Shown: one piece after another, positions 1 to 64,000 of the stretch
Layout of the letters: each line of letters begins with the position of its first letter
How positions within the stretch are numbered: the stretch's first letter is position 1
Source of the DNA: Spirochaetota bacterium
Lineage (GTDB): Bacteria > Spirochaetota > UBA12135 > COTS27 > JAFLEE01
Assembly: GCA_017302015.1 (NCBI GenBank)
Contig: JAFLEE010000001.1
Coordinates: forward strand, 1 to 64,000
Length of the DNA stretch: 64,000 nt
Direction of reading: 5' to 3'
Notes under the pieces: generated by a model
Database searches by the model: none
Told to the model about the DNA's origin: nothing
The model's input: only the letters and a program-made list of their open reading frames with translations
Translations under genes and position numbers: made by a program

Positions 1-1006
1 CGAACCCGGTGGCGACCACGACGATCTGGACCTCATCGGCCATGGAGGGGTCCTCCAGGTCGCTGGAGATGATCTCGGCGTCGGGGTGGAGCTTGTCCTT
101 GATGCCCTGGCGGATCTCGGTGTTCTCCCAATTGCCGTAGTCGGGTCCGTGGGAGATGTGCACGAGGCAATTGCGGGCCCCGTCGATGGTGAAGATCTCG
201 CTGTCGCGGCGCTCCTGGAGCGGATTGCTGCTGACCTGGGCGAGCAGTTCGCTGACCTTGTTCTCGCCGGAGGCGCGGGCCATGGTGAGCAGCGCGTGCC
301 CCCGCCCCTCGCACATGATGCGGGTGACGTCGGAGAAGTCGGCGTTCATCTGGCCGGTGGTGGTGATGATGTGGCTGATGCCGCGCACGCCGTTCATGAG
401 CACCGAATCGGCGAGTTGGAACGCCTCGGAGAAGCGCACCTTGCGGTCGGCGACGCGGTGGATATTGTCGTTGGCGATGACGATGAGGCTGTCGACCACC
501 TCGCGCAGCGACGCGACGCCCTGGGCGGCGCGGTTGGCGACCTGGTTGCCCTCCCACGCGAAGGGGCGGGTGATCACGGCGACGCAGAGGGCGCCGAGTT
601 CTTTGGCGATGCGGGCGATGACGGGGGAGGCCCCGGTGCCGGTGCCCTTGCCCATGCCCGCGGTGATGAAGACCATATTGGCGCCCTCGAGGGCGGCGCG
701 GATGGCGTCGATATCCTCTTCGGCGGCCTGGCGCCCCTTCTCGGGGTTGGCCCCGGAACCCCGGCCGCGGGCGACCGTATGCCCGATGGGGATGCGCACC
801 GCCGCCTTGGACAGGTTGAGGCATTGCATGTCGGTGTTCACGGCGATGAACTCGACATCCGGGATCCCGGCCTCGATCATCCGATTGAGCGCGTTGCAAC
901 CGCCGCCGCCGACCCCGACGACCTTGATGATGGTCGGATTGCTGCGGATCGCCCGGGCGTCCTCCGCCGATTCGAATACGATTGGTTCTGTTTTCTCCTG
1001 TATCAT
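1..1006 (-). CDS. ftsZ: Cell division protein FtsZ (C-terminus beyond window edge)
   Basis: FtsZ is a tubulin-like GTPase that polymerises into the cytokinetic ring at midcell. About 335 codons are present; the gene runs off the left edge, so the C-terminal linker and FtsA/ZipA-binding tail are not visible. The N-terminal glycine loop GGGGCNALN lies near residue 35. The tubulin signature reads GMGKGTGTGASP near residues 118-129, with Lys120 where FtsZ normally has Gly. The Asn-Asp pair of the T7 loop region (GQMNADFSDV) is present. The start is the ATG at 1006 because AGGAGGG lies eight bases upstream. It is the last gene of the dcw operon seen here, 36 bases after ftsA. Identification is secure; the signature substitution is unusual. 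Confidence 0.96.
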   Translation of the reverse strand, partial: MIQEKTEPIVFESAEDARAIRSNPTIIKVVGVGGGGCNALNRMIEAGIPDVEFIAVNTDMQCLNLSKAAVRIPIGHTVARGRGSGANPEKGRQAAEEDIDAIRAALEGANMVFITAGMGKGTGTGASPVIARIAKELGALCVAVITRPFAWEGNQVANRAAQGVASLREVVDSLIVIANDNIHRVADRKVRFSEAFQLADSVLMNGVRGISHIITTTGQMNADFSDVTRIMCEGRGHALLTMARASGENKVSELLAQVSSNPLQERRDSEIFTIDGARNCLVHISHGPDYGNWENTEIRQGIKDKLHPDAEIISSDLEDPSMADEVQIVVVATGF

Positions 1007-1042
1007 GACGGGTCCCTCCTCCCGTGGATGAATTCTATCGTG

Positions 1043-2278
1043 TCAACTGAAGAAATCCGTCAAAAATCTCCGAAAGCCGCCTTTTTCCCCGTCTCCAGGG
1101 CCCCGTTTGTGCCCGGAAGCCTCTTCGCCCCCCTGGGAAAGGGCATAGCGGGCCAATCCGGTGACCGTGGCGTACTCGGGCCCCGCGACCTTGTCGGCGA
1201 GGCCGGCCAGACGGCGGGGCCGGCCGGAGCGCACCGGCATATTGAGCACCCGGCGGGCCAATTGGGCGGTGCCGTCGCATTGGCTCGCGCCGCCGGTGAG
1301 CACGACCCCGGCCCCGATCTTGTCGAGGTAGCCCGTCTTCTCCAGGGCCGTCTTCACCTGGGCGAAGATCTCCTCGAGTCGGGGCTCGATGATCTGGGCG
1401 AGCATGCGCTTGGGCACCTTGGCCGCCTCCTGGTCGCCCACGATGGGGACCTGGATCAGCTCGCTCTCCTCCACCCCCTCCGCCACCGCGGAGCCGAATT
1501 GCTTCTTGAGGAGTTCCGCCGACATCTTCGGGGTGCGCAGGCCGTAGGCGATATCGCTCGTGACGTTGCTGCCCCCCAGGGGGATCACGTGGGTCGACCA
1601 GATGCTATTGGCGATGTACATGAGGATATCGGTGGTGCCGCCGCCGATGTCGATGACCACCGCGCCGAGTTCCTTCTCGTCCTCGTTGAGGATCGCCTCG
1701 GCGCTGGCGATGGGCTGGAGCACGATATCGGCCACCTGGTAGCCCGCCAGGCTCACGGCGCGGCGGATATTGGCGGTGGTGGATTTCTGGCAGGTGACGA
1801 TGTGCACGTGCACCTCGAGGCGGCTGCCGAGCATGCCCTTGGGGTCGAGGATGCCGTCTTGGTCGTCGACGCGGAACTCCTGGGGCAGCACGTGGAGCAC
1901 TTCCCGCCCCGACTGGAGCGTGACGCCCTGGGCGGCGGCCACGACCCGCTCGATGTCGGCCATCGTGATCTCCTGCTCGCCGCCGCGCCCCGAGACCGCG
2001 ATGACGGCCTTCGAGTTGATCCCTTCGATGAGCCCGCCGGCGATGCCGGTATGCAGTTCGGTGACCTCCACCCCGGCCTGGAGTTCCGCGTCCTCCACCG
2101 CCTTGCGGATGGATTCCACGGTCTGGTCGATGTTCACGATCATGCCCTTCTGCACGCCGATGGAGTTCTTGATGCCGACCCCCATGACTTCCAGGGCGCC
2201 ATCGGCGTTCTGGCGGGCGATGAGGACGCACACCTTGGTGGTCCCGATATCCAGGCTGGCGACAAACGGTTGGTCCAC
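1043..2278 (-). CDS. ftsA: Cell division protein FtsA
   Basis: FtsA is an actin-like ATPase that anchors FtsZ filaments to the inner face of the membrane. The 411-aa product has the phosphate-1 motif SLDIGTTKVCVL at the N-terminus, the phosphate-2 motif VVIDIGGGTTDI in the middle and the adenosine-binding motif VVLTGGAS near the C-terminus, in the family order. It ends with a basic/aromatic segment (FRRFLTDFF) suited to be the amphipathic membrane-targeting helix. I chose the GTG at 2278 because GGAGG lies just upstream and this start gives the usual family length. An open frame continues upstream but overlaps ftsQ. It lies between ftsQ (14-base gap) and ftsZ, the standard dcw order. Confidence 0.95.
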   Translation of the reverse strand: MDQPFVASLDIGTTKVCVLIARQNADGALEVMGVGIKNSIGVQKGMIVNIDQTVESIRKAVEDAELQAGVEVTELHTGIAGGLIEGINSKAVIAVSGRGGEQEITMADIERVVAAAQGVTLQSGREVLHVLPQEFRVDDQDGILDPKGMLGSRLEVHVHIVTCQKSTTANIRRAVSLAGYQVADIVLQPIASAEAILNEDEKELGAVVIDIGGGTTDILMYIANSIWSTHVIPLGGSNVTSDIAYGLRTPKMSAELLKKQFGSAVAEGVEESELIQVPIVGDQEAAKVPKRMLAQIIEPRLEEIFAQVKTALEKTGYLDKIGAGVVLTGGASQCDGTAQLARRVLNMPVRSGRPRRLAGLADKVAGPEYATVTGLARYALSQGGEEASGHKRGPGDGEKGGFRRFLTDFFS

Positions 2279-2292
2279 GCGTTCCTCCACTC

Positions 2293-3012
2293 TCAAAGCA
2301 CGTATTTCACGGGGTCGGTCCGCAGGTCGATGCGGCGCGCCTTCAGGTCCTTCGCCTGGGCGTAGACGAGGGCGTAGCGGGCCCGGCGCAGCTGGGCCAG
2401 GTCGCATTTCACCCCGAGGCTCAAACGGACCTTCGGGGACCGGGGAAACAGATCGACCTCGTCGCCGAAGACCGCCTCCGAGAGCACCCGGGGGAAATCC
2501 CGCTCGCCTTCGGGCAGGGCTTCGAGGGCCGCGAGGAAAGAGAGCAGGCGGGCGTTGGTGACGGCCTCGTCGAGGGGCGATCCGGGAAGGCGCAAGAGCG
2601 GCTTGTCCCAATCGAGGATCTCGGCGCCCCGGCCCAGCACCGTGCCCTTGGGGTCGATTTCGGCGCTTTCCGCCCCGGCGACCACCACGGCCGATCCTTC
2701 CGATTCCTCGACCCGCAGGATGAGGGTTTCGGGGAAGCTCCGCTCCACGGAGCGGACCTTCAGGCGCGCCACGGTCTCCACCTGCCGCTTGATGCGGGAA
2801 GCGCTGAGGAAGACGAGGCTCTCGCCGGGCCGCAGGCCGCTTCGGCGCACGAGGTCGCCCACGGGGTACTTTTTGAGCCCGAAGACCTGGACCTGCCGGA
2901 CCGGGAAAAAGCCCGCGGAATCGGCCAGGCGCACGAGGTAGCGCCCCGCCACCCAGAGGGTGAACGCCACCGCCGCCACGGTAAAAACCAGGTAAAAATG
3001 CCGGAATTTCAT
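2293..3012 (-). CDS. ftsQ: Cell division protein FtsQ
   Basis: The 239-aa product has a short cytoplasmic start, one membrane segment (about residues 7-25) and a periplasmic region. That region begins with a POTRA-like stretch (VRQVQVFGLKKYP) and continues with a FtsQ/DivIB-type beta domain. FtsQ links early (FtsZ/FtsA) and late (FtsL/FtsB/FtsI/FtsW) divisome proteins. Sequence conservation in this family is low, so the call rests on topology, the POTRA-like start, length, and position between ddl and ftsA, which is the classical location. The ATG at 3012 is preceded by a G-rich but weak ribosome-binding site. Confidence 0.9.
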   Translation of the reverse strand: MKFRHFYLVFTVAAVAFTLWVAGRYLVRLADSAGFFPVRQVQVFGLKKYPVGDLVRRSGLRPGESLVFLSASRIKRQVETVARLKVRSVERSFPETLILRVEESEGSAVVVAGAESAEIDPKGTVLGRGAEILDWDKPLLRLPGSPLDEAVTNARLLSFLAALEALPEGERDFPRVLSEAVFGDEVDLFPRSPKVRLSLGVKCDLAQLRRARYALVYAQAKDLKARRIDLRTDPVKYVL

Positions 3013-3064
3013 CCCCAGTACGCCTTGTCCCTGAGCTTCGGCATTTTTCGATTTCCCGTGAGCC

Positions 3065-4096
3065 TTATTTTTTTTCCCCCGCCCCGTAGGCCGCGTTTTC
3101 CAGGTTGGCCGCCAGGAACTCGGCCAGGGGGATCCCGGCGGCGCGCAGCATGGCGGGGATATCGCTGGTGGCCGTCATCCCGGGCTGGGTATTGATCTCG
3201 AGCACGTAGGGGGTCTCGCCCTCGAGGATCATGTCGATCCGCACGCAATTGCGCAGGCCGAAGGCCGCGAAAATCACCTTCGCCATGCGCTCCACCCGGG
3301 CCTGGAGCCCCTTGGGCAGGGGCGCCGGGAGGATCATCTCGGTCATCCCCTTGGTGTATTTGGCCTCGAAATCGTAGAAGGCGTTCTTGGGCCGCAGCTC
3401 CAGGATCGGCAAGAGCCGCACCTCGCCCCGATCCCGGTACACGCCCACCGTGATCTCGCGGCCGGTTAGGTACTTCTCTAGGAACATGCCGCCCAAGGCT
3501 CCTTCCCGGGCGAGGCGGTCGAGTTCCTCCTTGAGCGCCGTCTTGTCGCGCAGCACCTTCACCCCCACCGAGGACCCCTCGGCGACGGGCTTCACGACCA
3601 AGGGCGCGTGGAAGCCCAACAGGTCCAGGTGCTCGCTGGCGCGGGCGGCGTCGCCCCCCTGGGCCAGCCAGGGCGCGAAGGCGAAATGGGGCGAGGTCTT
3701 GATGTGGTGGGCGTCGAAGAGCTCCTTCGTGCGCACCTTGTGCATGCAGATCGCCGAAGCCAGGAGGTCCTCCCCCGTGTAGGGGATCTTCAGGAACTCG
3801 AGGATGGCCTGGAGTTGCCCGTCCTCCCCGAAGGTGCCGTGGAGGAGGTTGAAGGCGAGGGTGACCCCCTTCTCGCGCAGCGTCTCGAGTAGCCGGGCGT
3901 CCACATCCACCCCCACCGCCGGCAGGCCGAGGGCCAGGAGTTCGTCGAGCACGTTCTGCCCGCTGCGCAGGCTCACCTCGCGTTCGCTGCTGAAGCCGCC
4001 CATGAGCACGCCGATCACCCCGGTGCGGAAGGGATCGAGGCGCCGCAGCACTTCGGGGCCGGGCGCCGGCGCGGCGGGAGATGGCGAGTCGTTCAT
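3065..4096 (-). CDS. ddl: D-alanine--D-alanine ligase
   Basis: Ddl makes D-alanyl-D-alanine for peptidoglycan precursors, using ATP in the cytoplasm. The 343-aa protein has the N-terminal family motif VLMGGFSSEREVSLRSG (near residues 35-51), an ATP-grasp core with PLVVKPVAEGSSVGV, and the C-terminal metal/product motif LEINTQPGMTATSDIP. Typical bacterial Ddl is 300-370 aa, so it is full length. It has an extra Pro/Ala-rich N-terminal extension of about 25 residues. AAGGAG lies upstream of the ATG at 4096. It sits between murC and ftsQ, where murB-ddl is usual; murB is absent here. Confidence 0.96.
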   Translation of the reverse strand: MNDSPSPAAPAPGPEVLRRLDPFRTGVIGVLMGGFSSEREVSLRSGQNVLDELLALGLPAVGVDVDARLLETLREKGVTLAFNLLHGTFGEDGQLQAILEFLKIPYTGEDLLASAICMHKVRTKELFDAHHIKTSPHFAFAPWLAQGGDAARASEHLDLLGFHAPLVVKPVAEGSSVGVKVLRDKTALKEELDRLAREGALGGMFLEKYLTGREITVGVYRDRGEVRLLPILELRPKNAFYDFEAKYTKGMTEMILPAPLPKGLQARVERMAKVIFAAFGLRNCVRIDMILEGETPYVLEINTQPGMTATSDIPAMLRAAGIPLAEFLAANLENAAYGAGEKK

Positions 4097-4127
4097 GGGA
4101 GGGCTCCTTCGGGTCGGTCGCGGGGGA

Positions 4128-5510
4128 TCACGGGGCCTCGAGGCCGCAGAGGCCGTAGCCGATGCGGTAGACGTCGCCGGCGCCGATGGTGAGGATCACG
4201 CCTTCCCCTTCGCCGTGGTCCGCGGCGAGGCGGGCCGCGAGGGCGCCGCGGTCCTTCACCCACTGGGCCGCGGGATGGGCGCCGAGGCGCTCGAAGATGA
4301 GGCCGCTCGTGACGTCGGGGATGGCCGCCTCGCCCGCCGCGTAGATGTCGAGGAGGTACACCCGGTCCGCGAGGGCGAGCACTTCGGCGAACTCGCGGTA
4401 GAGGGCGAGCGTGCGCGAATAGCGGTGCGGCTGGAAGACTACCGAAAGTTTCCGGGTCGTGAGGCGCACCGCCTCGATGGTGGCGCGCAGTTCGGTGGGG
4501 TGGTGCCCGTAATCGTCGATGACGCGCCAATGGCCGAGGCTCCCCACCGTCGTCATGCGCCGGGCGACGCCGCCGAAGCCCCCCAGGCCCCGCTGGATCT
4601 TCTCCACGGGCACCTCGAGTTCGAGCCCCACGGCGATGGCGGCCAGGGCGTTGAGCACGTTATGGCGGCCGGGCACCCGGAGTTGGAAGCGGCCGAGCGA
4701 CTCGCCGGCCAAGGAGACGTCGAAGCCCATCGCCCCGTCTTCGTAGCGCATCTGCGAGGCCCGAAGCGCCGCGCGCTCGGAGAACCCGTAGGTGAGTTTG
4801 GGTTTTTCCACCTCGCCCAGGAGGCCGGCGAGGCGGGGATCGTCGGCGCAGAGGATCGCCTTGCCGTAGAACGGCGTCTTGTTGATGAACTGCAGGAAGG
4901 AGAGTTGGAGGTTCTCCTCGGTCTTGTAGTGGTCCATGTGGTCGAGGTCGACGTTGGTGACGACCGTGATCACCGGGGCGAGCTTCAGGAAGGAGCCGTC
5001 GCTCTCGTCGCTCTCGCACACGAGGAATTGGCTCTGCCCCAATTCCGCGTTGGAGTTGATGGCCATCCATTTCCCGCCCACGACGGTGGTGGGGGAAAGG
5101 CCGCCCTCGATGAGGACCGCGCTGACCATGGCCGTGGTGGTCGTCTTCCCGTGGGTGCCGGCGACGGCGATGCCGTACTTGAGGCGCATGAGTTCCGCCA
5201 GCATCTCGCCGCGCTGGATGACGGGGATGCCGCGCTCGACGGCGGCGCGGAGTTCGGGGTTCCCGGGCGAGACGGCGCTGGAGGTCACGACGACCTGGGC
5301 CTCGCCCAGGTTCTCGCCCCGGTGCCCGAGGTGGACGACGAGGCCGAGGGCGCGCAGGTCGCGCACCATCTCGGATTCGCGCAGGTCGCTCCCGGCGACG
5401 TGGTAGCCGAGGGTGTGGCAGATGCGGGCGATGCCGGACATGCCGATCCCCCCGATGCCGATGAAATGGAGGTGGCGGACCTTGAGGAACGGGCTTTCGC
5501 GTAGGGGCAT
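4128..5510 (-). CDS. murC: UDP-N-acetylmuramate--L-alanine ligase
   Basis: MurC adds L-alanine to UDP-MurNAc, the first amino acid of the peptidoglycan stem. The 460-aa product has the Rossmann start HFIGIGGIGMSGIARI, the Mur-ligase ATP loop VAGTHGKTTTTAMV (near residue 115), the central FLVCESDESDGSF segment, and the C-terminal HRYSRT motif near the middle/C-terminal domain boundary. It starts three bases after the ftsW stop, so the two are probably translationally coupled. Length and motifs match MurC rather than MurD/E/F. Confidence 0.96.
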   Translation of the reverse strand: MPLRESPFLKVRHLHFIGIGGIGMSGIARICHTLGYHVAGSDLRESEMVRDLRALGLVVHLGHRGENLGEAQVVVTSSAVSPGNPELRAAVERGIPVIQRGEMLAELMRLKYGIAVAGTHGKTTTTAMVSAVLIEGGLSPTTVVGGKWMAINSNAELGQSQFLVCESDESDGSFLKLAPVITVVTNVDLDHMDHYKTEENLQLSFLQFINKTPFYGKAILCADDPRLAGLLGEVEKPKLTYGFSERAALRASQMRYEDGAMGFDVSLAGESLGRFQLRVPGRHNVLNALAAIAVGLELEVPVEKIQRGLGGFGGVARRMTTVGSLGHWRVIDDYGHHPTELRATIEAVRLTTRKLSVVFQPHRYSRTLALYREFAEVLALADRVYLLDIYAAGEAAIPDVTSGLIFERLGAHPAAQWVKDRGALAARLAADHGEGEGVILTIGAGDVYRIGYGLCGLEAP

Positions 5511-5513
5511 GGG

Positions 5514-6686
5514 TTATCCGGGATGGGAAGAGTCGGGTCGATGGAAGGAAGGGGCGCCGGGGCGGGGTTCTTCCCCGGCGTAGGCCGGTCGGGAGAGGCA
5601 GGCGAGCACCCCGGCGAGGAAGAGTTTCGTGATGAGGTCGGACCTACCGTAGCTGATGAAGGGAAGCGGCAGGCCCGAGGTCGGCATGAGCCCCAGGGTC
5701 ACCGAGATATGGAGGACCGCCTGGATCGAGATGTAGGCCGTGGCCCCCGCCGCCAGGAGCAGCAGGCGCGCGTCGCTCTGTCGCAGGGCGACGCGCAGCC
5801 CCCGCCAGGTGAAGAGGATGAAGAGGGCCATGATGAAGAGCCCCCCGGCCAGGCCGAGTTCCTCGCCGATGACCGAGAAGACGAAATCGGTATGGGCCTC
5901 GGGGAGCCGGCCGATCTTCTGGACCGAACTACCCGGCCCGGCGCCGAAGAGCCCCCCGTTCCGGAAGGCCGTGAAACTTTGCAGCAAGTGGTAGCCCTTG
6001 CCCCACGGGTCGAGCCACGGGTTGAAGAACAGGAGGCGCGAGGCGATGTAGGGCTTCGCCTGCATGAGGATCACCACCCCCATGAGCCCCCCCATGCCCA
6101 CGGTGATGAGGAAATGCATGGGCGTCCCGGCGAGGTAGAAGAGGAAGAAGGCCACCGAGAGGGTGAGCAGGGCGGAAGAGAGGTCGGGCTCGATGGCGAT
6201 GAGGGCCACGACGCCGAGTGTCAGCGCCATAGGACGGAGGAACCCCCGGGTGAAATCGCGGAGTTGGTCCCCCAGGCGGGGAAGGCTGCCCGCCAGGTAG
6301 ATCAAGAGGAGGAGTTTGGCCACTTCGCTGACCTGGATCTGGAAGACGCGCAGGTCGATCCACCGGCGGGAGCCCGAGACCACGCGACCGAGCCCCGGGA
6401 TATAGACGAGGACGAGCACCACGTAGGCAGCGATGAGGATCCACCGAAGGGCCCGCTCGCCGTTCGGGTGCTCGAGGACCTTGCGGAAATTGAGGCGGAA
6501 CCCGGCCACGAAGGCGAGGAGGCCCAGGAACAGGGCGAAGAGTTGGCGCTTCAGGTAGAAGAAGGCGTCCCCGGCGTTCTTCTCCCCCGCGTGGTAGGAC
6601 GAGGAGAAGACGAAGGCGATGCCGGCGAGGAGGAGGACCCCCACCGTGAGCACCAGCACCGGGTCGAAGGCCTTGCGGTTCTCCAT
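5514..6686 (-). CDS. ftsW: SEDS-family peptidoglycan polymerase FtsW
   Basis: FtsW polymerises lipid II glycan strands in the divisome. The 390-aa product is highly hydrophobic with about ten membrane segments. It contains the SEDS landmarks GSRRWIDLRVFQIQVSE, IEPDLSSALL and, near the end, GLMPTSGLPLPFISYG. The start at 6686 overlaps the murD stop (TGATG); a much longer open frame upstream is only a shadow of murD. RodA is the alternative paralogue, but the dcw position favours FtsW. A cytoplasmic tail of about 25 Pro/Gly-rich residues follows the last helix. The neighbour murG is missing between ftsW and murC. Confidence 0.95.
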   Translation of the reverse strand: MENRKAFDPVLVLTVGVLLLAGIAFVFSSSYHAGEKNAGDAFFYLKRQLFALFLGLLAFVAGFRLNFRKVLEHPNGERALRWILIAAYVVLVLVYIPGLGRVVSGSRRWIDLRVFQIQVSEVAKLLLLIYLAGSLPRLGDQLRDFTRGFLRPMALTLGVVALIAIEPDLSSALLTLSVAFFLFYLAGTPMHFLITVGMGGLMGVVILMQAKPYIASRLLFFNPWLDPWGKGYHLLQSFTAFRNGGLFGAGPGSSVQKIGRLPEAHTDFVFSVIGEELGLAGGLFIMALFILFTWRGLRVALRQSDARLLLLAAGATAYISIQAVLHISVTLGLMPTSGLPLPFISYGRSDLITKLFLAGVLACLSRPAYAGEEPRPGAPSFHRPDSSHPG

Positions 6687-8086
6687 CAGGCGATTTCCCC
6701 GCGGTCGAGGCGGCCGATCTCGTCGCAGAACACGCGCCCGCGCTCGGCGTAATCGGCGTGCTGGTCCCAGGACGTGCACCCCGGCGAGAGCAGGAGCACC
6801 TCGCCCTCGCGCACACGGCCCCAGGCCGCGCGCACCGCTTCGCGGAAATCGCCGATGACCGGCCGATCCGCCACCGCGAGCATCCCCGCGATGCGCGGGC
6901 CCTCCTCGCCGTAGCAGACGACGCTGCGCAGGTTCGCGTGGCGGCCCAATTCCCGGTAATCGAGGCCCTTTCCCCGGCCCCCGGCGATGAGGACCACCGG
7001 GACGGAGAAACTTTCCAAGGCGCGGTGCACCGCCTGGAGCGTGGTGGCCTTGCTGTCGTTGAAGACCTGGATGGGGCGCGCCACGGCCACGGGCGCGAGG
7101 CGATGGGGGAGCCCCGGGAACGACTGGACGCGCGCCGCGATCTCGGCGGGGGCCATCCCCGCGCCCTCGGCGAGGGCCATCACCGCCAGGATATTCTCGA
7201 TATTGTGGACGCCCTTGAGCAGGCACGCGCCGTAGGGGAAGCGGAAACCGCCGGGGAAGGCGAACGCGCCGCCCTCGAACCGGTAGTCCGCGGGGCGCTC
7301 GCGGCTGAAGGTGCGCCGCTGGACCCCCCCGGGGGCGAAGCCGGCCGTCCAAGCATTATCCATATTTTGGGCATAAATACAGGACGGCTTGGCGTGGCGC
7401 AGCAGGTTCCGCTTCGCGTCGCCGTAGGCCTCCATGCCGGCGTAGCGGTCGAGGTGGTCGGGGGCGAGGTTGGTGATGACGGCCAGGTCGGGGGCCAGCT
7501 GCTTCGGATCCTCGAGCATGTAGCTCGAGAGTTCCAGGACGGCGAAGCGGCAGGCGCGCAGCCGCTCATAGGCCTCGAAGACGGGCAGGCCGTTATTGCC
7601 GCAGGCGACGGCGGGGCCGACCGCCGAGAGCACGTGGGCGAGGAGCTCGGTGGTCGTCGTCTTCCCGTCGGTGCCCGTCACCCCCGCGAGCACCTTGTCG
7701 GCGATGAACGGGGCGATGAAGTCGACGTCGTTGTAGACGGGGACGCCGCGCGCCACCGCCGCCGCGACCAGGGGGATGTTCCGCGGCACCCCGGGGGAGA
7801 GCAGCAAGAAATCGACCCCCGCCAGCTGCTCCGGCGATTGGGGCCCGAAGAAGCAGGGGATGGAAGGATCGGGCAGCTTGGCGCGCAGCGATTCGAGCGA
7901 GGAAGCATCCTTATGGTCGCTCACGCGGGCCTGGATGCCGTGGGCGTGGAAACGCACGGCGGCGGAGAAGCCCGTGCGCGCGGTGAAACCGACGATGAGG
8001 GCGGTTTTTCCCCGGAGGCGGCGCCAGAGCGCCCCGGGTTCTTCGGCCATCCCGCGGCCGGGCGGGGCGAAAAGCGGCGCGCTCAT
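6686..8086 (-). CDS. murD: UDP-N-acetylmuramoylalanine--D-glutamate ligase
   Basis: MurD adds D-glutamate to UDP-MurNAc-L-Ala. The 466-aa product has a MurD-type N-terminal nucleotide-sugar domain ([17 protein letters not shown]), the ATP loop [15 protein letters not shown] near residue 145, the ELSSYMLED segment typical of MurD, and [11 protein letters not shown] and [12 protein letters not shown] in the later domains. It is the first recognisable gene of this dcw cluster. The ATG at 8086 overlaps the TGA of a possible 16-codon leader ORF. A second ATG 12 codons in is possible. The N-terminal loop differs from the common G-x-G-x-SG form but the rest is standard. Confidence 0.95.
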
Positions 8087-8133
8087 GCCATCGGCCCTGG
8101 ATTTTTATTCGAATTTCCGGGCACCGGCGCCAT
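8083..8133 (-). CDS. Possible 16-aa leader peptide before murD
   Basis: A tiny ORF ([16 protein letters not shown]) starts five bases after a perfect TATAAT on the minus strand (8139-8144). Its TGA overlaps the murD ATG as ATGA. The layout fits a leaderless mini-ORF that delivers ribosomes to murD by termination-reinitiation. There is no homology support and the ORF is too short for codon statistics, so it may be chance. The murD start itself has no good Shine-Dalgarno, which is the main reason to take it seriously. Confidence 0.35.
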
Positions 8134-8138
8134 TGCGG

Positions 8139-8144
8139 ATTATA
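8139..8144 (-). promoter_or_regulatory. -10 element for the dcw operon
   Basis: TATAAT on the minus strand in the 124-bp gap between murD and trpB. The hexamer ends five bases before the ATG of the possible leader ORF and 52 bases before murD. No convincing -35 is seen 17 bp upstream. Confidence 0.5.
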
Positions 8145-8210
8145 GAATGCGGGAATTCCGCCGGGAAGCGATGGCCGCGTTGCAACCGACCTTTGACGGT
8201 AAAATCATCC

Positions 8211-9452
8211 ATGTCCCTCGATGAATCCCACTTGAAAAACCGCCATTTCGGCGCCTATGGCGGACGCTACGTCCCCGAGATGCTCATCCCCGCCCTCGAT
8301 GAACTCGAGCGGGTCTATGAAGATGCCCGTCGTGACCCCGCCTTCTGGGCCGAACTGAAGGACCTCCAGGAGAACTTCACCGGCCGGCCCACGCCCCTGT
8401 ACTTCGCCGAGAACCTCACCCGCGAACTCGGCGGGGCGAAGATCTACCTGAAGATGGAGGGGCTGCTGCACACCGGGGCCCACAAGATCAATAATTGCCT
8501 CGGCCAAATCCTCCTGACCAAGCGCATGGGCAAGAAGCGCATCGTCGCCGAAACGGGGGCCGGCCAGCACGGGCTCGCCTCCGCCACGGTGGCCGCGCGG
8601 TTCGGCATGGCCTGCACGGTCTTCATGGGCGAGGTCGACGTCCGCCGCCAGTACCCCAACGTCTTCGCCATGCGCAGCCTGGGCGCCGAAGTCGTGGAGG
8701 TCAAGGAGGGGACGAAGACCCTCAAAGACGCGGTCAACGCCGCCCTCAAGTTCTGGATCGAAAACCTGGGGAGCACCCATTACCTCCTCGGCTCCGCGCT
8801 GGGGCCCTTCCCCTTCCCCCTGATCGTGCGCGATTTCCAGTCGATCATCGGCCGCGAGACGCGCGAACAGATCCTGGGGCGCGAGGGGCGGCTGCCCGAC
8901 GTCATGGTGGCCTGCGTGGGCGGCGGCAGCAATAGCATGGGCTTCTTCCATGCGCTCCTGGGGGAAAAATCCATCCGCATGGTCGGGGTCGAAGCGGGGG
9001 GCCGGGGCGACGGCCCCGGCGAACACGCCGCCCGGTTCACGGGCAAGCCCTCCGTCGGCATCGTGCAGGGCTATAAATCCTTCTTCCTCCAAGATGACGA
9101 GGGCCAACTCCTGCCCACCCATTCCATCAGCGCCGGGCTGGATTACGCGGGCGTCGGTCCCGAAGTCGCGCACCTGCAGGAGAGCGGGCGCATCGAGTTC
9201 CACCGGGCCAGCGATGATGAAACCCTGGGCGCCTGGAAGCGCCTGGCCCGCAGCGAGGGCATCTTCCCCGCCATGGAATCCTCCCACGCCGTGGCGTTCG
9301 CCCTGCGCGAAGCCCCCCGCCTGGGCCGCGACAAGATCCTCATCGTGAACTTGAGCGGACGCGGCGATAAAGACCTCTTCATCACCGCCCGGGCCACCGA
9401 CCGCGAGCGATGGCTCGCCTTCCTCAAGAGCGAAGTCGAGGATCCCCGATGA
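8211..9452 (+). CDS. trpB: Tryptophan synthase beta chain
   Basis: TrpB condenses indole with L-serine to tryptophan using PLP. The 413-aa protein has the N-terminal [16 protein letters not shown], the PLP lysine in HTGAHKINN (near residue 90), the catalytic Glu region ETGAGQHG, the PLP phosphate loop [10 protein letters not shown] and a C-terminal LSGRGDKD. This is the TrpB1 type that pairs with TrpA. The ATG at 8211 is preceded by TAAAAT ending five bases upstream and no Shine-Dalgarno, suggesting a leaderless transcript. It overlaps trpA by four bases (ATGA). Upstream trp genes are not in this window. Confidence 0.97.
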
Positions 9453-10231
9453 ACGCCCCGGGGTCGATCGCGGGGGCCCTCGCCGCTGGCAAGGGGCTAC
9501 GGCTCATGACGCATGTGGTGGCCGGCTATCCCGACCCCACCGAGAGCGAGCGCCTCGTCGCCACCATGGCCGCGCAGGGGGCCGATTTCATCGAGCTCCA
9601 GATCCCCTTCAGCGATCCCATGGCCGACGGGCCGACGATCATGATGGCCAACCAGGCCGCCCTGGACGCGGGCGTCAGCGTGCAAGACGCTTTCGACCTC
9701 ATGGGCCGCTTGAGCCCCGCCGTGAAGGTCCCGCTCCTCTTCATGACCTACCTGAACGTGCCGTGGCGCATGGGCGTGGGCCGTTTCGTCGAGCGGGCCC
9801 GGGAACGCGGGGCCAAGGGCATCATCCTCCCCGACCTGCCCTTCGATGAGGATCTCCCCGAGTACGTCGAGCGCTGCCACGCCCTGGGCGTCGACCCCAT
9901 CTTCGTCGTGTCCCCCGACACGCCCACCGACCGCTTGGCGCGCATCGGGAAACTCGGCCGCGGCTTCATCTACGCCACACTCAAGATCGGCATCACCGGC
10001 GGGGTCGCCGGCCCCTCCGAGAAGGGCCTCTCCTTCCTGAAGGCGTTGCGCCAGCTTGTGCCCCTCCCCATCGCCGCCGGCTTCGGCATCTCCGGGCCCG
10101 AAGCCATCCGCCAAGTCCGCGGCCTCTGCGATATCGCCGTCGTCGGCAGCCAACTCATCCGCGAACACCAGCGGGGCGGCGTCGCCGCGGTCGGCGCGTT
10201 CGTTCGTTCCCTCAAGGAGGCCTGCGCATGA
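9449..10231 (+). CDS. trpA: Tryptophan synthase alpha chain
   Basis: TrpA cleaves indole-3-glycerol phosphate and channels indole to TrpB. The 260-aa TIM-barrel protein has the catalytic Glu and Asp in [15 protein letters not shown] (about residues 48-62) and the phosphate-binding [10 protein letters not shown] near residue 210. Length is normal (260-270 aa). It overlaps trpB by ATGA at the start and the methyltransferase gene by ATGA at its end, so the three genes form a translationally coupled operon. Confidence 0.96.
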
Positions 10232-10899
10232 GCCACGTCTGCGGATCCCGTTTCGCGTTCTCACTCGATAACGCCCTACGGCGCCTCGTCCACCCGCCCC
10301 AGAAGATCCTCGGCGAACTCGTCCAAAGCGGCATGAGCGCCATGGACGTCGGCTGCGGCCCCGGCCATTTCACCCTCGACCTCGCGCGGCTCGTCGGCGA
10401 GCGGGGCAAGGTGCTCGCCGTCGACCTCCAGGAAGGCATGCTCGCCAAGGTCCAGGCCAAAGCCCGCGCCCAGGGCCTCGAATCGCGCATCGCGCTGCAC
10501 CGGGCCGCCGGCCGCGTCGCCGGCGTCGGCGTCGGGCTCGATTTCATCCTCTGCTTCTGGATGCTCCATGAGGTCCCCGACGCCCACGCCATGCTCGTCG
10601 ATCTCCACGGCCGCCTGAAGCCCGGCGGGGCGCTCCTCCTGGCCGAGCCGATCCTCCATGTGGGGCGCAAGCGGTTCGAAGCCGAGACCGGCCTCGCCCT
10701 CATGGCCGGTTTCCGCGTCGCCGAACGGCTGGATCTGCGCTGGAGCCGCGCGGTCCTGCTCCACAAAGACCTTCCCGCCGAAAAAGCGCCGCAAAAACGC
10801 GGGGCCACCGGCAAGTCGGCCCCGAAGGGAAAGAGCGCGAAGCGCGTTTCGCGCTCGAAGGGCAAATCGGGCCCGGCCCGACCTTCCTCCCGCCGGTGA
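10228..10899 (+). CDS. Class I SAM-dependent methyltransferase
   Basis: The 223-aa protein has methyltransferase motif I as MDVGCGPGHFTLDLA (near residue 39), an acidic adenosine-binding residue in VLAVDLQEGML, and a post-motif II stretch FILCFWMLHEVPD, typical of the UbiE/ArsM-like superfamily (Methyltransf_11/25 type). The substrate is unknown. The last ~45 residues are an unusual Lys/Arg/Ser/Pro-rich tail, which could bind nucleic acid or be disordered. It overlaps trpA (ATGA), so it is transcribed with trpBA; nothing shows a role in tryptophan synthesis. Confidence 0.85.
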   Translation: MSHVCGSRFAFSLDNALRRLVHPPQKILGELVQSGMSAMDVGCGPGHFTLDLARLVGERGKVLAVDLQEGMLAKVQAKARAQGLESRIALHRAAGRVAGVGVGLDFILCFWMLHEVPDAHAMLVDLHGRLKPGGALLLAEPILHVGRKRFEAETGLALMAGFRVAERLDLRWSRAVLLHKDLPAEKAPQKRGATGKSAPKGKSAKRVSRSKGKSGPARPSSRR

Positions 10900-10966
10900 G
10901 GCGAAGCACGGCCCCGCGGGGCCCGTGTGAGCCGACCAGGCACCGAGTCTATCCCCCGCGAAAAAA

Positions 10967-10996
10967 TTGATCCGCGCGCAGGGCGGATGCTACATT
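10967..10996 (+). promoter_or_regulatory. Promoter of the SixA-type phosphatase gene
   Basis: TTGATC and TACATT are separated by 18 bp. The -10 ends eight bases before the ATG at 11005 and there is no Shine-Dalgarno, so the transcript is probably leaderless. Confidence 0.6.
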
Positions 10997-11004
10997 TCGC
11001 GTCC

Positions 11005-11493
11005 ATGAAACGAACCCTCTGCATCATCCGACACGCCGACGCCGAGGAATACGCGGGGTCCGGGAGCGACCGGGAGCGCCACCTCACGAAGGCGGGCATC
11101 TCCCAATGCCGGCAGGCCGCCGCCTTCCTCGAACGCCAAGACCTCACCCCCGACCTCGTGCTGGCCAGTTCGGCGCGGCGCGCCCGCGAGACGGCCGTCA
11201 TCATCCAGGAGGTGATGGGCCTTCCGGCCGGCATCGCGCGCTTCGAGGAAAGCGCCTATAACGCCACCGCCAACGCCCTCCTCGCCCTGGTGCGCGCGGC
11301 GCCCGATGACGTGCGCATCCAGTACCTCGTCGCCCATAATCCCGGGGTGAGCGAACTCTCCCATCTCCTCACCGCGGACGCCCCCGGCCTCGGCAAAGCC
11401 GACATCCACGTCATCGATTTCGAGGCGGCGCGTTGGGACGGCCTCGGCGGGGCCACGGGAAAGCGCCGCGCGCTCTTCCGTCCCGAGCCCTGA
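11005..11493 (+). CDS. SixA-type phosphohistidine phosphatase
   Basis: The 162-aa product is a short histidine-phosphatase-superfamily protein. The phosphoacceptor motif is LCIIRHADAEEY at the N-terminus (RHA rather than RHG, as in SixA). It also has HLTKAGISQCRQAA, ASSARRARETA and the second catalytic histidine in YLVAHNPGVSEL. SixA removes phosphate from histidine on phosphotransfer proteins, including the nitrogen PTS in E. coli; whether that applies here is unknown. The ATG at 11005 is chosen over upstream GTG codons because of the promoter spacing and the homologous start (MKRTLCIIRH). Confidence 0.85.
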   Translation: MKRTLCIIRHADAEEYAGSGSDRERHLTKAGISQCRQAAAFLERQDLTPDLVLASSARRARETAVIIQEVMGLPAGIARFEESAYNATANALLALVRAAPDDVRIQYLVAHNPGVSELSHLLTADAPGLGKADIHVIDFEAARWDGLGGATGKRRALFRPEP

Positions 11494-11496
11494 GGC

Positions 11497-12474
11497 TCAA
11501 ACCTCCAGTTCGTCCCCTTCCCGGGCGAAGAACCATTTGAGGTCGGGCACGCGCTTGCCCGCGTTGCGGAACGCCTCTTTCTGGAGGCGCTCGTACTCCC
11601 GCGTCTGCCCCTCGGCATCGCGGATCTTTCGGTCGGAGGCCGCCGGATTATGGTGGGTGAACGCCACGCGCTTCACCCCGAGGTTGTGGGCCAGGTCGAA
11701 ACCGAGGTTCGCGGTGGAATGCCCCCAATCCACCTTCTCGATGGACTCCAGCAGGGAATACTGGGCGTCGAAGAGCATGAGGTCGGCTCCCCGGTAGAGC
11801 TTCGCGTCGTCGCCCAATTCGGCCATGCTGAAGCGCTTGCATTCGGTGTCGACGCAATGGGCGTAGGACCGCCCCGCCTCTTCGATGCGGTAGCCCCAGC
11901 ACGGGTCGGGGTGGTCGAGTTGGTAGGGGGTGATGGAGAGTTCGCCGAGGGTGAACGGCTCGCGGGGCGTCAGCGAGTGGTAGACGAGTTTGGCCCCGAG
12001 CTTCTCGTAGGGCACCGGGAAGTACGGCTTCTGGAAGAGGATGCGCATGGCTTCTTCGGGGGAGCCCTCCACCGCGTAGAGGTGGATCACGTTCCCGGGG
12101 ATGTAGATCGGGGTGAAGAACGGGATGCCCAAGAGGTGGTCCCAATGGAAATGGGTGAAGAGCAGGTGGATCTCGCCCTTCCCCCTTCCGGCGGGCCCCG
12201 CCATCAATTCGGCGCCGGCGGGGCAGAGGCCGCTGCCGCCATCGATGAAGAGGCGCGTCTCGCCCCCCGCCTTCACCCCGACGCAGAGGGTATTGCCCCC
12301 GTAGCCCGAGATGAAGGTGCGCGGCACGCGCTGGAGGTAGGTCTCGATCTCCTCGGGGCGCGTGTAGCCGGATTGGAAGAAACCATGGAGCAGGCCGCGG
12401 CGCTGCCCGTCGAGCACCGTCGGCGACGCCGGCGTGGGAATACTCCCGCGGACCCCCCAAAGCTTGATGTGCAT
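11497..12474 (-). CDS. MBL-fold metal-dependent hydrolase
   Basis: The 325-aa protein belongs to the metallo-beta-lactamase-fold group that starts with KLWGVRGSIPTP. It carries YGGNTLCVGV, LFIDGGSGLCPAG and the metal motif LFTHFHWDHLLGIPFF (HxHxDH). Further ligands are probably in YAHCVDTECKRF and WGHSTANLG, and the terminal H is in AFTHHNPAAS. Relatives include cyclic-nucleotide and phosphodiesterase-like MBL proteins, but the substrate is not predictable. It is convergent with the SixA-type gene, with only three bases between stop codons. The ATG at 12474 starts directly on the conserved N-terminus. Confidence 0.85.
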   Translation of the reverse strand: MHIKLWGVRGSIPTPASPTVLDGQRRGLLHGFFQSGYTRPEEIETYLQRVPRTFISGYGGNTLCVGVKAGGETRLFIDGGSGLCPAGAELMAGPAGRGKGEIHLLFTHFHWDHLLGIPFFTPIYIPGNVIHLYAVEGSPEEAMRILFQKPYFPVPYEKLGAKLVYHSLTPREPFTLGELSITPYQLDHPDPCWGYRIEEAGRSYAHCVDTECKRFSMAELGDDAKLYRGADLMLFDAQYSLLESIEKVDWGHSTANLGFDLAHNLGVKRVAFTHHNPAASDRKIRDAEGQTREYERLQKEAFRNAGKRVPDLKWFFAREGDELEV

Positions 12475-12498
12475 CGCTTCGCCCCGGTTCCCGCTCGG

Positions 12499-13845
12499 CT
12501 ATTCCACCGCGAAGAGTTCGAAGAACGGCCGGGACTCGTTTCCCAGGCGTTGGAAGGTGGAGGTTTCCTTCAGGCGCAGCGTCAGCGCGCTGCGCTTGCC
12601 CGAAAGGAACTCGCGCAGGGCCGCCATGGCCTCCGGCGGCACCGGCCGCCCGCCCACGCCTGTCTGCCCGGCCTGTTCCGCCATGGCGAGGATCTGGCGC
12701 CGAGCGGCCTCGGGTTTCGCGTTCATGAACGCGCCGCCGATGCCCAGGGCCATAGCCAGCGCGCCGGTGTCGGTGAAGCGCAGGGCGAGGCGCTCGATCT
12801 TCCCCTCGTTCGTCCCCGCGTCCTTCCCCGAAAGATCCCCCAGATTGGTCAGGCCCGCGAAGGATTGGAAGGGGAAATCGGCCAGGGAGAGTTCGAGGCG
12901 GAGTTCGAACCCGGGCTGCATCTCGAAGGAGAAGGGGGAGAGCACGACCGACCGCCGCTCCCGGTCGAAGGCCATGGAGATCTCGCCCCGCACCTGCGGC
13001 TGCTGGGGAAAGAGGGGGTGGGCGATGACGCCGAGGGCCAGGGGATTCTGGATCTTCATCCGATCGCAGAAGCGCCGCACATCGAATTGTCTCACGTCGA
13101 CAACGAGGCGGGCGGAGAACTCGCGCATCCCAGGGCGCCCGGGGCCCGCCGCCGCCATGAAGCCGTTCGCCTCGGCGCCGAGGACGGATTGCCGGCGCAA
13201 GGCGGCCGCCGAGGCATCGAGGTCGGCCCCGTCGACCCCGTCGAGGACCGCCTTGAAGTGGCCCTTGAAATACGGGCCCCAATCCAAGCGGCCGGGATCG
13301 AGGGTGAGAATGCGGGTTTCGGGGTCGAGGAGCAGACGAGTCGAAAGATCGAAGGGCGTCCGAAGCCCTTCGCCCACCCACGCCTCGAGGGCGGGGGTGA
13401 ACCCGTCGGGCTCGCCGCCCTCGACGGGGATGCCTTGATTGGATTTGGGCAGCTTTTCCCGGGCGCTCTGCGCCGCCTGGAGGGCCTGCTTCACGAGCGT
13501 CTCGCTATAGACCGCCTTCTCGAGTTGGAAGATTTCGGTGAGCACCCGGCCGCCCCGTTGCCAACGGGCCAGGGAGGCGCTGTCCGCCCGAAGCAGCGTT
13601 TCGCCATTGCTGGCCACCATCGTGAGATTGAAGAGGCGCACTTGGTTGGAAATCCGCGAGACTTCGGGGGAAAGGGCCCGCAGCGTGGCCCCCGCGGGGG
13701 CGTACTTCTCCATCGCGGATAGGATTCGCGCCTGGTTCCAGGACGTGAGGGGGACGGGACCCTCCTGGGCCGGCAAGAACGCGGCCCAGACCAAGCCCAG
13801 GGCGATGAGGAGCCGATGCGGGCGCATGTGGGCCGAATTTACCAT
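12499..13845 (-). CDS. Exported protein of unknown function
   Basis: The 448-aa product has a signal peptide (residues ~7-26 after MRPHRLL, ending AFLPAQE) and otherwise looks like a soluble periplasmic protein of mixed alpha/beta character. No recognised motif or cysteine pattern is visible. Many predicted beta segments and repeated charged/hydrophobic alternation could suit a lipid-binding or AsmA-like fold, but this is only an impression. The ATG at 13845 is used; the in-frame ATG at 13827 places the signal peptide right at the start and may be the true one. It is divergent from pth and 24 bases upstream of the MBL gene, so those two are probably co-transcribed. Confidence 0.75.
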   Translation of the reverse strand: MVNSAHMRPHRLLIALGLVWAAFLPAQEGPVPLTSWNQARILSAMEKYAPAGATLRALSPEVSRISNQVRLFNLTMVASNGETLLRADSASLARWQRGGRVLTEIFQLEKAVYSETLVKQALQAAQSAREKLPKSNQGIPVEGGEPDGFTPALEAWVGEGLRTPFDLSTRLLLDPETRILTLDPGRLDWGPYFKGHFKAVLDGVDGADLDASAAALRRQSVLGAEANGFMAAAGPGRPGMREFSARLVVDVRQFDVRRFCDRMKIQNPLALGVIAHPLFPQQPQVRGEISMAFDRERRSVVLSPFSFEMQPGFELRLELSLADFPFQSFAGLTNLGDLSGKDAGTNEGKIERLALRFTDTGALAMALGIGGAFMNAKPEAARRQILAMAEQAGQTGVGGRPVPPEAMAALREFLSGKRSALTLRLKETSTFQRLGNESRPFFELFAVE

Positions 13846-13867
13846 CCAGGGGCCGCGATCCTATAAT
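13838..13867 (+). promoter_or_regulatory. Promoter of pth
   Basis: A perfect TATAAT at 13862-13867 ends eight bases before the pth ATG. TTTACC lies 18 bp upstream. There is no Shine-Dalgarno, so the mRNA is probably leaderless. Confidence 0.65.
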
Positions 13868-13875
13868 CCCCGGTC

Positions 13876-14463
13876 ATGTTCCTCATCGCCGGCCTCGGGA
13901 ACCCCGGGCCCCGCTACCAATGGACCCGCCATAACGCCGGCTGGATCGTCCTCGACCGCCTCGCCGAGAAACTCGGCCTGGGGCCGTCCGACTGGGAAGA
14001 GAAGCATAAAAGCCGCGCGGCCCGCGCCCGCCACGGCGGGTCCGACCTGCTCCTCGTTAAGCCGCTGACCTTCATGAACCTCTCCGGAGAGGCGGTCGGC
14101 CCATGGATGCAATTCTATAAAGTCCCCATCGCCCAGGTCTTGGTGGTGGTCGACGAGTACGCCCTGCCCTTCGGACGCCTGAGGATCCGGCCCGACGGCA
14201 GCGACGGCGGCCATAATGGCCTCAAGAGCATCCAGGCCCAGATCGGCCCGGCCTACCCGCGGCTGCGCATCGGGGTCCACGCCGAGCACGGGCAGGTGCC
14301 CATGGCGGATTTCGTCCTCCACGAGTTCTCCGCCGACGAAAAAAAGGCGCTGCCCAAGATCGCCGACGCCGCGGCGGAATGCATCCTCGAGATCCTGGCG
14401 CGGGGGGTCGCCCCGTCTATGAACGCCTGGAACGGCCGCAAGCTCCTCGGTGAGGCCCCGTGA
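13876..14463 (+). CDS. pth: Peptidyl-tRNA hydrolase
   Basis: Pth releases peptides from prematurely dropped peptidyl-tRNA. The 195-aa protein has the family start IAGLGNPGPRYQWTRHNAGW containing the conserved Asn and the catalytic His, then KPLTFMNLSG and the catalytic Asp in VVDEYALPFGRLR, followed by GGHNGLKSI. Length is normal. The stop overlaps the start of the downstream desulfurase gene (GTGA), so the two are coupled. Confidence 0.96.
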   Translation: MFLIAGLGNPGPRYQWTRHNAGWIVLDRLAEKLGLGPSDWEEKHKSRAARARHGGSDLLLVKPLTFMNLSGEAVGPWMQFYKVPIAQVLVVVDEYALPFGRLRIRPDGSDGGHNGLKSIQAQIGPAYPRLRIGVHAEHGQVPMADFVLHEFSADEKKALPKIADAAAECILEILARGVAPSMNAWNGRKLLGEAP

Positions 14464-15602
14464 TCTACCTCGACTACGCCGCCACGACGCCCGTGCTCCC
14501 CGAAGTCGCCGGGGCCATCCGCGAAGCCATGGAAAACCATTGGGGGAATCCCAGCAGCCTCCACCCCATCGGCCAGGGCGCGGGGCGCTTGCTGCGCCAA
14601 AGCCGCTCGCGCATCGCCGCCGCCCTGGGCGTCGGCCCCACCGAGATCCTCTTCTGCTCCTGCGGGAGCGAAGCGAATAATTGGGCCCTCGACGGGATCC
14701 TCTCCGCCCACCCCGACGTGCGCACGCTCATCACCTCGCGCCTCGAGCACCCTTCGGTGTTCGCCAAGGCCGAAGCCCTCGCCAAGGAAGACCCCGGCCT
14801 GCGACTCCATTTCCTCCCGGTCTCGGGGGAGGGGCGCGTGCTCCTCGATGGGCTCCCCGACCTGCTGGCTTCGGGGCCGGCCCTCGTGTCGCTCATGCTG
14901 GTCAATAACGAAACCGGCGTCCTCCAGCCCGTCGCCGAGGCGGTGGCGATGGCGCGCCGCGCGCCGCACCCGGTGTTCGTCCACGTCGATGCCGTGCAGG
15001 CGTTGGGCAAACTCGCCCTCGACCTCAAGGGGCTCGACGCCGACCTCGTGAGCTTCGGCGGGCATAAGATCGGCGCGCCGAAAGGGGCGGCTTTCCTCTA
15101 TAAAAAACCCGGCCTCGAATTGGGGCGGCTCATCGAAGGCGGCGGCCAGGAATTGGGCCTGCGCGGGGGCACCGAAAACACCCCCTATCTCGCCGGCCTC
15201 GCCGTCGCCGTAGAACGCGCGGTCCTGGAGGCTCCCGCCTTCGCCCAGAGGTGCGAACGCCTGCAGGCGATCCTCCTCGAGAAGCTCCTCGCTATCCCCG
15301 GCGTCGTCCTCAACGGCGACCCGGCGGGGAACTCCCGGGCCATCGTGAACTTCTCGGTCCCGGGGACCCAATCCGACATCATGCAGATCCGCCTGGGGGA
15401 CGGGGGCCTCTGCATCTCCGGCGGGGCGGCGTGCGCCTCCGGCGCGCGGCGGCCCTCGCGCATCCTCCTCGCCATGGGCCTTGAGGCGAAACGCATCGAA
15501 TCCTCCCTCCGGGTGAGTTTCGGGCCCGCGACGACGGAGGCGGAGGTGCTCGACGGGGCGCGGATCCTGGGGGAAGTCGCCGCGGCGGTCCGGGGGGCGT
15601 GA
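14460..15602 (+). CDS. Cysteine desulfurase (IscS/NifS class)
   Basis: This PLP enzyme takes sulfur from L-cysteine as an enzyme persulfide. The 380-aa protein starts IYLDYAATTPVLPEV and has the PLP lysine in SFGGHKIGAPKG. The active-site cysteine is in CISGGAACASGARRPS, in the long flexible loop typical of class I (IscS/NifS) enzymes. The start is a GTG overlapping the pth stop. No iscU or thiolation gene is adjacent, so it may serve tRNA thiolation (mnmA partner) or general sulfur supply. It is distinct from the SufS of the suf operon at 24106. Confidence 0.92.
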   Translation: MIYLDYAATTPVLPEVAGAIREAMENHWGNPSSLHPIGQGAGRLLRQSRSRIAAALGVGPTEILFCSCGSEANNWALDGILSAHPDVRTLITSRLEHPSVFAKAEALAKEDPGLRLHFLPVSGEGRVLLDGLPDLLASGPALVSLMLVNNETGVLQPVAEAVAMARRAPHPVFVHVDAVQALGKLALDLKGLDADLVSFGGHKIGAPKGAAFLYKKPGLELGRLIEGGGQELGLRGGTENTPYLAGLAVAVERAVLEAPAFAQRCERLQAILLEKLLAIPGVVLNGDPAGNSRAIVNFSVPGTQSDIMQIRLGDGGLCISGGAACASGARRPSRILLAMGLEAKRIESSLRVSFGPATTEAEVLDGARILGEVAAAVRGA

Positions 15603-15610
15603 AAAGGCGC

Positions 15611-16486
15611 CTACCGCGTCGCGCCTCCTTCCAAGAGCGCCGCGCGGAACGCTTCGGCGAGGCGGGACACGGGCCCCTTGCGGGTCGCCAAGGCCAAATG
15701 CGCGGCGGGCAAGCCCCCGATCGGCCGGCAGGCGAGGCCCGCCGCGCCCCGCACCGAAAAATCGGGGACCACGGCGACCCCCACCCCGATTCGGGCGAGG
15801 TCGATCTGCGCGTCCACGCTCCCTAGGTCCATCACCGAGGTCGGGGCCAAACCCCGCTGGAAAAATGAGGCTTCCAAGGCCTCCCGCCCGCGCGTCCCCC
15901 GTTCCAGAAGGAGGAGATTCTGGGCGCAAAGGTCGGTCAACGCCATCGCACGCGGCGGCGCCCCGGACCGAGCGGATGCGCTCACCGCCACTTGGCGGAA
16001 AGCGCGCCAGACCTTGATCTCGAGGCCCCGGGCTTTGGCCGGGAGGGTGACCACCCCGAGGTCGACCCGGCCCTCCTGGATCAGGGCGCAGGTCTCCGAA
16101 GAGGTCTTGTTCCACACCCGCAAGCGGACCCCCGGATGCTTCTTGGCGAAGCGCGAAAGCGATGGGAGGAGGAGGTGGCGGAGCACGGCATCCCCCGCGG
16201 CGAGGTTGAGCTCCCCCTCCTCCAGGCCCCGGCGAGCCTTCATCCCGGCTTTGAGCTTCTCCACTTCGGCGAGGATCGCCTGCGCGTGGCCCAAAACCGC
16301 CCGTCCCGACGCCGTGGGAACGATGGCTCCCCCCCCTCGGTGGAAGAGGCGCTCCCCGAGTTCGCGTTCCAAGGAGCGGATCTGCATGCTCAGCGCGGGC
16401 TGCGAAACCAGGAGGCTCGCCGCGGCCCGGGTGAAGGAGCCCGCGCTGGCCACCGCGCGGACGCACCGGAGTTGGTCGACGGTCAT
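15611..16486 (-). CDS. LysR-family transcriptional regulator
   Basis: The 291-aa protein has the LysR N-terminal winged helix-turn-helix (VDQLRCVRAVASAGSFTRAA, then SQPALSMQIRSLERELGERLF) followed by a periplasmic-binding-protein-like effector domain from about residue 90. It is divergent from the short adenylosuccinate synthetase gene, and LysR regulators commonly control the divergent neighbour and themselves. An inverted repeat covers its own start codon. The effector is unknown; a purine-pathway metabolite is a reasonable guess from context only. Confidence 0.92.
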   Translation of the reverse strand: MTVDQLRCVRAVASAGSFTRAAASLLVSQPALSMQIRSLERELGERLFHRGGGAIVPTASGRAVLGHAQAILAEVEKLKAGMKARRGLEEGELNLAAGDAVLRHLLLPSLSRFAKKHPGVRLRVWNKTSSETCALIQEGRVDLGVVTLPAKARGLEIKVWRAFRQVAVSASARSGAPPRAMALTDLCAQNLLLLERGTRGREALEASFFQRGLAPTSVMDLGSVDAQIDLARIGVGVAVVPDFSVRGAAGLACRPIGGLPAAHLALATRKGPVSRLAEAFRAALLEGGATR

Positions 16487-16523
16487 AAGTTATCCTTATG
16501 TTTATTATAAATTGTATCAATTT
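16484..16523. promoter_or_regulatory. Two inverted repeats, probable LysR operators
   Basis: CATAAG-N5-CTTATG at 16484-16500 is a perfect dyad that includes the LysR start codon. A second perfect dyad, AAATTG-N3-CAATTT, lies at 16509-16523. Both are in the only AT-rich patch of a GC-rich region, between divergent genes. This is the expected place for LysR binding and autoregulation. Confidence 0.55.
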
Positions 16524-16524
16524 G

Positions 16525-16530
16525 TATTAT
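16525..16530 (+). promoter_or_regulatory. Candidate -10 of the adenylosuccinate synthetase gene
   Basis: TATTAT directly follows the second dyad. A poor -35 (TTATTA) lies 17 bp upstream inside the dyads, so regulator binding would block or activate RNA polymerase here. Confidence 0.4.
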
Positions 16531-16556
16531 TCGCCTCCTTGGGCCATCCTTCATGG

Positions 16557-16574
16557 GCCCCCGAAATCGGGGGC
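16557..16574 (+). promoter_or_regulatory. Hairpin in the 5' leader of the purA-like gene
   Basis: GCCCCCG-AAAT-CGGGGGC forms a 7-bp GC stem with a four-base loop. It ends two bases before the CAGGAG Shine-Dalgarno of the gene at 16588. It could affect ribosome access or mRNA stability; there is no U-tract, so it is not an intrinsic terminator. Confidence 0.5.
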
Positions 16575-16587
16575 TCAGGAGCCCGCC

Positions 16588-17595
16588 ATGCCCGCCACCA
16601 TCGTCGTCGACGCCCTCTGGGGCGATTCGGGGAAGGGGAAGATCGCCTCCTTCCTCGCCCAGAAACACCGCGCGAGCTTGTGCGCCCGCGCCGGGACGGG
16701 AACCAATGCGGGCCATAGCCTCTATCTCGAAGGCGATCGCATCCTCAAGACCCATCAATTGCCGCTCGCGGGAATCCTCTCGGGGGCCCGGCTTCGGGTC
16801 GGCAGCGGGGTCGCGGTCGACCCCAGGGTCTTCTTCGCGGAACTTGAGGCGTTCAAGGAATTCGATGTCGCTTCCCGCGCCCGCGTCGATGGGCGCTGCC
16901 CGGTGATCCTCCCGGGATACGCCGAAGAGGAGCGCAGCGATCCCCACCTCTCGGGCACGGTCGGCTCCACCTGCAGCGGCACGGGCGTCGCCCAGGCGGC
17001 CTTCTGCCTGCGCAAGGCGACGCAGGCCAAGGAGGTGGACGCGCTCGCCCCCTTCGTCTGCGACGTGGCGCGGGAAATCAACGAGACCTGCGCGCGCGGG
17101 GAGACCGTCATCGTGGAAGGAAGCCAAGGCACTTTCCTCTCCCTCGCCTTAAGCCGCGATTACCCCTATTGCACCTCCGGCAATTGCACGGCCGTCGCCT
17201 GCGCCGACGATGTGGGGCTCAGCTGGCGCCATATCCGGGAGGTCGTCCTCGTGGTGAAGGCCGTGCCATCGCGCATCGGGGCGGGGCCCCTTCCCGGCGA
17301 ACTTTCGGTGGCGGAGCAGGATGCCCGGGGCATCGCCGAATACGGCGTGCTCACCGGCAGGCGGAGGCGCAAGGCCTCCTCCATCCCCATGGAACTCCTT
17401 AAAGAATCGGTCCTGCTAAACGGCGCCACGAAGATCGCCCTCACCTTCTGCGACCACCTCGACCCTTCGATGAAAGACGCCCGCGCCCCCACGGGGCCCG
17501 TTCGCGAACTCGTGCGGCGCATCGAGGCCGCCTGTGCCATCCCCGTCTTCCTCCTGGATTGCGGCAAGCCCTATGGATCCATCCTCCAGGTCTAG
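16588..17595 (+). CDS. purA: Short adenylosuccinate synthetase, archaeal/PurZ-like
   Basis: PurA joins IMP and aspartate using GTP, the first committed step to AMP. The 335-aa product is far shorter than usual bacterial PurA (about 430 aa) and matches the compact archaeal form, which is also the ancestor type of phage PurZ. Motifs: GDSGKGK at residues 12-18 (usual PurA: GDEGKGK), GTNAGHS with catalytic His43, GSTCSGTG, VEGSQGTFLSL, PYCTSGNCTA, VGLSW and EYGVLTGRRRRK. The catalytic Asp13 is kept, whereas phage PurZ replaces it. Glu14, however, is Ser. The guanine-recognition TKLD motif is TFCD here. AGGAG supports the ATG. It is divergent from a LysR gene. Function as true PurA is likely but unproven. 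Confidence 0.85.
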   Translation: MPATIVVDALWGDSGKGKIASFLAQKHRASLCARAGTGTNAGHSLYLEGDRILKTHQLPLAGILSGARLRVGSGVAVDPRVFFAELEAFKEFDVASRARVDGRCPVILPGYAEEERSDPHLSGTVGSTCSGTGVAQAAFCLRKATQAKEVDALAPFVCDVAREINETCARGETVIVEGSQGTFLSLALSRDYPYCTSGNCTAVACADDVGLSWRHIREVVLVVKAVPSRIGAGPLPGELSVAEQDARGIAEYGVLTGRRRRKASSIPMELLKESVLLNGATKIALTFCDHLDPSMKDARAPTGPVRELVRRIEAACAIPVFLLDCGKPYGSILQV

Positions 17596-17601
17596 GGCGC
17601 G

Positions 17602-19854
17602 CTAGATTCCGGGAAGCGTCGGCGCCACCGGGAGCGACGGCACCCCCGGCACGGTCGATGCCCCCGGGATCGCCGGCAGCGCCGAGGCGTTCGTCGAGGG
17701 CGGGTTCAGGTCGAAGTTCAGGCTGATCTGGAGGGATCCCTGGGGCGTCGAGGCCCCGTTGGGGAAGGAGAGGCTGTAGCGCGCCATGAGTTCCATGGGG
17801 CCGAGGATGGTGAGGTGGGCCTCGGCGCCCACCAGCGTCTGGGCGTCGATGAGGTTGCTCACCAGGCCCCCCGGCGTGACGTTGTGGCGGAGATAGAAGG
17901 CGTTGGCGTAGAAGCCCTTCAGGGCGCCCTTATAGATCGAGAGTTGCGCCTTCATCTGGTTCCTCTGGAAGGCGAGGGTCTGGGGATCATAGAAGGCCTC
18001 GAACGAGGCGGTGAAGGCGCCGGCCTTCCCGAAACTCACCCCGAGTTCCCCCCCCCAACCCAGGCTATTGGTGTTCCGATTGGCGAGGAGGTTCGAGATC
18101 ATGTCGGCCCGCTGCCAATCGTAATTGACGAACGGATTGAAGAGGCCGGCCTGGAACCCGTTGAGGTTGTAATAGCCCTCCGCCTTGTAGCGCAGGGGGC
18201 CCAGATCTCCCTTCAGCCCCGCCGCGAAACCGGGGCCGAGGGCCCAGAGATTGGTGGCGATGCGGACGTCGAGCATGGAGGCGCTCACCGTGGGTTGGAA
18301 GCGCACCGACCCCTTCCCGAGGGGCAGGCCCAGGTCGAGGCCGAAGCCGTCGACGCTATTGAGCGCGTTGGTGTAGATCGCGTACGGGTGCGCGTTGGTG
18401 AGGCTCGGCTTCAGCGGGGTGTCGAGGAGCAGCCAGTTCACCCCGACGTTCAGGCCGCCCAATGGCCCGAGTTGGCCCTTGCGCTCGGGCTTGGCGAACG
18501 AAACGAGGGGAAGCCATTCGAGCCGGACGCCATAGAGGAGTTTCTGGCTGAGATCGCCGCTGAAGAACGTCCCCCCGAGGCCCAACCAGGGGTCGCGGTA
18601 GCCGAGCACGAGGCCCTTCACCTGCTTCACCGGGAACTCGAGCATATTATTGTAGCCATCGAGCAGGTGGCCCCCGCCCCAGGTCATGCCGGGAATACCG
18701 CCGTAGCGCAGGGTGAAGCGCCAGATCGACATCTGGAAATAGACGAGCTTGTTCAGCACGTCCTGCGCGCTGTCGAAATCCCAATCGGAGGCGTTGTAGA
18801 AATTCGCGGGGAGATAGAATTGGTCGCGCACGCCGAAGATGACGGGCAGGTAGAGGCCGAGGCCGAAGGGGCCCCACGAGAGTTCCGGGACCCACGTGAG
18901 CGTCCCCCAGATGCCGCAATGGGGGACCTGGAGGGTCGCGAGTTGGAAGGGGTAGCCGTAATTCGCGGCGTTCGTGTCGCCCGGTTCCTGGAAGATGCCG
19001 AGTTGGAGGCTATGGCGGAACTGGAATTTCCAGGGCATGGGGGGGAAGAGCGGGTCGGCGGGGCGCTTCACCACCTGGGGCGGCCCGCGTTTGGGGCGGG
19101 CATTGGTGGCCTTGGTCTCCGCCTGTTTTTCCTTGGCGGCGGTCTTGGCCTCTTCTTCCCGGTTCGAAAGGGGCGGGCGCTCGTTGGTGGGGGAGAGCAG
19201 GAGATCGGGATGGACGGCGGCGGCGGGCGCCGGGATATTCCAATCCTGGTAGACCGAAAGCGCCGTCATGCCCGCGGTGGGGGGATCGGTGGAGCGGATG
19301 ACCGAACTGGAATGCCCCACCGGCACCACCACCGCTTCCCCCGTCTGGAAGGTGTTATTGAAGTTCACCAGGCCGGCGAGGGTGTGCACGCTGGTCTTGT
19401 CCGCCGCGGCATCCAATAAAAAATCCCCCCCGATGGTGGCGACCCGCCCGTCGCGCGTCTCCGCCACGAAGAAAGGGGCCTTCTGCGCGTCGATGAGGAT
19501 GCGGTAGCGCCCGTCGGTGATGCGCAGCCCGATGGCCAGGTTCGTCGCGGTGCGGCGCAAGACCTTGAGTTTGAAGACGCCGGGCTTCAATACCGAGACG
19601 CGGGCGCTGGCGCCCAGATCGATCTCCAGGTAGGTGTCGAGTCCCGTACGGATGCTGTCATCTTCCCGAAGGACCGTCTCGCGCACGATGGTGGCCCACT
19701 CCCCTTCCCCCGCCGGGCGGTACTGGGCCCGGCCCCGCACCGCGATGACCGAGGCCGCCGCTTCCCCGCTTCCTTGGGCCAAGAGGGCGGCTTCAGCGAG
19801 AATGAAAACCGCCGGGAGGATCCGAATAAGGAGGCGAAATGGAGGCGAGAACAT
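17602..19854 (-). CDS. FecR-domain protein with C-terminal outer-membrane barrel
   Basis: The roughly 750-aa product has a signal peptide (residues ~1-28, ending LLAQGSGE). A FecR-like beta domain follows (VIAVRGRAQYRP, DDSIRTGLDTYLEID, IATIGGDFLLDA-like segments, about residues 35-180). Next comes a Pro/Lys-rich linker (about 210-270). The remaining ~450 residues are rich in alternating aromatic/glycine beta strands, as in outer-membrane barrels, ending in a Pro/Ala/Leu-rich tail. FecR normally signals through an inner-membrane anti-sigma domain; here the domain is exported and fused to a barrel, so it probably binds a cell-surface ligand or polymer. I chose the ATG at 19854 so the signal peptide is N-terminal. 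It is convergent with purA, six bases apart. Confidence 0.7.
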   Translation of the reverse strand: MFSPPFRLLIRILPAVFILAEAALLAQGSGEAAASVIAVRGRAQYRPAGEGEWATIVRETVLREDDSIRTGLDTYLEIDLGASARVSVLKPGVFKLKVLRRTATNLAIGLRITDGRYRILIDAQKAPFFVAETRDGRVATIGGDFLLDAAADKTSVHTLAGLVNFNNTFQTGEAVVVPVGHSSSVIRSTDPPTAGMTALSVYQDWNIPAPAAAVHPDLLLSPTNERPPLSNREEEAKTAAKEKQAETKATNARPKRGPPQVVKRPADPLFPPMPWKFQFRHSLQLGIFQEPGDTNAANYGYPFQLATLQVPHCGIWGTLTWVPELSWGPFGLGLYLPVIFGVRDQFYLPANFYNASDWDFDSAQDVLNKLVYFQMSIWRFTLRYGGIPGMTWGGGHLLDGYNNMLEFPVKQVKGLVLGYRDPWLGLGGTFFSGDLSQKLLYGVRLEWLPLVSFAKPERKGQLGPLGGLNVGVNWLLLDTPLKPSLTNAHPYAIYTNALNSVDGFGLDLGLPLGKGSVRFQPTVSASMLDVRIATNLWALGPGFAAGLKGDLGPLRYKAEGYYNLNGFQAGLFNPFVNYDWQRADMISNLLANRNTNSLGWGGELGVSFGKAGAFTASFEAFYDPQTLAFQRNQMKAQLSIYKGALKGFYANAFYLRHNVTPGGLVSNLIDAQTLVGAEAHLTILGPMELMARYSLSFPNGASTPQGSLQISLNFDLNPPSTNASALPAIPGASTVPGVPSLPVAPTLPGI

Positions 19855-20039
19855 ACCGATGCAGTTGTTAACTTTTCTTGACCGACAAAGTGCAAAACAT
19901 CCCCACATATATACGGCATTCAGCCCCTTTAAATGATATTCGCCCTGGTATTAGAACCATTCCAACGAAATGGCTCGGTTCATTCATCCGTGGGCGAATT
20001 CGGCGGCTTGGGCCCCATTGGGCAGTTCCCCATAAACCA

Positions 20040-20088
20040 TTGACCCGGTGCTCCCTCGATGCTATATTTAAAACGGACTAAATTAGTC
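20040..20088 (+). promoter_or_regulatory. suf operon promoter with IscR-type operator
   Basis: TTGACC (20040-20045) and TATATT (20063-20068) are 17 bp apart, a near-consensus sigma-70 promoter. Transcription should start near 20075. Directly there lies GACTAAATTAGTC (20076-20088), a dyad with 6-bp arms that matches the core of the E. coli IscR type-1 site (GACTRWWWYAGTC) at every position. Binding would block initiation, so the downstream Rrf2 regulator probably represses its own operon when iron-sulfur status is good. Confidence 0.8.
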
Positions 20089-20097
20089 TTATATCCC

Positions 20098-20526
20098 ATG
20101 GTCAGAATCAATAAAAAACTCGAATACGCGCTCATCCTGCTGGGCCATTGGGTGCGCAAGCCCGGCCTGCTCTCCGCCAAAGACGCCGAGCAGCGCTTCG
20201 GCCTATCCTTCGATGTCACCAGCAAGGTCATGCAGGCCCTGGCGCAGACGGGCATCCTCAAGAGCGTGAAGGGCGCCCGCGGCGGCTATCTCCTGGAGAA
20301 GGACCCCGCCACCGTCTCCATGTTCGACCTCCACCTCGCCCTCGTCGGGCCGGTGAGCGTGGCCAGCTGCCTCCAGGAAGACGGCATCTGCGACCTCTCG
20401 GAGCATTGCAGCATCCTCTCCCCGGTCCTCCACCTAAACGAGCGCATCTCCCAATTCTACCGGGGCATCACCGTCGCCGAACTCCTGCGCTCCGCCAAAG
20501 CGCAAGCCCACGCCGCCCAGGCCTGA
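20098..20526 (+). CDS. Rrf2-family iron-sulfur regulator (IscR/SufR-like)
   Basis: The 142-aa protein starts with the Rrf2 winged helix-turn-helix ([44 protein letters not shown]). Around residues 90-105 it has three cysteines, C-x6-C-x5-C, with a His just before the third ([17 protein letters not shown]), the position where IscR and SufR ligate a [2Fe-2S] or [4Fe-4S] cluster. It heads the suf operon and sits immediately after an IscR-type operator, so autorepression is likely. The ATG at 20098 gives the usual family N-terminus; an upstream in-frame start would lie in the promoter region. No Shine-Dalgarno is seen. Confidence 0.92.
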
Positions 20527-20533
20527 AGGTCCC

Positions 20534-21997
<1,464 letters not shown>

Positions 21998-22035
21998 CGC
22001 CCCGCCCGACCCCATCCCCAACCCCAGGAAAGCCT

Positions 22036-22800
<765 letters not shown>

Positions 22801-22802
22801 CC

Positions 22803-24098
22803 ATGGGATCCCCGCTCCTCGATTCCATCCAGGCCGCCTGGAGCCTCCCGGGAAGGGACGCCTCCGGGGCCTGGGACCGCGAGCGCCGAACGGGCCGAGA
22901 CCTCGTCGCCGCCCGCGGCCTCCCCCAGAAATCCGAGGAGGCCTGGCGACACACCTCCCTCGCCGACCTGGCCGCCCAATCGTTCATCCCCGCCCCGCCC
23001 CAGGCCCCGCTTCCCGCCGCCCTCGTCGACCGCCTGACGGAGATCCTCGACGCGGGCGATTTTCCCCTCGTCTTCGTGGATGGGTTCCTCCATCTCCCGG
23101 GCGGCAGCCGCGCCCTGCCCGCCGGCTTCCACGCGAAGGATCTCCGGGGAGAGGCGATCCTCCCTCCCGTCTTCCAGCAGGCCCCCGATTCCCGGGAGCC
23201 CTTCGAGGCCGTCAACCGCTCCTTGTGCGACTCGGCCTGGCTCCTCACCGTCGACGAAGGCGTGCGCCTCGAGGCGCCCATCCACGTGGTGAACCTCCAC
23301 TCCCCGGCCGCCGCCGCGCGCATGTCCCACGGGCGCCTCTACCTGCGCCTCGGCCGGGGCGCCTCCTTGCGCTTCCTCTCGAGCCATCTGGCCCCGGGCG
23401 CCGGGGCGCCGAGTTTCGCCACCCACGCCGTGCGTGCGTTCCAAGATACCGAAAGCCGCCTCGAGTTCCTCCACGCGAGCGCCGGGAACCCGGGCCATAG
23501 CGGCGTCCAGACCATCTCCGTGCACCAGAAGGCCAAGAGTTTTCTCGACTTCACGGCCGTGTGCGCCGGCGGCCTGCTCTCCCGGTTGAGCCTCGAGCAC
23601 CTCCTCGACGGCGAGGGCGCCGAAGCACGTTTAAGGGGGCTCTATCCGCTCGATGGCGCGAAGCATAACGACATCCACGTGCACCTGCGCCACGCCGCGC
23701 CCGACGGGAAGAGCCGCCAGACCTTCCGGGGCGTGCTCGACGGGAAGAGCCGCGCGGTCTTCACCGGGAAAGTCACCGTGGACAAGGGCGCCCATGGCAC
23801 CGATGCGGGGCAATCCAACCGCACGCTCCTGCTCTCCCCCGATGCCCGGGTGGATGCCCGGCCCCAACTCGAGATCTACAACGACGATGTGAAGTGCGCC
23901 CACGGCGCCACCACGGGCCAACTCCGCGAAGAGGAACTCTTCTACCTCACCTCCCGCGGGATCCCCAGGGAGCAGGCGCGGGCGCTCCTAGCCGCCGGGT
24001 TCGTGGAAGACCTCCTCGGCGCCATCCCCGAAGGCCGGCTGCGCCTCCACGCCAGGGCGTGGCTCGCCCAGCACGGCCCTTCGGCCCAGAAGGCCTGA
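22803..24098 (+). CDS. sufD: Fe-S assembly protein SufD
   Basis: SufD is the SufB paralogue of the SufBCD scaffold. The 431-aa product has a less conserved N-terminus with the SufD-type KSEEAWRHTSLADL. Its C-terminal half has the beta-helix core: GLYPLDGAKHNDIHVHLRHA, SRQTFRGVLDGKSRAVFTG, QSNRTLLLSPDARVDARPQL and CAHGATTGQL, then a helical tail. The His in AHGATTG and other SufB-interface residues are kept. The ATG at 22803 lies directly after the sufC stop; a TTG six bases earlier is less likely. Confidence 0.95.
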   Translation: MGSPLLDSIQAAWSLPGRDASGAWDRERRTGRDLVAARGLPQKSEEAWRHTSLADLAAQSFIPAPPQAPLPAALVDRLTEILDAGDFPLVFVDGFLHLPGGSRALPAGFHAKDLRGEAILPPVFQQAPDSREPFEAVNRSLCDSAWLLTVDEGVRLEAPIHVVNLHSPAAAARMSHGRLYLRLGRGASLRFLSSHLAPGAGAPSFATHAVRAFQDTESRLEFLHASAGNPGHSGVQTISVHQKAKSFLDFTAVCAGGLLSRLSLEHLLDGEGAEARLRGLYPLDGAKHNDIHVHLRHAAPDGKSRQTFRGVLDGKSRAVFTGKVTVDKGAHGTDAGQSNRTLLLSPDARVDARPQLEIYNDDVKCAHGATTGQLREEELFYLTSRGIPREQARALLAAGFVEDLLGAIPEGRLRLHARAWLAQHGPSAQKA

Positions 24099-24105
24099 GC
24101 GCTCC

Positions 24106-25347
24106 ATGGAATCCCCGACCCTCGCCAAGCCTAAGGAGAGCGCGCTTCGCGCCGCCTTCCCCGTGCTCTCCCGCAAGGTGCACGGCAAGCCCCTCGTCTA
24201 CCTCGACAACGCCGCTACGACCCTGAAACCGGCCGCCGTCCTCGACGCGATGGACCACTATTACCGCCACGGCACGGCGAATATCCACCGCGGCATCCAC
24301 ACCCTCGCCGAGGAAGCTACCGCCGCCTACGAGGGCGCCCGCGACCGCGTGGCCGCCTTCGTGCGCGCTTCCTCCCGGGGCGAGATCCTCTTCACCCGGG
24401 GCACCACCGAATCCATCAACCTCGTGGCCCAGGCCTGGGGCCGCGGCGCCCTGAAGCCCGGCGACGAGATCCTCCTCACCGGCATGGAGCACCACGCCAA
24501 CCTCGTGCCGTGGCAGCTGCTGCGGGACGCCACGGGCGCCGTGCTGCGGGAGATCCCCGTCACCGAAGCGGGCGAACTCGACCTGGGCGCCCTGCCGGGA
24601 CTCCTCGGCGAGCGGACGAAACTCGTGGCCTTCCCGTGGGTCTCCAACGCGCTGGGCACGGTGAATCCCGCCGCGGAGCTCGTGCGCCTCGTGAGGCAGC
24701 ATTGCGGGGGGAAGATCCTGGTGGATGGCGCCCAGGCGGTCTCCCATTTCCCCGTCGACGTGGGCGCCCTCGACATCGATTTCCTCGCCTTCTCCGGGCA
24801 TAAGCTCTACGGCCCCACGGGCATCGGCGTGCTCTGGGGCCGCGAATCCCTCCTCGAGGCCATGCCCCCGTGGCAGGGGGGCGGCGACATGATCAAGACC
24901 GTGACCTTCGAATCCGCCTCGTGGAACGAACTTCCCCACAAGTTCGAGGCCGGCACGCCCGCCATCGCCGAGGCCATCGGCCTCGGGGCCGCCGTCGCCT
25001 TCGTCGAGGAGACCGGTTGGGAAACGATCCGCGAGCGGGAGAACGAGCTCCGCCGCTACGCCGAACCCCTGCTGGGCGCGGTGCCCGGCCTGCGCCTCCT
25101 CGGCGCCGCGGGGGAACGGGCGCCCGTCTTCTCCTTCAACCTCCCCGGCGTCCATCCCAGCGATATCGGCGCGCTCCTCGACACCGAGGGCATCGCCATC
25201 CGAACGGGCACCCATTGCACGATGCCGCTGCACGCGCGATTCGGGCTCTCCGCCAGCGCCCGCGCCAGTTTCGCGTTCTATAACACCCGTCACGAAGCCG
25301 ACCTGCTCCTGCAGGGCCTCGACAAAGTGCTTCGACTCACCCGCTAA
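24106..25347 (+). CDS. sufS: Cysteine desulfurase SufS
   Basis: SufS is the class II desulfurase feeding sulfur to SufB. The 413-aa protein has VYLDNAATTLKP, the PLP lysine in FSGHKLYGPTGIG (near residue 230) and the active-site cysteine in RTGTHCTMPLHARFG. The short active-site loop is characteristic of class II. SufS normally needs SufE or SufU; neither is in this operon, so that partner must be elsewhere or be replaced. It lies between sufD and the nfu gene with spacings under 12 bases. Confidence 0.96.
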   Translation: MESPTLAKPKESALRAAFPVLSRKVHGKPLVYLDNAATTLKPAAVLDAMDHYYRHGTANIHRGIHTLAEEATAAYEGARDRVAAFVRASSRGEILFTRGTTESINLVAQAWGRGALKPGDEILLTGMEHHANLVPWQLLRDATGAVLREIPVTEAGELDLGALPGLLGERTKLVAFPWVSNALGTVNPAAELVRLVRQHCGGKILVDGAQAVSHFPVDVGALDIDFLAFSGHKLYGPTGIGVLWGRESLLEAMPPWQGGGDMIKTVTFESASWNELPHKFEAGTPAIAEAIGLGAAVAFVEETGWETIRERENELRRYAEPLLGAVPGLRLLGAAGERAPVFSFNLPGVHPSDIGALLDTEGIAIRTGTHCTMPLHARFGLSASARASFAFYNTRHEADLLLQGLDKVLRLTR

Positions 25348-25358
25348 AGGAGCCGCCC

Positions 25359-25919
25359 ATGGAAAACCCGGCCACGGACATCCGCATCTCGACGGAATGG
25401 ACCCCCAACCCCAACGCCATGAAATTCGTCCTCGACCGCGACGTGCGCAGCGGGGGGAAGATCTCCTTCCCCAGCGCGAAGGAAGCCGAGCACGTGCCCC
25501 TGGCGCGCGGCCTCTTCCTTCTGGTCTACGTGGAGCAGGTGCACTTCCACGAGAACGTGGTGACGGTGACCAAGAACGAGGCCGTCTCCTGGGAGCGCGC
25601 CGAGGTCGATGTGAAAGAGGTGATCCTGCGGGAACTCCCCACCCACGACCCCGCCTTCGCCGAGGACAATCCCGACCGCCGCGCCCATCTTTCCCCGGAG
25701 CTCCAGAAGATCGAGGAGATCCTCGACCGCACCATCCGCCCCGGCCTCCAGGGCGATGGCGGCGACCTCGAGGTGATCTCCCTAGAGGACAAGAAACTCA
25801 CCATCAGCTACCAGGGCGCCTGCGGAAGTTGCCCCTCCTCCATCGGGGGCACCCTCAACGCCATCGAGGGCATCCTCCGGGACGAGTACGACCCCGAGAT
25901 GCAGGTGGTCATCGGGTAA
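25359..25919 (+). CDS. Nfu-type iron-sulfur carrier (Nfu_N + NifU C-terminal domain)
   Basis: The 186-aa product starts with an Nfu N-terminal domain (TEWTPNPNAMKFVLDRDV; HVPLARGLFL). It ends with a NifU-like C-terminal domain carrying the cluster-binding CxxC in ACGSCPSSI, together with RPGLQGDGGDLEV. Nfu proteins receive clusters from the Suf scaffold and hand them to targets. The order (Nfu_N plus NifU domain) matches eukaryotic/alphaproteobacterial Nfu rather than A-type NfuA. AAAGGAG precedes the ATG. It is the last gene of the suf operon, closed by a strong hairpin. Confidence 0.93.
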   Translation: MENPATDIRISTEWTPNPNAMKFVLDRDVRSGGKISFPSAKEAEHVPLARGLFLLVYVEQVHFHENVVTVTKNEAVSWERAEVDVKEVILRELPTHDPAFAEDNPDRRAHLSPELQKIEEILDRTIRPGLQGDGGDLEVISLEDKKLTISYQGACGSCPSSIGGTLNAIEGILRDEYDPEMQVVIG

Positions 25920-25922
25920 CGC

Positions 25923-25963
25923 CGCCTTCGTTCGCCGCGGCGACGCCCCGACGAACGAAGGCG
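25923..25963. terminator. Bidirectional hairpin between nfu and lacZ
   Basis: Perfect 12-bp arms (CGCCTTCGTTCG / CGAACGAAGGCG) flank a 17-base loop and fill the 50-bp gap between two convergent genes. There is no U-tract, so it would act as a factor-assisted or roadblock terminator for both sides. Confidence 0.6.
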
Positions 25964-25969
25964 CCCGGC

Positions 25970-29044
<3,075 letters not shown>

Positions 29045-29110
29045 TCAGTTCCGTTCGTGGGAATGATGGGCTTGAACCCCGGTTTCTGCCATGCAGGATC
29101 AAGAAGGCCT

Positions 29111-29139
29111 TTGTATATTTGCGAAATTATCGATACAAT
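29111..29139 (+). promoter_or_regulatory. Promoter of the AraC-type regulator, near lacZ promoter
   Basis: TTGTAT and TACAAT are separated by 17 bp. The sequence between them is AT-rich and contains the palindrome TATCGATA (29128-29135). The region is nearly symmetric and could also serve the divergent lacZ gene. Confidence 0.55.
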
Positions 29140-29155
29140 TATTTCCGATTTTTCT

Positions 29156-30094
29156 ATGCCGCCAAAACCGCTCCCCGTCCAATTCCGGCCGCCATCGAAG
29201 ATCCTGCGGCAGAATACCCCCGAGCGCATCGAGGGCTTTCCGGGGGCCCATTGCCATCCCCATTGGGAACTCGGCCTCGTGCTTCACGGCGGGGGCAGGC
29301 TCGAACTCCGGGGGCGGGGCCTGCAGATCTCCGAGGGCGACCTCTACGTGCTTTCGCCCGGCACCGCCCACCATGAGCGCGCCCACGCCGGCGGGATGTA
29401 CCCCGTCATCGCCTATATCGCCCTCGACGCCGACCAGATCCCCGGCTGCCCCGAAGGCTGCCGATTCCTCGCCCGGCGGGAAGGCCTCGATTTCATCCCC
29501 CTCTTCACCTCCATCGCCCGCGAGGTGGCCCAGCGCGCCGAAGGCTGGGAGGCGGTCATCGATTCCGAAATCAAGAAACTCCTCGTCTATCTGAAGCGCC
29601 CCCAGGCCGTCCCCGTCCTCGAGGTCGACCCGGTACGCCTGGCCTTCCGGGAGGACCTGGTGTCCCAATGGAAGACCCTGGTGGAAAATGAAGGGCTGAA
29701 GCGCGATTTCCGGATCGGGAGCGGGGGGCGGGTGGGGCCCCTGAGCCTGCGGCGCTTCCAGACCTTCTTCAAAGAGGCCACGGGACTCACTTGCAAAGCG
29801 TGGGTGCTCCGCCACCGTCTGGAGCGGGCTCGCCACCTATTGGAGTTCGGCCGCATGCCCCTGGGCGAAATCGCCGAAGCCTGCGGCTTCGCCGACGTCT
29901 ACCATTTCAATCGGAGCTTCAAGGCCCATAGCGGGGTGCCCCCCGCCCGCTACCGCATGGGGGCCGGACGCCAAGCCTGGGTCCCCAGCGCCCCCGCCTC
30001 CCCCCGGCGTCCCCTTTCGTCGGCGCCGCGGCGGGCCGTCAGAACCCCGCCCCGCCCCGTTCTCCCCCCGCCGAAAAGAACGTCGCCATCGTGA
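29156..30094 (+). CDS. AraC-family transcriptional regulator
   Basis: The 312-aa protein has an N-terminal cupin ligand-binding domain (HCHPHWELGLVLHGGGRLELRG-like, split around residues 30-100; GDLYVLSPGTAHHER). It has a C-terminal double helix-turn-helix with LSLRRFQTFFKEATGLT and the AraC signature LGEIAEACGFADVYHFNRSF. A Pro/Arg-rich tail of about 45 residues follows the DNA-binding domain and overlaps the convergent PAS-like gene. It is divergent from lacZ and probably activates it in response to a sugar; the sugar is unknown. Confidence 0.9.
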   Translation: MPPKPLPVQFRPPSKILRQNTPERIEGFPGAHCHPHWELGLVLHGGGRLELRGRGLQISEGDLYVLSPGTAHHERAHAGGMYPVIAYIALDADQIPGCPEGCRFLARREGLDFIPLFTSIAREVAQRAEGWEAVIDSEIKKLLVYLKRPQAVPVLEVDPVRLAFREDLVSQWKTLVENEGLKRDFRIGSGGRVGPLSLRRFQTFFKEATGLTCKAWVLRHRLERARHLLEFGRMPLGEIAEACGFADVYHFNRSFKAHSGVPPARYRMGAGRQAWVPSAPASPRRPLSSAPRRAVRTPPRPVLPPPKRTSPS

Positions 30095-30719
30095 CCTCTC
30101 CGCGCCCCAATTCCAAGCGGCAGAGGCGGTAGCGTGCCACCCGGGCCCCGTTGCCCGTCATGAGTTCGTAGACGCGCTCGCCGTCGGGCTTGACGAGGAG
30201 ATTGAAGAACTCGGGGGGCAGGTACTCCTCGATGCGCGTTTGACGACCGCCGAGGTTCTCCTGGAGGATGCGCAGCAGGCGCCGGCTGGCCTTATTACGG
30301 AAGATCAGTTCGCGCCGTGAATTGAAGACGAGGACCGGGGAGGCGACGTCCTCGAGCAGGCGCTGGTACTCGTCGCCGCTGAGTTCCTGCAAGGGCCGGA
30401 AGCGCATGTTGAACTCGGAGGCCGAAAGCTCCGTGAGGGCGAAGGATTGGGCGTCGACGATGGGCACCTTGGCGGGGGCCTTCTCGTCGATCTCCTTGAA
30501 GAAATCGGCGTCGCTTCGCTTCTCGGTGAGGTAGGGCAGGTATTGGATGATGTCTTCGCGGAAGAAGGCCTCGGAGTGGACCTTCGACATCGTCTTCTCG
30601 TGGGTGAGGTAGGACTTGATGGCCTGCTCCCGCACGATGGGGATCGCCGACAGGCCGCAGCCGTAGAAGACCTTGAGGAGAACCTGGGGCTTGAGGGCGA
30701 CGGCGGTTTCGGTCGGCAC
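30039..30719 (-). CDS. PAS-like sensory protein of unknown function
   Basis: The 226-aa product has no membrane segment. Its C-terminal half (about residues 130-215) looks like a PAS fold: DVASPVLVFNSRRELIFRNKA, then a helix, a beta strand and VARYRLCRLELGRGEVTMAT. The N-terminal half (VFYGCGLSAIPIVREQAIKSY) is helical and unrecognised. There is no kinase or output domain. The GTG at 30719 is chosen because GAAGG precedes it and the upstream gene stops at 30725. Its 3' end overlaps the AraC gene tail to tail by 56 bases. It is probably co-transcribed with the small membrane protein upstream. Confidence 0.65.
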   Translation of the reverse strand: MPTETAVALKPQVLLKVFYGCGLSAIPIVREQAIKSYLTHEKTMSKVHSEAFFREDIIQYLPYLTEKRSDADFFKEIDEKAPAKVPIVDAQSFALTELSASEFNMRFRPLQELSGDEYQRLLEDVASPVLVFNSRRELIFRNKASRRLLRILQENLGGRQTRIEEYLPPEFFNLLVKPDGERVYELMTGNGARVARYRLCRLELGRGEVTMATFFSAGGERGGAGF

Positions 30720-30724
30720 GGCCT

Positions 30725-31033
30725 TCAGGGCGCCTCCGCCGGGGTGCGGGGCACGGCGGCCTTCTTCGCGCGGTGGATCTCGCCGATGAGGAGCGGCCAC
30801 GCCACCAGGATGGGGATGGAGAGGACGACCCCGGCGGCGGTGTTCTCGGCGCGCAGCCCGGGCCGGGCGTCGGCGGTGGCGAACACCAGGATCGGCAAGG
30901 CGCTCAGGAGGGAGAGGGCGAAGATATTGGCCGTGGTGCGGTGCGTATCGATGCGTCCGAGGGTCTCTTGCGCCGGCAGCGGCGAGAGGAGGAGGGCCGA
31001 GAAAAGCAGCGCGAAAACCGTGAAGCGGACCAC
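30725..31033 (-). CDS. Small membrane protein, unknown function
   Basis: The 102-aa product has two hydrophobic segments: residues ~5-22 (which could be a signal peptide ending LPAQE) and ~40-55, and a third one near 68-84, ending in a basic tail. No family is recognised. The GTG at 31033 lies five bases after a perfect TATAAT on the minus strand, so the mRNA would be leaderless. It is divergent from bioF with only 33 bases between the start codons. Confidence 0.6.
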   Translation of the reverse strand: MVRFTVFALLFSALLLSPLPAQETLGRIDTHRTTANIFALSLLSALPILVFATADARPGLRAENTAAGVVLSIPILVAWPLLIGEIHRAKKAAVPRTPAEAP

Positions 31034-31038
31034 GGGAG

Positions 31039-31060
31039 ATTATATCCTGCATGATACATT
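31039..31060. promoter_or_regulatory. Back-to-back -10 elements between the membrane protein gene and bioF
   Basis: TATAAT on the minus strand (31039-31044) and TACATT on the plus strand (31055-31060, preceded by TG as in extended -10 promoters) serve divergent genes. The first ends five bases from a GTG and the second six bases from the bioF ATG. Confidence 0.55.
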
Positions 31061-31066
31061 GCCGAG

Positions 31067-32302
31067 ATGGCGCTCCCCGATCTCTGTGCGGCCCTCGGGG
31101 CCCTGGAACGCGACCATGCCCGCCGCCGCCTCCGCCCCTTGGAGCAAAGCGGCCCCGTGTTGCGCCTCGGGGGGCGCGAACTCGTCAATTTTTCCTCCAA
31201 CGATTACCTCGACCTCGCCCGCGAGCCCGAAGTCGTCGAGGGCGCCCGGCGGGCCCTGGAACGCTGGGGCGCGGGCGCCGGCTCATCGCGCCTCATCACC
31301 GGAAACACGACGCTGACCGAAGAACTCGAGGCGGAACTCGCCGCCTGGAAGGGCTGCGAAGCCGCCCTCGTCTTCTCCTCGGGATACCTGGCCAACCTCG
31401 CGCTCCTCGGCGCGTTCGCGGGGCCCGGGACCCCCGTCTTCGCCGACCGCCTCGCCCACGCTTCCCTCATCGACGGCATGCTCCTTTCCAAGGCCCCCTG
31501 GTCGCGCTTCCGCCATAACGACGTCTCGCATTTGGCGGAGCAACTCGCCTCCCGAAAAACAACCGGAGCCCTCATCGCCACCGAATCCGTGTTCTCGATG
31601 GAGGGCGACCTCGCGCCGCTCCCGCAACTCGCCTCCCGAAAAACAACCGGAGCCCTCATCGCCACCGAATCCGTGTTCTCGATGGAGGGCGACCTCGCGC
31701 CGCTCCCGCAACTCGCCTCCCTTGCGGCGGCCTCGGGCGCCTGGCTGCTCGTCGACGAGGCCCACGCCACCGGCGTCTTCGGCGAAGCGGGCGAGGGCTT
31801 GACCCCGGGGCTCCCCGTCGGGCGCGAAAACCTCCTCGCCATGGGCACCTTCGGGAAGGCCCTCGGAAACTCGGGCGCCTATTTTTGCGGCACCCGGGTC
31901 CAACGGGATTGGCTGGTGAATACCGCTAGGTCCTTCATCTTCACCACGGCCCTTCCCCCCTCGGTGCTCGGCGGGACCCTCGCCGCCGTCAGGTACTTGC
32001 GCAAGCATCCGGGCCTCGGCCGCGCGCTCCTGGACCGATCCGCCGCCCTCAAGACGTCGTTGGAACGGCGCGGCGTCCCGATGGTGCCATCGGCGTCCCA
32101 GATCCTTTCGGTCTTCTGCGGGGCCAACGAAAAAGCCCTCTCCCTCGCCGCCCACCTCGAAGCCAAGGGCTACCTCGCCGTCGCCATCCGCCCCCCGACC
32201 GTAGAGCCCGGCAAGGCCCGCGTACGCCTCTCCCTGACCCGGGGGATCACGGAGGAACAGGCGGTGGGCTTGGTGGATGCGGTGGCCTCCTTCCCGTTCT
32301 GA
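31067..32302 (+). CDS. bioF: 8-amino-7-oxononanoate synthase-like (BioF/KBL family), internally duplicated
   Basis: This is a PLP alpha-oxoamine synthase: BioF condenses pimeloyl-ACP and alanine in biotin synthesis. It has LVNFSSNDYLDLA, GAGSSRLITGNT, VDEAHATGVFG and the PLP lysine in GTFGKALGNSG. The 411-aa length comes from a perfect in-frame 28-residue tandem duplication in the ESVFSMEGDLAPL region; without it the protein would be 383 aa, the normal BioF size. The duplicated part lies before the VDEAH strand, close to the active site. Function may be impaired, or the duplication may be an assembly error. No other biotin genes are next to it, so KBL-type or other acyl transfer is possible. 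Confidence 0.85.
   Translation: MALPDLCAALGALERDHARRRLRPLEQSGPVLRLGGRELVNFSSNDYLDLAREPEVVEGARRALERWGAGAGSSRLITGNTTLTEELEAELAAWKGCEAALVFSSGYLANLALLGAFAGPGTPVFADRLAHASLIDGMLLSKAPWSRFRHNDVSHLAEQLASRKTTGALIATESVFSMEGDLAPLPQLASRKTTGALIATESVFSMEGDLAPLPQLASLAAASGAWLLVDEAHATGVFGEAGEGLTPGLPVGRENLLAMGTFGKALGNSGAYFCGTRVQRDWLVNTARSFIFTTALPPSVLGGTLAAVRYLRKHPGLGRALLDRSAALKTSLERRGVPMVPSASQILSVFCGANEKALSLAAHLEAKGYLAVAIRPPTVEPGKARVRLSLTRGITEEQAVGLVDAVASFPF
31541..31721 (+). repeat. 84-bp perfect tandem duplication inside bioF
   Basis: Two complete identical 84-bp units (31541-31624 and 31625-31708) are followed by the first 13 bases of a third copy (31709-31721). The period is 28 codons, so the frame is kept. 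Confidence 0.95.
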
Positions 32303-32323
32303 CCACCGGCCGATTCGTCCCGC

Positions 32324-32352
32324 TTTACCTCGCGTATGAAATTCACGATATT
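32324..32352 (+). promoter_or_regulatory. Promoter of the formylglycine-enzyme-family gene
   Basis: TTTACC and GATATT are 17 bp apart. The -10 ends six bases before the second of two tandem ATG codons (32359), and no Shine-Dalgarno is present. Confidence 0.5.
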
Positions 32353-32355
32353 TCT

Positions 32356-33192
32356 ATGATGGCCGGAAAATCCATCCCGCGGCGCGAGCGAGCGCTTGGC
32401 GTCTTTTTTTCCTCACTTATCCTGGCGACCCTCGCTTTGGCGGCGGGCGGATCCCAGCCCGCGCCCCTCTCCTTCGAGGTCAAGGGGGTGAAATTCCGCA
32501 TGCTCCCGGTTCCGGCCGGAAGCTTCACCATGGGCAGCCCGCCCTCCGAACTTTCCCGCGGGCGTTCCGAGGTCCTCCATCCCGTGTCCTTCAGCCGCGC
32601 GTTCTACCTCGCGGAGCACGAGATGACCCAAGATCTGTTCCAGGCGATCACGGGAACGAATGCGGCGATGATCAAGGGTCCCCGCCTCCCGGTGGAACTC
32701 GTCAGTTGGGAGGAGGCGATGGAATGCTGCCGCAAACTCACGCGGCTGACGGGCACGGCCTTCACCCTGCCCACGGAATCCCAGTGGGAATACGCCTGCC
32801 GCGCCGGAACAAGCACGCCCTTTTCCTTCGGCCACGACCTCGACTCGAAAAACGCCAATTTCGACGGCGAGGCGCCCTATGGCCTCGGCGCCGCGGGACC
32901 CTCCCGCGGGCAGGTTATCCCCGTCGGCAGTTTCCGGACCAATGCCTGGGGCTTCTACGACATGCACGGCAATGTCTGGGAGTGGTGCCTCGATTGGTAC
33001 GGGAAATATCCCTACCAAGCCGTCACCGACCCCCAAGGTCCCGAAGCCGGCGTGCTGCGCGTCTACCGCGGCGGGAGTTGGCTGGGCTCCGGCGCCAATT
33101 GCCGGTCCGCCGTGCGCAATTCCTCGGAGCCCCAGGACAAGATTTTAGGCGTGGGCTTTCGCCTCGCCTGCCCCGCGCCCACGGCGAATTGA
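32356..33192 (+). CDS. Exported formylglycine-generating-enzyme family protein
   Basis: The 278-aa protein has a signal peptide (about residues 10-31, ending ALAAGG). An FGE-sulfatase (SUMF1-type) domain follows: MLPVPAGSFTMGSPPSE, FYLAEHEMTQDLFQ, PVELVSWEEAMECCRKL, FTLPTESQWEYACRAG, GFYDMHGNVWEWCLDWYG and YRGGSW. True sulfatase activators carry a C-terminal Cys pair; here the end reads RSAVRNSS...GVGFRLAC, so only a terminal Cys is seen. It may be a structural or polysaccharide-associated member of the family rather than an activating oxidase. No sulfatase gene is nearby. Confidence 0.85.
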   Translation: MMAGKSIPRRERALGVFFSSLILATLALAAGGSQPAPLSFEVKGVKFRMLPVPAGSFTMGSPPSELSRGRSEVLHPVSFSRAFYLAEHEMTQDLFQAITGTNAAMIKGPRLPVELVSWEEAMECCRKLTRLTGTAFTLPTESQWEYACRAGTSTPFSFGHDLDSKNANFDGEAPYGLGAAGPSRGQVIPVGSFRTNAWGFYDMHGNVWEWCLDWYGKYPYQAVTDPQGPEAGVLRVYRGGSWLGSGANCRSAVRNSSEPQDKILGVGFRLACPAPTAN

Positions 33193-33283
33193 AACGGCCC
33201 CAGCGGCCCTCACGCTACGCAACGGCCGATTCGACGATCCATGGGCGTCTTTCACGGAGGGCGGGGCTCAATTTTCCATTTCC

Positions 33284-33312
33284 ACGATCGGCTCCAAATA
33301 GGAGCCGATCGT
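33284..33312 (+). terminator. Terminator-like hairpin after the formylglycine-family gene
   Basis: A perfect 12-bp stem (ACGATCGGCTCC / GGAGCCGATCGT) with an AAATA loop is followed by TTCGTCCGGTTTT. It lies 90 bases after the stop and before the next promoter, so it probably ends the upstream transcript. Confidence 0.65.
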
Positions 33313-33382
33313 TTCGTCCGGTTTTATCGTTGAGGCAATGGGGGGCTTTCCGTCCGGAAATCCGAGGACGCATCGCGGAGAA

Positions 33383-33411
33383 TTGACAAGCGTCCTTCCG
33401 GGCATTACAAT
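33383..33411 (+). promoter_or_regulatory. Consensus promoter of the GH52 gene
   Basis: TTGACA-N17-TACAAT is the best sigma-70 promoter in the window. Transcription from about 33418 gives a 35-base AT-rich leader with CCAGGAG before the ATG at 33453. Confidence 0.8.
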
Positions 33412-33452
33412 TCTGTAGTTATTTATATATCAGATTCGATCCAGGAGTTTCC

Positions 33453-35546
33453 ATGGATTCCCGACCCGTTTCCTTCCATGCCCACCATTCCCCCGTAGGG
33501 GCCTATGGAAGCCTGACCCTGGGCCTCTTCAACGCTAACGGGGGCTTCGCCCTGGAAAAAGGCTCACCGGCGGACCAAGCCGTCTACGTCGGATGGATCC
33601 AAGGGGGACGGGGGAGGATGTTCCCCTTCTACAAGGGCGCCTCCGATGAAGAAGCGGCCTACCACGCCGGCGCGAAGGCTTCCGATGAACTCATCCGTCC
33701 CTTCGCCGCCGATGAGATCGCCCGCGAGTACGGCTGGGCCACCGATTCCTTCCGCGCCCCCGCCATCCGCTTCGATATTTTAAGCCCCTTCTACCGGCTC
33801 ACCGAGATTCGCCTTGCGGATCGCGAGACCTTGCAGCGCGAGTCCTGCCCTGCCCTCTGGCTGCGCCTGCATTTCGACAATCGCGGGGGAAAGGAACCGC
33901 TCACCGGGGTCTTCGGCATCCAGGCGCCCGAGAAATCCCGGCGCCCCCTCGAGTCGGCGGACGACCTAAAGGGCTTCCAATTCGGGGAGGACCGCCTCGC
34001 CTTCGGTTCCCGCGACGCGGACCGCACCTTCATGGGATTTAGTCTCCAGGCGGTCGTGAAGAACCCGGCCCGGCCGCCCCAGCACCGCCTCGGCGGCTCG
34101 ATGGGCCTCCTCTTCGACGTCCCGCCGGGGCAAGCGCGGGAGGTGATGGTGCTCGCCGCCTTCCACCGGGGCGGCCTCGTCACCACGGGGATCGAGGCCG
34201 AGTACGAGTACGCGCGCCATTTTCCCACGGCCGCCTCGGTCCTCGACTACGCCCATGAAAAGCGGGCCTGGTACCTCGAGGAGGCCGCCAAGCGCGACCG
34301 GGAATTGGAGGCGACCCCGTGCTCCGCCGACCAACGCTGGCTCATCGCCCACGCCACCCGGTCCTATTGGGGAAACACCCAGTGGCTGCGCGCCGGCGGC
34401 GAACCTCTTTGGGTCGTCAACGAGGGCGAGTACCGCATGCTCAACACCTTCGATCTCACGGTCGACCAGGTCTTCTGGGAGCTCGCCTTCTCGCCGTGGA
34501 CGGTCCGAAACGAACTCGAGTGGTTCCACCGCCGCTACGCCTACGTCGACGAGGTCTACCTGCCGGGCGCCTACGGGGCGCGCGTCCCCGGCGGGCTCAG
34601 CTTCACCCACGACATGGGCGTGGCCAACCATTTTACGCCCCCGGGCCTCTCCTCCTATGAACTCGGCGGCCTCGACCGCCTCTGCTTCTCCTACATGACC
34701 CACGAGCAACTCGTGAATTGGGTCCTCTGCGCCGCGCTCTACCTCCACGAAACCGGCGACCGAGAGTTCCTGCTGCGCCACGGGCCCACCCTCTCGGCCT
34801 GCCTCGAGAGCCTCCTGCGCCGCGACCATCCCGACGAGGCCCGCCGCGACGGCGTGATGAAACTCGAGAGTTCCCGCTGCGAGGGCGGGGGGGAAATCAC
34901 CACCTACGATTCCCTCGACCATTCCCTCGGCCAGAGCCGCCAGAATCTCTACCTCGCCGTGAAGGGCTGGGCGGCCTACCTCGCCCTGGAAAAAGTCCTC
35001 GGCGGGAGCGGGAACGGGGCCCAGGCGCTCCAGGCCCGGCGGGGCGCCGAACGCGCCGCCCGCACCATCGCCGCCGCCTTCGACGAGAAGAAGGGCTTCA
35101 TCCCCGCCCTCCTCGACGGGAAATCGGAGAGCGCCATCCTCCCCGGCATCGAGGGGTTGGTCTTCCCCTACCGCCTGGGCCTCGCCGACGCCCTTTCCGA
35201 ATCGGGCCCCTATGGGGCCCTCCTACGGGCGCTCAAGCGCCACTTCGTGAACATCCTGAAGCCGGGCATCTGCCTCTACGACGACGGCGGATGGAAACTC
35301 TCCTCCACCGCCGACAACTCGTGGATGAGCAAGATCTGCCTCTGCCAATATGTGGCCCGGGAAGTCCTGGGCATCCCCGCGCAAGACGGGGGGAGGGCCG
35401 ACGCGGCGCACGTCCGGTGGGAGGCGGTGGGCTCGGCCGACCAGGCCTGCTCCGACCAGTTCTCCTCCGGCGTGGCCCGGGGGAGCAAGTACTATCCCCG
35501 GATCGTGACGACCTGGCTATGGACCACGGAGCGGAAACCGGCGTGA
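33453..35546 (+). CDS. GH52 family beta-xylosidase
   Basis: The 697-aa protein matches glycoside hydrolase family 52 along its length. It starts with FHAHHSPVGAYGSLTLG. The nucleophile Glu lies in WVVNEGEYRMLNTFDLTVDQ (about residues 325-344), followed by SFTHDMGVANHF and MTHEQLVNWVLCAALY. The acid/base Asp lies in ITTYDSLDHSLGQ, and the protein ends with SKYYPRIVTTWLW. GH52 enzymes release xylose from the non-reducing end of xylo-oligosaccharides with retention. It has no signal peptide, so it works on imported oligomers. AGGAG supports the start. It has its own strong promoter and no co-directional transporter beside it. Confidence 0.93.
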   Translation: MDSRPVSFHAHHSPVGAYGSLTLGLFNANGGFALEKGSPADQAVYVGWIQGGRGRMFPFYKGASDEEAAYHAGAKASDELIRPFAADEIAREYGWATDSFRAPAIRFDILSPFYRLTEIRLADRETLQRESCPALWLRLHFDNRGGKEPLTGVFGIQAPEKSRRPLESADDLKGFQFGEDRLAFGSRDADRTFMGFSLQAVVKNPARPPQHRLGGSMGLLFDVPPGQAREVMVLAAFHRGGLVTTGIEAEYEYARHFPTAASVLDYAHEKRAWYLEEAAKRDRELEATPCSADQRWLIAHATRSYWGNTQWLRAGGEPLWVVNEGEYRMLNTFDLTVDQVFWELAFSPWTVRNELEWFHRRYAYVDEVYLPGAYGARVPGGLSFTHDMGVANHFTPPGLSSYELGGLDRLCFSYMTHEQLVNWVLCAALYLHETGDREFLLRHGPTLSACLESLLRRDHPDEARRDGVMKLESSRCEGGGEITTYDSLDHSLGQSRQNLYLAVKGWAAYLALEKVLGGSGNGAQALQARRGAERAARTIAAAFDEKKGFIPALLDGKSESAILPGIEGLVFPYRLGLADALSESGPYGALLRALKRHFVNILKPGICLYDDGGWKLSSTADNSWMSKICLCQYVAREVLGIPAQDGGRADAAHVRWEAVGSADQACSDQFSSGVARGSKYYPRIVTTWLWTTERKPA

Positions 35547-35620
35547 ATTCGGCCCACCGGGCGGCGGGGGTTGCGTTTCCGGGGCCCGAAAAATCCGCCC
35601 CCAGCGTCCCGCCGGCATAT

Positions 35621-35626
35621 TAAATT
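35621..35626 (+). promoter_or_regulatory. Candidate -10 of hslU
   Basis: TAAATT in an AT-rich patch ends eight bases before the hslU ATG. The same stretch contains AAGGGG, so a short-leader mRNA with a Shine-Dalgarno from an upstream promoter is also possible. Confidence 0.4.
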
Positions 35627-35634
35627 AAAGGGGC

Positions 35635-36984
35635 ATGGAAGCCCCGTCCGCTCCCGATGACCTCACCCCGGCCGCCATCGTGGCCGAACTCGACAAGTAC
35701 ATCGTGGGCCAGAAAGAGGCCAAGAAGGCCGTGGCCATCGCGCTGCGAAACCGCACGCGCCGGCGCCTCGTGCCCGGGGAACTCCGCGACGAGATCGCCC
35801 CGAAGAACATCATCCTCATCGGGGCCACCGGCGTGGGCAAGACCGAGATCGCCCGCCGCCTGGCGCGCCTCACCGGGTCCCCCTTCCTGAAGGTCGAGGC
35901 CACCAAGTTCACGGAAGTCGGTTACGTCGGGCGCGATGTCGAGTCCATCATCCGCGACCTCACCGGCGTGGCGGTCAGCCGTGAAAAAACCCGCCTGCGC
36001 GACCAGGCCAAAGACGAGATCGCGCGCCTCGCGGAAGAGCGGCTCCTCGATGCCCTCCTCCCGGCCGCGCCCAAATCCGCCGCCCCGCCCGACCCCGCTT
36101 TGCGCGAGGCGGCGCGCCTGCGCCTACGGGCGGGGGAGTTCGAGGAGAAGTTCGTCGAGATCGACCAGGGCCCGAGGGCCCAGGTGAAGAACGCCATGAT
36201 CGGCTTCGTCCCCGGGCAGGGCACGGAGGGGATGGACGAACTGATCCAGAACCTCGTGGGCCAGGTGTCCGCGGGAACCCGTCGACGGCGGCGCCTCAAG
36301 GTCCGCGAAGCGCGCCTGCGCCTCGAGGAGCAGGCCGCCGAGCGGCTCATCGACAACGACAAGGTCAGCGCGCGGGCCATCGAGGCCGTCGAAGGCTCGG
36401 GCATCGTCTTCATCGACGAGATCGACAAGGTCGCCGCGGCGGAGGGCGGCCGGGGGCACGGCCCCGACATCTCGCGGGAGGGGGTGCAGCGCGATCTGCT
36501 GCCCCTCGTCGAAGGGTGCACGGTGCAGACGCGCTGGGGCCTGGTGAAGACCGACCACGTGCTCTTCATCGCCTCCGGGGCCTTCCACACCTCCCGCCCC
36601 GGCGATCTCATCCCCGAACTCCAGGGGCGCTTCCCGATCCGGGTGGAACTGAGCGCCCTCACGGCGGAGGACCTCGAGAAGATCCTCACCCAGCCGAAGA
36701 ATGCGCTCCTCGCCCAGTACCGGGCCCTCCTCGCCACCGAGGGCGTCGCGCTCTCCTTCACCCCCGACGCGGTGGCGGAGATCGCCCGGACCGCCTACGA
36801 GATCAACCAGGGCGGCCATAATATCGGGGCCCGCCGCCTCGCCACGGTCATGGAGCGCCTCTTGGAGGACGTGCTCTTCCGTGCGCCCGACACGGCCCCC
36901 GAAGTCGCCATCGATGCGGCCTTCGTCCGCGAGAAACTCGAACCCATCCGGGGCGCGCGCGACCTCTCCCGCGATATCCTTTGA
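35635..36984 (+). CDS. hslU: ATP-dependent protease ATPase subunit HslU
   Basis: HslU unfolds proteins for the HslV peptidase. The 449-aa AAA+ protein starts LDKYIVGQKEAKKAVAIAL. It has Walker A GATGVGKTEIARR, the HslU pore loop in KFTEVGYVGRDVESI, Walker B GIVFIDEIDK, sensor region FIASGAFHTSRP and the C-terminal ANLATVMERL-type end (RRLATVMERLLEDVLF). The I-domain is in the middle (about residues 110-240). hslV normally lies immediately upstream; here the upstream gene is GH52, so hslV must be elsewhere or absent. The stop overlaps the next gene. Confidence 0.95.
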   Translation: MEAPSAPDDLTPAAIVAELDKYIVGQKEAKKAVAIALRNRTRRRLVPGELRDEIAPKNIILIGATGVGKTEIARRLARLTGSPFLKVEATKFTEVGYVGRDVESIIRDLTGVAVSREKTRLRDQAKDEIARLAEERLLDALLPAAPKSAAPPDPALREAARLRLRAGEFEEKFVEIDQGPRAQVKNAMIGFVPGQGTEGMDELIQNLVGQVSAGTRRRRRLKVREARLRLEEQAAERLIDNDKVSARAIEAVEGSGIVFIDEIDKVAAAEGGRGHGPDISREGVQRDLLPLVEGCTVQTRWGLVKTDHVLFIASGAFHTSRPGDLIPELQGRFPIRVELSALTAEDLEKILTQPKNALLAQYRALLATEGVALSFTPDAVAEIARTAYEINQGGHNIGARRLATVMERLLEDVLFRAPDTAPEVAIDAAFVREKLEPIRGARDLSRDIL

Positions 36985-37844
36985 AGACCCGCCCCGCCCT
37001 GCTCCTTTTCATCGCGCTCTCCATCGCCCTCCACGCCGGGGTCCTCTGGCTCGCCCATCGCCAATTCTCCATCGCCTTGGGCGGCGACGATGCCCGATCC
37101 AAGGACGCGCTCGCCTCGCGTTCGGCGCAGCGGCAAGTGCTCCTCGACCTCCAGGGCGAGAAGCCCGATCCCGGGAAGGATGAGACGGGCAAATTCCTCG
37201 CCAACCAAGACCGCCGGGGGCTCGGCCGGGTGACCGAAGAGAAGGGGATCAACCGCCTCGGCAGCCAAAACCAGGGCTCCCTCCAGCCGCCCCCCCCCTC
37301 CCAAGCTAGCCCCCAGCCCAAGCTCCCCGAGAAATCCGAACACGGCGAGCGCGCCCAAAAGAACCGTCCCTCCATGTCGATGGAGGCCCCGGTGGCCGTT
37401 TGGACCGGCGAGGGCCAAGCCCTCAATCTCGGGGAGGCCTCCGCCCGGTTCCAGATCGGCAGCGAAGCCTACATCTACGCCGACTTCCTCAACCACTATT
37501 TCAAATCAATGGTGAAATCCCTGATGCCGTTCTTGGAAGCCAATAACTTGGCCACCCACCTGATGACCGACGATGCCGTCTCCCTCCTCACCTGGGTCGA
37601 CCGCCAGGGGCGCATCGGATTCGACCGCATGCTGGTCGCCAGCCGCACCCAGCCCTTCCTCAACCATGCCGTGGAGGGCGCCGCCAGCGTGGCCGCCGCC
37701 CTGCCCGCCCCCCCCGCCTCGCTCTTCTCACCGAGTGCCGAAAGGGTGTATATTCCCCTGGAGATCACCCTGCGGGGCTCCCCCGGGGTCATCTCCCTGT
37801 GCGTGCCGAAAATCATGCCATCGTCCAAATCCGAGGCCCCATGA
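36981..37844 (+). CDS. TonB-like membrane-anchored protein
   Basis: The 287-aa product has an N-terminal membrane segment (about residues 7-25), a Gln/Pro/Lys-rich spacer (about 45-130), and a C-terminal globular domain (about 150-275). That topology and the ending with YIPLEITL resemble TonB/TolA-type energy-transducing proteins. The conserved TonB box partner ExbB/ExbD genes are not nearby. The start is a TTG overlapping the hslU stop (TTGA), so it is translationally coupled; an ATG alternative is not available near the membrane segment. It overlaps the response regulator gene by ATGA. Confidence 0.65.
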   Translation: MKTRPALLLFIALSIALHAGVLWLAHRQFSIALGGDDARSKDALASRSAQRQVLLDLQGEKPDPGKDETGKFLANQDRRGLGRVTEEKGINRLGSQNQGSLQPPPPSQASPQPKLPEKSEHGERAQKNRPSMSMEAPVAVWTGEGQALNLGEASARFQIGSEAYIYADFLNHYFKSMVKSLMPFLEANNLATHLMTDDAVSLLTWVDRQGRIGFDRMLVASRTQPFLNHAVEGAASVAAALPAPPASLFSPSAERVYIPLEITLRGSPGVISLCVPKIMPSSKSEAP

Positions 37845-38302
37845 AAATCAACGAAGACAACCTGATCTTGATGATCGACGACAGCGCGGAAGACTACGAG
37901 TTCGCGAAGAAATCCTTCCACAAGGCCGGCCTCAATAGCGTCATCCTCCACATCAATAACGGCAAAGAGGGCCTCGATTACCTCCTGCGCCGCGGCAAGT
38001 ACGCCGCGGAGAAGGAGAAGCCCCTCCCCCGCATGATCCTCCTCGACATCAATATGCCCGACATGGACGGCCTCGAGGTGCTCAAGGCCGTCAAGCAGGA
38101 CCGCAATCTGCAGGTCATCCCGGTCATCATGCTCTCGTCTTCGGTCGAGGGAAAAGACATCAAGCAGGCCTACGAACTCGGCGCCGACAGTTATATCGCC
38201 AAGCCGGTCTCCATCAACGGCCTCTTCCGCGCCATCGAGATGCTCAAGAATTATTGGTTCGAGATCGTGGTGCTCCGCAAGCCGATGACGCTCATCGAAT
38301 AG
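37841..38302 (+). CDS. Single-domain response regulator (Rcp1-like)
   Basis: The 153-aa protein is a stand-alone receiver. The acidic pair is in LMIDDSAEDYEF, the phosphoacceptor Asp in ILLDINMPDMDG, the Ser/Thr in VIMLSSS and the Lys in SYIAKPVS. The spacing with an insert (LDYLLRRGKYAAEKEKP) is that of Rcp1-type regulators, which pair with phytochromes and other hybrid kinases. There is no output domain, so it would act through protein contacts. No histidine kinase is adjacent. It overlaps the TonB-like gene by ATGA. Confidence 0.9.
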   Translation: MKINEDNLILMIDDSAEDYEFAKKSFHKAGLNSVILHINNGKEGLDYLLRRGKYAAEKEKPLPRMILLDINMPDMDGLEVLKAVKQDRNLQVIPVIMLSSSVEGKDIKQAYELGADSYIAKPVSINGLFRAIEMLKNYWFEIVVLRKPMTLIE

Positions 38303-38331
38303 CGGGCGCGCCGAGGCGCCCCGCTTTATTT
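38301..38331. terminator. Bidirectional terminator between response regulator and galE
   Basis: AGCGGGCGC pairs with GCGCCCCGCT (one bulged C), followed by TTATTT on the plus strand. It spans the gap between the two convergent stop codons. Confidence 0.65.
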
Positions 38332-39393
38332 CTTGAACTTGCCCTTGCGCGGGCCGTTCATCCACGCCCAGGCGGTCCGCACGATGGAGTCGAGGTCTTG
38401 GTACTGGGCCTTCCAGCCCAAGACCTTCTCGGCGAGGGCGGGGTTGGCCACGAGTTCCGGGGGGTCGCCCGGGCGGCGGTCGCCCTCGACGAGGGGGATG
38501 GGGAGGCCCGTCACCCGTTTGCAGGATTCGATGATCTCCTGGACGGAATGGCCGTGGCCGGTGCCCAGGTTGAGGCCGATGGAGGCGCCGCCCTTCCTCA
38601 GATAGTCGAGGGCCATGACATGGGCCCGGGCGAGGTCGAGGATGTGGATGTAATCCCGGATGCAGGTGCCGTCGGGGGTCGGGTAATCCCGGCCGAAGAC
38701 CGTGATGTTGGGGCGGCGGCCCGCGGCGGCCATGAGCACCAGGGGGATGATATGGGTCTCCGGGTCGTGGTCTTCGCCGATGAGCGCGTCTTCGGAGGCC
38801 CCGGAGGCGTTGAAATAGCGCAGCTTCACGCTCTGGAGGCCCCAGGCCGGCTCGAAATCGGCGAGGATGCGCTCGAGCATGAGTTTGCTCATGCCGTAGG
38901 GGTTGATGGGCGCCTGGGGGTGCTTCTCATCGATGGGCACGTATTGGGGGTTGCCGAAGGTGGCGGCCGTGGACGAAAAGATGAAGCGCTTGGCGCCATG
39001 GCGCTTCATGGCCTCGAGGAGCACCAACGGCGCGGCGGTGTTATTGGCGTAGTACTTCGCGGGCTCGCGCACCGATTCGGGCACGGAGGTCCAAGCCGCG
39101 AAATGGATGACGCCCTCGATGGCGTGCTTGCGGAAGATCGCTTCGACCGTCTTCGCGTCGCCGATATGGCCCTTGACGAACGCCACGCCCCGGTCGACGA
39201 GGGCGTCCCGGTGGCCGTAGGCGAGATCGTCCAGCACCACCACGCGCTCCCCGGCCGCCACCAGCATCCGCACGGTGTGGCTGCCGATATAGCCGGCGCC
39301 GCCGGTCACGAGGAGCGCCGGAGCCCCGGCCTTCCGCGATCGGGGGGCGTTTCCGCTTTTCTTTTTCGTCGGGGAGGTTTTCTTCTTGGCCAT
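38326..39393 (-). CDS. galE: UDP-glucose 4-epimerase
   Basis: GalE interconverts UDP-glucose and UDP-galactose. The 355-aa protein has the NAD loop LVTGGAGYIGSHTVRML (near residues 27-43), FIFSSTAATFG with the catalytic Ser/Thr, the Tyr-x3-Lys pair in NPYGMSKLML, RYFNASGA and DGTCIRDYIHILDLA. A Lys/Ser/Pro-rich N-terminal tail of about 25 residues precedes the Rossmann fold. GGAG before the ATG at 39393 decides this start over the ATG at 39405. It complements the nearby beta-galactosidase by handling galactose, and it also supplies surface polysaccharides. Confidence 0.94.
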   Translation of the reverse strand: MAKKKTSPTKKKSGNAPRSRKAGAPALLVTGGAGYIGSHTVRMLVAAGERVVVLDDLAYGHRDALVDRGVAFVKGHIGDAKTVEAIFRKHAIEGVIHFAAWTSVPESVREPAKYYANNTAAPLVLLEAMKRHGAKRFIFSSTAATFGNPQYVPIDEKHPQAPINPYGMSKLMLERILADFEPAWGLQSVKLRYFNASGASEDALIGEDHDPETHIIPLVLMAAAGRRPNITVFGRDYPTPDGTCIRDYIHILDLARAHVMALDYLRKGGASIGLNLGTGHGHSVQEIIESCKRVTGLPIPLVEGDRRPGDPPELVANPALAEKVLGWKAQYQDLDSIVRTAWAWMNGPRKGKFKK

Positions 39394-39517
39394 GGCGGGC
39401 TCCATCGGCGGGGGATCCCCGATTTTACAATCGGTTCGATCGGGGTCTGTGAGCTTCCCATCGTATAGTTCCGAAACGGTCCGGCCGGGCGATCCCCGCG
39501 TTTCCCCAAATACAATC

Positions 39518-40654
39518 ATGAGACATCTCCTCCCCTGCCTCCTTGGCGCGTCCCTTTGGCTCCTTTCCCTCTACGGCGAAGAGGAGATCGAGTTCCTCAA
39601 ACGAAAAGAGGGGGACCAACTCGTGCTCTCCGTCAGCAATGGGGCCTACTTGCCCATGCAGGTGCGCCTCTCCGGCGCCCTGGCAGGTTACGAGAGCGAC
39701 CATCCCTTCCCCATCCTCGCGACCCTTCCCCCCCGATCGGTCCCCGACTTGGCGCGTCTCACCCCGGCGAAGGGCGCCACGCGACTCTCGATGAAAGTCT
39801 CCCTGGAAGCTTGGCCCGGGGACCCCGGCCGAGTCCCCGATACGAACGTCACTTACCTCTTCCCCTGGGCCCACGGAGTGCGCCATGCCGTGGGGCAGGG
39901 CTACGGGGGCGCCTTCTCCCACCAGGGGCTCAAGGCCCTCGACTTCGATCTCGCCGAGGGCGAGGCGATCCATGCCGCGCGCGGCGGCATCGTCGTGCGC
40001 ATCCTGAGCAATTTCACCCGGGGTGGGCTCGATCCCGCCCTCATCTCCCAGGGAAATATCCTCGATGTTCTCCACGACGATGGCACCGTGGCCCATTACG
40101 ACCATTTGCGCGCCCACGGCACCGTGCGCCGCCTCGGCGAGCACGTGGCCGCCGGCGATCTCTTGGCCTATTGCGGTCACACGGGCTACGGTTCTGGGGC
40201 CCACCTTCACTTCGAGGTGACCCGGGCCCGAGCCGCCGAGAAGCCCCTGGCGATCCCCACTTTTTTCGCCGGGCCCGGCGGCCAGCGGCTCGTCGCGGAG
40301 GAAGGCCTCTGGTACACGGCCCTCCACCCCGGGAAGCCACCGGTCAAGGCGCCGCCGCCCATCGAAACCCTTTTCCGCGAGTGGTCCGCCCTCACCAACG
40401 CCGTGGCCCGAACGGGAAGCGTCCAACTCCGCGGCGAACAACGCGAAGACCGCTTCCTACTGTACATCCAGAACGGCTATGACCGCCAAATCACCCTCAA
40501 GATCACGTTGGAATCCAAAAATCTAGGGCCGCTCACGGAGGCGGGAAACCCCGTTCTCTGCCCGGCCCTATGCGAGACCCTTTTTGGCGTCTACCGGGTG
40601 CTTCGGGCTGGGGAAAAGATCCGCTACGGGATGAGCTACGAATTGCTGCCGTGA
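39518..40654 (+). CDS. Exported M23-family (LytM-like) peptidase
   Basis: The 378-aa product has a signal peptide (residues 1-~19, LLPCLLGASLWLLSLYG). Its M23 zinc-endopeptidase core includes FSHQGLKALDFDL (HxxxxxxxD ligands), GNILDVLHDDGTVAHYDHL, the VAAGDLLAYCGHTGYG turn and HLHFEV with the last zinc histidine. The insertions and the missing G in the usual NHP motif are minor. It could cleave peptidoglycan cross-bridges or be an outer-surface LytM factor. TACAAT lies one base before the ATG, too close to be its -10. Confidence 0.85.
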   Translation: MRHLLPCLLGASLWLLSLYGEEEIEFLKRKEGDQLVLSVSNGAYLPMQVRLSGALAGYESDHPFPILATLPPRSVPDLARLTPAKGATRLSMKVSLEAWPGDPGRVPDTNVTYLFPWAHGVRHAVGQGYGGAFSHQGLKALDFDLAEGEAIHAARGGIVVRILSNFTRGGLDPALISQGNILDVLHDDGTVAHYDHLRAHGTVRRLGEHVAAGDLLAYCGHTGYGSGAHLHFEVTRARAAEKPLAIPTFFAGPGGQRLVAEEGLWYTALHPGKPPVKAPPPIETLFREWSALTNAVARTGSVQLRGEQREDRFLLYIQNGYDRQITLKITLESKNLGPLTEAGNPVLCPALCETLFGVYRVLRAGEKIRYGMSYELLP

Positions 40655-40673
40655 GCCGACGGCGCGCCGACCG

Positions 40674-42137
40674 CTATTCGCCGAGGCCCGTCTTCTTGTA
40701 ATAGGCCTTCAGGAACGGGTTGTCGACGAGGGAGAGCGGCACCTTCTTCCCGGCCGCCTTCGCCGCGTCGATCGTCTTCTGGCGCGCCAGGGCCTGCTCG
40801 AACCGCGGTTTCATCTCGAGGTGGACCTTCATGAAGCCGGCGATGTGCTCGTTGATGGCCCCGTCGATGGCCGCGACGGCCTCCTCGGCGCTCATGAGGT
40901 CGTTCATGAAGCTCTGGATGGAGAGGTTCTCGATGCGCGAATATTTCTGGTATTGGGCGTAGGGGGTGATATCCCGGGGGAGGGCGTAATTGTTGGCGAT
41001 GTCGCGGCAGGCGGCCTGCATGGCCCACTCGTTGGTGTAGCCCTTGGGGCGCAGGAACTCTTCGCGGTCCATGAACTTGGGATTGGGGGGGATGCCGTCG
41101 CTATCGTTGACCACGTGCATGTTGTACTCGTCGCTGCGCAGGAAGCCGAGGAAATAGATGGCCGCCTCGCGCTGGCGGGAGCCCGCGTAGAGCACCGCGG
41201 CTCGGGTGGTGGAGAACACGTTGGGGAAGCCGCCGTGGGGATAGACGATCTGCGCCCATTCCGGCCGGTTGGCCATCTGGCGCATCTGGATCATCGCCCA
41301 CCGGCCGGTATCGACCATGCCGAAGTTCCCCTTGTTCAGGAGCTGGTAGCTCAACCCGCCGTAGCCGTATTCCGTGGCGAAGGAGGCCATCTCCGCCGCC
41401 GTCGGCGCGAGGTGGTCCTTGTAGACCCACTTGTAATTGAGGCGCAGAACCCGCACGAACTCCTTGCGGTTGCCGCCGGAAGCCGTCAGGGTCTCGTTGA
41501 AATAGGAGACGCCCACGCTGCGGCGCATGGCCTCCTGGTTGATGGAGGCGGCGTAGAAGACGTCCCGCCGCTTCCCGACGTTCGCCCGCTCCACGAACTC
41601 CTTCCCGTGCTTCTCGAAGGCGTCGAAATCCATGAGGAACGACGGCGGGGCCATGCCGTGGCGGCGGAAGACGTCGACGTTGACGAGGTAGCCGGCGATG
41701 CCCAGGTTGCAGGGGAACGCGATCTGCTTGCCGTCGGCGAGGATGTCCGGCAGGAGGCTCGGGAACAATCCCGAATCGGGGTACCCGAAGCGCGCCTCCA
41801 GGTTCGTCACCGCCTGTATGATCCCCATGTTGTAGAAATAGCGGAACCAGGTGCTGCCGGCATCGATGCAATCGCCCGCGACCCCGGTGACCCCCTGCAC
41901 GATGGTCTTGTTGACGCCCTGGTTGTTCACGTCGACGCGCAAGTCGATGTCTTGATACCCCCGTTTCTTCAACCAGGAGCGGAACAGGGCGATCTGCTCG
42001 ACGCGCGCCGGGTTGGCGTCGGTCACCCAGTAGATGACGGGCAGGTCGCCCCCGCGGAACTTCTGGTCGAACTTGTAGTTCATGTACTGGGAGAAGGCGA
42101 TGAGCACCGCCAACAGGCCGAGGAATAGGTTCTGCAT
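40674..42137 (-). CDS. Membrane-anchored solute-binding protein, copy 1
   Basis: The 487-aa protein is a family 1 extracellular solute-binding protein of the ABC sugar type. It starts with an uncleaved-looking hydrophobic segment (about residues 4-20) that ends YKFDQKF with no lipobox or signal-peptidase site. The signature VIYWVTDANPARVEQIALF follows. It shares nearly every motif with the next gene, including DCIDAGSTW, TAAEMASFA and SDGIPPNPKFMD. No permease or ATPase gene flanks it. AAGGAG supports the ATG. It is 24 bases downstream of copy 2, in the same operon. Confidence 0.8.
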   Translation of the reverse strand: MQNLFLGLLAVLIAFSQYMNYKFDQKFRGGDLPVIYWVTDANPARVEQIALFRSWLKKRGYQDIDLRVDVNNQGVNKTIVQGVTGVAGDCIDAGSTWFRYFYNMGIIQAVTNLEARFGYPDSGLFPSLLPDILADGKQIAFPCNLGIAGYLVNVDVFRRHGMAPPSFLMDFDAFEKHGKEFVERANVGKRRDVFYAASINQEAMRRSVGVSYFNETLTASGGNRKEFVRVLRLNYKWVYKDHLAPTAAEMASFATEYGYGGLSYQLLNKGNFGMVDTGRWAMIQMRQMANRPEWAQIVYPHGGFPNVFSTTRAAVLYAGSRQREAAIYFLGFLRSDEYNMHVVNDSDGIPPNPKFMDREEFLRPKGYTNEWAMQAACRDIANNYALPRDITPYAQYQKYSRIENLSIQSFMNDLMSAEEAVAAIDGAINEHIAGFMKVHLEMKPRFEQALARQKTIDAAKAAGKKVPLSLVDNPFLKAYYKKTGLGE

Positions 42138-42161
42138 CGAATGGCTCCTTGGGCGCGGGCC

Positions 42162-43625
42162 CTATTCTCCGAGGCCCTTGTCTTTGTAGTAGCGGGCCAG
42201 GAACGGGTTGTCGACGAGGGCGAGGGGGATCTTCTGTCCGGCCGCCTTGGCGGCGTCGATCTTCTTCTGGCGCTCCTGGGCCGCCTGGAAGGCCGACCGA
42301 AGGTCGGGGTGGGTGCGCATGAAGCGGTCGAGCTCGTCGTTGACCCCCTGCTCGATGAGGGCGACCGCCTGCTCGGCGGTGGTGAGGCGGTTCATGAAAC
42401 CCTGGATCGCCAGGGACTCGGCCCGGTTGTACTTCTGGAAGAGGGCGAACGGGCTGATGTCGCGGGGGAAGGCGTAATCGTTGGCGATGCGCCGGCTCGA
42501 GGCGTGCATGGCCCACTCGTTCGTCTTCCCCGCGGGCTTCAGGAACTCGTCGGTGTCCATGAATTTCGGGTTCGGGGGGATGCCGTCGCTGTCGCGCACC
42601 ACGTGCATGTTGTAGTCGTCGCTGCGCAGGAAGGCCAGGAAATGGACGGCGGCGTCGCGGTTCTTCGTCCCCGCGTAGAGCACCGCGGCGCGGGTGGTGG
42701 CCATGGCGTTGGGGTAGCCGCCGTGGGGATAGAGCACCTGGGCCCACTGCACGGGGTTCTTCATCTTGCGCATCTGGATCATCGCCCAGCGCCCGGTCTC
42801 GACCATCCCGAAATTCCCCTTGCAGAGGAGCTGGTACTGGAGACCGCCGTAGCCCTGCTCCACCGAGAACGAGGCCATTTCGGCCGCCGTGGGCACGAGG
42901 TGGTCGGTGTAGGTCCACTTGAACATGAGGTTGAGCACGTCGACGAACTCTTTGCGGTTGATGGCGCTGCGGGTGAGCGTCTCGTTGAAATGGGTCACCC
43001 CGAGGCTGCGGCGCATGGCCTCGTGGCTAATGGCCCCGGCGAAGAACGTCTCGCGGCGCCGCCCGGCGTTCGCCTTCTCGACGAACTCCTTGCCGAGGCG
43101 CTCGAAGGTCGCGAAATCCATGAGGAACGGGGGCGTCTCCATCCCGTACTTCTTGAACACATCGGCGTTGACCAGGTAGCCCGCGATCCCGAGATTGCAG
43201 GGGAAGGCGATCTGCTTCCCGTCGACGAAGATGTCGCTTCGGATGCAGGGGAAGAGCCCGTCATCGGGGTAGCCGAAGCGCTTCTCGAGGTTGGTCACCG
43301 GGCTGATGATGCCCATGCTGTAGAAATAGCGGATCCAGGTGCTGCCCGCGTCGATGCAGTCGCCGGCCACCCCGGTGACGCCCTGCACCACGGTCTTTTG
43401 GGCCCCCTGGTTGTTCACATCCAGGCGGAGGTCGATGTCTTGATAGCCCCGCTTCTTCAGCCATGATTTGAAGAGCGCGATCTGCTCGATGCGCGCGGGG
43501 TTGGGATCGGTGACCCAATAGATGACGGGCGCGCCCCCCTGGCCGATGGCGCCCGAGAAGCGCCAGCTCATGAACAGGGAGAAGGCGATGAGGGAAGCGA
43601 GAAAACCGGTGAATAGCCAACGCAT
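42162..43625 (-). CDS. Membrane-anchored solute-binding protein, copy 2
   Basis: The product is also exactly 487 aa and is a clear tandem paralogue of the preceding gene. It has an N-terminal hydrophobic anchor (about residues 3-18), VIYWVTDPNPARIEQIALF, DCIDAGSTWIRY, FPCNLGIAGYLVN, PTAAEMASFS and a C-terminal LVDNPFLARYYKDKGLGE. The ligand is probably a sugar or oligosaccharide. AGGAG lies upstream of the ATG at 43625. It is the first gene after a clear promoter (43675-43703). A partner permease must lie elsewhere if these feed an ABC importer. Confidence 0.8.
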   Translation of the reverse strand: MRWLFTGFLASLIAFSLFMSWRFSGAIGQGGAPVIYWVTDPNPARIEQIALFKSWLKKRGYQDIDLRLDVNNQGAQKTVVQGVTGVAGDCIDAGSTWIRYFYSMGIISPVTNLEKRFGYPDDGLFPCIRSDIFVDGKQIAFPCNLGIAGYLVNADVFKKYGMETPPFLMDFATFERLGKEFVEKANAGRRRETFFAGAISHEAMRRSLGVTHFNETLTRSAINRKEFVDVLNLMFKWTYTDHLVPTAAEMASFSVEQGYGGLQYQLLCKGNFGMVETGRWAMIQMRKMKNPVQWAQVLYPHGGYPNAMATTRAAVLYAGTKNRDAAVHFLAFLRSDDYNMHVVRDSDGIPPNPKFMDTDEFLKPAGKTNEWAMHASSRRIANDYAFPRDISPFALFQKYNRAESLAIQGFMNRLTTAEQAVALIEQGVNDELDRFMRTHPDLRSAFQAAQERQKKIDAAKAAGQKIPLALVDNPFLARYYKDKGLGE

Positions 43626-43674
43626 GGAGACTCCTGGTCGGAAATCGGGGGCGGCGCAGCCGCGGGGCCGCCCT

Positions 43675-43703
43675 ATTTTACGACAGGGCGCGATTCCCGA
43701 CAA
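43675..43703 (-). promoter_or_regulatory. Promoter of the binding-protein pair
   Basis: On the minus strand TTGTCG (43698-43703) and TAAAAT (43675-43680) are 17 bp apart. The leader of about 40 bases ends in the AGGAG before the ATG at 43625. Confidence 0.7.
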
Positions 43704-43723
43704 TTGCGGGATCCCCCGAGGGG

Positions 43724-43906
43724 CTATTTCTCGAAGAGGGCCTCGAGGGTCCAGGCGGCGGCGCGCTTGGCCTGGGATTTTCCCTCGCCCAAGGCCGCCC
43801 GGCCCGCCGCACGACCCTCGGGCGTCACCGCGATCCACCCCTGCCAAAGGGCCAGCGCGGCGAGGGCCGCGAACAGCAAAACGACCAGGAGGATTTTTTT
43901 GAACAT
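43724..43906 (-). CDS. Small single-pass membrane protein
   Basis: A 60-aa product with one hydrophobic helix (about residues 4-22) and a basic/amphipathic tail (GKSQAKRAAAWTLEALFEK). GGAGGGGG before the ATG supports translation. It lies 52 bases after the small lipoprotein gene and may be the last gene of that surface operon. Confidence 0.5.
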   Translation of the reverse strand: MFKKILLVVLLFAALAALALWQGWIAVTPEGRAAGRAALGEGKSQAKRAAAWTLEALFEK

Positions 43907-43958
43907 GGCGCCCCCTCCATCATCGGGAGGGGAGCGGAAAAGCCTTAAGAGATCTCGC

Positions 43959-44111
43959 CTAGCGCTTGCGGTTCTCGTATTCCTTGAGGCGCTGGTTGGC
44001 GTCGGTCTTCTTCAGGTCGTCATCGTCGACCACGGCCTTCTCCATCGCCTTGCAGCCGACAAGGAAGAGGAACACGGAGGCGAGCAGGAGCCAGAGCAGA
44101 TGCTTCTTCAT
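43959..44111 (-). CDS. Small lipoprotein
   Basis: A 50-aa product with a typical lipoprotein signal: MKKHLLWLLLASVFLFLVGC, with the lipobox LVGC. The mature part is about 30 charged residues (DDDDLKKTDANQRLKEYENRKR) that could form a helix. The ATG at 44111 begins the lysine-rich signal; it sits ten bases after the PorV-like gene, so the two are likely co-expressed. Confidence 0.7.
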   Translation of the reverse strand: MKKHLLWLLLASVFLFLVGCKAMEKAVVDDDDLKKTDANQRLKEYENRKR

Positions 44112-44121
44112 GGCGTGACTC

Positions 44122-45159
44122 TCAGAGTTTCGCGCTGACATTGATCGCCAGCGTCTGGATGGAGGTGCCGAGTTGGGTTTCGGTGGGGAGCCACTTGAAC
44201 GCCAGATCGACGTCGGCGACGAATTTATCCATCTGCAGGTGGAGGCCCATGCCCACGCCCATGTGGAAAGCGTCCGTGGTGCTGAGGCCCACGCCCAAGC
44301 GCAGATAGATCAAATCGAGGAAATTGGCTTCGAGGGACCCGCGACCGCCGAAGGCGAGCGAGCCGTTGGTGGTGGAGATCGGGGGGCCGACCAGGGTGGC
44401 GTCGAGGGCGGGGGTGAGCACGACAAAGCGCCCCAAATTGATGTCGTATCGTCCGCCCAAGGCCATCTGCATGTCGTTCCCCTCCACCAGGCTGGGCGAG
44501 GAAACCAGCGCGTTGCTGGAGGCGCCATAGCCGAAGGGGAGGATATTGACGGCGCTGAACCCGAGCCATAGCCCCGGCTTGAACAGCTGGGCCTGAAGCC
44601 CCACATCTGTGTTGAAGATGTTGAATTGTCGCTTGAGATCGTTCGGAAGCGCCGGGATGCCGAGTTCGCCGTTGTACTTGTAGGACGCGTCGAACACCTT
44701 GAGGCGCACGCCGAGGATGAGGTCTTGGATCTTGGCCTTGCGGAAGGCGTTGAGTTTCCCGAAATTGAACGTGCCGGCGACGCCGACGGTCATGAGTTCG
44801 TAGACGCCGGCCAGGGGGCGGTTGTAGAGCGAGATGCCGAAGGTGGAGAGCACGGCCTTCTTCACGGTGACCACGGGACTCACGATGCTCACGTGGAAGT
44901 CCATGATCTCCTGGCCCTGGGGCAGGATGCCGGGGAAATGCATGTTGTAGCCGGCCACGAAACTCAGCGAGGTGACCCCTCCGATGGTGGCGGGGTTCCC
45001 GTACATGTCGGGCATCCCGTTGAGGGCGGCGACCGTATTGGCCAGGGCGACGACCCGAGCGTTGGGGTCGAGCATCACCACTTCCGCCCCCGACCAGGGG
45101 GCGAGGGCCAGAGCGAGGGCAAGGGCGAGGCATCGGGGCGGGGTGTGAAAAACTTTCAT
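44122..45159 (-). CDS. PorV/UPF0164-like outer-membrane protein
   Basis: The 345-aa product has a signal peptide (about residues 1-25) and the opening typical of PorV/PorQ-like and UPF0164 barrels: DPNARVVALANTVAALNGMP, followed by MYGNPATIGG and SLSFVAGYNMHF. The rest is alternating beta strands (VVLTPALDATLVG; LRLGVGLSTTDAF) ending in a short strand, as in FadL-related outer-membrane barrels. It follows the FlgD/T9SS-like gene by 14 bases. In Bacteroidetes PorV works with type IX secretion; no other T9SS gene is seen here. Confidence 0.75.
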   Translation of the reverse strand: MKVFHTPPRCLALALALALAPWSGAEVVMLDPNARVVALANTVAALNGMPDMYGNPATIGGVTSLSFVAGYNMHFPGILPQGQEIMDFHVSIVSPVVTVKKAVLSTFGISLYNRPLAGVYELMTVGVAGTFNFGKLNAFRKAKIQDLILGVRLKVFDASYKYNGELGIPALPNDLKRQFNIFNTDVGLQAQLFKPGLWLGFSAVNILPFGYGASSNALVSSPSLVEGNDMQMALGGRYDINLGRFVVLTPALDATLVGPPISTTNGSLAFGGRGSLEANFLDLIYLRLGVGLSTTDAFHMGVGMGLHLQMDKFVADVDLAFKWLPTETQLGTSIQTLAINVSAKL

Positions 45160-45172
45160 TCGCGACTCTCCC

Positions 45173-46297
45173 TTATTGTCCCATCACCATGAACGAACCC
45201 TTGTAATTCCGGGTATCGGAGGTTCCGATCTTGAGGACGTAGACGTAGACCCCCGGGGGGGCCAAGCGCCCCTCTTTGGTGATCCCGTCCCAGATCACGC
45301 TGGTGCCCAGCGTGGACTGGCTCTCGAAGATGGATCGCCCGCGGAGGTCATAGATGATGAACCTCACCGCCTCCGCGCTCTCGTTCTGGAAAGTGCAGTG
45401 GAAATTGCGGAACAGGGGGTCGGTGCTCACCGGTACGATGAGGCGGCTCGAGACGACGGCCTGCTCCGTGTTGGGGTTCACGTTTCCCCAGCCCTTGTAG
45501 ACGATGCCGAGATTGCCCTCTTCCGAGACGAGGGCGCTGAGCGCGATATATTGGGGACCCAGCTCGTAAAAAGTGTTCCGCGGGACCCAGGTGCGGCCGT
45601 CCCAGGTGGCGATGGAGAGATCGAATCGGTTGGTGAGGTGGAGGTTCGTCCCCGCGAAGCCCGGGACCGCGATGAACGCGGTGTTCGTGAGTTGGAGGAA
45701 GTACTTCACGCGGAAGGAAACCGGCAGGAGCAGGGTCCCGTTGGAGTCGTTGTCGGTCAGTTGATATTCCATGTAGGCCTTGCCGCGGAAGCGGTAGGTG
45801 GCCACGCTGGAATTGGTGATCAAGATGAACGAGAAGGTCATATTGGAGGCGAGGGCATTGCTGGGGAAAATCACCCGGGCGTCGGCCGTCCCGAGGGTGC
45901 GGGACTGCACAGGGCCGAGATTCCCGATATAGAAGGAACTATTGGACATCTGGCTATTGCTGAGGAGGGTCAGGCTGCGCGTCACGGAATAATTGGTGGC
46001 CGCGTAGGCGATGGTGATCACGTAATTGTAGGGATACCCGTAGAACAACGCTTGATCGTCGAGGAAGATCCCGGGCGAGAGTTGGTTGCTGGCCACGGCC
46101 TTTTCGATCCCATTGGCCGTCACCGTCAGGGTGTAGGGGTCGACGATGGTGGGGTCATACGCGGGGAAAAGGGTGATCAAGGCCCCCGTATTCGTCTGGA
46201 CGAGGGTGGCCCCGTTCAGGTCGTAGGTGATGCCCGCCCAGGCAGACGCCAAGGTCACGGCCACACAGGTCAGAGTCAACCGTAAGTTACGGTACAA
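45173..46297 (-). CDS. Exported protein with FlgD-like/T9SS-like C-terminal domain
   Basis: The 374-aa protein has a signal peptide (MYRNLRLTLTCVAVTLASAWA). Its beta-rich body has no recognised domain. The C-terminal region of about 70 residues (IIYDLRGRSIFESQS; WDGITKEGRLAPPGVYVYVL) is the FlgD-Ig-like or type-A T9SS sorting fold. Start is TTG at 46297, required to keep the signal peptide, with GCGGGGGCG just upstream. It heads an operon with the PorV-like gene, which makes cell-surface export plausible. The combination resembles surface proteins of uncultured phyla that share this C-terminal fold without gliding motility. Confidence 0.7.
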   Translation of the reverse strand: MYRNLRLTLTCVAVTLASAWAGITYDLNGATLVQTNTGALITLFPAYDPTIVDPYTLTVTANGIEKAVASNQLSPGIFLDDQALFYGYPYNYVITIAYAATNYSVTRSLTLLSNSQMSNSSFYIGNLGPVQSRTLGTADARVIFPSNALASNMTFSFILITNSSVATYRFRGKAYMEYQLTDNDSNGTLLLPVSFRVKYFLQLTNTAFIAVPGFAGTNLHLTNRFDLSIATWDGRTWVPRNTFYELGPQYIALSALVSEEGNLGIVYKGWGNVNPNTEQAVVSSRLIVPVSTDPLFRNFHCTFQNESAEAVRFIIYDLRGRSIFESQSTLGTSVIWDGITKEGRLAPPGVYVYVLKIGTSDTRNYKGSFMVMGQ

Positions 46298-46332
46298 AGC
46301 GCCCCCGCTCGTTTCAAAACGTTTTCATTCTT

Positions 46333-46361
46333 ATTTTAATGAAAAAGTTTTATTCATGCAA
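46333..46361 (-). promoter_or_regulatory. Promoter of the surface-protein operon
   Basis: On the minus strand TTGCAT (46356-46361) and TAAAAT (46333-46338) are 17 bp apart. The leader is about 30 bases to the TTG start at 46297. Confidence 0.65.
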
Positions 46362-46483
46362 ATTCCCCGATCCCCGGCGAATTCGAATATTTGCCGAGTT
46401 GGGGGCCCCGAAGACCGTTTCGGCCGACACCGTTCGGTGAAATCCCGAAAATGCCCCTTTCGGTTTGCATATTACGATCGGGC

Positions 46484-49400
46484 ATGGCGGGCGACCCGGA
46501 TCTTGATGGCGAAATCAGGGAATTGGAGCGAGAAGCCCGGGAAATGGCCGGAGCCCTCCAGGAGTACTCCGACCAAAGCCTCGCCCTAAACCCCTCCAAT
46601 CCGGTGGAAAAGGTCAAGCCCCGCCTTTCCACCCCTGAAATCACACCCCAGATCCCCGAAACTCCGCTAAGCCCCTATATCCGGGTGGTGGTTTCCGAAG
46701 ACTCCATGGTCGCCCATCTCTTTATCTATCCCCCGGAGGGGGCCAAAGTTCCGGCTAGCCACGAGGCGGTCCTCACCGCCATCCGCCAGAAGGGCGTCGT
46801 CTATGGGTTGGAAATGGCGGCGGTTACGGGCGCGGTCGACACCTTCAACGCCCAATTCCGCCCGGTGATGCAGGCGCTCATCGCAAAGGGCACGCACCCA
46901 CAACCCGGTAAAAATGCCGTCTTCGAGCCCGCGGTTGAATTCCTGGTTCGCGCCGCGTTCCAGATACGGTTCCCCGAAATACCCCTTCCCCCCGACGAAG
47001 CTAAATTCGCCCGGGTCGACGGTCCCGGCTTACTGGGATGGATCACCCCCGAAACCAAGGGCACCCCGGGCAGCACGGTCCTTGGGAAAAAAATTCCCGC
47101 TGAAAGCGGCGCCGCGGCCATCAAAGTACTCCAGCCGATCGCCCAAGAAAAGCAGGGGGAGCGGATCGCCCTGCGCGTGAGGGCCGCCTGCGCCCTCCAG
47201 TGGACGGAGAGCCAGCTTCGAACGATCCCGATCCCGAAGGCCAAGGCGGGAAAGGGCGCGGGGGAAGCCGCGCCGAAGGGCGCCCTCCCCGCCGAACCCT
47301 CCAAGCCCCAGATCCCGGTGCTCTCCCTCGTCATCGCCGAAAACCATATGGCGGCCTGGCTGACCCTACGGCCTCCCGAAGGCAGGTCCGTTCTCCTCGA
47401 TTCCAAGGCGGTCACGGCCTGGCTGCGCAAGGGCGGGCTCCGCTACGGCATCGATGGCGCGGCCGTCTCCTCCTTGGTGCAGGAATACAACCAAGCCCCC
47501 AACACCATCGAGCAACGCCTCGTGGCCCAGGGGATCCTTCCCCAAAATGGCGATGACGCCCTCCTGGAACTCGCCATCCCCTTCACCCCCCGATCGGTAT
47601 TCCATAAGGACAACCCAGACCTCCCCATGCCCGAACCCGTGGGAGAGGAATTCTACGCGCTGGTCGAGGAGAAGACGCTCCTCGCCAGGATCAAGTCCGA
47701 GACGCGGGGAAAGGCCGGCATCACCGTGAAGGGGCTGCGTCTGGCGGGCCGCAACGGCGTGAATCCCTTCCGGGCCGGGAGCGGGGCCCTGAGTTCCCGC
47801 AGCGAGCGGGGCGCGGTCCTCACGGCGAAGATCGGCGGCATCGCCATCCGCCGGGGGAACGAGTTCCGGGTGATCGATCTCCCCAAACCGCAGGCGGAGA
47901 GCGAGAAGCTCCTCGCCGCCATCCCCGAAGTCGAGATCTCCCCCGACCTCCTTTCCGCGAGCCTTTCCATCCATCCCCCCGAGGGTCCCTCCAGGCCCCT
48001 CGACTACAAGTACCTCGCGGCGTTCCTGAAGCAGAAGGGCGTGCGCGTCGGCCTCAAGGAAGGCGCGCTTCGCGAGATCATCGAGCGCTACAATAGCCAT
48101 CCCCAGCGGATCCCCCCGCAGCCCGTGGCCGCGGGCATGCCGATGACCCCGGGAACCGACGCCCGCCTCGAGGTCGCCCACGGCTTCGTCGACCAGCCGA
48201 CCTTCCTCCGGGCCCACCCCGGGCGGCCGATCCCCGAGGGGTTCCCCGACCGCCATTTCAAGCTGGTCAACCCCGGCGAGATCGTCGCCGTGCTGGTCCC
48301 CGAGACGCGGGGAAAGAACGGGATGACCGTCGGGGGCGTGGCCATCACGGCGATGAACGGGTCCAATCCCTTCACCATGCGCGGCGGGCTCGTACCTCGG
48401 CGCACGGAGGGTCGGGTGGAACTCATCGCGCGGCTTACGGGCCTCGCGGTGCACGATGGCAACGCCGTGGCGGTCATCGAGTACCAGCACGTGGGGGTGC
48501 AAGTCCGGCTGGAAGAGGACGATTTCAAGGCGAGTTGCCAACTCCTCCCCCCCGCGGGGCTCTGCCTCCCCCTGCAGGTCCAGGAGGTGCACGAGGCGAT
48601 CAAGAGGGCGGGGGTGAGCTACGGCGTCGCCTGGAAGACCATCGACCAGGAGGTGCTCGCCTACCAGGCCCAGCCCGGCCTCAGGCAATTCATCTGCGCC
48701 ATCGGGGATCGGCCCGAGAACGGCTTGGACGGCCGGCTTGATTTCCTCATCGACATCGACCTCCGACCCGTGCTCACCCCCGACCCCAACGGGCGCATCG
48801 ACTACCGCTTCCAGCGCAACCTCATCCTCGTGAAGGCGGGGATGCGCGTGGCCACCGTGACCCCCCCGACCCCGGGCACGAAGCACGGGGTGACGGTGCG
48901 GGCCCGGGACGTGCGGGCCGAAGACGGGAAGCCCGTGCGCCTGACCCTCTTCGACGGGCTGACGGAGACGGAGGACCGGGGCGTGAAGGTCATCACCGCC
49001 TCCAAAGACGGGGAACTCAGCTGGGATTCCAAGCGGGCCGAAATGCGCGTCTCCAGCCACAAGACCGTGGAGGCCGTCGACCTCGCCCTGGGCAACCTGA
49101 AATTCATCGGCAACGTGACGGTGCAGCGGAACATCGAGGACGGCATGACCGTGGAGGTCGAGGGCGATCTCATCGTGAAGGGGATGGTCCTCGGCGCCAA
49201 GGTCACCGTCGACGGCAACCTCGCCTGCGAGGGGGGCATCATCACGAAGGAGGGCGGTTTCGTGACCGCCACCAAGGACGTGCGCGCGCGCTTCGTGGAG
49301 AACTCCACCATCAAGGCCGGCGGGGCCGTGGTCATCGAGCGGGCGATCCTCCATAGCCGCGTCTATAGCCTCGAGACCATCACCGCCATCAGCGCGCGCA

Positions 49401-49915
49401 GCTTCGTCATCGGCGGGGTCCTCGTGGGCCGGGAGGGCGTGAGCATCCACCACCTGGGGAACTCCGCGGGCGCGCGGTCCCTCGTGCATCTTGGTTCCGA
49501 CTGGCGCGAACTCGAGCAGTACCTCGAATTGGGCGCCCGCCTCAAGGGGCTTCGGGAAGACGCCCTGCGCATCGACCAGGAGATCCAGCGCGTCGCCAAG
49601 GCCGTCGGCGGGAAGATCGAAACCCTCACCCCCGCCCAGAAGCAGGTCTACCGCGGGCTCCTCCAGCGCAAGGGGGGCCTGATCAAGGATTTCCGGGCCC
49701 GGCGCGAGGAAGCCCAGGCCCTCCTCGCGCGCATCGAGGACGTCTCCGATGCCGACCTCTCCGTGCTCGGCTACGTCTTCCCCGACAATACGGTGCGGTT
49801 CGGGAACACGAAGCACATCACCACGGGGAACATGCAGAAAGTGCGCTTCCTCTTTGAGAAGGAAAACCGGGAAATCCGCTTCGCCTCGCTCAAATCGGAT
49901 CCGGTGAAGGCCTAG
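46484..49915 (+). CDS. Giant FapA/DUF342-family protein with four N-terminal repeats
   Basis: The 1143-aa product belongs to the FapA (DUF342) family. Four related N-terminal units of about 190-200 aa start near residues 64, 277, 482 and 669. Each opens with a beta strand and a PPEG/PPAG turn (LFIYPPEGAKV; LTLRPPEGRSV; LSIHPPEGPSR; LLPPAGLCLPL), followed by YG(V/I/L)-type helices. A single FapA beta-helix region follows (about 830-1040, VEGDLIVKGMVLGAKVTVDG), then a coiled-coil-like helix (about 1045-1110). Family members normally have one N-terminal unit and about 500-650 aa. The N-terminus is charged with no signal peptide, so it is cytoplasmic. The ATG at 46484 follows TATTAC by eight bases. 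No flagellar genes are near. Confidence 0.85.
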   Translation: MAGDPDLDGEIRELEREAREMAGALQEYSDQSLALNPSNPVEKVKPRLSTPEITPQIPETPLSPYIRVVVSEDSMVAHLFIYPPEGAKVPASHEAVLTAIRQKGVVYGLEMAAVTGAVDTFNAQFRPVMQALIAKGTHPQPGKNAVFEPAVEFLVRAAFQIRFPEIPLPPDEAKFARVDGPGLLGWITPETKGTPGSTVLGKKIPAESGAAAIKVLQPIAQEKQGERIALRVRAACALQWTESQLRTIPIPKAKAGKGAGEAAPKGALPAEPSKPQIPVLSLVIAENHMAAWLTLRPPEGRSVLLDSKAVTAWLRKGGLRYGIDGAAVSSLVQEYNQAPNTIEQRLVAQGILPQNGDDALLELAIPFTPRSVFHKDNPDLPMPEPVGEEFYALVEEKTLLARIKSETRGKAGITVKGLRLAGRNGVNPFRAGSGALSSRSERGAVLTAKIGGIAIRRGNEFRVIDLPKPQAESEKLLAAIPEVEISPDLLSASLSIHPPEGPSRPLDYKYLAAFLKQKGVRVGLKEGALREIIERYNSHPQRIPPQPVAAGMPMTPGTDARLEVAHGFVDQPTFLRAHPGRPIPEGFPDRHFKLVNPGEIVAVLVPETRGKNGMTVGGVAITAMNGSNPFTMRGGLVPRRTEGRVELIARLTGLAVHDGNAVAVIEYQHVGVQVRLEEDDFKASCQLLPPAGLCLPLQVQEVHEAIKRAGVSYGVAWKTIDQEVLAYQAQPGLRQFICAIGDRPENGLDGRLDFLIDIDLRPVLTPDPNGRIDYRFQRNLILVKAGMRVATVTPPTPGTKHGVTVRARDVRAEDGKPVRLTLFDGLTETEDRGVKVITASKDGELSWDSKRAEMRVSSHKTVEAVDLALGNLKFIGNVTVQRNIEDGMTVEVEGDLIVKGMVLGAKVTVDGNLACEGGIITKEGGFVTATKDVRARFVENSTIKAGGAVVIERAILHSRVYSLETITAISARSFVIGGVLVGREGVSIHHLGNSAGARSLVHLGSDWRELEQYLELGARLKGLREDALRIDQEIQRVAKAVGGKIETLTPAQKQVYRGLLQRKGGLIKDFRARREEAQALLARIEDVSDADLSVLGYVFPDNTVRFGNTKHITTGNMQKVRFLFEKENREIRFASLKSDPVKA

Positions 49916-50319
49916 GCGACGCCCTTTTGGGCGAAGAACGCGCCGTATCCCTTGTCGGTCTTCTGGATATGGTTCTTCAGCCAGGAGGTCAAGAACTCGA
50001 GGAGATCGACGGAAAGCATCAGGGTCTTGGCCCGCAGCTTCGCCTGGAAATCCGTCACCTGGGCGATGAGGGCCCGATGCTCCCCGCGGTGGACCTCGAG
50101 GTCGGGATAGGCATGGGTGGCCATGAGGGCCTCCTCGGAGGCGAAATGCGTCTGGGTATAGTCCACGAGGTCGCTGAGCACTTGGTCGAGGATCTCCCCC
50201 GACTTGCGCGCCAGCATGGCTTCATGGACCTTGTTGATGAGGTCGATGAGTCGCCGGTGCTGCTCGTCGAACGCGCGCACCTCCACCGACAATTCCGGGG
50301 TCCAGGAAATATAGGCCAT
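49912..50319 (-). CDS. Bacteriohemerythrin
   Basis: The 135-aa product is a hemerythrin-fold diiron protein that binds oxygen. The ligand pattern is complete: EVRAFDEQHRRLIDLIN, HFASEEALMATHAY, HRGEHRALI and NHIQKTDKGYG (His, His, Glu, His, His, His, Asp). Its role may be oxygen sensing, storage or delivery. CAGGAG before the ATG at 50319 decides this start over an upstream in-frame ATG. Its stop codon overlaps the FapA stop on the other strand, in CTAG. Confidence 0.92.
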   Translation of the reverse strand: MAYISWTPELSVEVRAFDEQHRRLIDLINKVHEAMLARKSGEILDQVLSDLVDYTQTHFASEEALMATHAYPDLEVHRGEHRALIAQVTDFQAKLRAKTLMLSVDLLEFLTSWLKNHIQKTDKGYGAFFAQKGVA

Positions 50320-50495
50320 CGGGAAGCTCCTGAAGACGCTTGTGGCGGCCGCCTGCCGCGGCGTCTCCGCGGAGGTCATCCTGACGCCCCGCTCGATGGA
50401 GGATCGTAACCGGGAATCCGCCTCCGCGCAAGAAGGCGGGAGCTTCCAGGCTCCGCGGCATTCGGCGGCGCGGCGGAGGGAGGGTCGCGCGCGAT

Positions 50496-52847
50496 CTATA
50501 GGGGCCGCACGGTGACGGAAGTCGCCCCATGGGCCCCGACCTTCACGCGCACATGGAAGACCGTGCGCGTCAGGTCATCGGAATCATAGGCGGAAAGGAA
50601 GGTGGCGGGGCCCTCGACCCGGTAATTGCCCCGGGCCAGCACGAAGCGCGCCCGGGCATCGTCGAAGACCTCGCCGAGCCGGTTCGTGAAGACCACGGTG
50701 TTCGAGGTCTGGGTGCCGTCATTCGGGAGGATCCAGGATCGCGTCAGCCGCCGCTCCACCGCGTCCTCGGGCCCGCCGGCGAAATGGGACAGCGGTAACG
50801 AAGCCGGCGACTCGGGGGCATGGGCGGGCCGTCTCGCGACCCAGCGCGGATCCGGATCATCATCGGCCCCGCGGCGCGTGGCGATGCTGACCCCATCCGG
50901 CGGGAGCAGGGCAGGATCACGCCAGAAGATCGGGGGATCCTCGGGGGAGCCCAGGTAGCCCGGAGCCCCCAAGCGCCACCGGTGGTCGAGTTCGAGGGAA
51001 AACCGCAGGAGCCGGCCCCCCACGGGCCATCCGAGGGCGGGGGACATCGTGCTCACGTACGGATAGTTTTGGTTGGAGCGTAGTCCATCCATCGGGGGCA
51101 CATTCCCCACGAACAAGCTCGGGCGGGGAGGCGCCTCGTTGCTCAGCGGTTTCCACGCGTCGCGGTGGGAGAAGAGGATGCGCAGGTCGTCGCGGGCATC
51201 CCGCTGGCTGCGCTTCCACAGGGGCAGGGTCACCCGGCCCGGATCGGATTGGCTATCGTGGAAGAGAAAATAGACCCCCGACATCCGAAGATCGTGGAAC
51301 CAGGGACCCACCCAGCGCAGCCACTGCTCATGGCTTTGGGCATGGCTCCAGAGCACCGCGTTGGATTGGGGCGTCGTGTCGGAGTCGCCCGGGATCGCGA
51401 GGAGGGCCTGGTCCGCGGCGCCGAGGATCGGGGCGAGATGCTCCAGATCCTGCCGCAGGCCGGCCCACGGAAGCAGCCCGCCCCCGACGACCAGGGCCCG
51501 GCCCCCCGCCAACGACGCGACCTCGAGGGCCTCGGCCGCCATGGCTTCGGCTTGGGGCGTGCCGCTGCGGAGTTCCCCGACGTGCACGATATAGAACGGT
51601 TCCGAGAAGGAAGTGAGGACCTTCACGGCCCGGGCCTGGCGCACGACGCGCTTCGCGCCGCCCACCACGGCGGTGATCTCGAGGTCCCACAGGTCCGCGG
51701 GCACCGGCGGGCGCAGTTTTCGCAGGGGCGCCTGGAGCGTCCACCCCGCCCGGGTCTCGTGGAGGATGCCGTTCTGCCCGAATACGGGCCGCGTGACCAT
51801 GGGGAGGGGGATCGCCTTCTCCCGGTTCATCAGGCGGACCTCGAAATCTTGGGCGTCTTCCGGGCCCTCCACCTCGATGGCGATCGTACCGAGGGTGTCG
51901 ACGATGGCCGGCATCGAGGTGCGGGGACGGATCACGGAGAAGACCGGAGGGAGGACGAGATCATTGGAGAGGCAATCGCCCTCTTCGAGGCCGAGCCTCA
52001 GGGCGAGGTCGAGATCGGGCCAAGCGTTGACCGCGAGGTTGTAACTGCGCGCCCGCAGGCCGGAGCGGGAGAAGCGGCCGAACCCGTCGGTATAGAAGAC
52101 CGCTCCATTGTCGAGGGTGAGCTTGGCTTGGGGAACCCCGGCCCCCGTCGGCAGGCGCACCTGGCCCTCGAGGGTGGAGAACGGGAAGGTGCCCAAGCGC
52201 ACGCCGTCGACCAGGAGTTGGGGGCCGCGTCCCCGACCCCCCTCGGCGCTGCTGGTGCGCCAAGCCCAGGCGTTCGTCGCCGCGCGCGGACAGAAACCGA
52301 GGTTCGTCAGCTCGAGGGTGTAGGTCTTCTCGGGGTCGAGCTCGTTGGCGATGAGGAACTCGCGCACCTGCCCCACGACGCCCCCCCGGGCGTATTGCAG
52401 GACCGACGGCGCGTAGGTCTCCAGGTTGGTCGCCCATTCCCCGCCCGGCCCGCGGAGAACCGCCCGGGCCGTCTGGCCCTCCTCATGCATCAGCAGGAGG
52501 GCGGAAACGCTTCGCATCCGGCTGAAGGAGAGCCGCAGCACCGGTTTGGCGGCGAGATTGGTCGGGAAATCCTGCCCATAGCCGAACCCGCTGGAAACCA
52601 GGTTTCCCCCGGAGCACATGCCCCGGCGTTCGGAAAGAAAAAGGGCGGGAAGCGGCCCCGACCTCCCGGTGGTCCACGCGTAGGATCGATTGGAGGCGAC
52701 CCCCGCTCGGAGTTCGATCCGGGGATCGTCCGATTCCACCAGCCCGGGTTCGAGGATCGGTGCCGTCTCGGCGAACGCCGATCCCAAGAAAAAGAGGAGC
52801 CAGGAGGCCGCCCGCCCCGGGCGGAGCCGGAAGAAGCTACCGATCAT
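50496..52847 (-). CDS. Exported protein with metallophosphoesterase-like region, metal ligands degenerate
   Basis: The 783-aa product has a signal peptide (MIGSFFRLRPGRAASWLLFF, ending SAFAE). N-terminal beta-rich domains include a carboxypeptidase-regulatory-like stretch (VDGVRLGTFPFSTLEGQVRLP). A central segment (about residues 425-600) follows the calcineurin-like phosphoesterase pattern, but each expected metal motif is changed: VHVGELRSG for (I)xGDxH, VGGGLLPW for GDLV, IPGDSD for GNHD, ILFSHRDAW retained. The C-terminal part is beta-rich. The starting ATG at 52847 overlaps the preceding gene by 11 bases. It is the last gene of an exported-protein operon from 54892. Catalytic activity looks doubtful. 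Confidence 0.6.
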   Translation of the reverse strand: MIGSFFRLRPGRAASWLLFFLGSAFAETAPILEPGLVESDDPRIELRAGVASNRSYAWTTGRSGPLPALFLSERRGMCSGGNLVSSGFGYGQDFPTNLAAKPVLRLSFSRMRSVSALLLMHEEGQTARAVLRGPGGEWATNLETYAPSVLQYARGGVVGQVREFLIANELDPEKTYTLELTNLGFCPRAATNAWAWRTSSAEGGRGRGPQLLVDGVRLGTFPFSTLEGQVRLPTGAGVPQAKLTLDNGAVFYTDGFGRFSRSGLRARSYNLAVNAWPDLDLALRLGLEEGDCLSNDLVLPPVFSVIRPRTSMPAIVDTLGTIAIEVEGPEDAQDFEVRLMNREKAIPLPMVTRPVFGQNGILHETRAGWTLQAPLRKLRPPVPADLWDLEITAVVGGAKRVVRQARAVKVLTSFSEPFYIVHVGELRSGTPQAEAMAAEALEVASLAGGRALVVGGGLLPWAGLRQDLEHLAPILGAADQALLAIPGDSDTTPQSNAVLWSHAQSHEQWLRWVGPWFHDLRMSGVYFLFHDSQSDPGRVTLPLWKRSQRDARDDLRILFSHRDAWKPLSNEAPPRPSLFVGNVPPMDGLRSNQNYPYVSTMSPALGWPVGGRLLRFSLELDHRWRLGAPGYLGSPEDPPIFWRDPALLPPDGVSIATRRGADDDPDPRWVARRPAHAPESPASLPLSHFAGGPEDAVERRLTRSWILPNDGTQTSNTVVFTNRLGEVFDDARARFVLARGNYRVEGPATFLSAYDSDDLTRTVFHVRVKVGAHGATSVTVRPL

Positions 52848-53172
52848 CGCGTCCCGGACTGATCTTATGGAAGACATAAACGAGGAGGAAGGCGCCGAGG
52901 GCGGCGGCCACCAGGTTGACCGGCGGGAGGAACCGGCCGTCCGTATTGCGCATGAGCCAGTTCACGGCGTCGAGGGCGAGGTAGAGCACGTCCACCAGGC
53001 GGCAGAGGATCCAGTCGAACGCGAAGCCCCCGGCGACCGCGCCGAAAAAGGCGACACCCATGGCCGCCCAAAGGCCGCCGACGTTCGGGCGTTTGAGCAG
53101 GCGGAAATGCAGGAGACCGAAGGCGACCCCGAGGGCGAGGTCGATGGCGAGGCTGAGGAGGGTTTGCGTCAT
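52837..53172 (-). CDS. Small multi-pass membrane protein
   Basis: The 111-aa protein has three or four hydrophobic segments (about residues 5-22, 32-50, 54-68, 88-105) and a charged C-terminal tail (KISPGRDDR). No family is recognised. It starts directly after the upstream lipoprotein gene and overlaps the next gene by 11 bases, so it is translationally coupled within the operon. No clear Shine-Dalgarno is present. Confidence 0.65.
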   Translation of the reverse strand: MTQTLLSLAIDLALGVAFGLLHFRLLKRPNVGGLWAAMGVAFFGAVAGGFAFDWILCRLVDVLYLALDAVNWLMRNTDGRFLPPVNLVAAALGAFLLVYVFHKISPGRDDR

Positions 53173-53177
53173 ATTTT

Positions 53178-54086
53178 TTACAGCCTCGTGGCGAATTGAT
53201 TGGTCTGCCAAGCCATCACCCCCCCGAGGATGATCGGGGAATTGGTGGACGAGACGGTGCCCGAAACGTTGGTGACCATGATTTTCACATTGACATTGGA
53301 CATCCGCACGAAGAAGAGGTTTCCCACGGCGACGGGGAACACCGATCCCGCCGACGCCCAGCCCGTCGTCGGGATTTCCATCGACGTATTCCAATCGGCG
53401 GGACTGCCCTTCGCCTGGATTTGGCCCGCGCTGTTCGGCCCGACGGCGAGGGCGGGGTAATACACCCCCGCCGTCTGGCCGACGATCGAAACCAATAGGG
53501 AGCTCACCGCCGACCAGGGGCCGGCCGGGGACGTCTGGCTCAGGTTCGTGCCGTCGAAATCCAGTGCGCTCCCGGAGTTGGTGAAGAAGAAATTCGTCAA
53601 GCTGAAGCCGGCTTCGGGTCGGGGGGTGATCTCCCACGGCACCGAGGGCCCGCTCTCGAAGAGGCCGCGATTGGTCCGCAGGCTCCCCAGCAATTGGTTG
53701 GAACCGAGGCAGGTGACCACCGCCCAATAGCGGTGGCCCGTCGCCAGGCCGCCGATCGTCGCGAGGGCGTATTGGCTCCCGTTGGCCTGGGCGGTGAAGG
53801 CGACGCTCGCCTTCAGGTGGGGCTTGAGCGACAGGTTGTCGTAATCATTGGGATCGACGTTGTGCACATTCGTCAGTTCCCACGGCGCGTCGGCGAGGTA
53901 GATGTTGTACCGGATGAAATCGACGCTCACGACCCAGGATTGGACCTGCACGGTGGCCTGCGAAGGGGCCAGGCTCACCGCGTTCACCAGGGGGGTGGGA
54001 TACCCCACTAGGGTGGTCGTCTGTGTCGGGTCGAAGGCGCATGCGCCGAGGAGCGGAAAGAGCAAGGCCCAATGGAAGCCCTTCAT
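53178..54086 (-). CDS. Lipoprotein of unknown function
   Basis: The 302-aa product has a lipoprotein signal MKGFHWALLFPLLGACAFD (lipobox LGAC). The mature part is Ser/Thr/Asn-rich with fibronectin-III-like or Ig-like beta segments (YNIYLADAPWELTNV; GHRYWAVVTCLG), suggesting an adhesive or surface protein. The ATG at 54086 overlaps the upstream lipoprotein stop (ATGA). It shares overall style with the preceding gene and may be a distant paralogue. Confidence 0.7.
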   Translation of the reverse strand: MKGFHWALLFPLLGACAFDPTQTTTLVGYPTPLVNAVSLAPSQATVQVQSWVVSVDFIRYNIYLADAPWELTNVHNVDPNDYDNLSLKPHLKASVAFTAQANGSQYALATIGGLATGHRYWAVVTCLGSNQLLGSLRTNRGLFESGPSVPWEITPRPEAGFSLTNFFFTNSGSALDFDGTNLSQTSPAGPWSAVSSLLVSIVGQTAGVYYPALAVGPNSAGQIQAKGSPADWNTSMEIPTTGWASAGSVFPVAVGNLFFVRMSNVNVKIMVTNVSGTVSSTNSPIILGGVMAWQTNQFATRL

Positions 54087-54892
54087 AGCAGGGGGCTCCC
54101 CTTCAAGAAGGCCCAATGGAACAGAAGGTTCGATCCTTGGCGTTCCTCCACCCAGAGCTTGGCGTAATTGGTCGTGGGGTTCACGGCATAGAAATAATAC
54201 ACGTGCTTCACGTAAAGCGGCAGGGGCGCGCTCCCGTAGCCGGAGACGGGGGCCGGGAACGCATTCGTCCAAGACGCCGCCGCCCCGACCGATTGGAGGA
54301 ACGATCCGTTCTGGGGGATCAGGCTCGACCCGGAGACCTTGAAGCCCGGGCCATCGTTGGTGTAGGGCACCTCCTCGAAGAGGCTCTGGCGCGTCAGCCA
54401 TTTCGGGATGCGCACCTCGGCGACGTTATTGTAGCCGCTGCTCTCCATGCGCGTGCGCCCGGCCCAGGCGGTCACGATGAGGAAATAACTGTCGTGGGCA
54501 TTGAAGGGCTCGCGGGTGACGACCCCGGTGGCCGTATTGGACCACCACCATTGGGAGAAATTCACCGTGACGGTGCTGCGCCCCTCGCCGGGGCGCGCGT
54601 TGACGCTGGGCTTGTAGAGGTTGTCGGCGAAGACGAATTGCTGGAGGATCGTTTGGGCGGCGTTGAGCCGGTACCAATAGAGGTTGTAGCCGCTGAAATC
54701 GGGGGCGCTCTGGGGGGGATAGTCCCCCGTGATCTTCAGCACGATGTTCTCGCCATCGAATCGGGCGTCCACCGACTCGGGGGAGAGAAGCGTGGTCTGG
54801 AACTCGTAGGGATTCGGGACGCCGCAGGAGAACGGCAGGAGGAGGGCGAGGAGGGCCACGGCGCACCATCCTCCGACGGGGGACTTTCTCAC
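54083..54892 (-). CDS. Lipoprotein of unknown function
   Basis: The 269-aa product has a signal MRKSPVGGWCAVALLALLLP with lipobox FSCG. It also carries FNIII-like phrases (FSGYNLYWYRLNAAQT; HDSYFLIVTAWAGRTRM) as in the following gene. Function is unknown; the operon context (two lipoproteins, a membrane protein and an exported large protein) points to an envelope complex. It is the first gene of the operon 54892-50496. Confidence 0.7.
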   Translation of the reverse strand: MRKSPVGGWCAVALLALLLPFSCGVPNPYEFQTTLLSPESVDARFDGENIVLKITGDYPPQSAPDFSGYNLYWYRLNAAQTILQQFVFADNLYKPSVNARPGEGRSTVTVNFSQWWWSNTATGVVTREPFNAHDSYFLIVTAWAGRTRMESSGYNNVAEVRIPKWLTRQSLFEEVPYTNDGPGFKVSGSSLIPQNGSFLQSVGAAASWTNAFPAPVSGYGSAPLPLYVKHVYYFYAVNPTTNYAKLWVEERQGSNLLFHWAFLKGSPLL

Positions 54893-54965
54893 CGGCGCCT
54901 TCTGCCGGCGGGGCAGACGGCCTCCGATCGGGGAACGGGAGCAGGGGAATTTCGCCGCATGGGGA

Positions 54966-55976
54966 TCACCGGGTGTAATGGTACACCAGACGCAGCAGAT
55001 GCAACAAGCCCGGCAAATGGACCCGATGGGCGTCGGCTCCCTCGCTCGTCATCGATTCCCCCTTCATTTTCCGGTCGAGGTCGAGGACGCCCGCCATCGC
55101 CGTCTTCACTTCCCCGAGGCGCGCGTTCCCCGCGCGCGCGCGGAGGGCGGCCTGGGCCCGCGGCCAATACACGCCGATGGATCTCCAGATCTCGGCCTCG
55201 CCCTCCCCCGCTTCCTTCAATTCGAGGAGTTGCAGGGTCTTCCAGGTCTCGTCGATGAGGATGGCGTTGAGCGCGATGAGGTCGCCCCCGTGCCCGAGGT
55301 AATCGAGGAGCGCTTCGAGGGAGGCGCGCCGCCGGCGCTCCAGGAAAAGGCCCGCGAAGGCGAAGAGGTCGATCTCTCCCCCCGTCCCGCAGAGTTCCCG
55401 GGCGTCCTCCACGCGCAGGCGCTTCTCGCCCACCGCGCGGTCGCCGAAGTAGGCGGCGATCTTCTCGAGTTCGCCCTCGAGCGCCGAGGGATCGCCCTCG
55501 AGGGATCGGGCGAGGTGGTCGAGGGCGTCGTCGTCGACGGCGATGCCCTCCTCTTTGAAGCGGGCCTGCATCCGCCGGGAGAGTTCCCGGGCATCGGGCG
55601 GGTAGAGTTTCCTCACCTCCGCCGCCCCGCGGCGCTTCTCCAGGGCCCCGGCCACGGCGGCGGCGCCGATTTTCGGGTCGTCCTGGGTCAGCACCAGGGT
55701 GCAATCGGGCGGGCATTGGCGGATCGCCTCGGCCAAAGCCGCCTTTTCGCCCATGCGCTGCATGCGGTGGACGATGACGACCTTGAGGGGCGCCCCGAAG
55801 GCGGGGGTGCAGACTTCGGCGACGAGTCGCTCCCCCGAAAGATCCTCGCCGTAGAAGCGCAGCACCGCCAGTTCGCGCCATTCCTCGGGAACCCGGGCCA
55901 CGGCGGCCTGGATCTCCCGGCGCACCGCCCAGGGGTCGTCGCCGCAGAGCGCGAGGATATGGCGAGCGCCCGCCAT
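54966..55976 (-). CDS. holA: DNA polymerase III subunit delta
   Basis: HolA is the clamp-loader subunit that opens the beta sliding clamp. The 336-aa protein has the N-terminal clamp-binding module starting ILALCGDDPWAVRREI, TPAFGAPLKVVIVHRM and the middle region typical of HolA (LEGELEKIAAYFGDRA; GEIDLFAFAGLFLERR), with a helical C-terminal collar. Length matches the family (330-350 aa). It is immediately preceded by the LptE-like gene with the stop and start codons adjacent, as in many Gram-negatives (lptE-holA). Confidence 0.9.
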   Translation of the reverse strand: MAGARHILALCGDDPWAVRREIQAAVARVPEEWRELAVLRFYGEDLSGERLVAEVCTPAFGAPLKVVIVHRMQRMGEKAALAEAIRQCPPDCTLVLTQDDPKIGAAAVAGALEKRRGAAEVRKLYPPDARELSRRMQARFKEEGIAVDDDALDHLARSLEGDPSALEGELEKIAAYFGDRAVGEKRLRVEDARELCGTGGEIDLFAFAGLFLERRRRASLEALLDYLGHGGDLIALNAILIDETWKTLQLLELKEAGEGEAEIWRSIGVYWPRAQAALRARAGNARLGEVKTAMAGVLDLDRKMKGESMTSEGADAHRVHLPGLLHLLRLVYHYTR

Positions 55977-56750
55977 TTAGCGGAGCCCGCGGCGGTCGCG
56001 ATCGAGGATGGAGCGGAGCCGGTTGGATTCGACGTCGTTGGACAAGCTCGTGAAGTCGGATTCGGGTCGGTCGCGGAAATCGCGGCTTCGGGTGTCGTTG
56101 CCCAGGTTCTGGCGCTCGAACCAGCTGCGCCCGACGTTATCCTCCAGGCCCTCGTAACCGTACTGGCCGATGACCGGGGCGTTCCCCCCGACGACGAGGC
56201 AGTCGAGGGAGAAGGCCAGCCGGGCGAGCAGGGGGCGGCTGACGGCGGGGGGGATGGCTTCCCCATTGCGGCGGCTCGGCCCCAAGAGCGAAAGTTCGAT
56301 GGGCTTCTCCTTCAGCAGGTACTCCTTGGTCTTGATATCGCGGAACGACGCTTGGCACTTGAACAGGTAGCGCGTCTGCCCCTGGGCGCCGGTCTTGAGG
56401 TCGAGGGTCCCCGTCTCCAGCCACTGGAGGATCTCGATCTCGAGGTAGAGGTCGGCGCTGGGGAAATCGCGCGTCAACGTGAGCTCGCGGGATGTCTGGT
56501 AATGCTCGCTGAGGCCGTCTTGGAGCAGCCGGGGGAGCTCGGGCAGGGCCGTGTTGTTGATGGGCAGTCCGATGAAGACGGTGTGGCGGGATTCGGGGAT
56601 GAAACGCACGCGCACCTGCTCCATCTGCTTCCCGGCGCAGCCCGCCCCGAGGGAGAGCACCGCCAGGAGGCATAACAGGGGAATCCGAGCGAACGCCCCT
56701 TCTCCCGGCGGCGCGAAACCGCCCCGCGATGCCCCGAATACCTTTCTCAC
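55977..56750 (-). CDS. LptE-like lipoprotein
   Basis: The 257-aa product has a lipoprotein signal (about residues 22-38, ending LGAGC). Its domain resembles LptE, the plug of the LPS translocon LptD: VRFIPESRHTVFIGLPINNT, ELPRLLQDGLSEHYQ, and AQGQTRYLFKCQASFRD. A Asp/Arg-rich C-terminal tail of about 60 residues is extra. Adjacency to holA is the strongest support. The GTG at 56750 lies six bases after a TATAAT and no Shine-Dalgarno exists, so a leaderless transcript is likely. Confidence 0.7.
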   Translation of the reverse strand: MRKVFGASRGGFAPPGEGAFARIPLLCLLAVLSLGAGCAGKQMEQVRVRFIPESRHTVFIGLPINNTALPELPRLLQDGLSEHYQTSRELTLTRDFPSADLYLEIEILQWLETGTLDLKTGAQGQTRYLFKCQASFRDIKTKEYLLKEKPIELSLLGPSRRNGEAIPPAVSRPLLARLAFSLDCLVVGGNAPVIGQYGYEGLEDNVGRSWFERQNLGNDTRSRDFRDRPESDFTSLSNDVESNRLRSILDRDRRGLR

Positions 56751-56756
56751 GCTTCA

Positions 56757-56762
56757 ATTATA
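56757..56762 (-). promoter_or_regulatory. -10 of the lptE-holA operon
   Basis: TATAAT on the minus strand ends six bases before the lptE GTG, fitting a leaderless start. Confidence 0.6.
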
Positions 56763-56838
56763 GCCCTTCGGGCCGTGGAAGACCATGGGGGGGCGCCCCG
56801 CGCCTTGTGACGCCCCGCCTCCCACGGGAAAATCGGGG

Positions 56839-57921
56839 ATGCGCGTCCGCGACAAGATCAAGACCCGGGAAGAGCTCGCCCTGCTTTGCGATGGATGGCG
56901 CCGGGAGGGCAAGCGAATCGGCTTCACCTCCGGCAGCTTCGACCTGCTCCACGCCGGCCACGCCACCTACCTCGAGAAGGCGAAGGAGGCCTGCGACGTC
57001 CTCCTCGTCGGGGTGAACGACGACGCCTCGGTGAAATCCTACAAGGGCGATTTGCGCCCGATCAACCCCCAGGAAGACCGGGTCCTCGTCATCGCGTCTT
57101 TGGCGTGCGTCGACTACGCGTTCCTGTTCCCCGAGCGCCGCAATCAAGCCAATATCCAGGCCCTCAAGCCCGACCGCTACATCAAGGCGGGCGACTACGC
57201 CGAGAAGGACCTCTCCTCCGCCCGATTCCTCGAGCCCTGGGGGGGGAAGGTCGAACTCATCCCCTTCCTGGGGGGCCGTTCCACCACCTCCGTCATCCAG
57301 CGGATCGTGGAGGTCTACGGGGCGCCCTCGGGCGAGGCCGCTTCCCTCGAGCTGCCCGAGGGCCCCGTCGGCAAGGCGGTCTTCCTCGACCGCGACGGCG
57401 TCATCAACCGCGAGGTGGAGTATCTCCACGAACCCGAGAAGTTCGAACTCCTCCCCGGCGTGCTCGAGGCCGTGAAGGCCCTGCGCGCCGGCGGTTACAA
57501 GATCGTCGTGGCCACGCTCCAGGCGGGCATCGGCCTCGGCTATTTCACGAAGGAAGACTTCTTCAAGGTAAACCAGAAAATGCTCGGCCTCTTCCACCGC
57601 GCGGGGATCGCCATCGACAAGGTCTATTTCTGCCCCCACGGGAAGGCCGACGGGTGCGCTTGCCGCAAGCCCGAACCCGGCATGCTGCGCCGCGGGGTCG
57701 AGGAACTCCGCCTCGACGCCTCGAAGTGCTTCATGGTCGGCGACAAGACCAGCGACATGGAAGCGGGCCGGCGCGCGGGCATGGGGACCGTGCTCGTGAA
57801 GACCGGCCACGGGGGCCGCGACGCGGAATTCCCGGCCCCCCCCGACCATACGGCCGATGACCTCCTCGCCGCGGCGAATTGGATCCTTTCTAAGGTGGAA
57901 GCGGGTCCGACACCTCCATAA
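56839..57921 (+). CDS. Fusion: heptose-1-P adenylyltransferase (RfaE2/HldE C-terminal) + GmhB phosphatase
   Basis: The 360-aa product has two complete enzymes of ADP-heptose synthesis. Residues ~20-160 are the nucleotidyltransferase of HldE (GSFDLLHAGHATYLEKAK, with the HxGH signature; SVIQRIVEVYG). Residues ~185-350 are the HAD-type D-glycero-beta-D-manno-heptose 1,7-bisphosphate phosphatase GmhB: AVFLDRDGVIN, the zinc loop CPHGKADGCACRKPEPGML, and MVGDKTSDMEAG. In motif II the usual TNQ is TLQ. The kinase half of HldE is absent from the window. The ATG at 56839 fits the nucleotidyltransferase start; upstream in-frame codons are unconserved. The pathway feeds LPS inner core. Confidence 0.88.
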   Translation: MRVRDKIKTREELALLCDGWRREGKRIGFTSGSFDLLHAGHATYLEKAKEACDVLLVGVNDDASVKSYKGDLRPINPQEDRVLVIASLACVDYAFLFPERRNQANIQALKPDRYIKAGDYAEKDLSSARFLEPWGGKVELIPFLGGRSTTSVIQRIVEVYGAPSGEAASLELPEGPVGKAVFLDRDGVINREVEYLHEPEKFELLPGVLEAVKALRAGGYKIVVATLQAGIGLGYFTKEDFFKVNQKMLGLFHRAGIAIDKVYFCPHGKADGCACRKPEPGMLRRGVEELRLDASKCFMVGDKTSDMEAGRRAGMGTVLVKTGHGGRDAEFPAPPDHTADDLLAAANWILSKVEAGPTPP

Positions 57922-57927
57922 TATAAT
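57922..57927 (+). promoter_or_regulatory. -10 of fabH
   Basis: TATAAT ends eight bases before the fabH ATG at 57936, with no Shine-Dalgarno. It overlaps the end of the preceding gene's stop region. Confidence 0.6.
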
Positions 57928-57935
57928 TCTCGACC

Positions 57936-58994
57936 ATGTTTGAGGCTCGAATCACCGGCGTCGGCAGTTATCTGCCCTCGCAAATCGTGGACAACGTCGC
58001 CCTGTACGGCAAAATCTCCGGCTTCGACCCCGGTCGCTGCCGGGAATCCTTCGCCAAGCGCGGCGACCCCGCCGACGGCCTGAACGACGCCCAGGTCTTC
58101 GACCGTTGGGTGAAGCAGGTCAGCGGCATCGCCCAACGCCACGTCTGGAGCGACGCCGACGCCGAGGCCTTCCCCAAGAAAGACCTCTACGACCGCCACC
58201 GCCACTGCGAGATCATGGCGGCCAACGCCGCCGAAGCGGCCCTGGCCCAGGCGGGCATCGACCGCTCGGCCATCGATACCGTCATCTTCGCCACCGTGAC
58301 CTCCGACACCATCATCCCCAATCCCGGCGTCATCCTCGCCCATCTCCTGGGCCTCGGCGAAGTCGCCACGATCACCACCAACACCGCCTGCAGCGGCTTC
58401 CTCGACGCCCTCGGCGACGCCTACGCCCGGGTGCGCTCCGGCCTCAGCAAGTGCGTGCTCCTGGCCACCGGGGAGCAATTCTCCGGGCGCATGCGCTACG
58501 ACGATCCGACGACCGCCATCCTGTTCGGAGACGGGGCCGCGGTGTGCCTCGTGGAGCGCTGCGAAGAAGCCAGCATCCGCTCCTGGTGGGCCGGCAGCCG
58601 TTACTCGAACAACATCACCATGGGCTACGGCGAGCCGATCGTCATGGGCGGGGGCCCGCTGGTCCAGAAGAACGCGGTGAACGCCATGGCGACGGCCGGG
58701 CACAAGGCCCTCGAACTCGCCGGCGTCGGCCTCGACCAGATCCACGCCATCGTGCCCCACCAGGCCAATGTGCGCATCCTCATCGAGCTCGCCCGCAAAC
58801 TCGGCGTGCCCCCCGAGAAGGTCGCCATGCCCATCGACAAGATGGCCAATATCTCCTGCGCCACCATCCCCACGGTCCTCGACTGGTACAAGCGGGGCCT
58901 CCTGCCCACGCTCCCCTACAAGCCCGGCGCCCTGGTGCTGAGCGTCTCGGTGGGCGGCGGATACGCCTACACCGGCAGCGTGTTCGCGCTGTAA
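57936..58994 (+). CDS. fabH: 3-oxoacyl-ACP synthase III (FabH)
   Basis: FabH starts type II fatty-acid synthesis by condensing acetyl-CoA with malonyl-ACP. The 352-aa protein has ITGVGSYLPS, the catalytic Cys in NTACSGFLDAL (near residue 152), the His in IVPHQANVRI and the Asn in MANISCATIP (Asn-Ile-Ser rather than Asn-Thr-Ser), followed by the C-terminal GGGYAYTGS. A slightly longer N-terminal half with the insert FAKRGDPADGLND suggests a variant substrate acyl group. ATG is chosen with the -10 placement. No other fab genes are adjacent. Confidence 0.9.
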   Translation: MFEARITGVGSYLPSQIVDNVALYGKISGFDPGRCRESFAKRGDPADGLNDAQVFDRWVKQVSGIAQRHVWSDADAEAFPKKDLYDRHRHCEIMAANAAEAALAQAGIDRSAIDTVIFATVTSDTIIPNPGVILAHLLGLGEVATITTNTACSGFLDALGDAYARVRSGLSKCVLLATGEQFSGRMRYDDPTTAILFGDGAAVCLVERCEEASIRSWWAGSRYSNNITMGYGEPIVMGGGPLVQKNAVNAMATAGHKALELAGVGLDQIHAIVPHQANVRILIELARKLGVPPEKVAMPIDKMANISCATIPTVLDWYKRGLLPTLPYKPGALVLSVSVGGGYAYTGSVFAL

Positions 58995-59000
58995 GGGTCC

Positions 59001-59795
59001 ATGGCCGAGCAGCGCCGGGTCAAGCGGTTCCACCGGAAGAACGCCGATAGCGCCCAGCTGCGCAAGGGCGGCCGCAAGGCCGACAGCCAATTCTACCGCC
59101 GGCATTTCCGGCGCAAGAAGATCGCCGGCATCCACCACCTCATCGGGAACACCGACCTGCTCGTCATCGTCGCCTCGTTCCATATGCCCGAACTCAAGCC
59201 CGGGCTCATCGACCGTTTCCTGATCCTCACCCAACTCGAGGGCGTCGAACCGCTGCTGCTGCTCAACAAGGTCGACCTGCTCGCCGACGCGGCCGACGCG
59301 GCCCGCACCGCCGCCATCTGGCGCGAGGTGGGGGTCGAAGTGATCGAGGTCTCCGCCGAAACGGGGCAGGGCATCGCGGCCGTGAAGGAGAAACTCGCCG
59401 GGCGCCGGTGCGCGGTGGTGGGCCACTCGGGCGCCGGGAAGACCTCGATCCTGCGGCGCATCGACCCCGCCTATCTCGCCGCCGTCCAAGAGGTCTCGGC
59501 CTTCACCAAGCACGGCAAGCACACCACCACCGTCGTGCGGATGCATTCCTTCACCTTCGGCGGCGAGGTCTACGACATGCCGGGGCTCAAGGAGATCGAT
59601 TTCATGGCCCTCGCCCGGCGCGAACTCGACGATTTCTACCCCGAGTTCACCGAGGCCCGCTCCGGCTGCCACTACAAGAATTGCTCCCATACCCGAGAGA
59701 CCGCCTGCGGCGTGCGCGCGGCCGTGGAGGCGGGAACCATCCACCCCGTGCGCTACCAGAATTACCTGCAGATCTACGAATCGCTCCCGGAATGA
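59001..59795 (+). CDS. RsgA-like ribosome GTPase lacking the N-terminal OB fold
   Basis: RsgA is a circularly permuted GTPase that matures the 30S subunit. The 264-aa product has the permuted order: G4 NKVD (near residue 88), G5 near VSAETGQG, G1 GHSGAGKT, a switch-like HGKHTTTVVR and G3 DMPG (usually DTPG). The zinc domain follows: C-x4-C-x-H-x5-C in GCHYKNCSHTRETAC. Typical RsgA has about 300-350 aa because an OB domain precedes the GTPase. Here only ~40 very basic residues (QRRVKRFHRKN; RRHFRRKKIAG) replace it. AAGGG supports the ATG right after fabH. Confidence 0.82.
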   Translation: MAEQRRVKRFHRKNADSAQLRKGGRKADSQFYRRHFRRKKIAGIHHLIGNTDLLVIVASFHMPELKPGLIDRFLILTQLEGVEPLLLLNKVDLLADAADAARTAAIWREVGVEVIEVSAETGQGIAAVKEKLAGRRCAVVGHSGAGKTSILRRIDPAYLAAVQEVSAFTKHGKHTTTVVRMHSFTFGGEVYDMPGLKEIDFMALARRELDDFYPEFTEARSGCHYKNCSHTRETACGVRAAVEAGTIHPVRYQNYLQIYESLPE

Positions 59796-59814
59796 GCTTG
59801 AGAGAGGAAGGCCC

Positions 59815-61089
59815 ATGAAAATTCTCGTCATCGGAAGCGGCGGCCGCGAGCACGCCATCGCCTGGAAATTAGCCCAGAGCCCGAACGCCGGCGCCATCTT
59901 CGTGGCGCCCGGGAACGGGGGCACCGATGGCGCCTTCACGAACGTCCCCCTCGCCCTGGAGCCGCCCTTCGAAGAAGTCCTCGCCTTCATCGAGAAGGAG
60001 CGCATCGGCCTCACCGTCATCGGGCCCGAGAAGCCGCTCGTCGACGGCATGGCCGACGTCCTGCGCGCCAAGGGGCACCGCGTCTTCGGTCCCGGAAAAG
60101 CCGGCGCCCGCCTCGAGGGGTCCAAATCCTTCGCCAAGGAGATCATGAAGGCCGCGGGCGTCCCGACGGCCGCCTATGAATCGTTCACGTCCCGGGAAAA
60201 GGCCCTGGCTTGGCTGAAGGGCCGCCCGGGGCCCTACGTGCTCAAGGCCGACGGCTTGGCCGCGGGCAAGGGCGTCATCATCGCGGAGGATCTCGCCGCC
60301 GCCGAAGCCGCCCTCGACGAATACTTCGTGAAGCACGCCTTCGGCGCCGCGGGGACCACCCTGGTGATCGAGGATTTCCTTCGCGGCTACGAGGTCTCCA
60401 TCCTCGCCATCACCGACGGGACCGCGGTGAAGCTCCTCCCCGCCTCCCAGGACCATAAGCGGGCCCGCGACAACGACGAGGGCCCGAATACCGGCGGCAT
60501 GGGCGTCTACTCCCCCGTGCCTCCCGTGACCGAAGCCCACCTCGACCAGGTCCGAGACCGCGTGCTGCTCCCCACCCTCGCCGAGCTCCGCCGCCGCGGT
60601 ATCCCGTACTGCGGCGTGCTCTACGCCGGCCTCATGATCGAGGGCGACCGGGTGAACGTCGTCGAGTTCAACGCGCGCTTCGGGGACCCCGAGACCGAAT
60701 GCGTCCTCCCGCTCCTCGACGGCGACCTCCTGGAGATCTTTTTGGCCGCCACCGAGGGCCGGCTCGCCGGGGTCGATTTTCGCGTGGAGCACGGCGCTTC
60801 CTGCACCGTGATCCTCGCTTCTGGGGGCTATCCCGGCGCCTACCAGAACGGGAAAGAGATCAAAGGGCTCGAGAACGTGAACGATTCCCTCGTCTTCCAC
60901 GCGGGCACGAAGAAAGCGGGGGATAAGACGCTGAGCGCGGGGGGACGGGTGCTCGCCGTCACCCATAAGGCCTCCGATCTGGGGCGCGCCATCCAGGGCG
61001 CCTACGCGGATGTCGACCGCATCCATTTCGAGGGGGGTTTCTGCCGGCGGGACATCGGCAAGAAGGGCCTCCCTCAGGGTGCCTCCTAA
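59815..61089 (+). CDS. purD: Phosphoribosylamine--glycine ligase
   Basis: PurD makes GAR in the de novo purine pathway. The 424-aa ATP-grasp protein has ILVIGSGGREHAIAWKL, the linker GPEKPLVDGMADVLR, FGPGKAGARLEGSK, YVLKADGLAAGKGV, the central NDEGPNTGGMGVYSP and VVEFNARFGDPETE with metal-binding residues. Length is normal. GAGGAAGG precedes the ATG. Confidence 0.97.
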   Translation: MKILVIGSGGREHAIAWKLAQSPNAGAIFVAPGNGGTDGAFTNVPLALEPPFEEVLAFIEKERIGLTVIGPEKPLVDGMADVLRAKGHRVFGPGKAGARLEGSKSFAKEIMKAAGVPTAAYESFTSREKALAWLKGRPGPYVLKADGLAAGKGVIIAEDLAAAEAALDEYFVKHAFGAAGTTLVIEDFLRGYEVSILAITDGTAVKLLPASQDHKRARDNDEGPNTGGMGVYSPVPPVTEAHLDQVRDRVLLPTLAELRRRGIPYCGVLYAGLMIEGDRVNVVEFNARFGDPETECVLPLLDGDLLEIFLAATEGRLAGVDFRVEHGASCTVILASGGYPGAYQNGKEIKGLENVNDSLVFHAGTKKAGDKTLSAGGRVLAVTHKASDLGRAIQGAYADVDRIHFEGGFCRRDIGKKGLPQGAS

Positions 61090-61113
61090 TATCCAATCTT
61101 CCGAGGAATCTCC

Positions 61114-62196
61114 ATGGGCTCCCATCTCCGTCTCTGCATCCTCCTGAGCCTCGCGCTCGCGGCCTCCGCCTGTTCGAAGAACAACGCGCCAGGCGAACCG
61201 CGGGGGCGCCTCGGCGTCTATTACTGGGCGAACACCCTGTGGCCCGACCGGTGGGCCGCCATGCTCGAGCTCGCGCCCGACGACCTCTTCCTCAAGGCCG
61301 GCACGGTGGAGCGCGCGGGGCCCAACCTGCGGTTCATCCCCCCCGTCGTCCGCGGCATCCTCCCCCTTCCCCGCGGCATGCGCGTCCACGCCGTCATGCA
61401 CCACCGCGTGTCGGGGCCCCGCGAGGGCGACCTCGTCGCCGAGCAGCTCCTTTCGTGGATCGCCTCCGCCCAGAGCGCGTTCTCCCGGGGCGGCATCAGC
61501 CTCTCCGGCATCCAATTCGACCTGGAGGGGGATTGGGATGTGCGCCGCTACCCCGATCTCCTGGCCAAGCTCGCGCTTCCCAACTCCTTCACCCGATCCG
61601 CCTTCGTTTCGCCCCACCAGATCTCGAACATGGACTGCGTCTCGGCCCTCGACGCCTTCGACCGCGTCGCCGTCGGCGCCTACGATTTTTCCTGGGACCT
61701 GGAGGGCTTCCGCCCCGTCGACGTGCCCTGGACGGCGGAGTTCATCCGCCGCATGTTCCTCAAGCACGAGGGCGAAAGCTCGGGCGCTTCCCGCGGCCGC
61801 GGCGCCCGGGACGCCCGCGCCGACCGCATCTGGCTCGTCGCCCCGATCTACGGCGCGATGAGCGTGCTCGATGCCTCGGGCAGGGCCCGCATCCCCTTCA
61901 TCGAGTTCTCCTCCCCCGACGCTTGGCGGCCCTTCGTCCGGCCCGAATCGGTGGACGGTACCCGTGAGCTTCTGCGCGTGGAGAAGCCCTTCGCCGTCAA
62001 AGACGTCGCGGTCGCCGCGGGCGAGCGCCTGTCCCTCTGGAAGCCCGATTTCCGCCGCCTCGGCGGCGAGCTGCAGGCGGCCCAAACGCGCCTCCCCGGC
62101 CTCCACGGCGTCGCCCTCTTCTCTTGGCCGGTGAAGACCAATACGAGCGGGAGCGATGCGGAGATTCTGAAGATGGCGAGGGCGGCGAGGCGGTAG
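61114..62196 (+). CDS. Lipoprotein, possibly DUF3142-like
   Basis: The 360-aa product has a lipoprotein signal with the lipobox ASAC (about residues 11-22). The mature domain looks like a TIM-barrel-type hydrolase: GVYYWANTLWPDRWAAML, VHAVMHHRVSGPREGDL, SGIQFDLEGDWDVRRY with acidic residues at a strand end, and GVALFSWPVKTNTSG. The pattern (YYW, then Q-D/E-D) recalls DUF3142 proteins, a family without known activity, but the match is only by eye. GAGGAA lies before the ATG. It is in line with purD and hisS, and is probably co-transcribed. Confidence 0.65.
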   Translation: MGSHLRLCILLSLALAASACSKNNAPGEPRGRLGVYYWANTLWPDRWAAMLELAPDDLFLKAGTVERAGPNLRFIPPVVRGILPLPRGMRVHAVMHHRVSGPREGDLVAEQLLSWIASAQSAFSRGGISLSGIQFDLEGDWDVRRYPDLLAKLALPNSFTRSAFVSPHQISNMDCVSALDAFDRVAVGAYDFSWDLEGFRPVDVPWTAEFIRRMFLKHEGESSGASRGRGARDARADRIWLVAPIYGAMSVLDASGRARIPFIEFSSPDAWRPFVRPESVDGTRELLRVEKPFAVKDVAVAAGERLSLWKPDFRRLGGELQAAQTRLPGLHGVALFSWPVKTNTSGSDAEILKMARAARR

Positions 62197-62323
62197 GGAA
62201 GGCCCCCGATCCCCATCGCTCGGCGGCGCGTTCCTTTCGCCTGGGCGCGCCCCGACGAAGGGGGGGGACCCGCCGCTCCCGACGTGGCGACCCTCCGCCC
62301 CCCTCCCCGTGCTACAATCTCCG

Positions 62324-63598
62324 ATGCCGTTTTCAAACCAGCCCCAGAAGGGCATGCAGGATGATTTTCCCTGGGACATGGCGGTGCACAACCGGGTGAT
62401 GGGCACCATCGCCGGGCTGCTCCGATCCTTCCATTACGAGGAGTACGACGCGCCCGTGCTGGAGCCCCTCGAACTCTTCGCCGCCAAGAGCAGCGAGGAA
62501 CTCGTGCGCGAGCAGGCCTACGTGCTGCGCGACCGGGGCGACCGCGAACTCGTGCTCCGGCCCGAGATGACCCCCACCCTCGCCCGCATGGTCAGCCAGA
62601 TCAGCCGCGAAAGGCCCAGGCCCTACCGCTGGTACAGCATCCCCAAATGCTTCCGCTTCGAGCGGCCCCAGAAGGGGCGCCTGCGCGAGTTCCGCCAGCT
62701 CAACGTCGACCTCATGGGCGACGATAGCGTGCACTCCGACCTCGAGATGTTCCTGCTCGTGAAGGGGCTCATGGCCTCCTTCGGCCTCGCCGAGGCCGGG
62801 TGGCGCATCCGTTGGAACCACCGGGGCGCGCTCAATGCCCTGCTGGGCCACCGCGGGTTCTCCGCCGACGAACAGAAGGCCTTCTATTGGCTCATCGACC
62901 GGGTCGACAAGATCGCCCCGGAGGCCTTCGGCGCCACGGCGGCCGAGAAACTCCCCGACGCGCCCAAGCGCGCTTTCCTCGAGACCTACCTGGCCAACGA
63001 AGACGTGTCCGTCCTCCTGGCCTGGCTAAGAGAAATCCCCGAGACCGGGGAACTCTGCGGGCGCCTCGAGGCCTTCCAGCGGCTCCTCGGTTCCGTTCGC
63101 CTCGAGCGGGCGGTCTATAGCCCGCGCACGGTGCGGGGGCTCGACTATTACACCGGCCTCGTGTTCGAGGTCTATGCCGAGGGCGAGTCGATCCACCGGG
63201 CCCTCTTCGGCGGGGGGCGCTACGACAAACTCCTCGATCTCTACTCCAACGACCCCCTCTCGGGCATCGGGTTCGGCATGGGCATCTACATCTTCTCCCT
63301 GTTCCTCGAGGAGGCTGGGAAACTCCCCAAGGTCGAGGCGGGGGACTCGGTGCTCGTTCAACCCCTGGGCGGGGAAGAGAGTGCCGTCTTTGCGCTCCAG
63401 GTCGCCGAGGCCCTTCGGGCCGCCGGCCGGGTCGCCGAATTCTCCGTCTATTCCGGCGGGGTGAAAAAGGTGTTCCAGAAGGCTGAAGCCCGCGGTTTCA
63501 CCCAGGTCGCCCTCGTGGGAGACGACGAAGTTCGCGAAAAGGCCTATTCCCTGAAAAACCTGAAGACGGGAACCCAGGAAAAGATCCCGCTCGGCTAA
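62324..63598 (+). CDS. hisS: Histidine--tRNA ligase
   Basis: HisRS charges tRNA-His. The 424-aa class II synthetase has motif 1 around GLLRSFHYEEYDAPVLEP, motif 2 KCFRFERPQKGRLREFRQLN, the HisA-box signature VRGLDYYTGLVFEV, motif 3 GIGFGMGIYI, and a C-terminal anticodon-binding domain (SVLVQPLGGEESAVF; VALVGDDEV). The last domain argues against HisZ. TACAAT ends five bases before the ATG at 62324; a GTG at 62309 is an alternative. No Shine-Dalgarno is visible. Confidence 0.95.
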   Translation: MPFSNQPQKGMQDDFPWDMAVHNRVMGTIAGLLRSFHYEEYDAPVLEPLELFAAKSSEELVREQAYVLRDRGDRELVLRPEMTPTLARMVSQISRERPRPYRWYSIPKCFRFERPQKGRLREFRQLNVDLMGDDSVHSDLEMFLLVKGLMASFGLAEAGWRIRWNHRGALNALLGHRGFSADEQKAFYWLIDRVDKIAPEAFGATAAEKLPDAPKRAFLETYLANEDVSVLLAWLREIPETGELCGRLEAFQRLLGSVRLERAVYSPRTVRGLDYYTGLVFEVYAEGESIHRALFGGGRYDKLLDLYSNDPLSGIGFGMGIYIFSLFLEEAGKLPKVEAGDSVLVQPLGGEESAVFALQVAEALRAAGRVAEFSVYSGGVKKVFQKAEARGFTQVALVGDDEVREKAYSLKNLKTGTQEKIPLG

Positions 63599-63663
63599 AA
63601 ACCCCCGCTCCCGCTTGCCTTGGGGTTTCGGCCCTCCTCTCGCGGGCGTCCAAACCGCCAAAT

Positions 63664-63692
63664 TTGTCTCCGACCCCCCGCCGTGGTAAAAT
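63664..63692 (+). promoter_or_regulatory. tpiA promoter
   Basis: TTGTCT and TAAAAT are 17 bp apart. Transcription near 63699 leaves a ~43-base leader that contains a hairpin. Confidence 0.7.
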
Positions 63693-63706
63693 CGGCGATC
63701 CTTAAG

Positions 63707-63722
63707 GCCCCCTTGCGGGGGC
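63707..63722 (+). promoter_or_regulatory. Hairpin in the tpiA leader
   Basis: GCCCCC-TTGC-GGGGGC forms a 6-bp stem eight bases into the predicted leader and 19 bases before the ATG. It may stabilise the mRNA 5' end. Confidence 0.45.
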
Positions 63723-63741
63723 ATTCCCCCAGGTTTTCCCC

Positions 63742-64000
63742 ATGCGTACCCCGATGCTCGCCGGCAACTGGAAGATGAACAAGACGATCCCCGAGGCCGT
63801 GGCCCTCGCCGAGGCCCTCGCCAAGGTCGAGATCCCCGCCGGGCGCGAAGCCGTCGTCTGCCCGTCGTTCGTCTGCCTCGTCCCCGTCAAAAAGGCCCTG
63901 GGGTCCAGCAAGATCCAATTGGGGTGCCAGAACATGCACTTCGAAGCCAAGGGCGCCTTCACCGGCGAAACCTCCGCTGAGATGCTCAAGAGCGCCGAAG
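63742..64000 (+). CDS. tpiA: Triosephosphate isomerase (C-terminus beyond window edge)
   Basis: TpiA interconverts DHAP and glyceraldehyde-3-phosphate in glycolysis. The 86 codons present carry the N-terminal signature MLAGNWKMNKT with the catalytic Lys, then VVCPSFVCLVPVKKAL and CQNMHFEAKGAFTGETSAEML, all at the normal positions. The gene is cut by the right edge. It has its own promoter and is separate from hisS by 143 bases. Confidence 0.95.
   Translation, partial: MRTPMLAGNWKMNKTIPEAVALAEALAKVEIPAGREAVVCPSFVCLVPVKKALGSSKIQLGCQNMHFEAKGAFTGETSAEMLKSAE

Follow-up and report, generated by a model that had tools for sequence, protein, structure and literature searches.

A compact adenylosuccinate synthetase paralogue with a paired phosphate-loop change and a linked LysR regulator in a Spirochaetota bacterium

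The compact purA locus

The window, a stretch of 64,000 nucleotides from a Spirochaetota genome (contig JAFLEE010000001.1), carries at 16588..17595 on the plus strand a reading frame of 335 codons plus stop that encodes a compact adenylosuccinate synthetase (AdSS) paralogue, as judged from profile matching, its position in the tree and its modeled fold. AdSS is the enzyme that opens the final branch leading to AMP. The same frame is open from a possible start at 16498, and the MPATIVVDALWGDSGKGK start lines up with the starts in ~30 relatives. Composition of the gene is normal, and the intact frame preserves all catalytic residues. Homology of the product to PF00709 is beyond doubt (173 bits). 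The best specific model is NF003295 (archaeal PRK04293), with 303.1 bits below its cut-off of 368, and scores also stay below the cut-offs of TIGR00184 for full-length bacterial PurA of ~430 aa (212 bits versus 395.55) and of NF038379 for PurZ (106 bits versus 300). The predicted model (pLDDT 89.7) superimposes on the P. horikoshii PurA structure that contains GTP, IMP and hadacidin (PDB 5K7X) with a TM score of 0.95 and an rmsd of 1.6 A, and on PurZ and PurZ0 structures with TM scores of 0.82–0.88. An earlier note on this DNA had described a compact, archaeal-type enzyme of 335 instead of about 430 aa, with Asp13 kept and Glu14 replaced by Ser in motif 1 and with TFCD in place of TKLD in the guanine motif. 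Length, coordinates and frame agree with the open reading frame, the motif ALWGDSGKGK is read directly in the sequence, the alignment places TFCDH where E. coli has TKLD, and tree and modeled fold support the archaeal-type assignment. Beyond these features, the protein has Asp for Gly8, Phe for Lys331 and Asp for Ser414.

A LysR-family regulator of 291 aa (15611..16486, minus strand) is transcribed divergently from the compact purA across a gap of 101 bp. This gap contains an AT-rich, operator-like element (ATCAATTT..TTAT; 16506..16530, plus strand) common to the divergent promoters of relatives and detected with a matrix derived from seven of them. The match is the best of the 64-kb window (29.7 bits, against 20.6 for the runner-up outside the gap). 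Shuffling the whole gap 2000 times gave a score as high in 4 cases, and shuffling its AT-rich part alone did so in 49 of 2000. This constitutes moderate evidence that the divergent promoters have a shared operator. The other immediate neighbors are PTH, nifS, Rrf2 and sufBC genes and a 768-aa protein encoded 3' of the compact purA (17602..19908, minus strand), which has no Pfam or NCBIfam match. The window protein was unmatched in PADLOC. Searches of phage and plasmid collections found no close relative, the best match being one of 37% identity on rhizobial plasmids, and IMG/VR yielded a single match of the full-length type at 31% identity.

A paired change in the phosphate loop and the state of the active site

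Residues are numbered as in E. coli PurA without Met, and the clade alignment comprises 35 rows. Motif 1 of the window protein, DALWGDSGKGK (residues 8–18; 16609..16641, plus strand), forms the phosphate loop and combines Gly8 to Asp with Glu14 to Ser, while Asp13 is kept. In all 75 superfamily sequences compared, Glu14 occurs with Gly8, and Ser, Thr or Ala14 with Asp8 or Cys8; the patterns used to scan for relatives left position 8 uncovered. When the motif is masked in tree building, about eight separate changes of residue 14 are required. Independent pairs for residues 8 and 14 are all concordant: there are eight on the best tree, and four if the branches must be well supported. For these four the sign test reaches only p 0.125. 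Because Gly8 turns into Asp or Cys wherever Glu14 is lost, the loss looks compensated, and we infer that Asp8 may stand in structurally for Glu14.

Ser14 is found without exception among ~35 relatives of the window protein, all carrying [VI]D[AS][LF]WGDSGKGK (one with GD for VD). As WGDSGKGK was one of six patterns used in the scan, this invariance is partly ascertained, but searching 64 Latescibacterota genomes with the whole protein turned up no member beyond those already known. Ser14 appears again outside the clade, among full-length PurAs of candidate bacteria and DPANN archaea; the genomes inspected from DPANN and Woesebacteria encode such a protein as their sole PF00709 member. The residue 14 change is hence common in relatives, which the earlier note had named among the observations that would speak against its reading. 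Being recurrent, paired with residue 8 and present in sole-copy full-length PurAs, Ser14 is a tolerated change and not a mark of PurZ.

The full-length PurAs combining Ser14 with Asp8 or Cys8 are L069, L070, L074, L071–L073, L075, L076, L078 and L086, from candidate bacteria, DPANN and one IMG/VR contig. Longispora albida additionally encodes a very divergent full-length paralogue with GDAGKG and Asp8 (L127, G311:C2:710287-711504) alongside a normal and a compact copy.

Outside the phosphate loop, D13, K16, N38, G40, R143, Q224, T239, R303 and R305 are kept in 35 of 35 clade rows, T301 in 34 of 35, and D333 wherever the segment is present. With N38, Q224, T239, D13 and R303 among the residues kept, the acceptor pocket resembles that of an IMP-using enzyme. 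On the donor side the clade is altered (K331F, S414D/E and a variable P417, including P417K/V), with Asp333 retained, and the phosphate-donor preference may differ, as the earlier note had suggested. In the window protein the guanine-specificity motif TFCDH occupies residues 286–290 in the protein's own numbering (17443..17457, plus strand), where the Asp333 equivalent is kept and the Lys331 equivalent is Phe. Pyrococcus PurA, however, aligns with Met331 and Lys414 and its structure was solved with GTP, so that the donor-site changes alone are no argument against GTP.

Glu14 and His41 are held essential in E. coli PurA, where His41 is catalytic. His41 is retained in the window protein, in 13 of 13 rows of a subclade linked to LysR and in 5 of 5 rows of an Anaerolineales/Kouleothrix/Rubrobacter subclade. 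By contrast, all 17 rows of a TrmB-linked subclade (L048–L053, L055, L056, L058–L065 and L077) are devoid of it and have Ala in 16 cases and Thr in one. A literature search on Glu14 or His41 of PurA, or on a LysR-linked purA, found no paper in the collection searched.

Relatives, probable horizontal spread and linked regulators

The phylogeny comprised 55 sequences, in which archaeal compact PurA is represented by one sequence and DPANN are the sole other archaea. Compact enzymes split from full-length PurA at 100/100, with the window protein on the compact branch. The Ser14 clade (100/99) joins this single archaeal compact sequence, from Pyrococcus, and a ToyG-like protein at 95/92, and it includes one Glu14 member, L161. 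PurZ, PurZ0 and cellular D13S proteins form one separate clade (100/99). The grouping with Pyrococcus PurA is tentative, as the AU test does not reject (p 0.21) a topology in which Ser14 proteins and PurZ are joined and archaeal PurA stands apart. L161 (G390:C11:7498-8361) is a compact Glu14 relative of 360 aa on a long branch beside the Ser14 clade and the sole PF00709 match in one Anaerolineales genome.

Closest among the known enzymes is the archaeal compact PurA (P. horikoshii PH0438, PDB 2D7U and 5K7X), which resembles the window protein in length (~337 aa), fold, Asp333, its deletions relative to E. coli PurA and its IMP and Asp site. At 42% identity, the window enzyme differs from it by the paired Gly8 and Glu14 changes, K331F and S414D, and by being a bacterial, LysR-linked second copy that scores under the NF003295 cut-off. 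The ToyG-type PurA of toyocamycin/sangivamycin clusters (L117, on R. leguminosarum plasmids; 37% identity) is another compact paralogue from bacteria and falls on the window protein's side of the tree, but carries N38G, Q224N and T239V and lies in a pathway cluster, neither of which applies to the window gene. PurZ and PurZ0 of Z-genome phages share the compact superfamily fold and, in some PurZ, Phe331, yet have S13 and K303, form their own clade and are 25–30% identical. Housekeeping bacterial PurA (TIGR00184; L001 in this genome) has the catalytic Asp13 in common and probably the same reaction, whereas it measures ~430 aa, has Gly8/Glu14 and TKLD and is only 28–29% identical (29% for E. coli).

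Scanning one genome per species retrieved ~35 relatives with 47–65% identity over nearly the full length (slightly higher in a few fragments). Their hosts are Latescibacterota, one Fibrobacteres MAG, Chloroflexi and Actinobacteria, several hosts titled Gemmatimonadetes falling in the same phylum as Latescibacterota. The compact enzyme is present in 1 of 296 genomes of the phylum of the window, 1 of 168 genomes of the phylum of its nearest relative L035, and 13 of 64 Latescibacterota genomes. Between the window and L035, the compact enzymes are 65% identical, the full-length PurAs of the same two hosts 50%; together with the patchy spread, this suggests horizontal transfer. The bacterial compact Ser14 PurA clade is an undescribed family, new as a described variant. 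A few members look broken: L080 and L066 are split across frames and L045 is without the guanine-motif segment, either as pseudogenes or through assembly errors.

The regulator is the sole gene that travels with the compact enzyme, and nearly every member has its own. A homologous divergent LysR gene accompanies compact Ser14 PurA at 14 loci besides the window, in keeping with the dedicated LysR regulator proposed in the earlier note, and across eight loci the identities of LysR and PurA correlate with r 0.95. A TrmB-family gene lies directly 5' in 16 of 17 loci of the subclade devoid of His41, and a WYL regulator in L085; at L039 and L042 the contigs are too short to judge the regulator. Regulators apart, no conserved operon partner was found in the window and 37 related loci, where only lineage-local neighbors recur. 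In bacteria, compact archaeal-type PurA would thus behave as a mobile gene that is paired with dedicated regulators of unrelated families (LysR, TrmB, WYL), a pattern pointing to some condition in which cells need a different AdSS.

Probable natural replacement of PurA and proposed function

The genome assembly (5.4 Mb, 165 contigs, 93% complete) contains exactly one other PurA member, a full-length purA on the same contig 60 kb away (C1:77134-78384, 554 bits), which settles the question of a second copy raised in the earlier note; activity of the compact enzyme is thus not forced in this genome. Most host genomes likewise combine a full-length PurA with the compact one. In one Anaerolineales family, however, the compact enzyme is the only PF00709 member in four of four genomes (G315, G318, G328, G331), all of which have purH and purB (purB over the cut-off in three and split across two frames in one). 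The probability of this fourfold absence arising by chance is ~0.008 if the genomes are independent; as PF00709 matches are altogether lacking in 17 of the 57 further genomes from this order, the absence of full-length purA is only suggestive in this family. The genomes with replacement are mostly MAGs.

Stronger evidence comes from a second Chloroflexi lineage, in which G310 and G312 have the compact enzyme only, along with purB and purH, and their sister G309 has both enzymes. In G309 and G399 the full-length purA is flanked by an isomerase gene on one side and a ParA gene on the other. In G310 and G312 both flanks of this site lie on one contig, full-length purA is missing and an oxidoreductase gene occupies the interval. 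The compact enzymes of G310 and G312 belong to the Ala41 subgroup, the window protein to the His41 subgroup. Since G310 and G312 lack full-length purA at an intact site and keep an Ala41 compact enzyme, there is fair evidence that the clade can make adenylosuccinate even without His41.

The computations establish the homology and fold of the protein, its clade and residue pattern, the linkage to regulators and the pattern of replacement; from these we infer the reaction, the compensation and the induction by LysR. We propose that the compact purA was acquired horizontally along with its LysR gene and that the purA product, predicted to act as a dimer, would catalyze the ordinary reaction of IMP, aspartate and GTP to adenylosuccinate. 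Asp13 would act as base and Mg ligand, Arg303 would select ribo-IMP in an intact IMP pocket, the Asp of the TFCD motif (333) would read guanine, and Asp8 would offset the loss of Glu14 within the same loop. LysR would turn the gene on under some condition, yielding a conditional isozyme beside housekeeping PurA, and in some Chloroflexi the compact enzyme may have taken over from PurA altogether. We consider it probable that the enzyme is such a horizontally spread, conditionally expressed, ordinary IMP-aspartate ligase able to replace PurA: as the sole copy in a few bacteria, the altered active site very probably does the ordinary reaction. The differing donor site (K331F, S414D/E, variable P417) and the score under the NF003295 cut-off speak against it. 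The more specific reading, that the family works with a rearranged site (Glu14 to Ser with Asp8, His41 gone in one subfamily) and yet replaced PurA in several Chloroflexi, is put forward tentatively, with the odds slightly against it.

An AdSS insensitive to natural inhibitors such as hadacidin or hydantocidin phosphate, induced via LysR or TrmB on exposure, would catalyze the same reaction and is thus a sub-case of the ordinary ligase. Such inhibitors exist (PMC6136348), and a second copy with its own regulator and a patchy horizontal spread would suit this role; but the aspartate-site residues, to which hadacidin would be expected to bind, are conserved and no biosynthetic cluster adjoins the compact purA, and we regard the idea as unlikely. 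That the copy is inhibitor-resistant or feedback-insensitive is a guess. Somewhat less likely still is a synthetase shifted to another 6-oxopurine nucleotide (a 7-deazapurine or (d)GMP, as in ToyG and PurZ) in an unrecognised modified-nucleotide or antibiotic pathway. The ToyG-like protein from a toyocamycin-type plasmid cluster among the nearest compact outsiders, the second copy in most hosts, the dedicated regulators in place of purine regulation, and the changes in motif 1, donor site and, in one subclade, His41 would fit such a shift. Against it, no conserved pathway gene other than regulators adjoins the gene in any subclade, N38, Q224 and T239 (changed in the ToyG-like protein) as well as D13 and R303 (changed in PurZ) are all kept, and six genomes have the compact enzyme as their only PurA. 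A ToyG-like function was rejected, as the base-pocket residues are unlike the changed ones in L117 and the pathway genes are absent: no preQ0/toyocamycin cluster genes lie adjacent to compact purA in the window or in relatives.

A degenerate, inactive or regulatory paralogue without AdSS activity in the lineage of the window might be suspected from the full-length PurA in the genome and from the broken-looking members elsewhere; the intact frame of normal composition with all catalytic residues and the sole-copy status in other genomes make this very improbable. Least credible of all is an enzyme for 2-aminoadenylate precursors, as the earlier note had envisaged by placing the protein in a zone between PurA and PurZ. 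The shared compact fold and the AU test would allow it. Yet the clade keeps D13 and R303 where PurZ has S13 and K303, the protein scores far under the PurZ cut-off and lies outside the PurZ clade, and datZ, mazZ and Z-polymerase genes are absent among the immediate neighbors in the window and relatives; the intermediate placement is not supported, and a PurZ-like function was rejected.

If the reading with a rearranged active site is correct, two residues held essential in E. coli PurA would be dispensable in nature. The superfamily, with its ~8 exchanges of Glu14 together with residue 8, offers a natural test of which AdSS active-site residues are needed, and the subfamily without His41 appears to run the reaction alone.

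Two side findings concern other compact superfamily members. The ToyG-like L117 locus (R. leguminosarum plasmid pRL23b2, 48299–59620; also hits H61–H68) is a toyocamycin/sangivamycin-like gene set on symbiont plasmids, comprising folE, compact PurA, purB, queE, an IMPDH-like gene, nitrile hydratase, queC, HAD, phosphoribosyltransferase and queD. Cellular PurZ-like proteins were found at L118 (4440–6730, Rhizobium sp. CB3171 plasmid NZ_CP121654), L119, L120 and L126 (Actinopolymorpha pittospori chromosome); these have an N-terminal extension, GSEGKGN (D13S) and K303, but Gly in place of R143. In L118 and L119 the extension gives a weak AAA_18 (kinase-like) match and a DUF7002 gene follows. L118 further has a YfbR-like gene (DatZ family) just 5' and SIR2 and AbiE genes close by, and loci of this type are possibly cell-encoded Z-nucleotide or defense loci.

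Follow-up and report, generated by a model that had tools for sequence, protein, structure and literature searches.

What would a FapA-family protein with four N-terminal domains do when its gene lies outside the flagellar cluster? The gene in question occupies positions 46484..49915 (+) of the window (the whole stretch of 64,000 nucleotides analyzed here, from a Spirochaetota genome that is 93% complete) and encodes 1143 amino acids, with ATG at 46484 and a stop codon ending at 49915. The start codon is uncertain, as the reading frame continues upstream without a stop as far as TTG 46391. The GC content at codon positions 1/2/3 is 0.68/0.44/0.87, and the high value at the third position against 0.44 at the second fits a real gene. 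One promoter-like site occurs nearby, on the opposite strand (0.3 in shuffles), terminators are as in shuffles, and no Rfam match was found at positions 40000–56000 of the window.

In Pfam, the FapA_N domain (PF20250) matches the protein in four stretches (5.9e-87, 290 bits for a cut-off of 27) and the FapA beta-solenoid (PF03961) matches it once (3.5e-44, 151.9 bits for a cut-off of 31). With both defining domains above cut-off, the protein is a member of the FapA/DUF342 family; up to E 1, the only other Pfam entry is a sub-threshold DUF3375. All features lie on the + strand. An N-terminal helix (residues 5–35) and a low-confidence linker (46484..46669, model pLDDT 33–60) are followed by FapA_N copy 1 at 46679..47116 (profile positions 1–146 of 178; 4.7e-20), copy 2 at 47324..47848 (positions 2–174; 2.3e-18), copy 3 at 47927..48457 (positions 2–176; 1.0e-18), and copy 4 at 48497..49021 (positions 1–174; 9.8e-27). 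Copy 4 adjoins the solenoid at 49064..49864 (model pLDDT 93), which is split by a coiled coil of two long antiparallel helices (residues 1006–1086, 49499..49741) and closed by C-terminal strands. The per-copy E-values come from a whole-genome search in which each stretch is significant alone. In pairwise BLAST, the copies share 27–35% identity (E 6e-8 to 2e-35), copy 2 being 34% identical to copy 1 and 35% to copy 3. Chance repeats were rejected, since Pfam, pairwise BLAST, and the per-copy search are all significant. The earlier note, made from the letters of the window, had proposed four diverged copies with starts near residues 64, 277, 482, and 669; the copies are indeed there, and those starts fall within 5 residues of the HMM starts (about 67, 281, 482, and 672). 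Its single beta-helix with a coiled coil is likewise borne out, by the one PF03961 match and by the AlphaFold2 model. No stretch of 19 residues exceeds 1.5 on the Kyte–Doolittle scale in this protein, which is predicted to be a large scaffold of the FapA family with no obvious transmembrane helix.

The whole-chain AlphaFold2 model was built from a 63-row alignment (mean pLDDT 69.6, pTM 0.40), with good local confidence in copies 3 and 4, in the solenoid, and in the coiled coil (about 90 at residues 1006–1086). As to the likeness of the repeats in structure, copies 3 and 4 present the same elements in identical order, and the first half of copy 1 is well modelled, its second half having pLDDT values of at most about 56. 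Copy 2 is poorly modelled nearly throughout (pLDDT mostly 25–56), so that its fold rests on sequence. The low confidence across the end of copy 1 and copy 2 probably stems from the alignment gap left by the three-copy relatives. Neither the whole chain nor the solenoid had a Foldseek match at E 0.001 or below; in structure comparison (VIA), the solenoid matches common beta-solenoids. The resemblance of the second half of copy 4 to ribosomal L27 and the exosome (VIA, Z about 7) was too weak for use. Among PDB sequences, the FapA_N profile found nothing below E 0.03.

Both neighbors of the gene lie on the opposite strand: downstream, an ORF with a hemerythrin domain, and upstream, one with a CHU_C domain. 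The CHU_C ORF (45176–46297, −) is secreted-looking, with a C-terminal sorting-type domain, and is divergent from the fapA gene. Farther off in the window, we observed two adjacent paralogous ORFs for extracellular solute-binding proteins (40677–43847, −) and a cell wall/division cluster with a D-Ala ligase, two Mur ligases, and FtsW/RodA (3068–8086, −), some 38 kb away from fapA. An ORF that follows a Clp-type AAA gene (36981–37841, +) resembles L088:5580–6476, the ORF that immediately precedes the gene for the two-copy FapA in genome G003 (23% identity, 61 bits). No flagellar family was found among the 40 other window ORFs scanned, as the earlier note had stated of the neighborhood.

Three FapA proteins are present in this genome: that of the window, one on contig C18, and a third form of 566 amino acids on contig C151. 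On C18, the order is a SRP54-type GTPase (FlhF), a MinD-type ATPase (FlhG), a 181-amino-acid ORF, a sigma factor, and a FapA that carries a Jag_N domain. This arrangement matches the published orders FlhF-FlhG-FlgV and sigma28-FapA-YjfB (PMC11607428). With the flagellar-operon fapA on another contig, the window gene is a separate paralogue. It lies outside the FlhF-FlhG-sigma28-FapA cluster, where the slot is occupied by the C18 gene, and its product is not an orthologue of the flagellar-operon FapA. FlhA (contig C150), FliG, and flagellins are also present in the genome.

Copies were counted in relatives with an HMM built from fetched FapA_N domains, over 77 loci (several overlapping) that also contain single-copy FapA of the flagellar type. 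Two-copy proteins occur in G003 (of the same class as the window genome), G146, G023, and G005, and three-copy proteins in G005, G009, G048, G129, G141, G307, G328, G369, G375, and G378. A strong form of uniqueness for the architecture was rejected on this ground, multi-copy relatives being common in Spirochaetota. The earlier note had named an architecture already common in a studied clade as grounds for refutation; this holds in part, for the conserved operon family with three full copies and one half copy. Four full copies occur only in the window protein, among the matches listed for the phylum. In a tree of the last FapA_N plus solenoid (63 rows), the window protein groups with G003 (95/89), then with G146 (92/89), and so with two-copy relatives and outside the clade of operon-encoded proteins described below. 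A weakly supported branch (86/73) unites all 15 multi-copy rows with seven single-copy rows, five of which are split-gene forms. In a tree of the domains, without strong support, copies 1–3 of the window protein are one another's closest relatives, with copy 4 near the last copies of other proteins. The two trees together suggest that the protein arose from a two-copy ancestor by multiplication of its front domain.

Such a history is also what neutral repeat growth would leave, the extra copies adding no new activity and the protein acting as an ordinary FapA paralogue. The copy number does vary from 2 to 4 among relatives, and the mutual nearness of copies 1–3 is as a tandem duplication within the lineage predicts. 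However, despite 27–35% identity the four copies are still recognizable (4.7e-20 to 9.8e-27), which suggests that selection has held them for a long time, and we regard neutral growth as the least probable of the explanations weighed here.

The domain itself appears composite. In five genomes of two families, FapA_N is split across two neighboring ORFs, so that ORF 1 ends with the first module and ORF 2 begins with the second; the loci with a split first FapA_N are L007 (G029), L008 (G046), L009 (G039), L010 (G018), and L020 (G006). In 67 three-copy proteins, the spacer of 89–95 amino acids between copies 1 and 2 is homologous to the N-terminal half of the FapA_N domain (hhalign 93.6%, E 2e-7); the stretch that precedes FapA_N in 32 flagellar-type FapA is homologous to this half as well (hhalign 96.6%, 5.9e-10). 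In one protein of the operon family (L079), Pfam counts four FapA_N stretches. These half-copy homologies imply that FapA_N is made of two modules, of which the first can be repeated alone. The assumption that the usual FapA has one N-terminal domain has to be qualified to this extent, since in the spirochaete flagellar type a half copy already precedes the full one, and in the window genome this FapA has a Jag_N domain as well.

Five three-copy proteins were then used as queries against genome contigs, and 80 of the 86 matched relatives were analyzed, a sample that is selected by the queries and is not a census. Members include Alkalispirochaeta alkalica, Breznakiella homolactica, Gracilinema caldarium, Candidatus Marispirochaeta, and Treponema MAGs; all the loci returned are titled as spirochaetes, except “bacterium isolate BP7.bin59,” whose title gives no phylum. 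Three full copies are present in 67/80 loci. The counts of (full, partial) FapA_N are (3,0) in 52, (3,1) in 15, (2,2) in 5, (2,1) in 3, (0,0) in 3, (1,1) in 1, and (2,0) in 1, the low counts including loci truncated at contig ends. Immediately upstream of the multi-FapA_N gene there is a gene for a MinD-type ATPase in 66 of the 69 loci with more than 1.4 kb upstream. With the first ATG in frame taken as the reference point in fapA, the ATPase stop overlaps it or precedes it by at most 30 bases in 55/68 rows. This ATPase forms a conserved family of 380 amino acids with the motif KGGVGKS (68 sequences), distinct from FlhG of the flagellar cluster, with which it shares 25–41% identity over parts. 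Downstream, lgt is present in 60 of the 65 loci with more than 1.3 kb on that side, and a divergent gene for a CtpB-like S41 protease lies upstream in 36/51 loci. In two genomes of family f20, the same trio of ATPase, FapA, and lgt occurs with a two-copy FapA; the number of domains thus varies (two there, three plus a half elsewhere) while the linkage to the ATPase and lgt persists. We found no name in the literature for these operon-encoded proteins, and a search that had most subscription journals outside its reach found no paper on multi-FapA_N proteins or on the pair that they form with the ATPase.

The position of the gene between the ATPase and lgt, with the protease gene divergent from it, is what one would expect of a cytoplasmic protein that scaffolds the assembly of lipoproteins or of the cell wall at defined sites. 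Envelope or polar organization, one of the roles offered by the earlier note, is compatible with these neighbors in the relatives, but none of them accompanies the window gene. Housekeeping neighbors may, in addition, share an operon without sharing a function, and an envelope organizer of this kind seems to us quite unlikely.

The window gene is an orphan, without the ATPase and lgt neighbors seen in relatives, and no match to the MinD-type ATPase was found within the 64-kb window. In a search of 17 genomes, a member of the ATPase family (at least 246 bits) was found in 8, linked to FapA in 4 and unlinked in 4 of the split-gene group; it is absent from the other 9 of the 17, among them the window genome and two-copy genomes. 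The two-copy relatives that lack the ATPase (G003, G005, G023, and G146) indicate that the pairing with FapA is not universal. In G129, two further members of the ATPase family occur besides the operon copy (C1:198154–199230 and C1:2172934–2173818, 232 and 215 bits). In the window genome, FlhG scores highest (75 bits), followed by one ParA-like ORF (70 bits), against at least 246 bits for family members.

That FlhG comes first is one reason to consider a second, enlarged flagellar factor, acting through FlhG beside the ordinary FapA on the number or placement of periplasmic flagella or on basal-body assembly. FapA is a family of flagellar assembly, the window genome has flagellar genes, and HubP recruits the FapA of V. 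vulnificus to the cell pole (PMC12918733). All 55 genomes tested with a multi-copy FapA carry flagellar markers, FlhA in 52 of them and flagellin plus FliG in the other 3. An attempt to dissociate the multi-copy FapA from flagella through the absence of FlhA failed accordingly, and the role other than a flagellar one that the earlier note had put forward is not established. Yet FlhA is present in 197/198 sampled genomes of the phylum, so its co-occurrence carries little weight, and the window gene stands outside a flagellar cluster that has its own FapA, with 0/40 of the scanned ORFs flagellar. On balance, a second flagellar factor appears fairly unlikely.

A positioning ATPase beside a beta-solenoid protein calls for a comparison with MinC. 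MinC_C (PF03775) has no match up to E 1 in the window protein and none at E 0.001 in the window genome. Above cut-off, it was found in 0/14 genomes (13 multi-FapA genomes and that of the window), with controls in 6/14; one sub-threshold match occurs in G369. The FapA of C151 matches the NCBIfam MinC at 4.9e-5, below cut-off. Against the PDB, the solenoid profile ranks MinC first (1hf2) and third (4v02), with E-values of 0.16 and 0.2 that are not significant. Chain 4v02_D, the MinC of a MinC:MinD complex, superimposes on the solenoid with Z 10.4 (rmsd 3.3 Å, 106 of 119 residues), tied with unrelated beta-solenoids at Z 10–13. Judged by these profiles, the protein is not a MinC. In the flagellar cluster too, FapA lies near a MinD homologue, FlhG (on C18, and in PMC11607428). 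Campylobacter has no Min system; there, FlhG affects where the division site is placed, and it may localize unknown proteins of MinC-like function, as the authors suggest (PMC3228812).

We tentatively favor, at somewhat under even chances, a reading in which the solenoid and coiled coil would act as a MinC-like adaptor of a positioning ATPase of the MinD/FlhG type, with the string of FapA_N domains as a binding arm and the window copy as an orphan of the system. The protein belongs to a multi-FapA_N group of spirochaetes that stands apart from the FapA of the flagellar operon. The solenoid and coiled coil would offer the surface that couples to the ATPase, and the FapA_N string may form a multivalent arm that binds a cargo or a landmark at the pole or membrane. 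Periplasmic flagella, an envelope complex, or the site of division could then be what the adaptor and ATPase position. For most operon-type relatives, the partner would be the ATPase whose gene comes just before that of FapA. The organism of the window has four copies of the front domain and lacks the dedicated ATPase, and here FlhG or another ATPase of the ParA type may be the partner. The linkage between the genes is not proof of interaction.

For the placement of division sites and periplasmic flagella in spirochaetes without a recognizable MinC, the linkage of the ATPase and multi-FapA_N genes (66/69 loci) provides a concrete two-gene candidate, and it connects the poorly understood FapA family with MinD-type ATPases. 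The four-copy form is a variant, and the gene pair is the more interesting finding; the window protein shows, for its part, that the front domain can reach four copies and that the ATPase can be absent. A side branch of the FapA family standing beside its own positioning ATPase in many spirochaetes hints at a little-noticed positioning system. In its broadest form, spirochaetes, with no MinC recognized in the genomes tested, would use a MinCD-like spatial regulator that pairs a multi-FapA_N protein with its own MinD-family ATPase, parallel to FlhG-FapA, with a multivalent cargo arm whose length varies with the lineage (four full domains in the window organism, where the adaptor would be handed over to FlhG); this generalization is rather doubtful, if a real possibility.

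Among the known systems close to the window protein is FapA itself, flagellar assembly protein A (for example, Borrelia BB0267 and Vibrio vulnificus FapA), in which FapA_N also comes directly before a beta-solenoid with a coiled coil. FapA has one FapA_N, or one and a half, whereas the window protein has four full ones and no Jag_N; FapA belongs to a sigma28-FapA-YjfB flagellar cluster (PMC11607428), and the window gene lies outside it. In V. vulnificus, FapA binds dephosphorylated EIIAGlc (PMC6877527). Bactofilins share the beta-solenoid (weak profile match to 6ria, E 0.41), but the architecture differs and the window protein has no bactofilin match in Pfam. With MinC and MinD, the likeness is a beta-solenoid candidate partner beside a MinD-type ATPase in the relatives of the window protein; the difference is that the protein itself has no match to a MinC domain and its gene no neighboring ATPase. 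The operon-encoded proteins (such as Breznakiella homolactica L156 and Alkalispirochaeta alkalica L134) have three full copies and a half copy, in an operon with the MinD-type ATPase and lgt, whereas the window gene is an orphan that codes for four full copies and is nearest to the two-copy form of G003. What they share is a single solenoid preceded by at least two full FapA_N in tandem, and the window protein, with four, belongs among the proteins so built.
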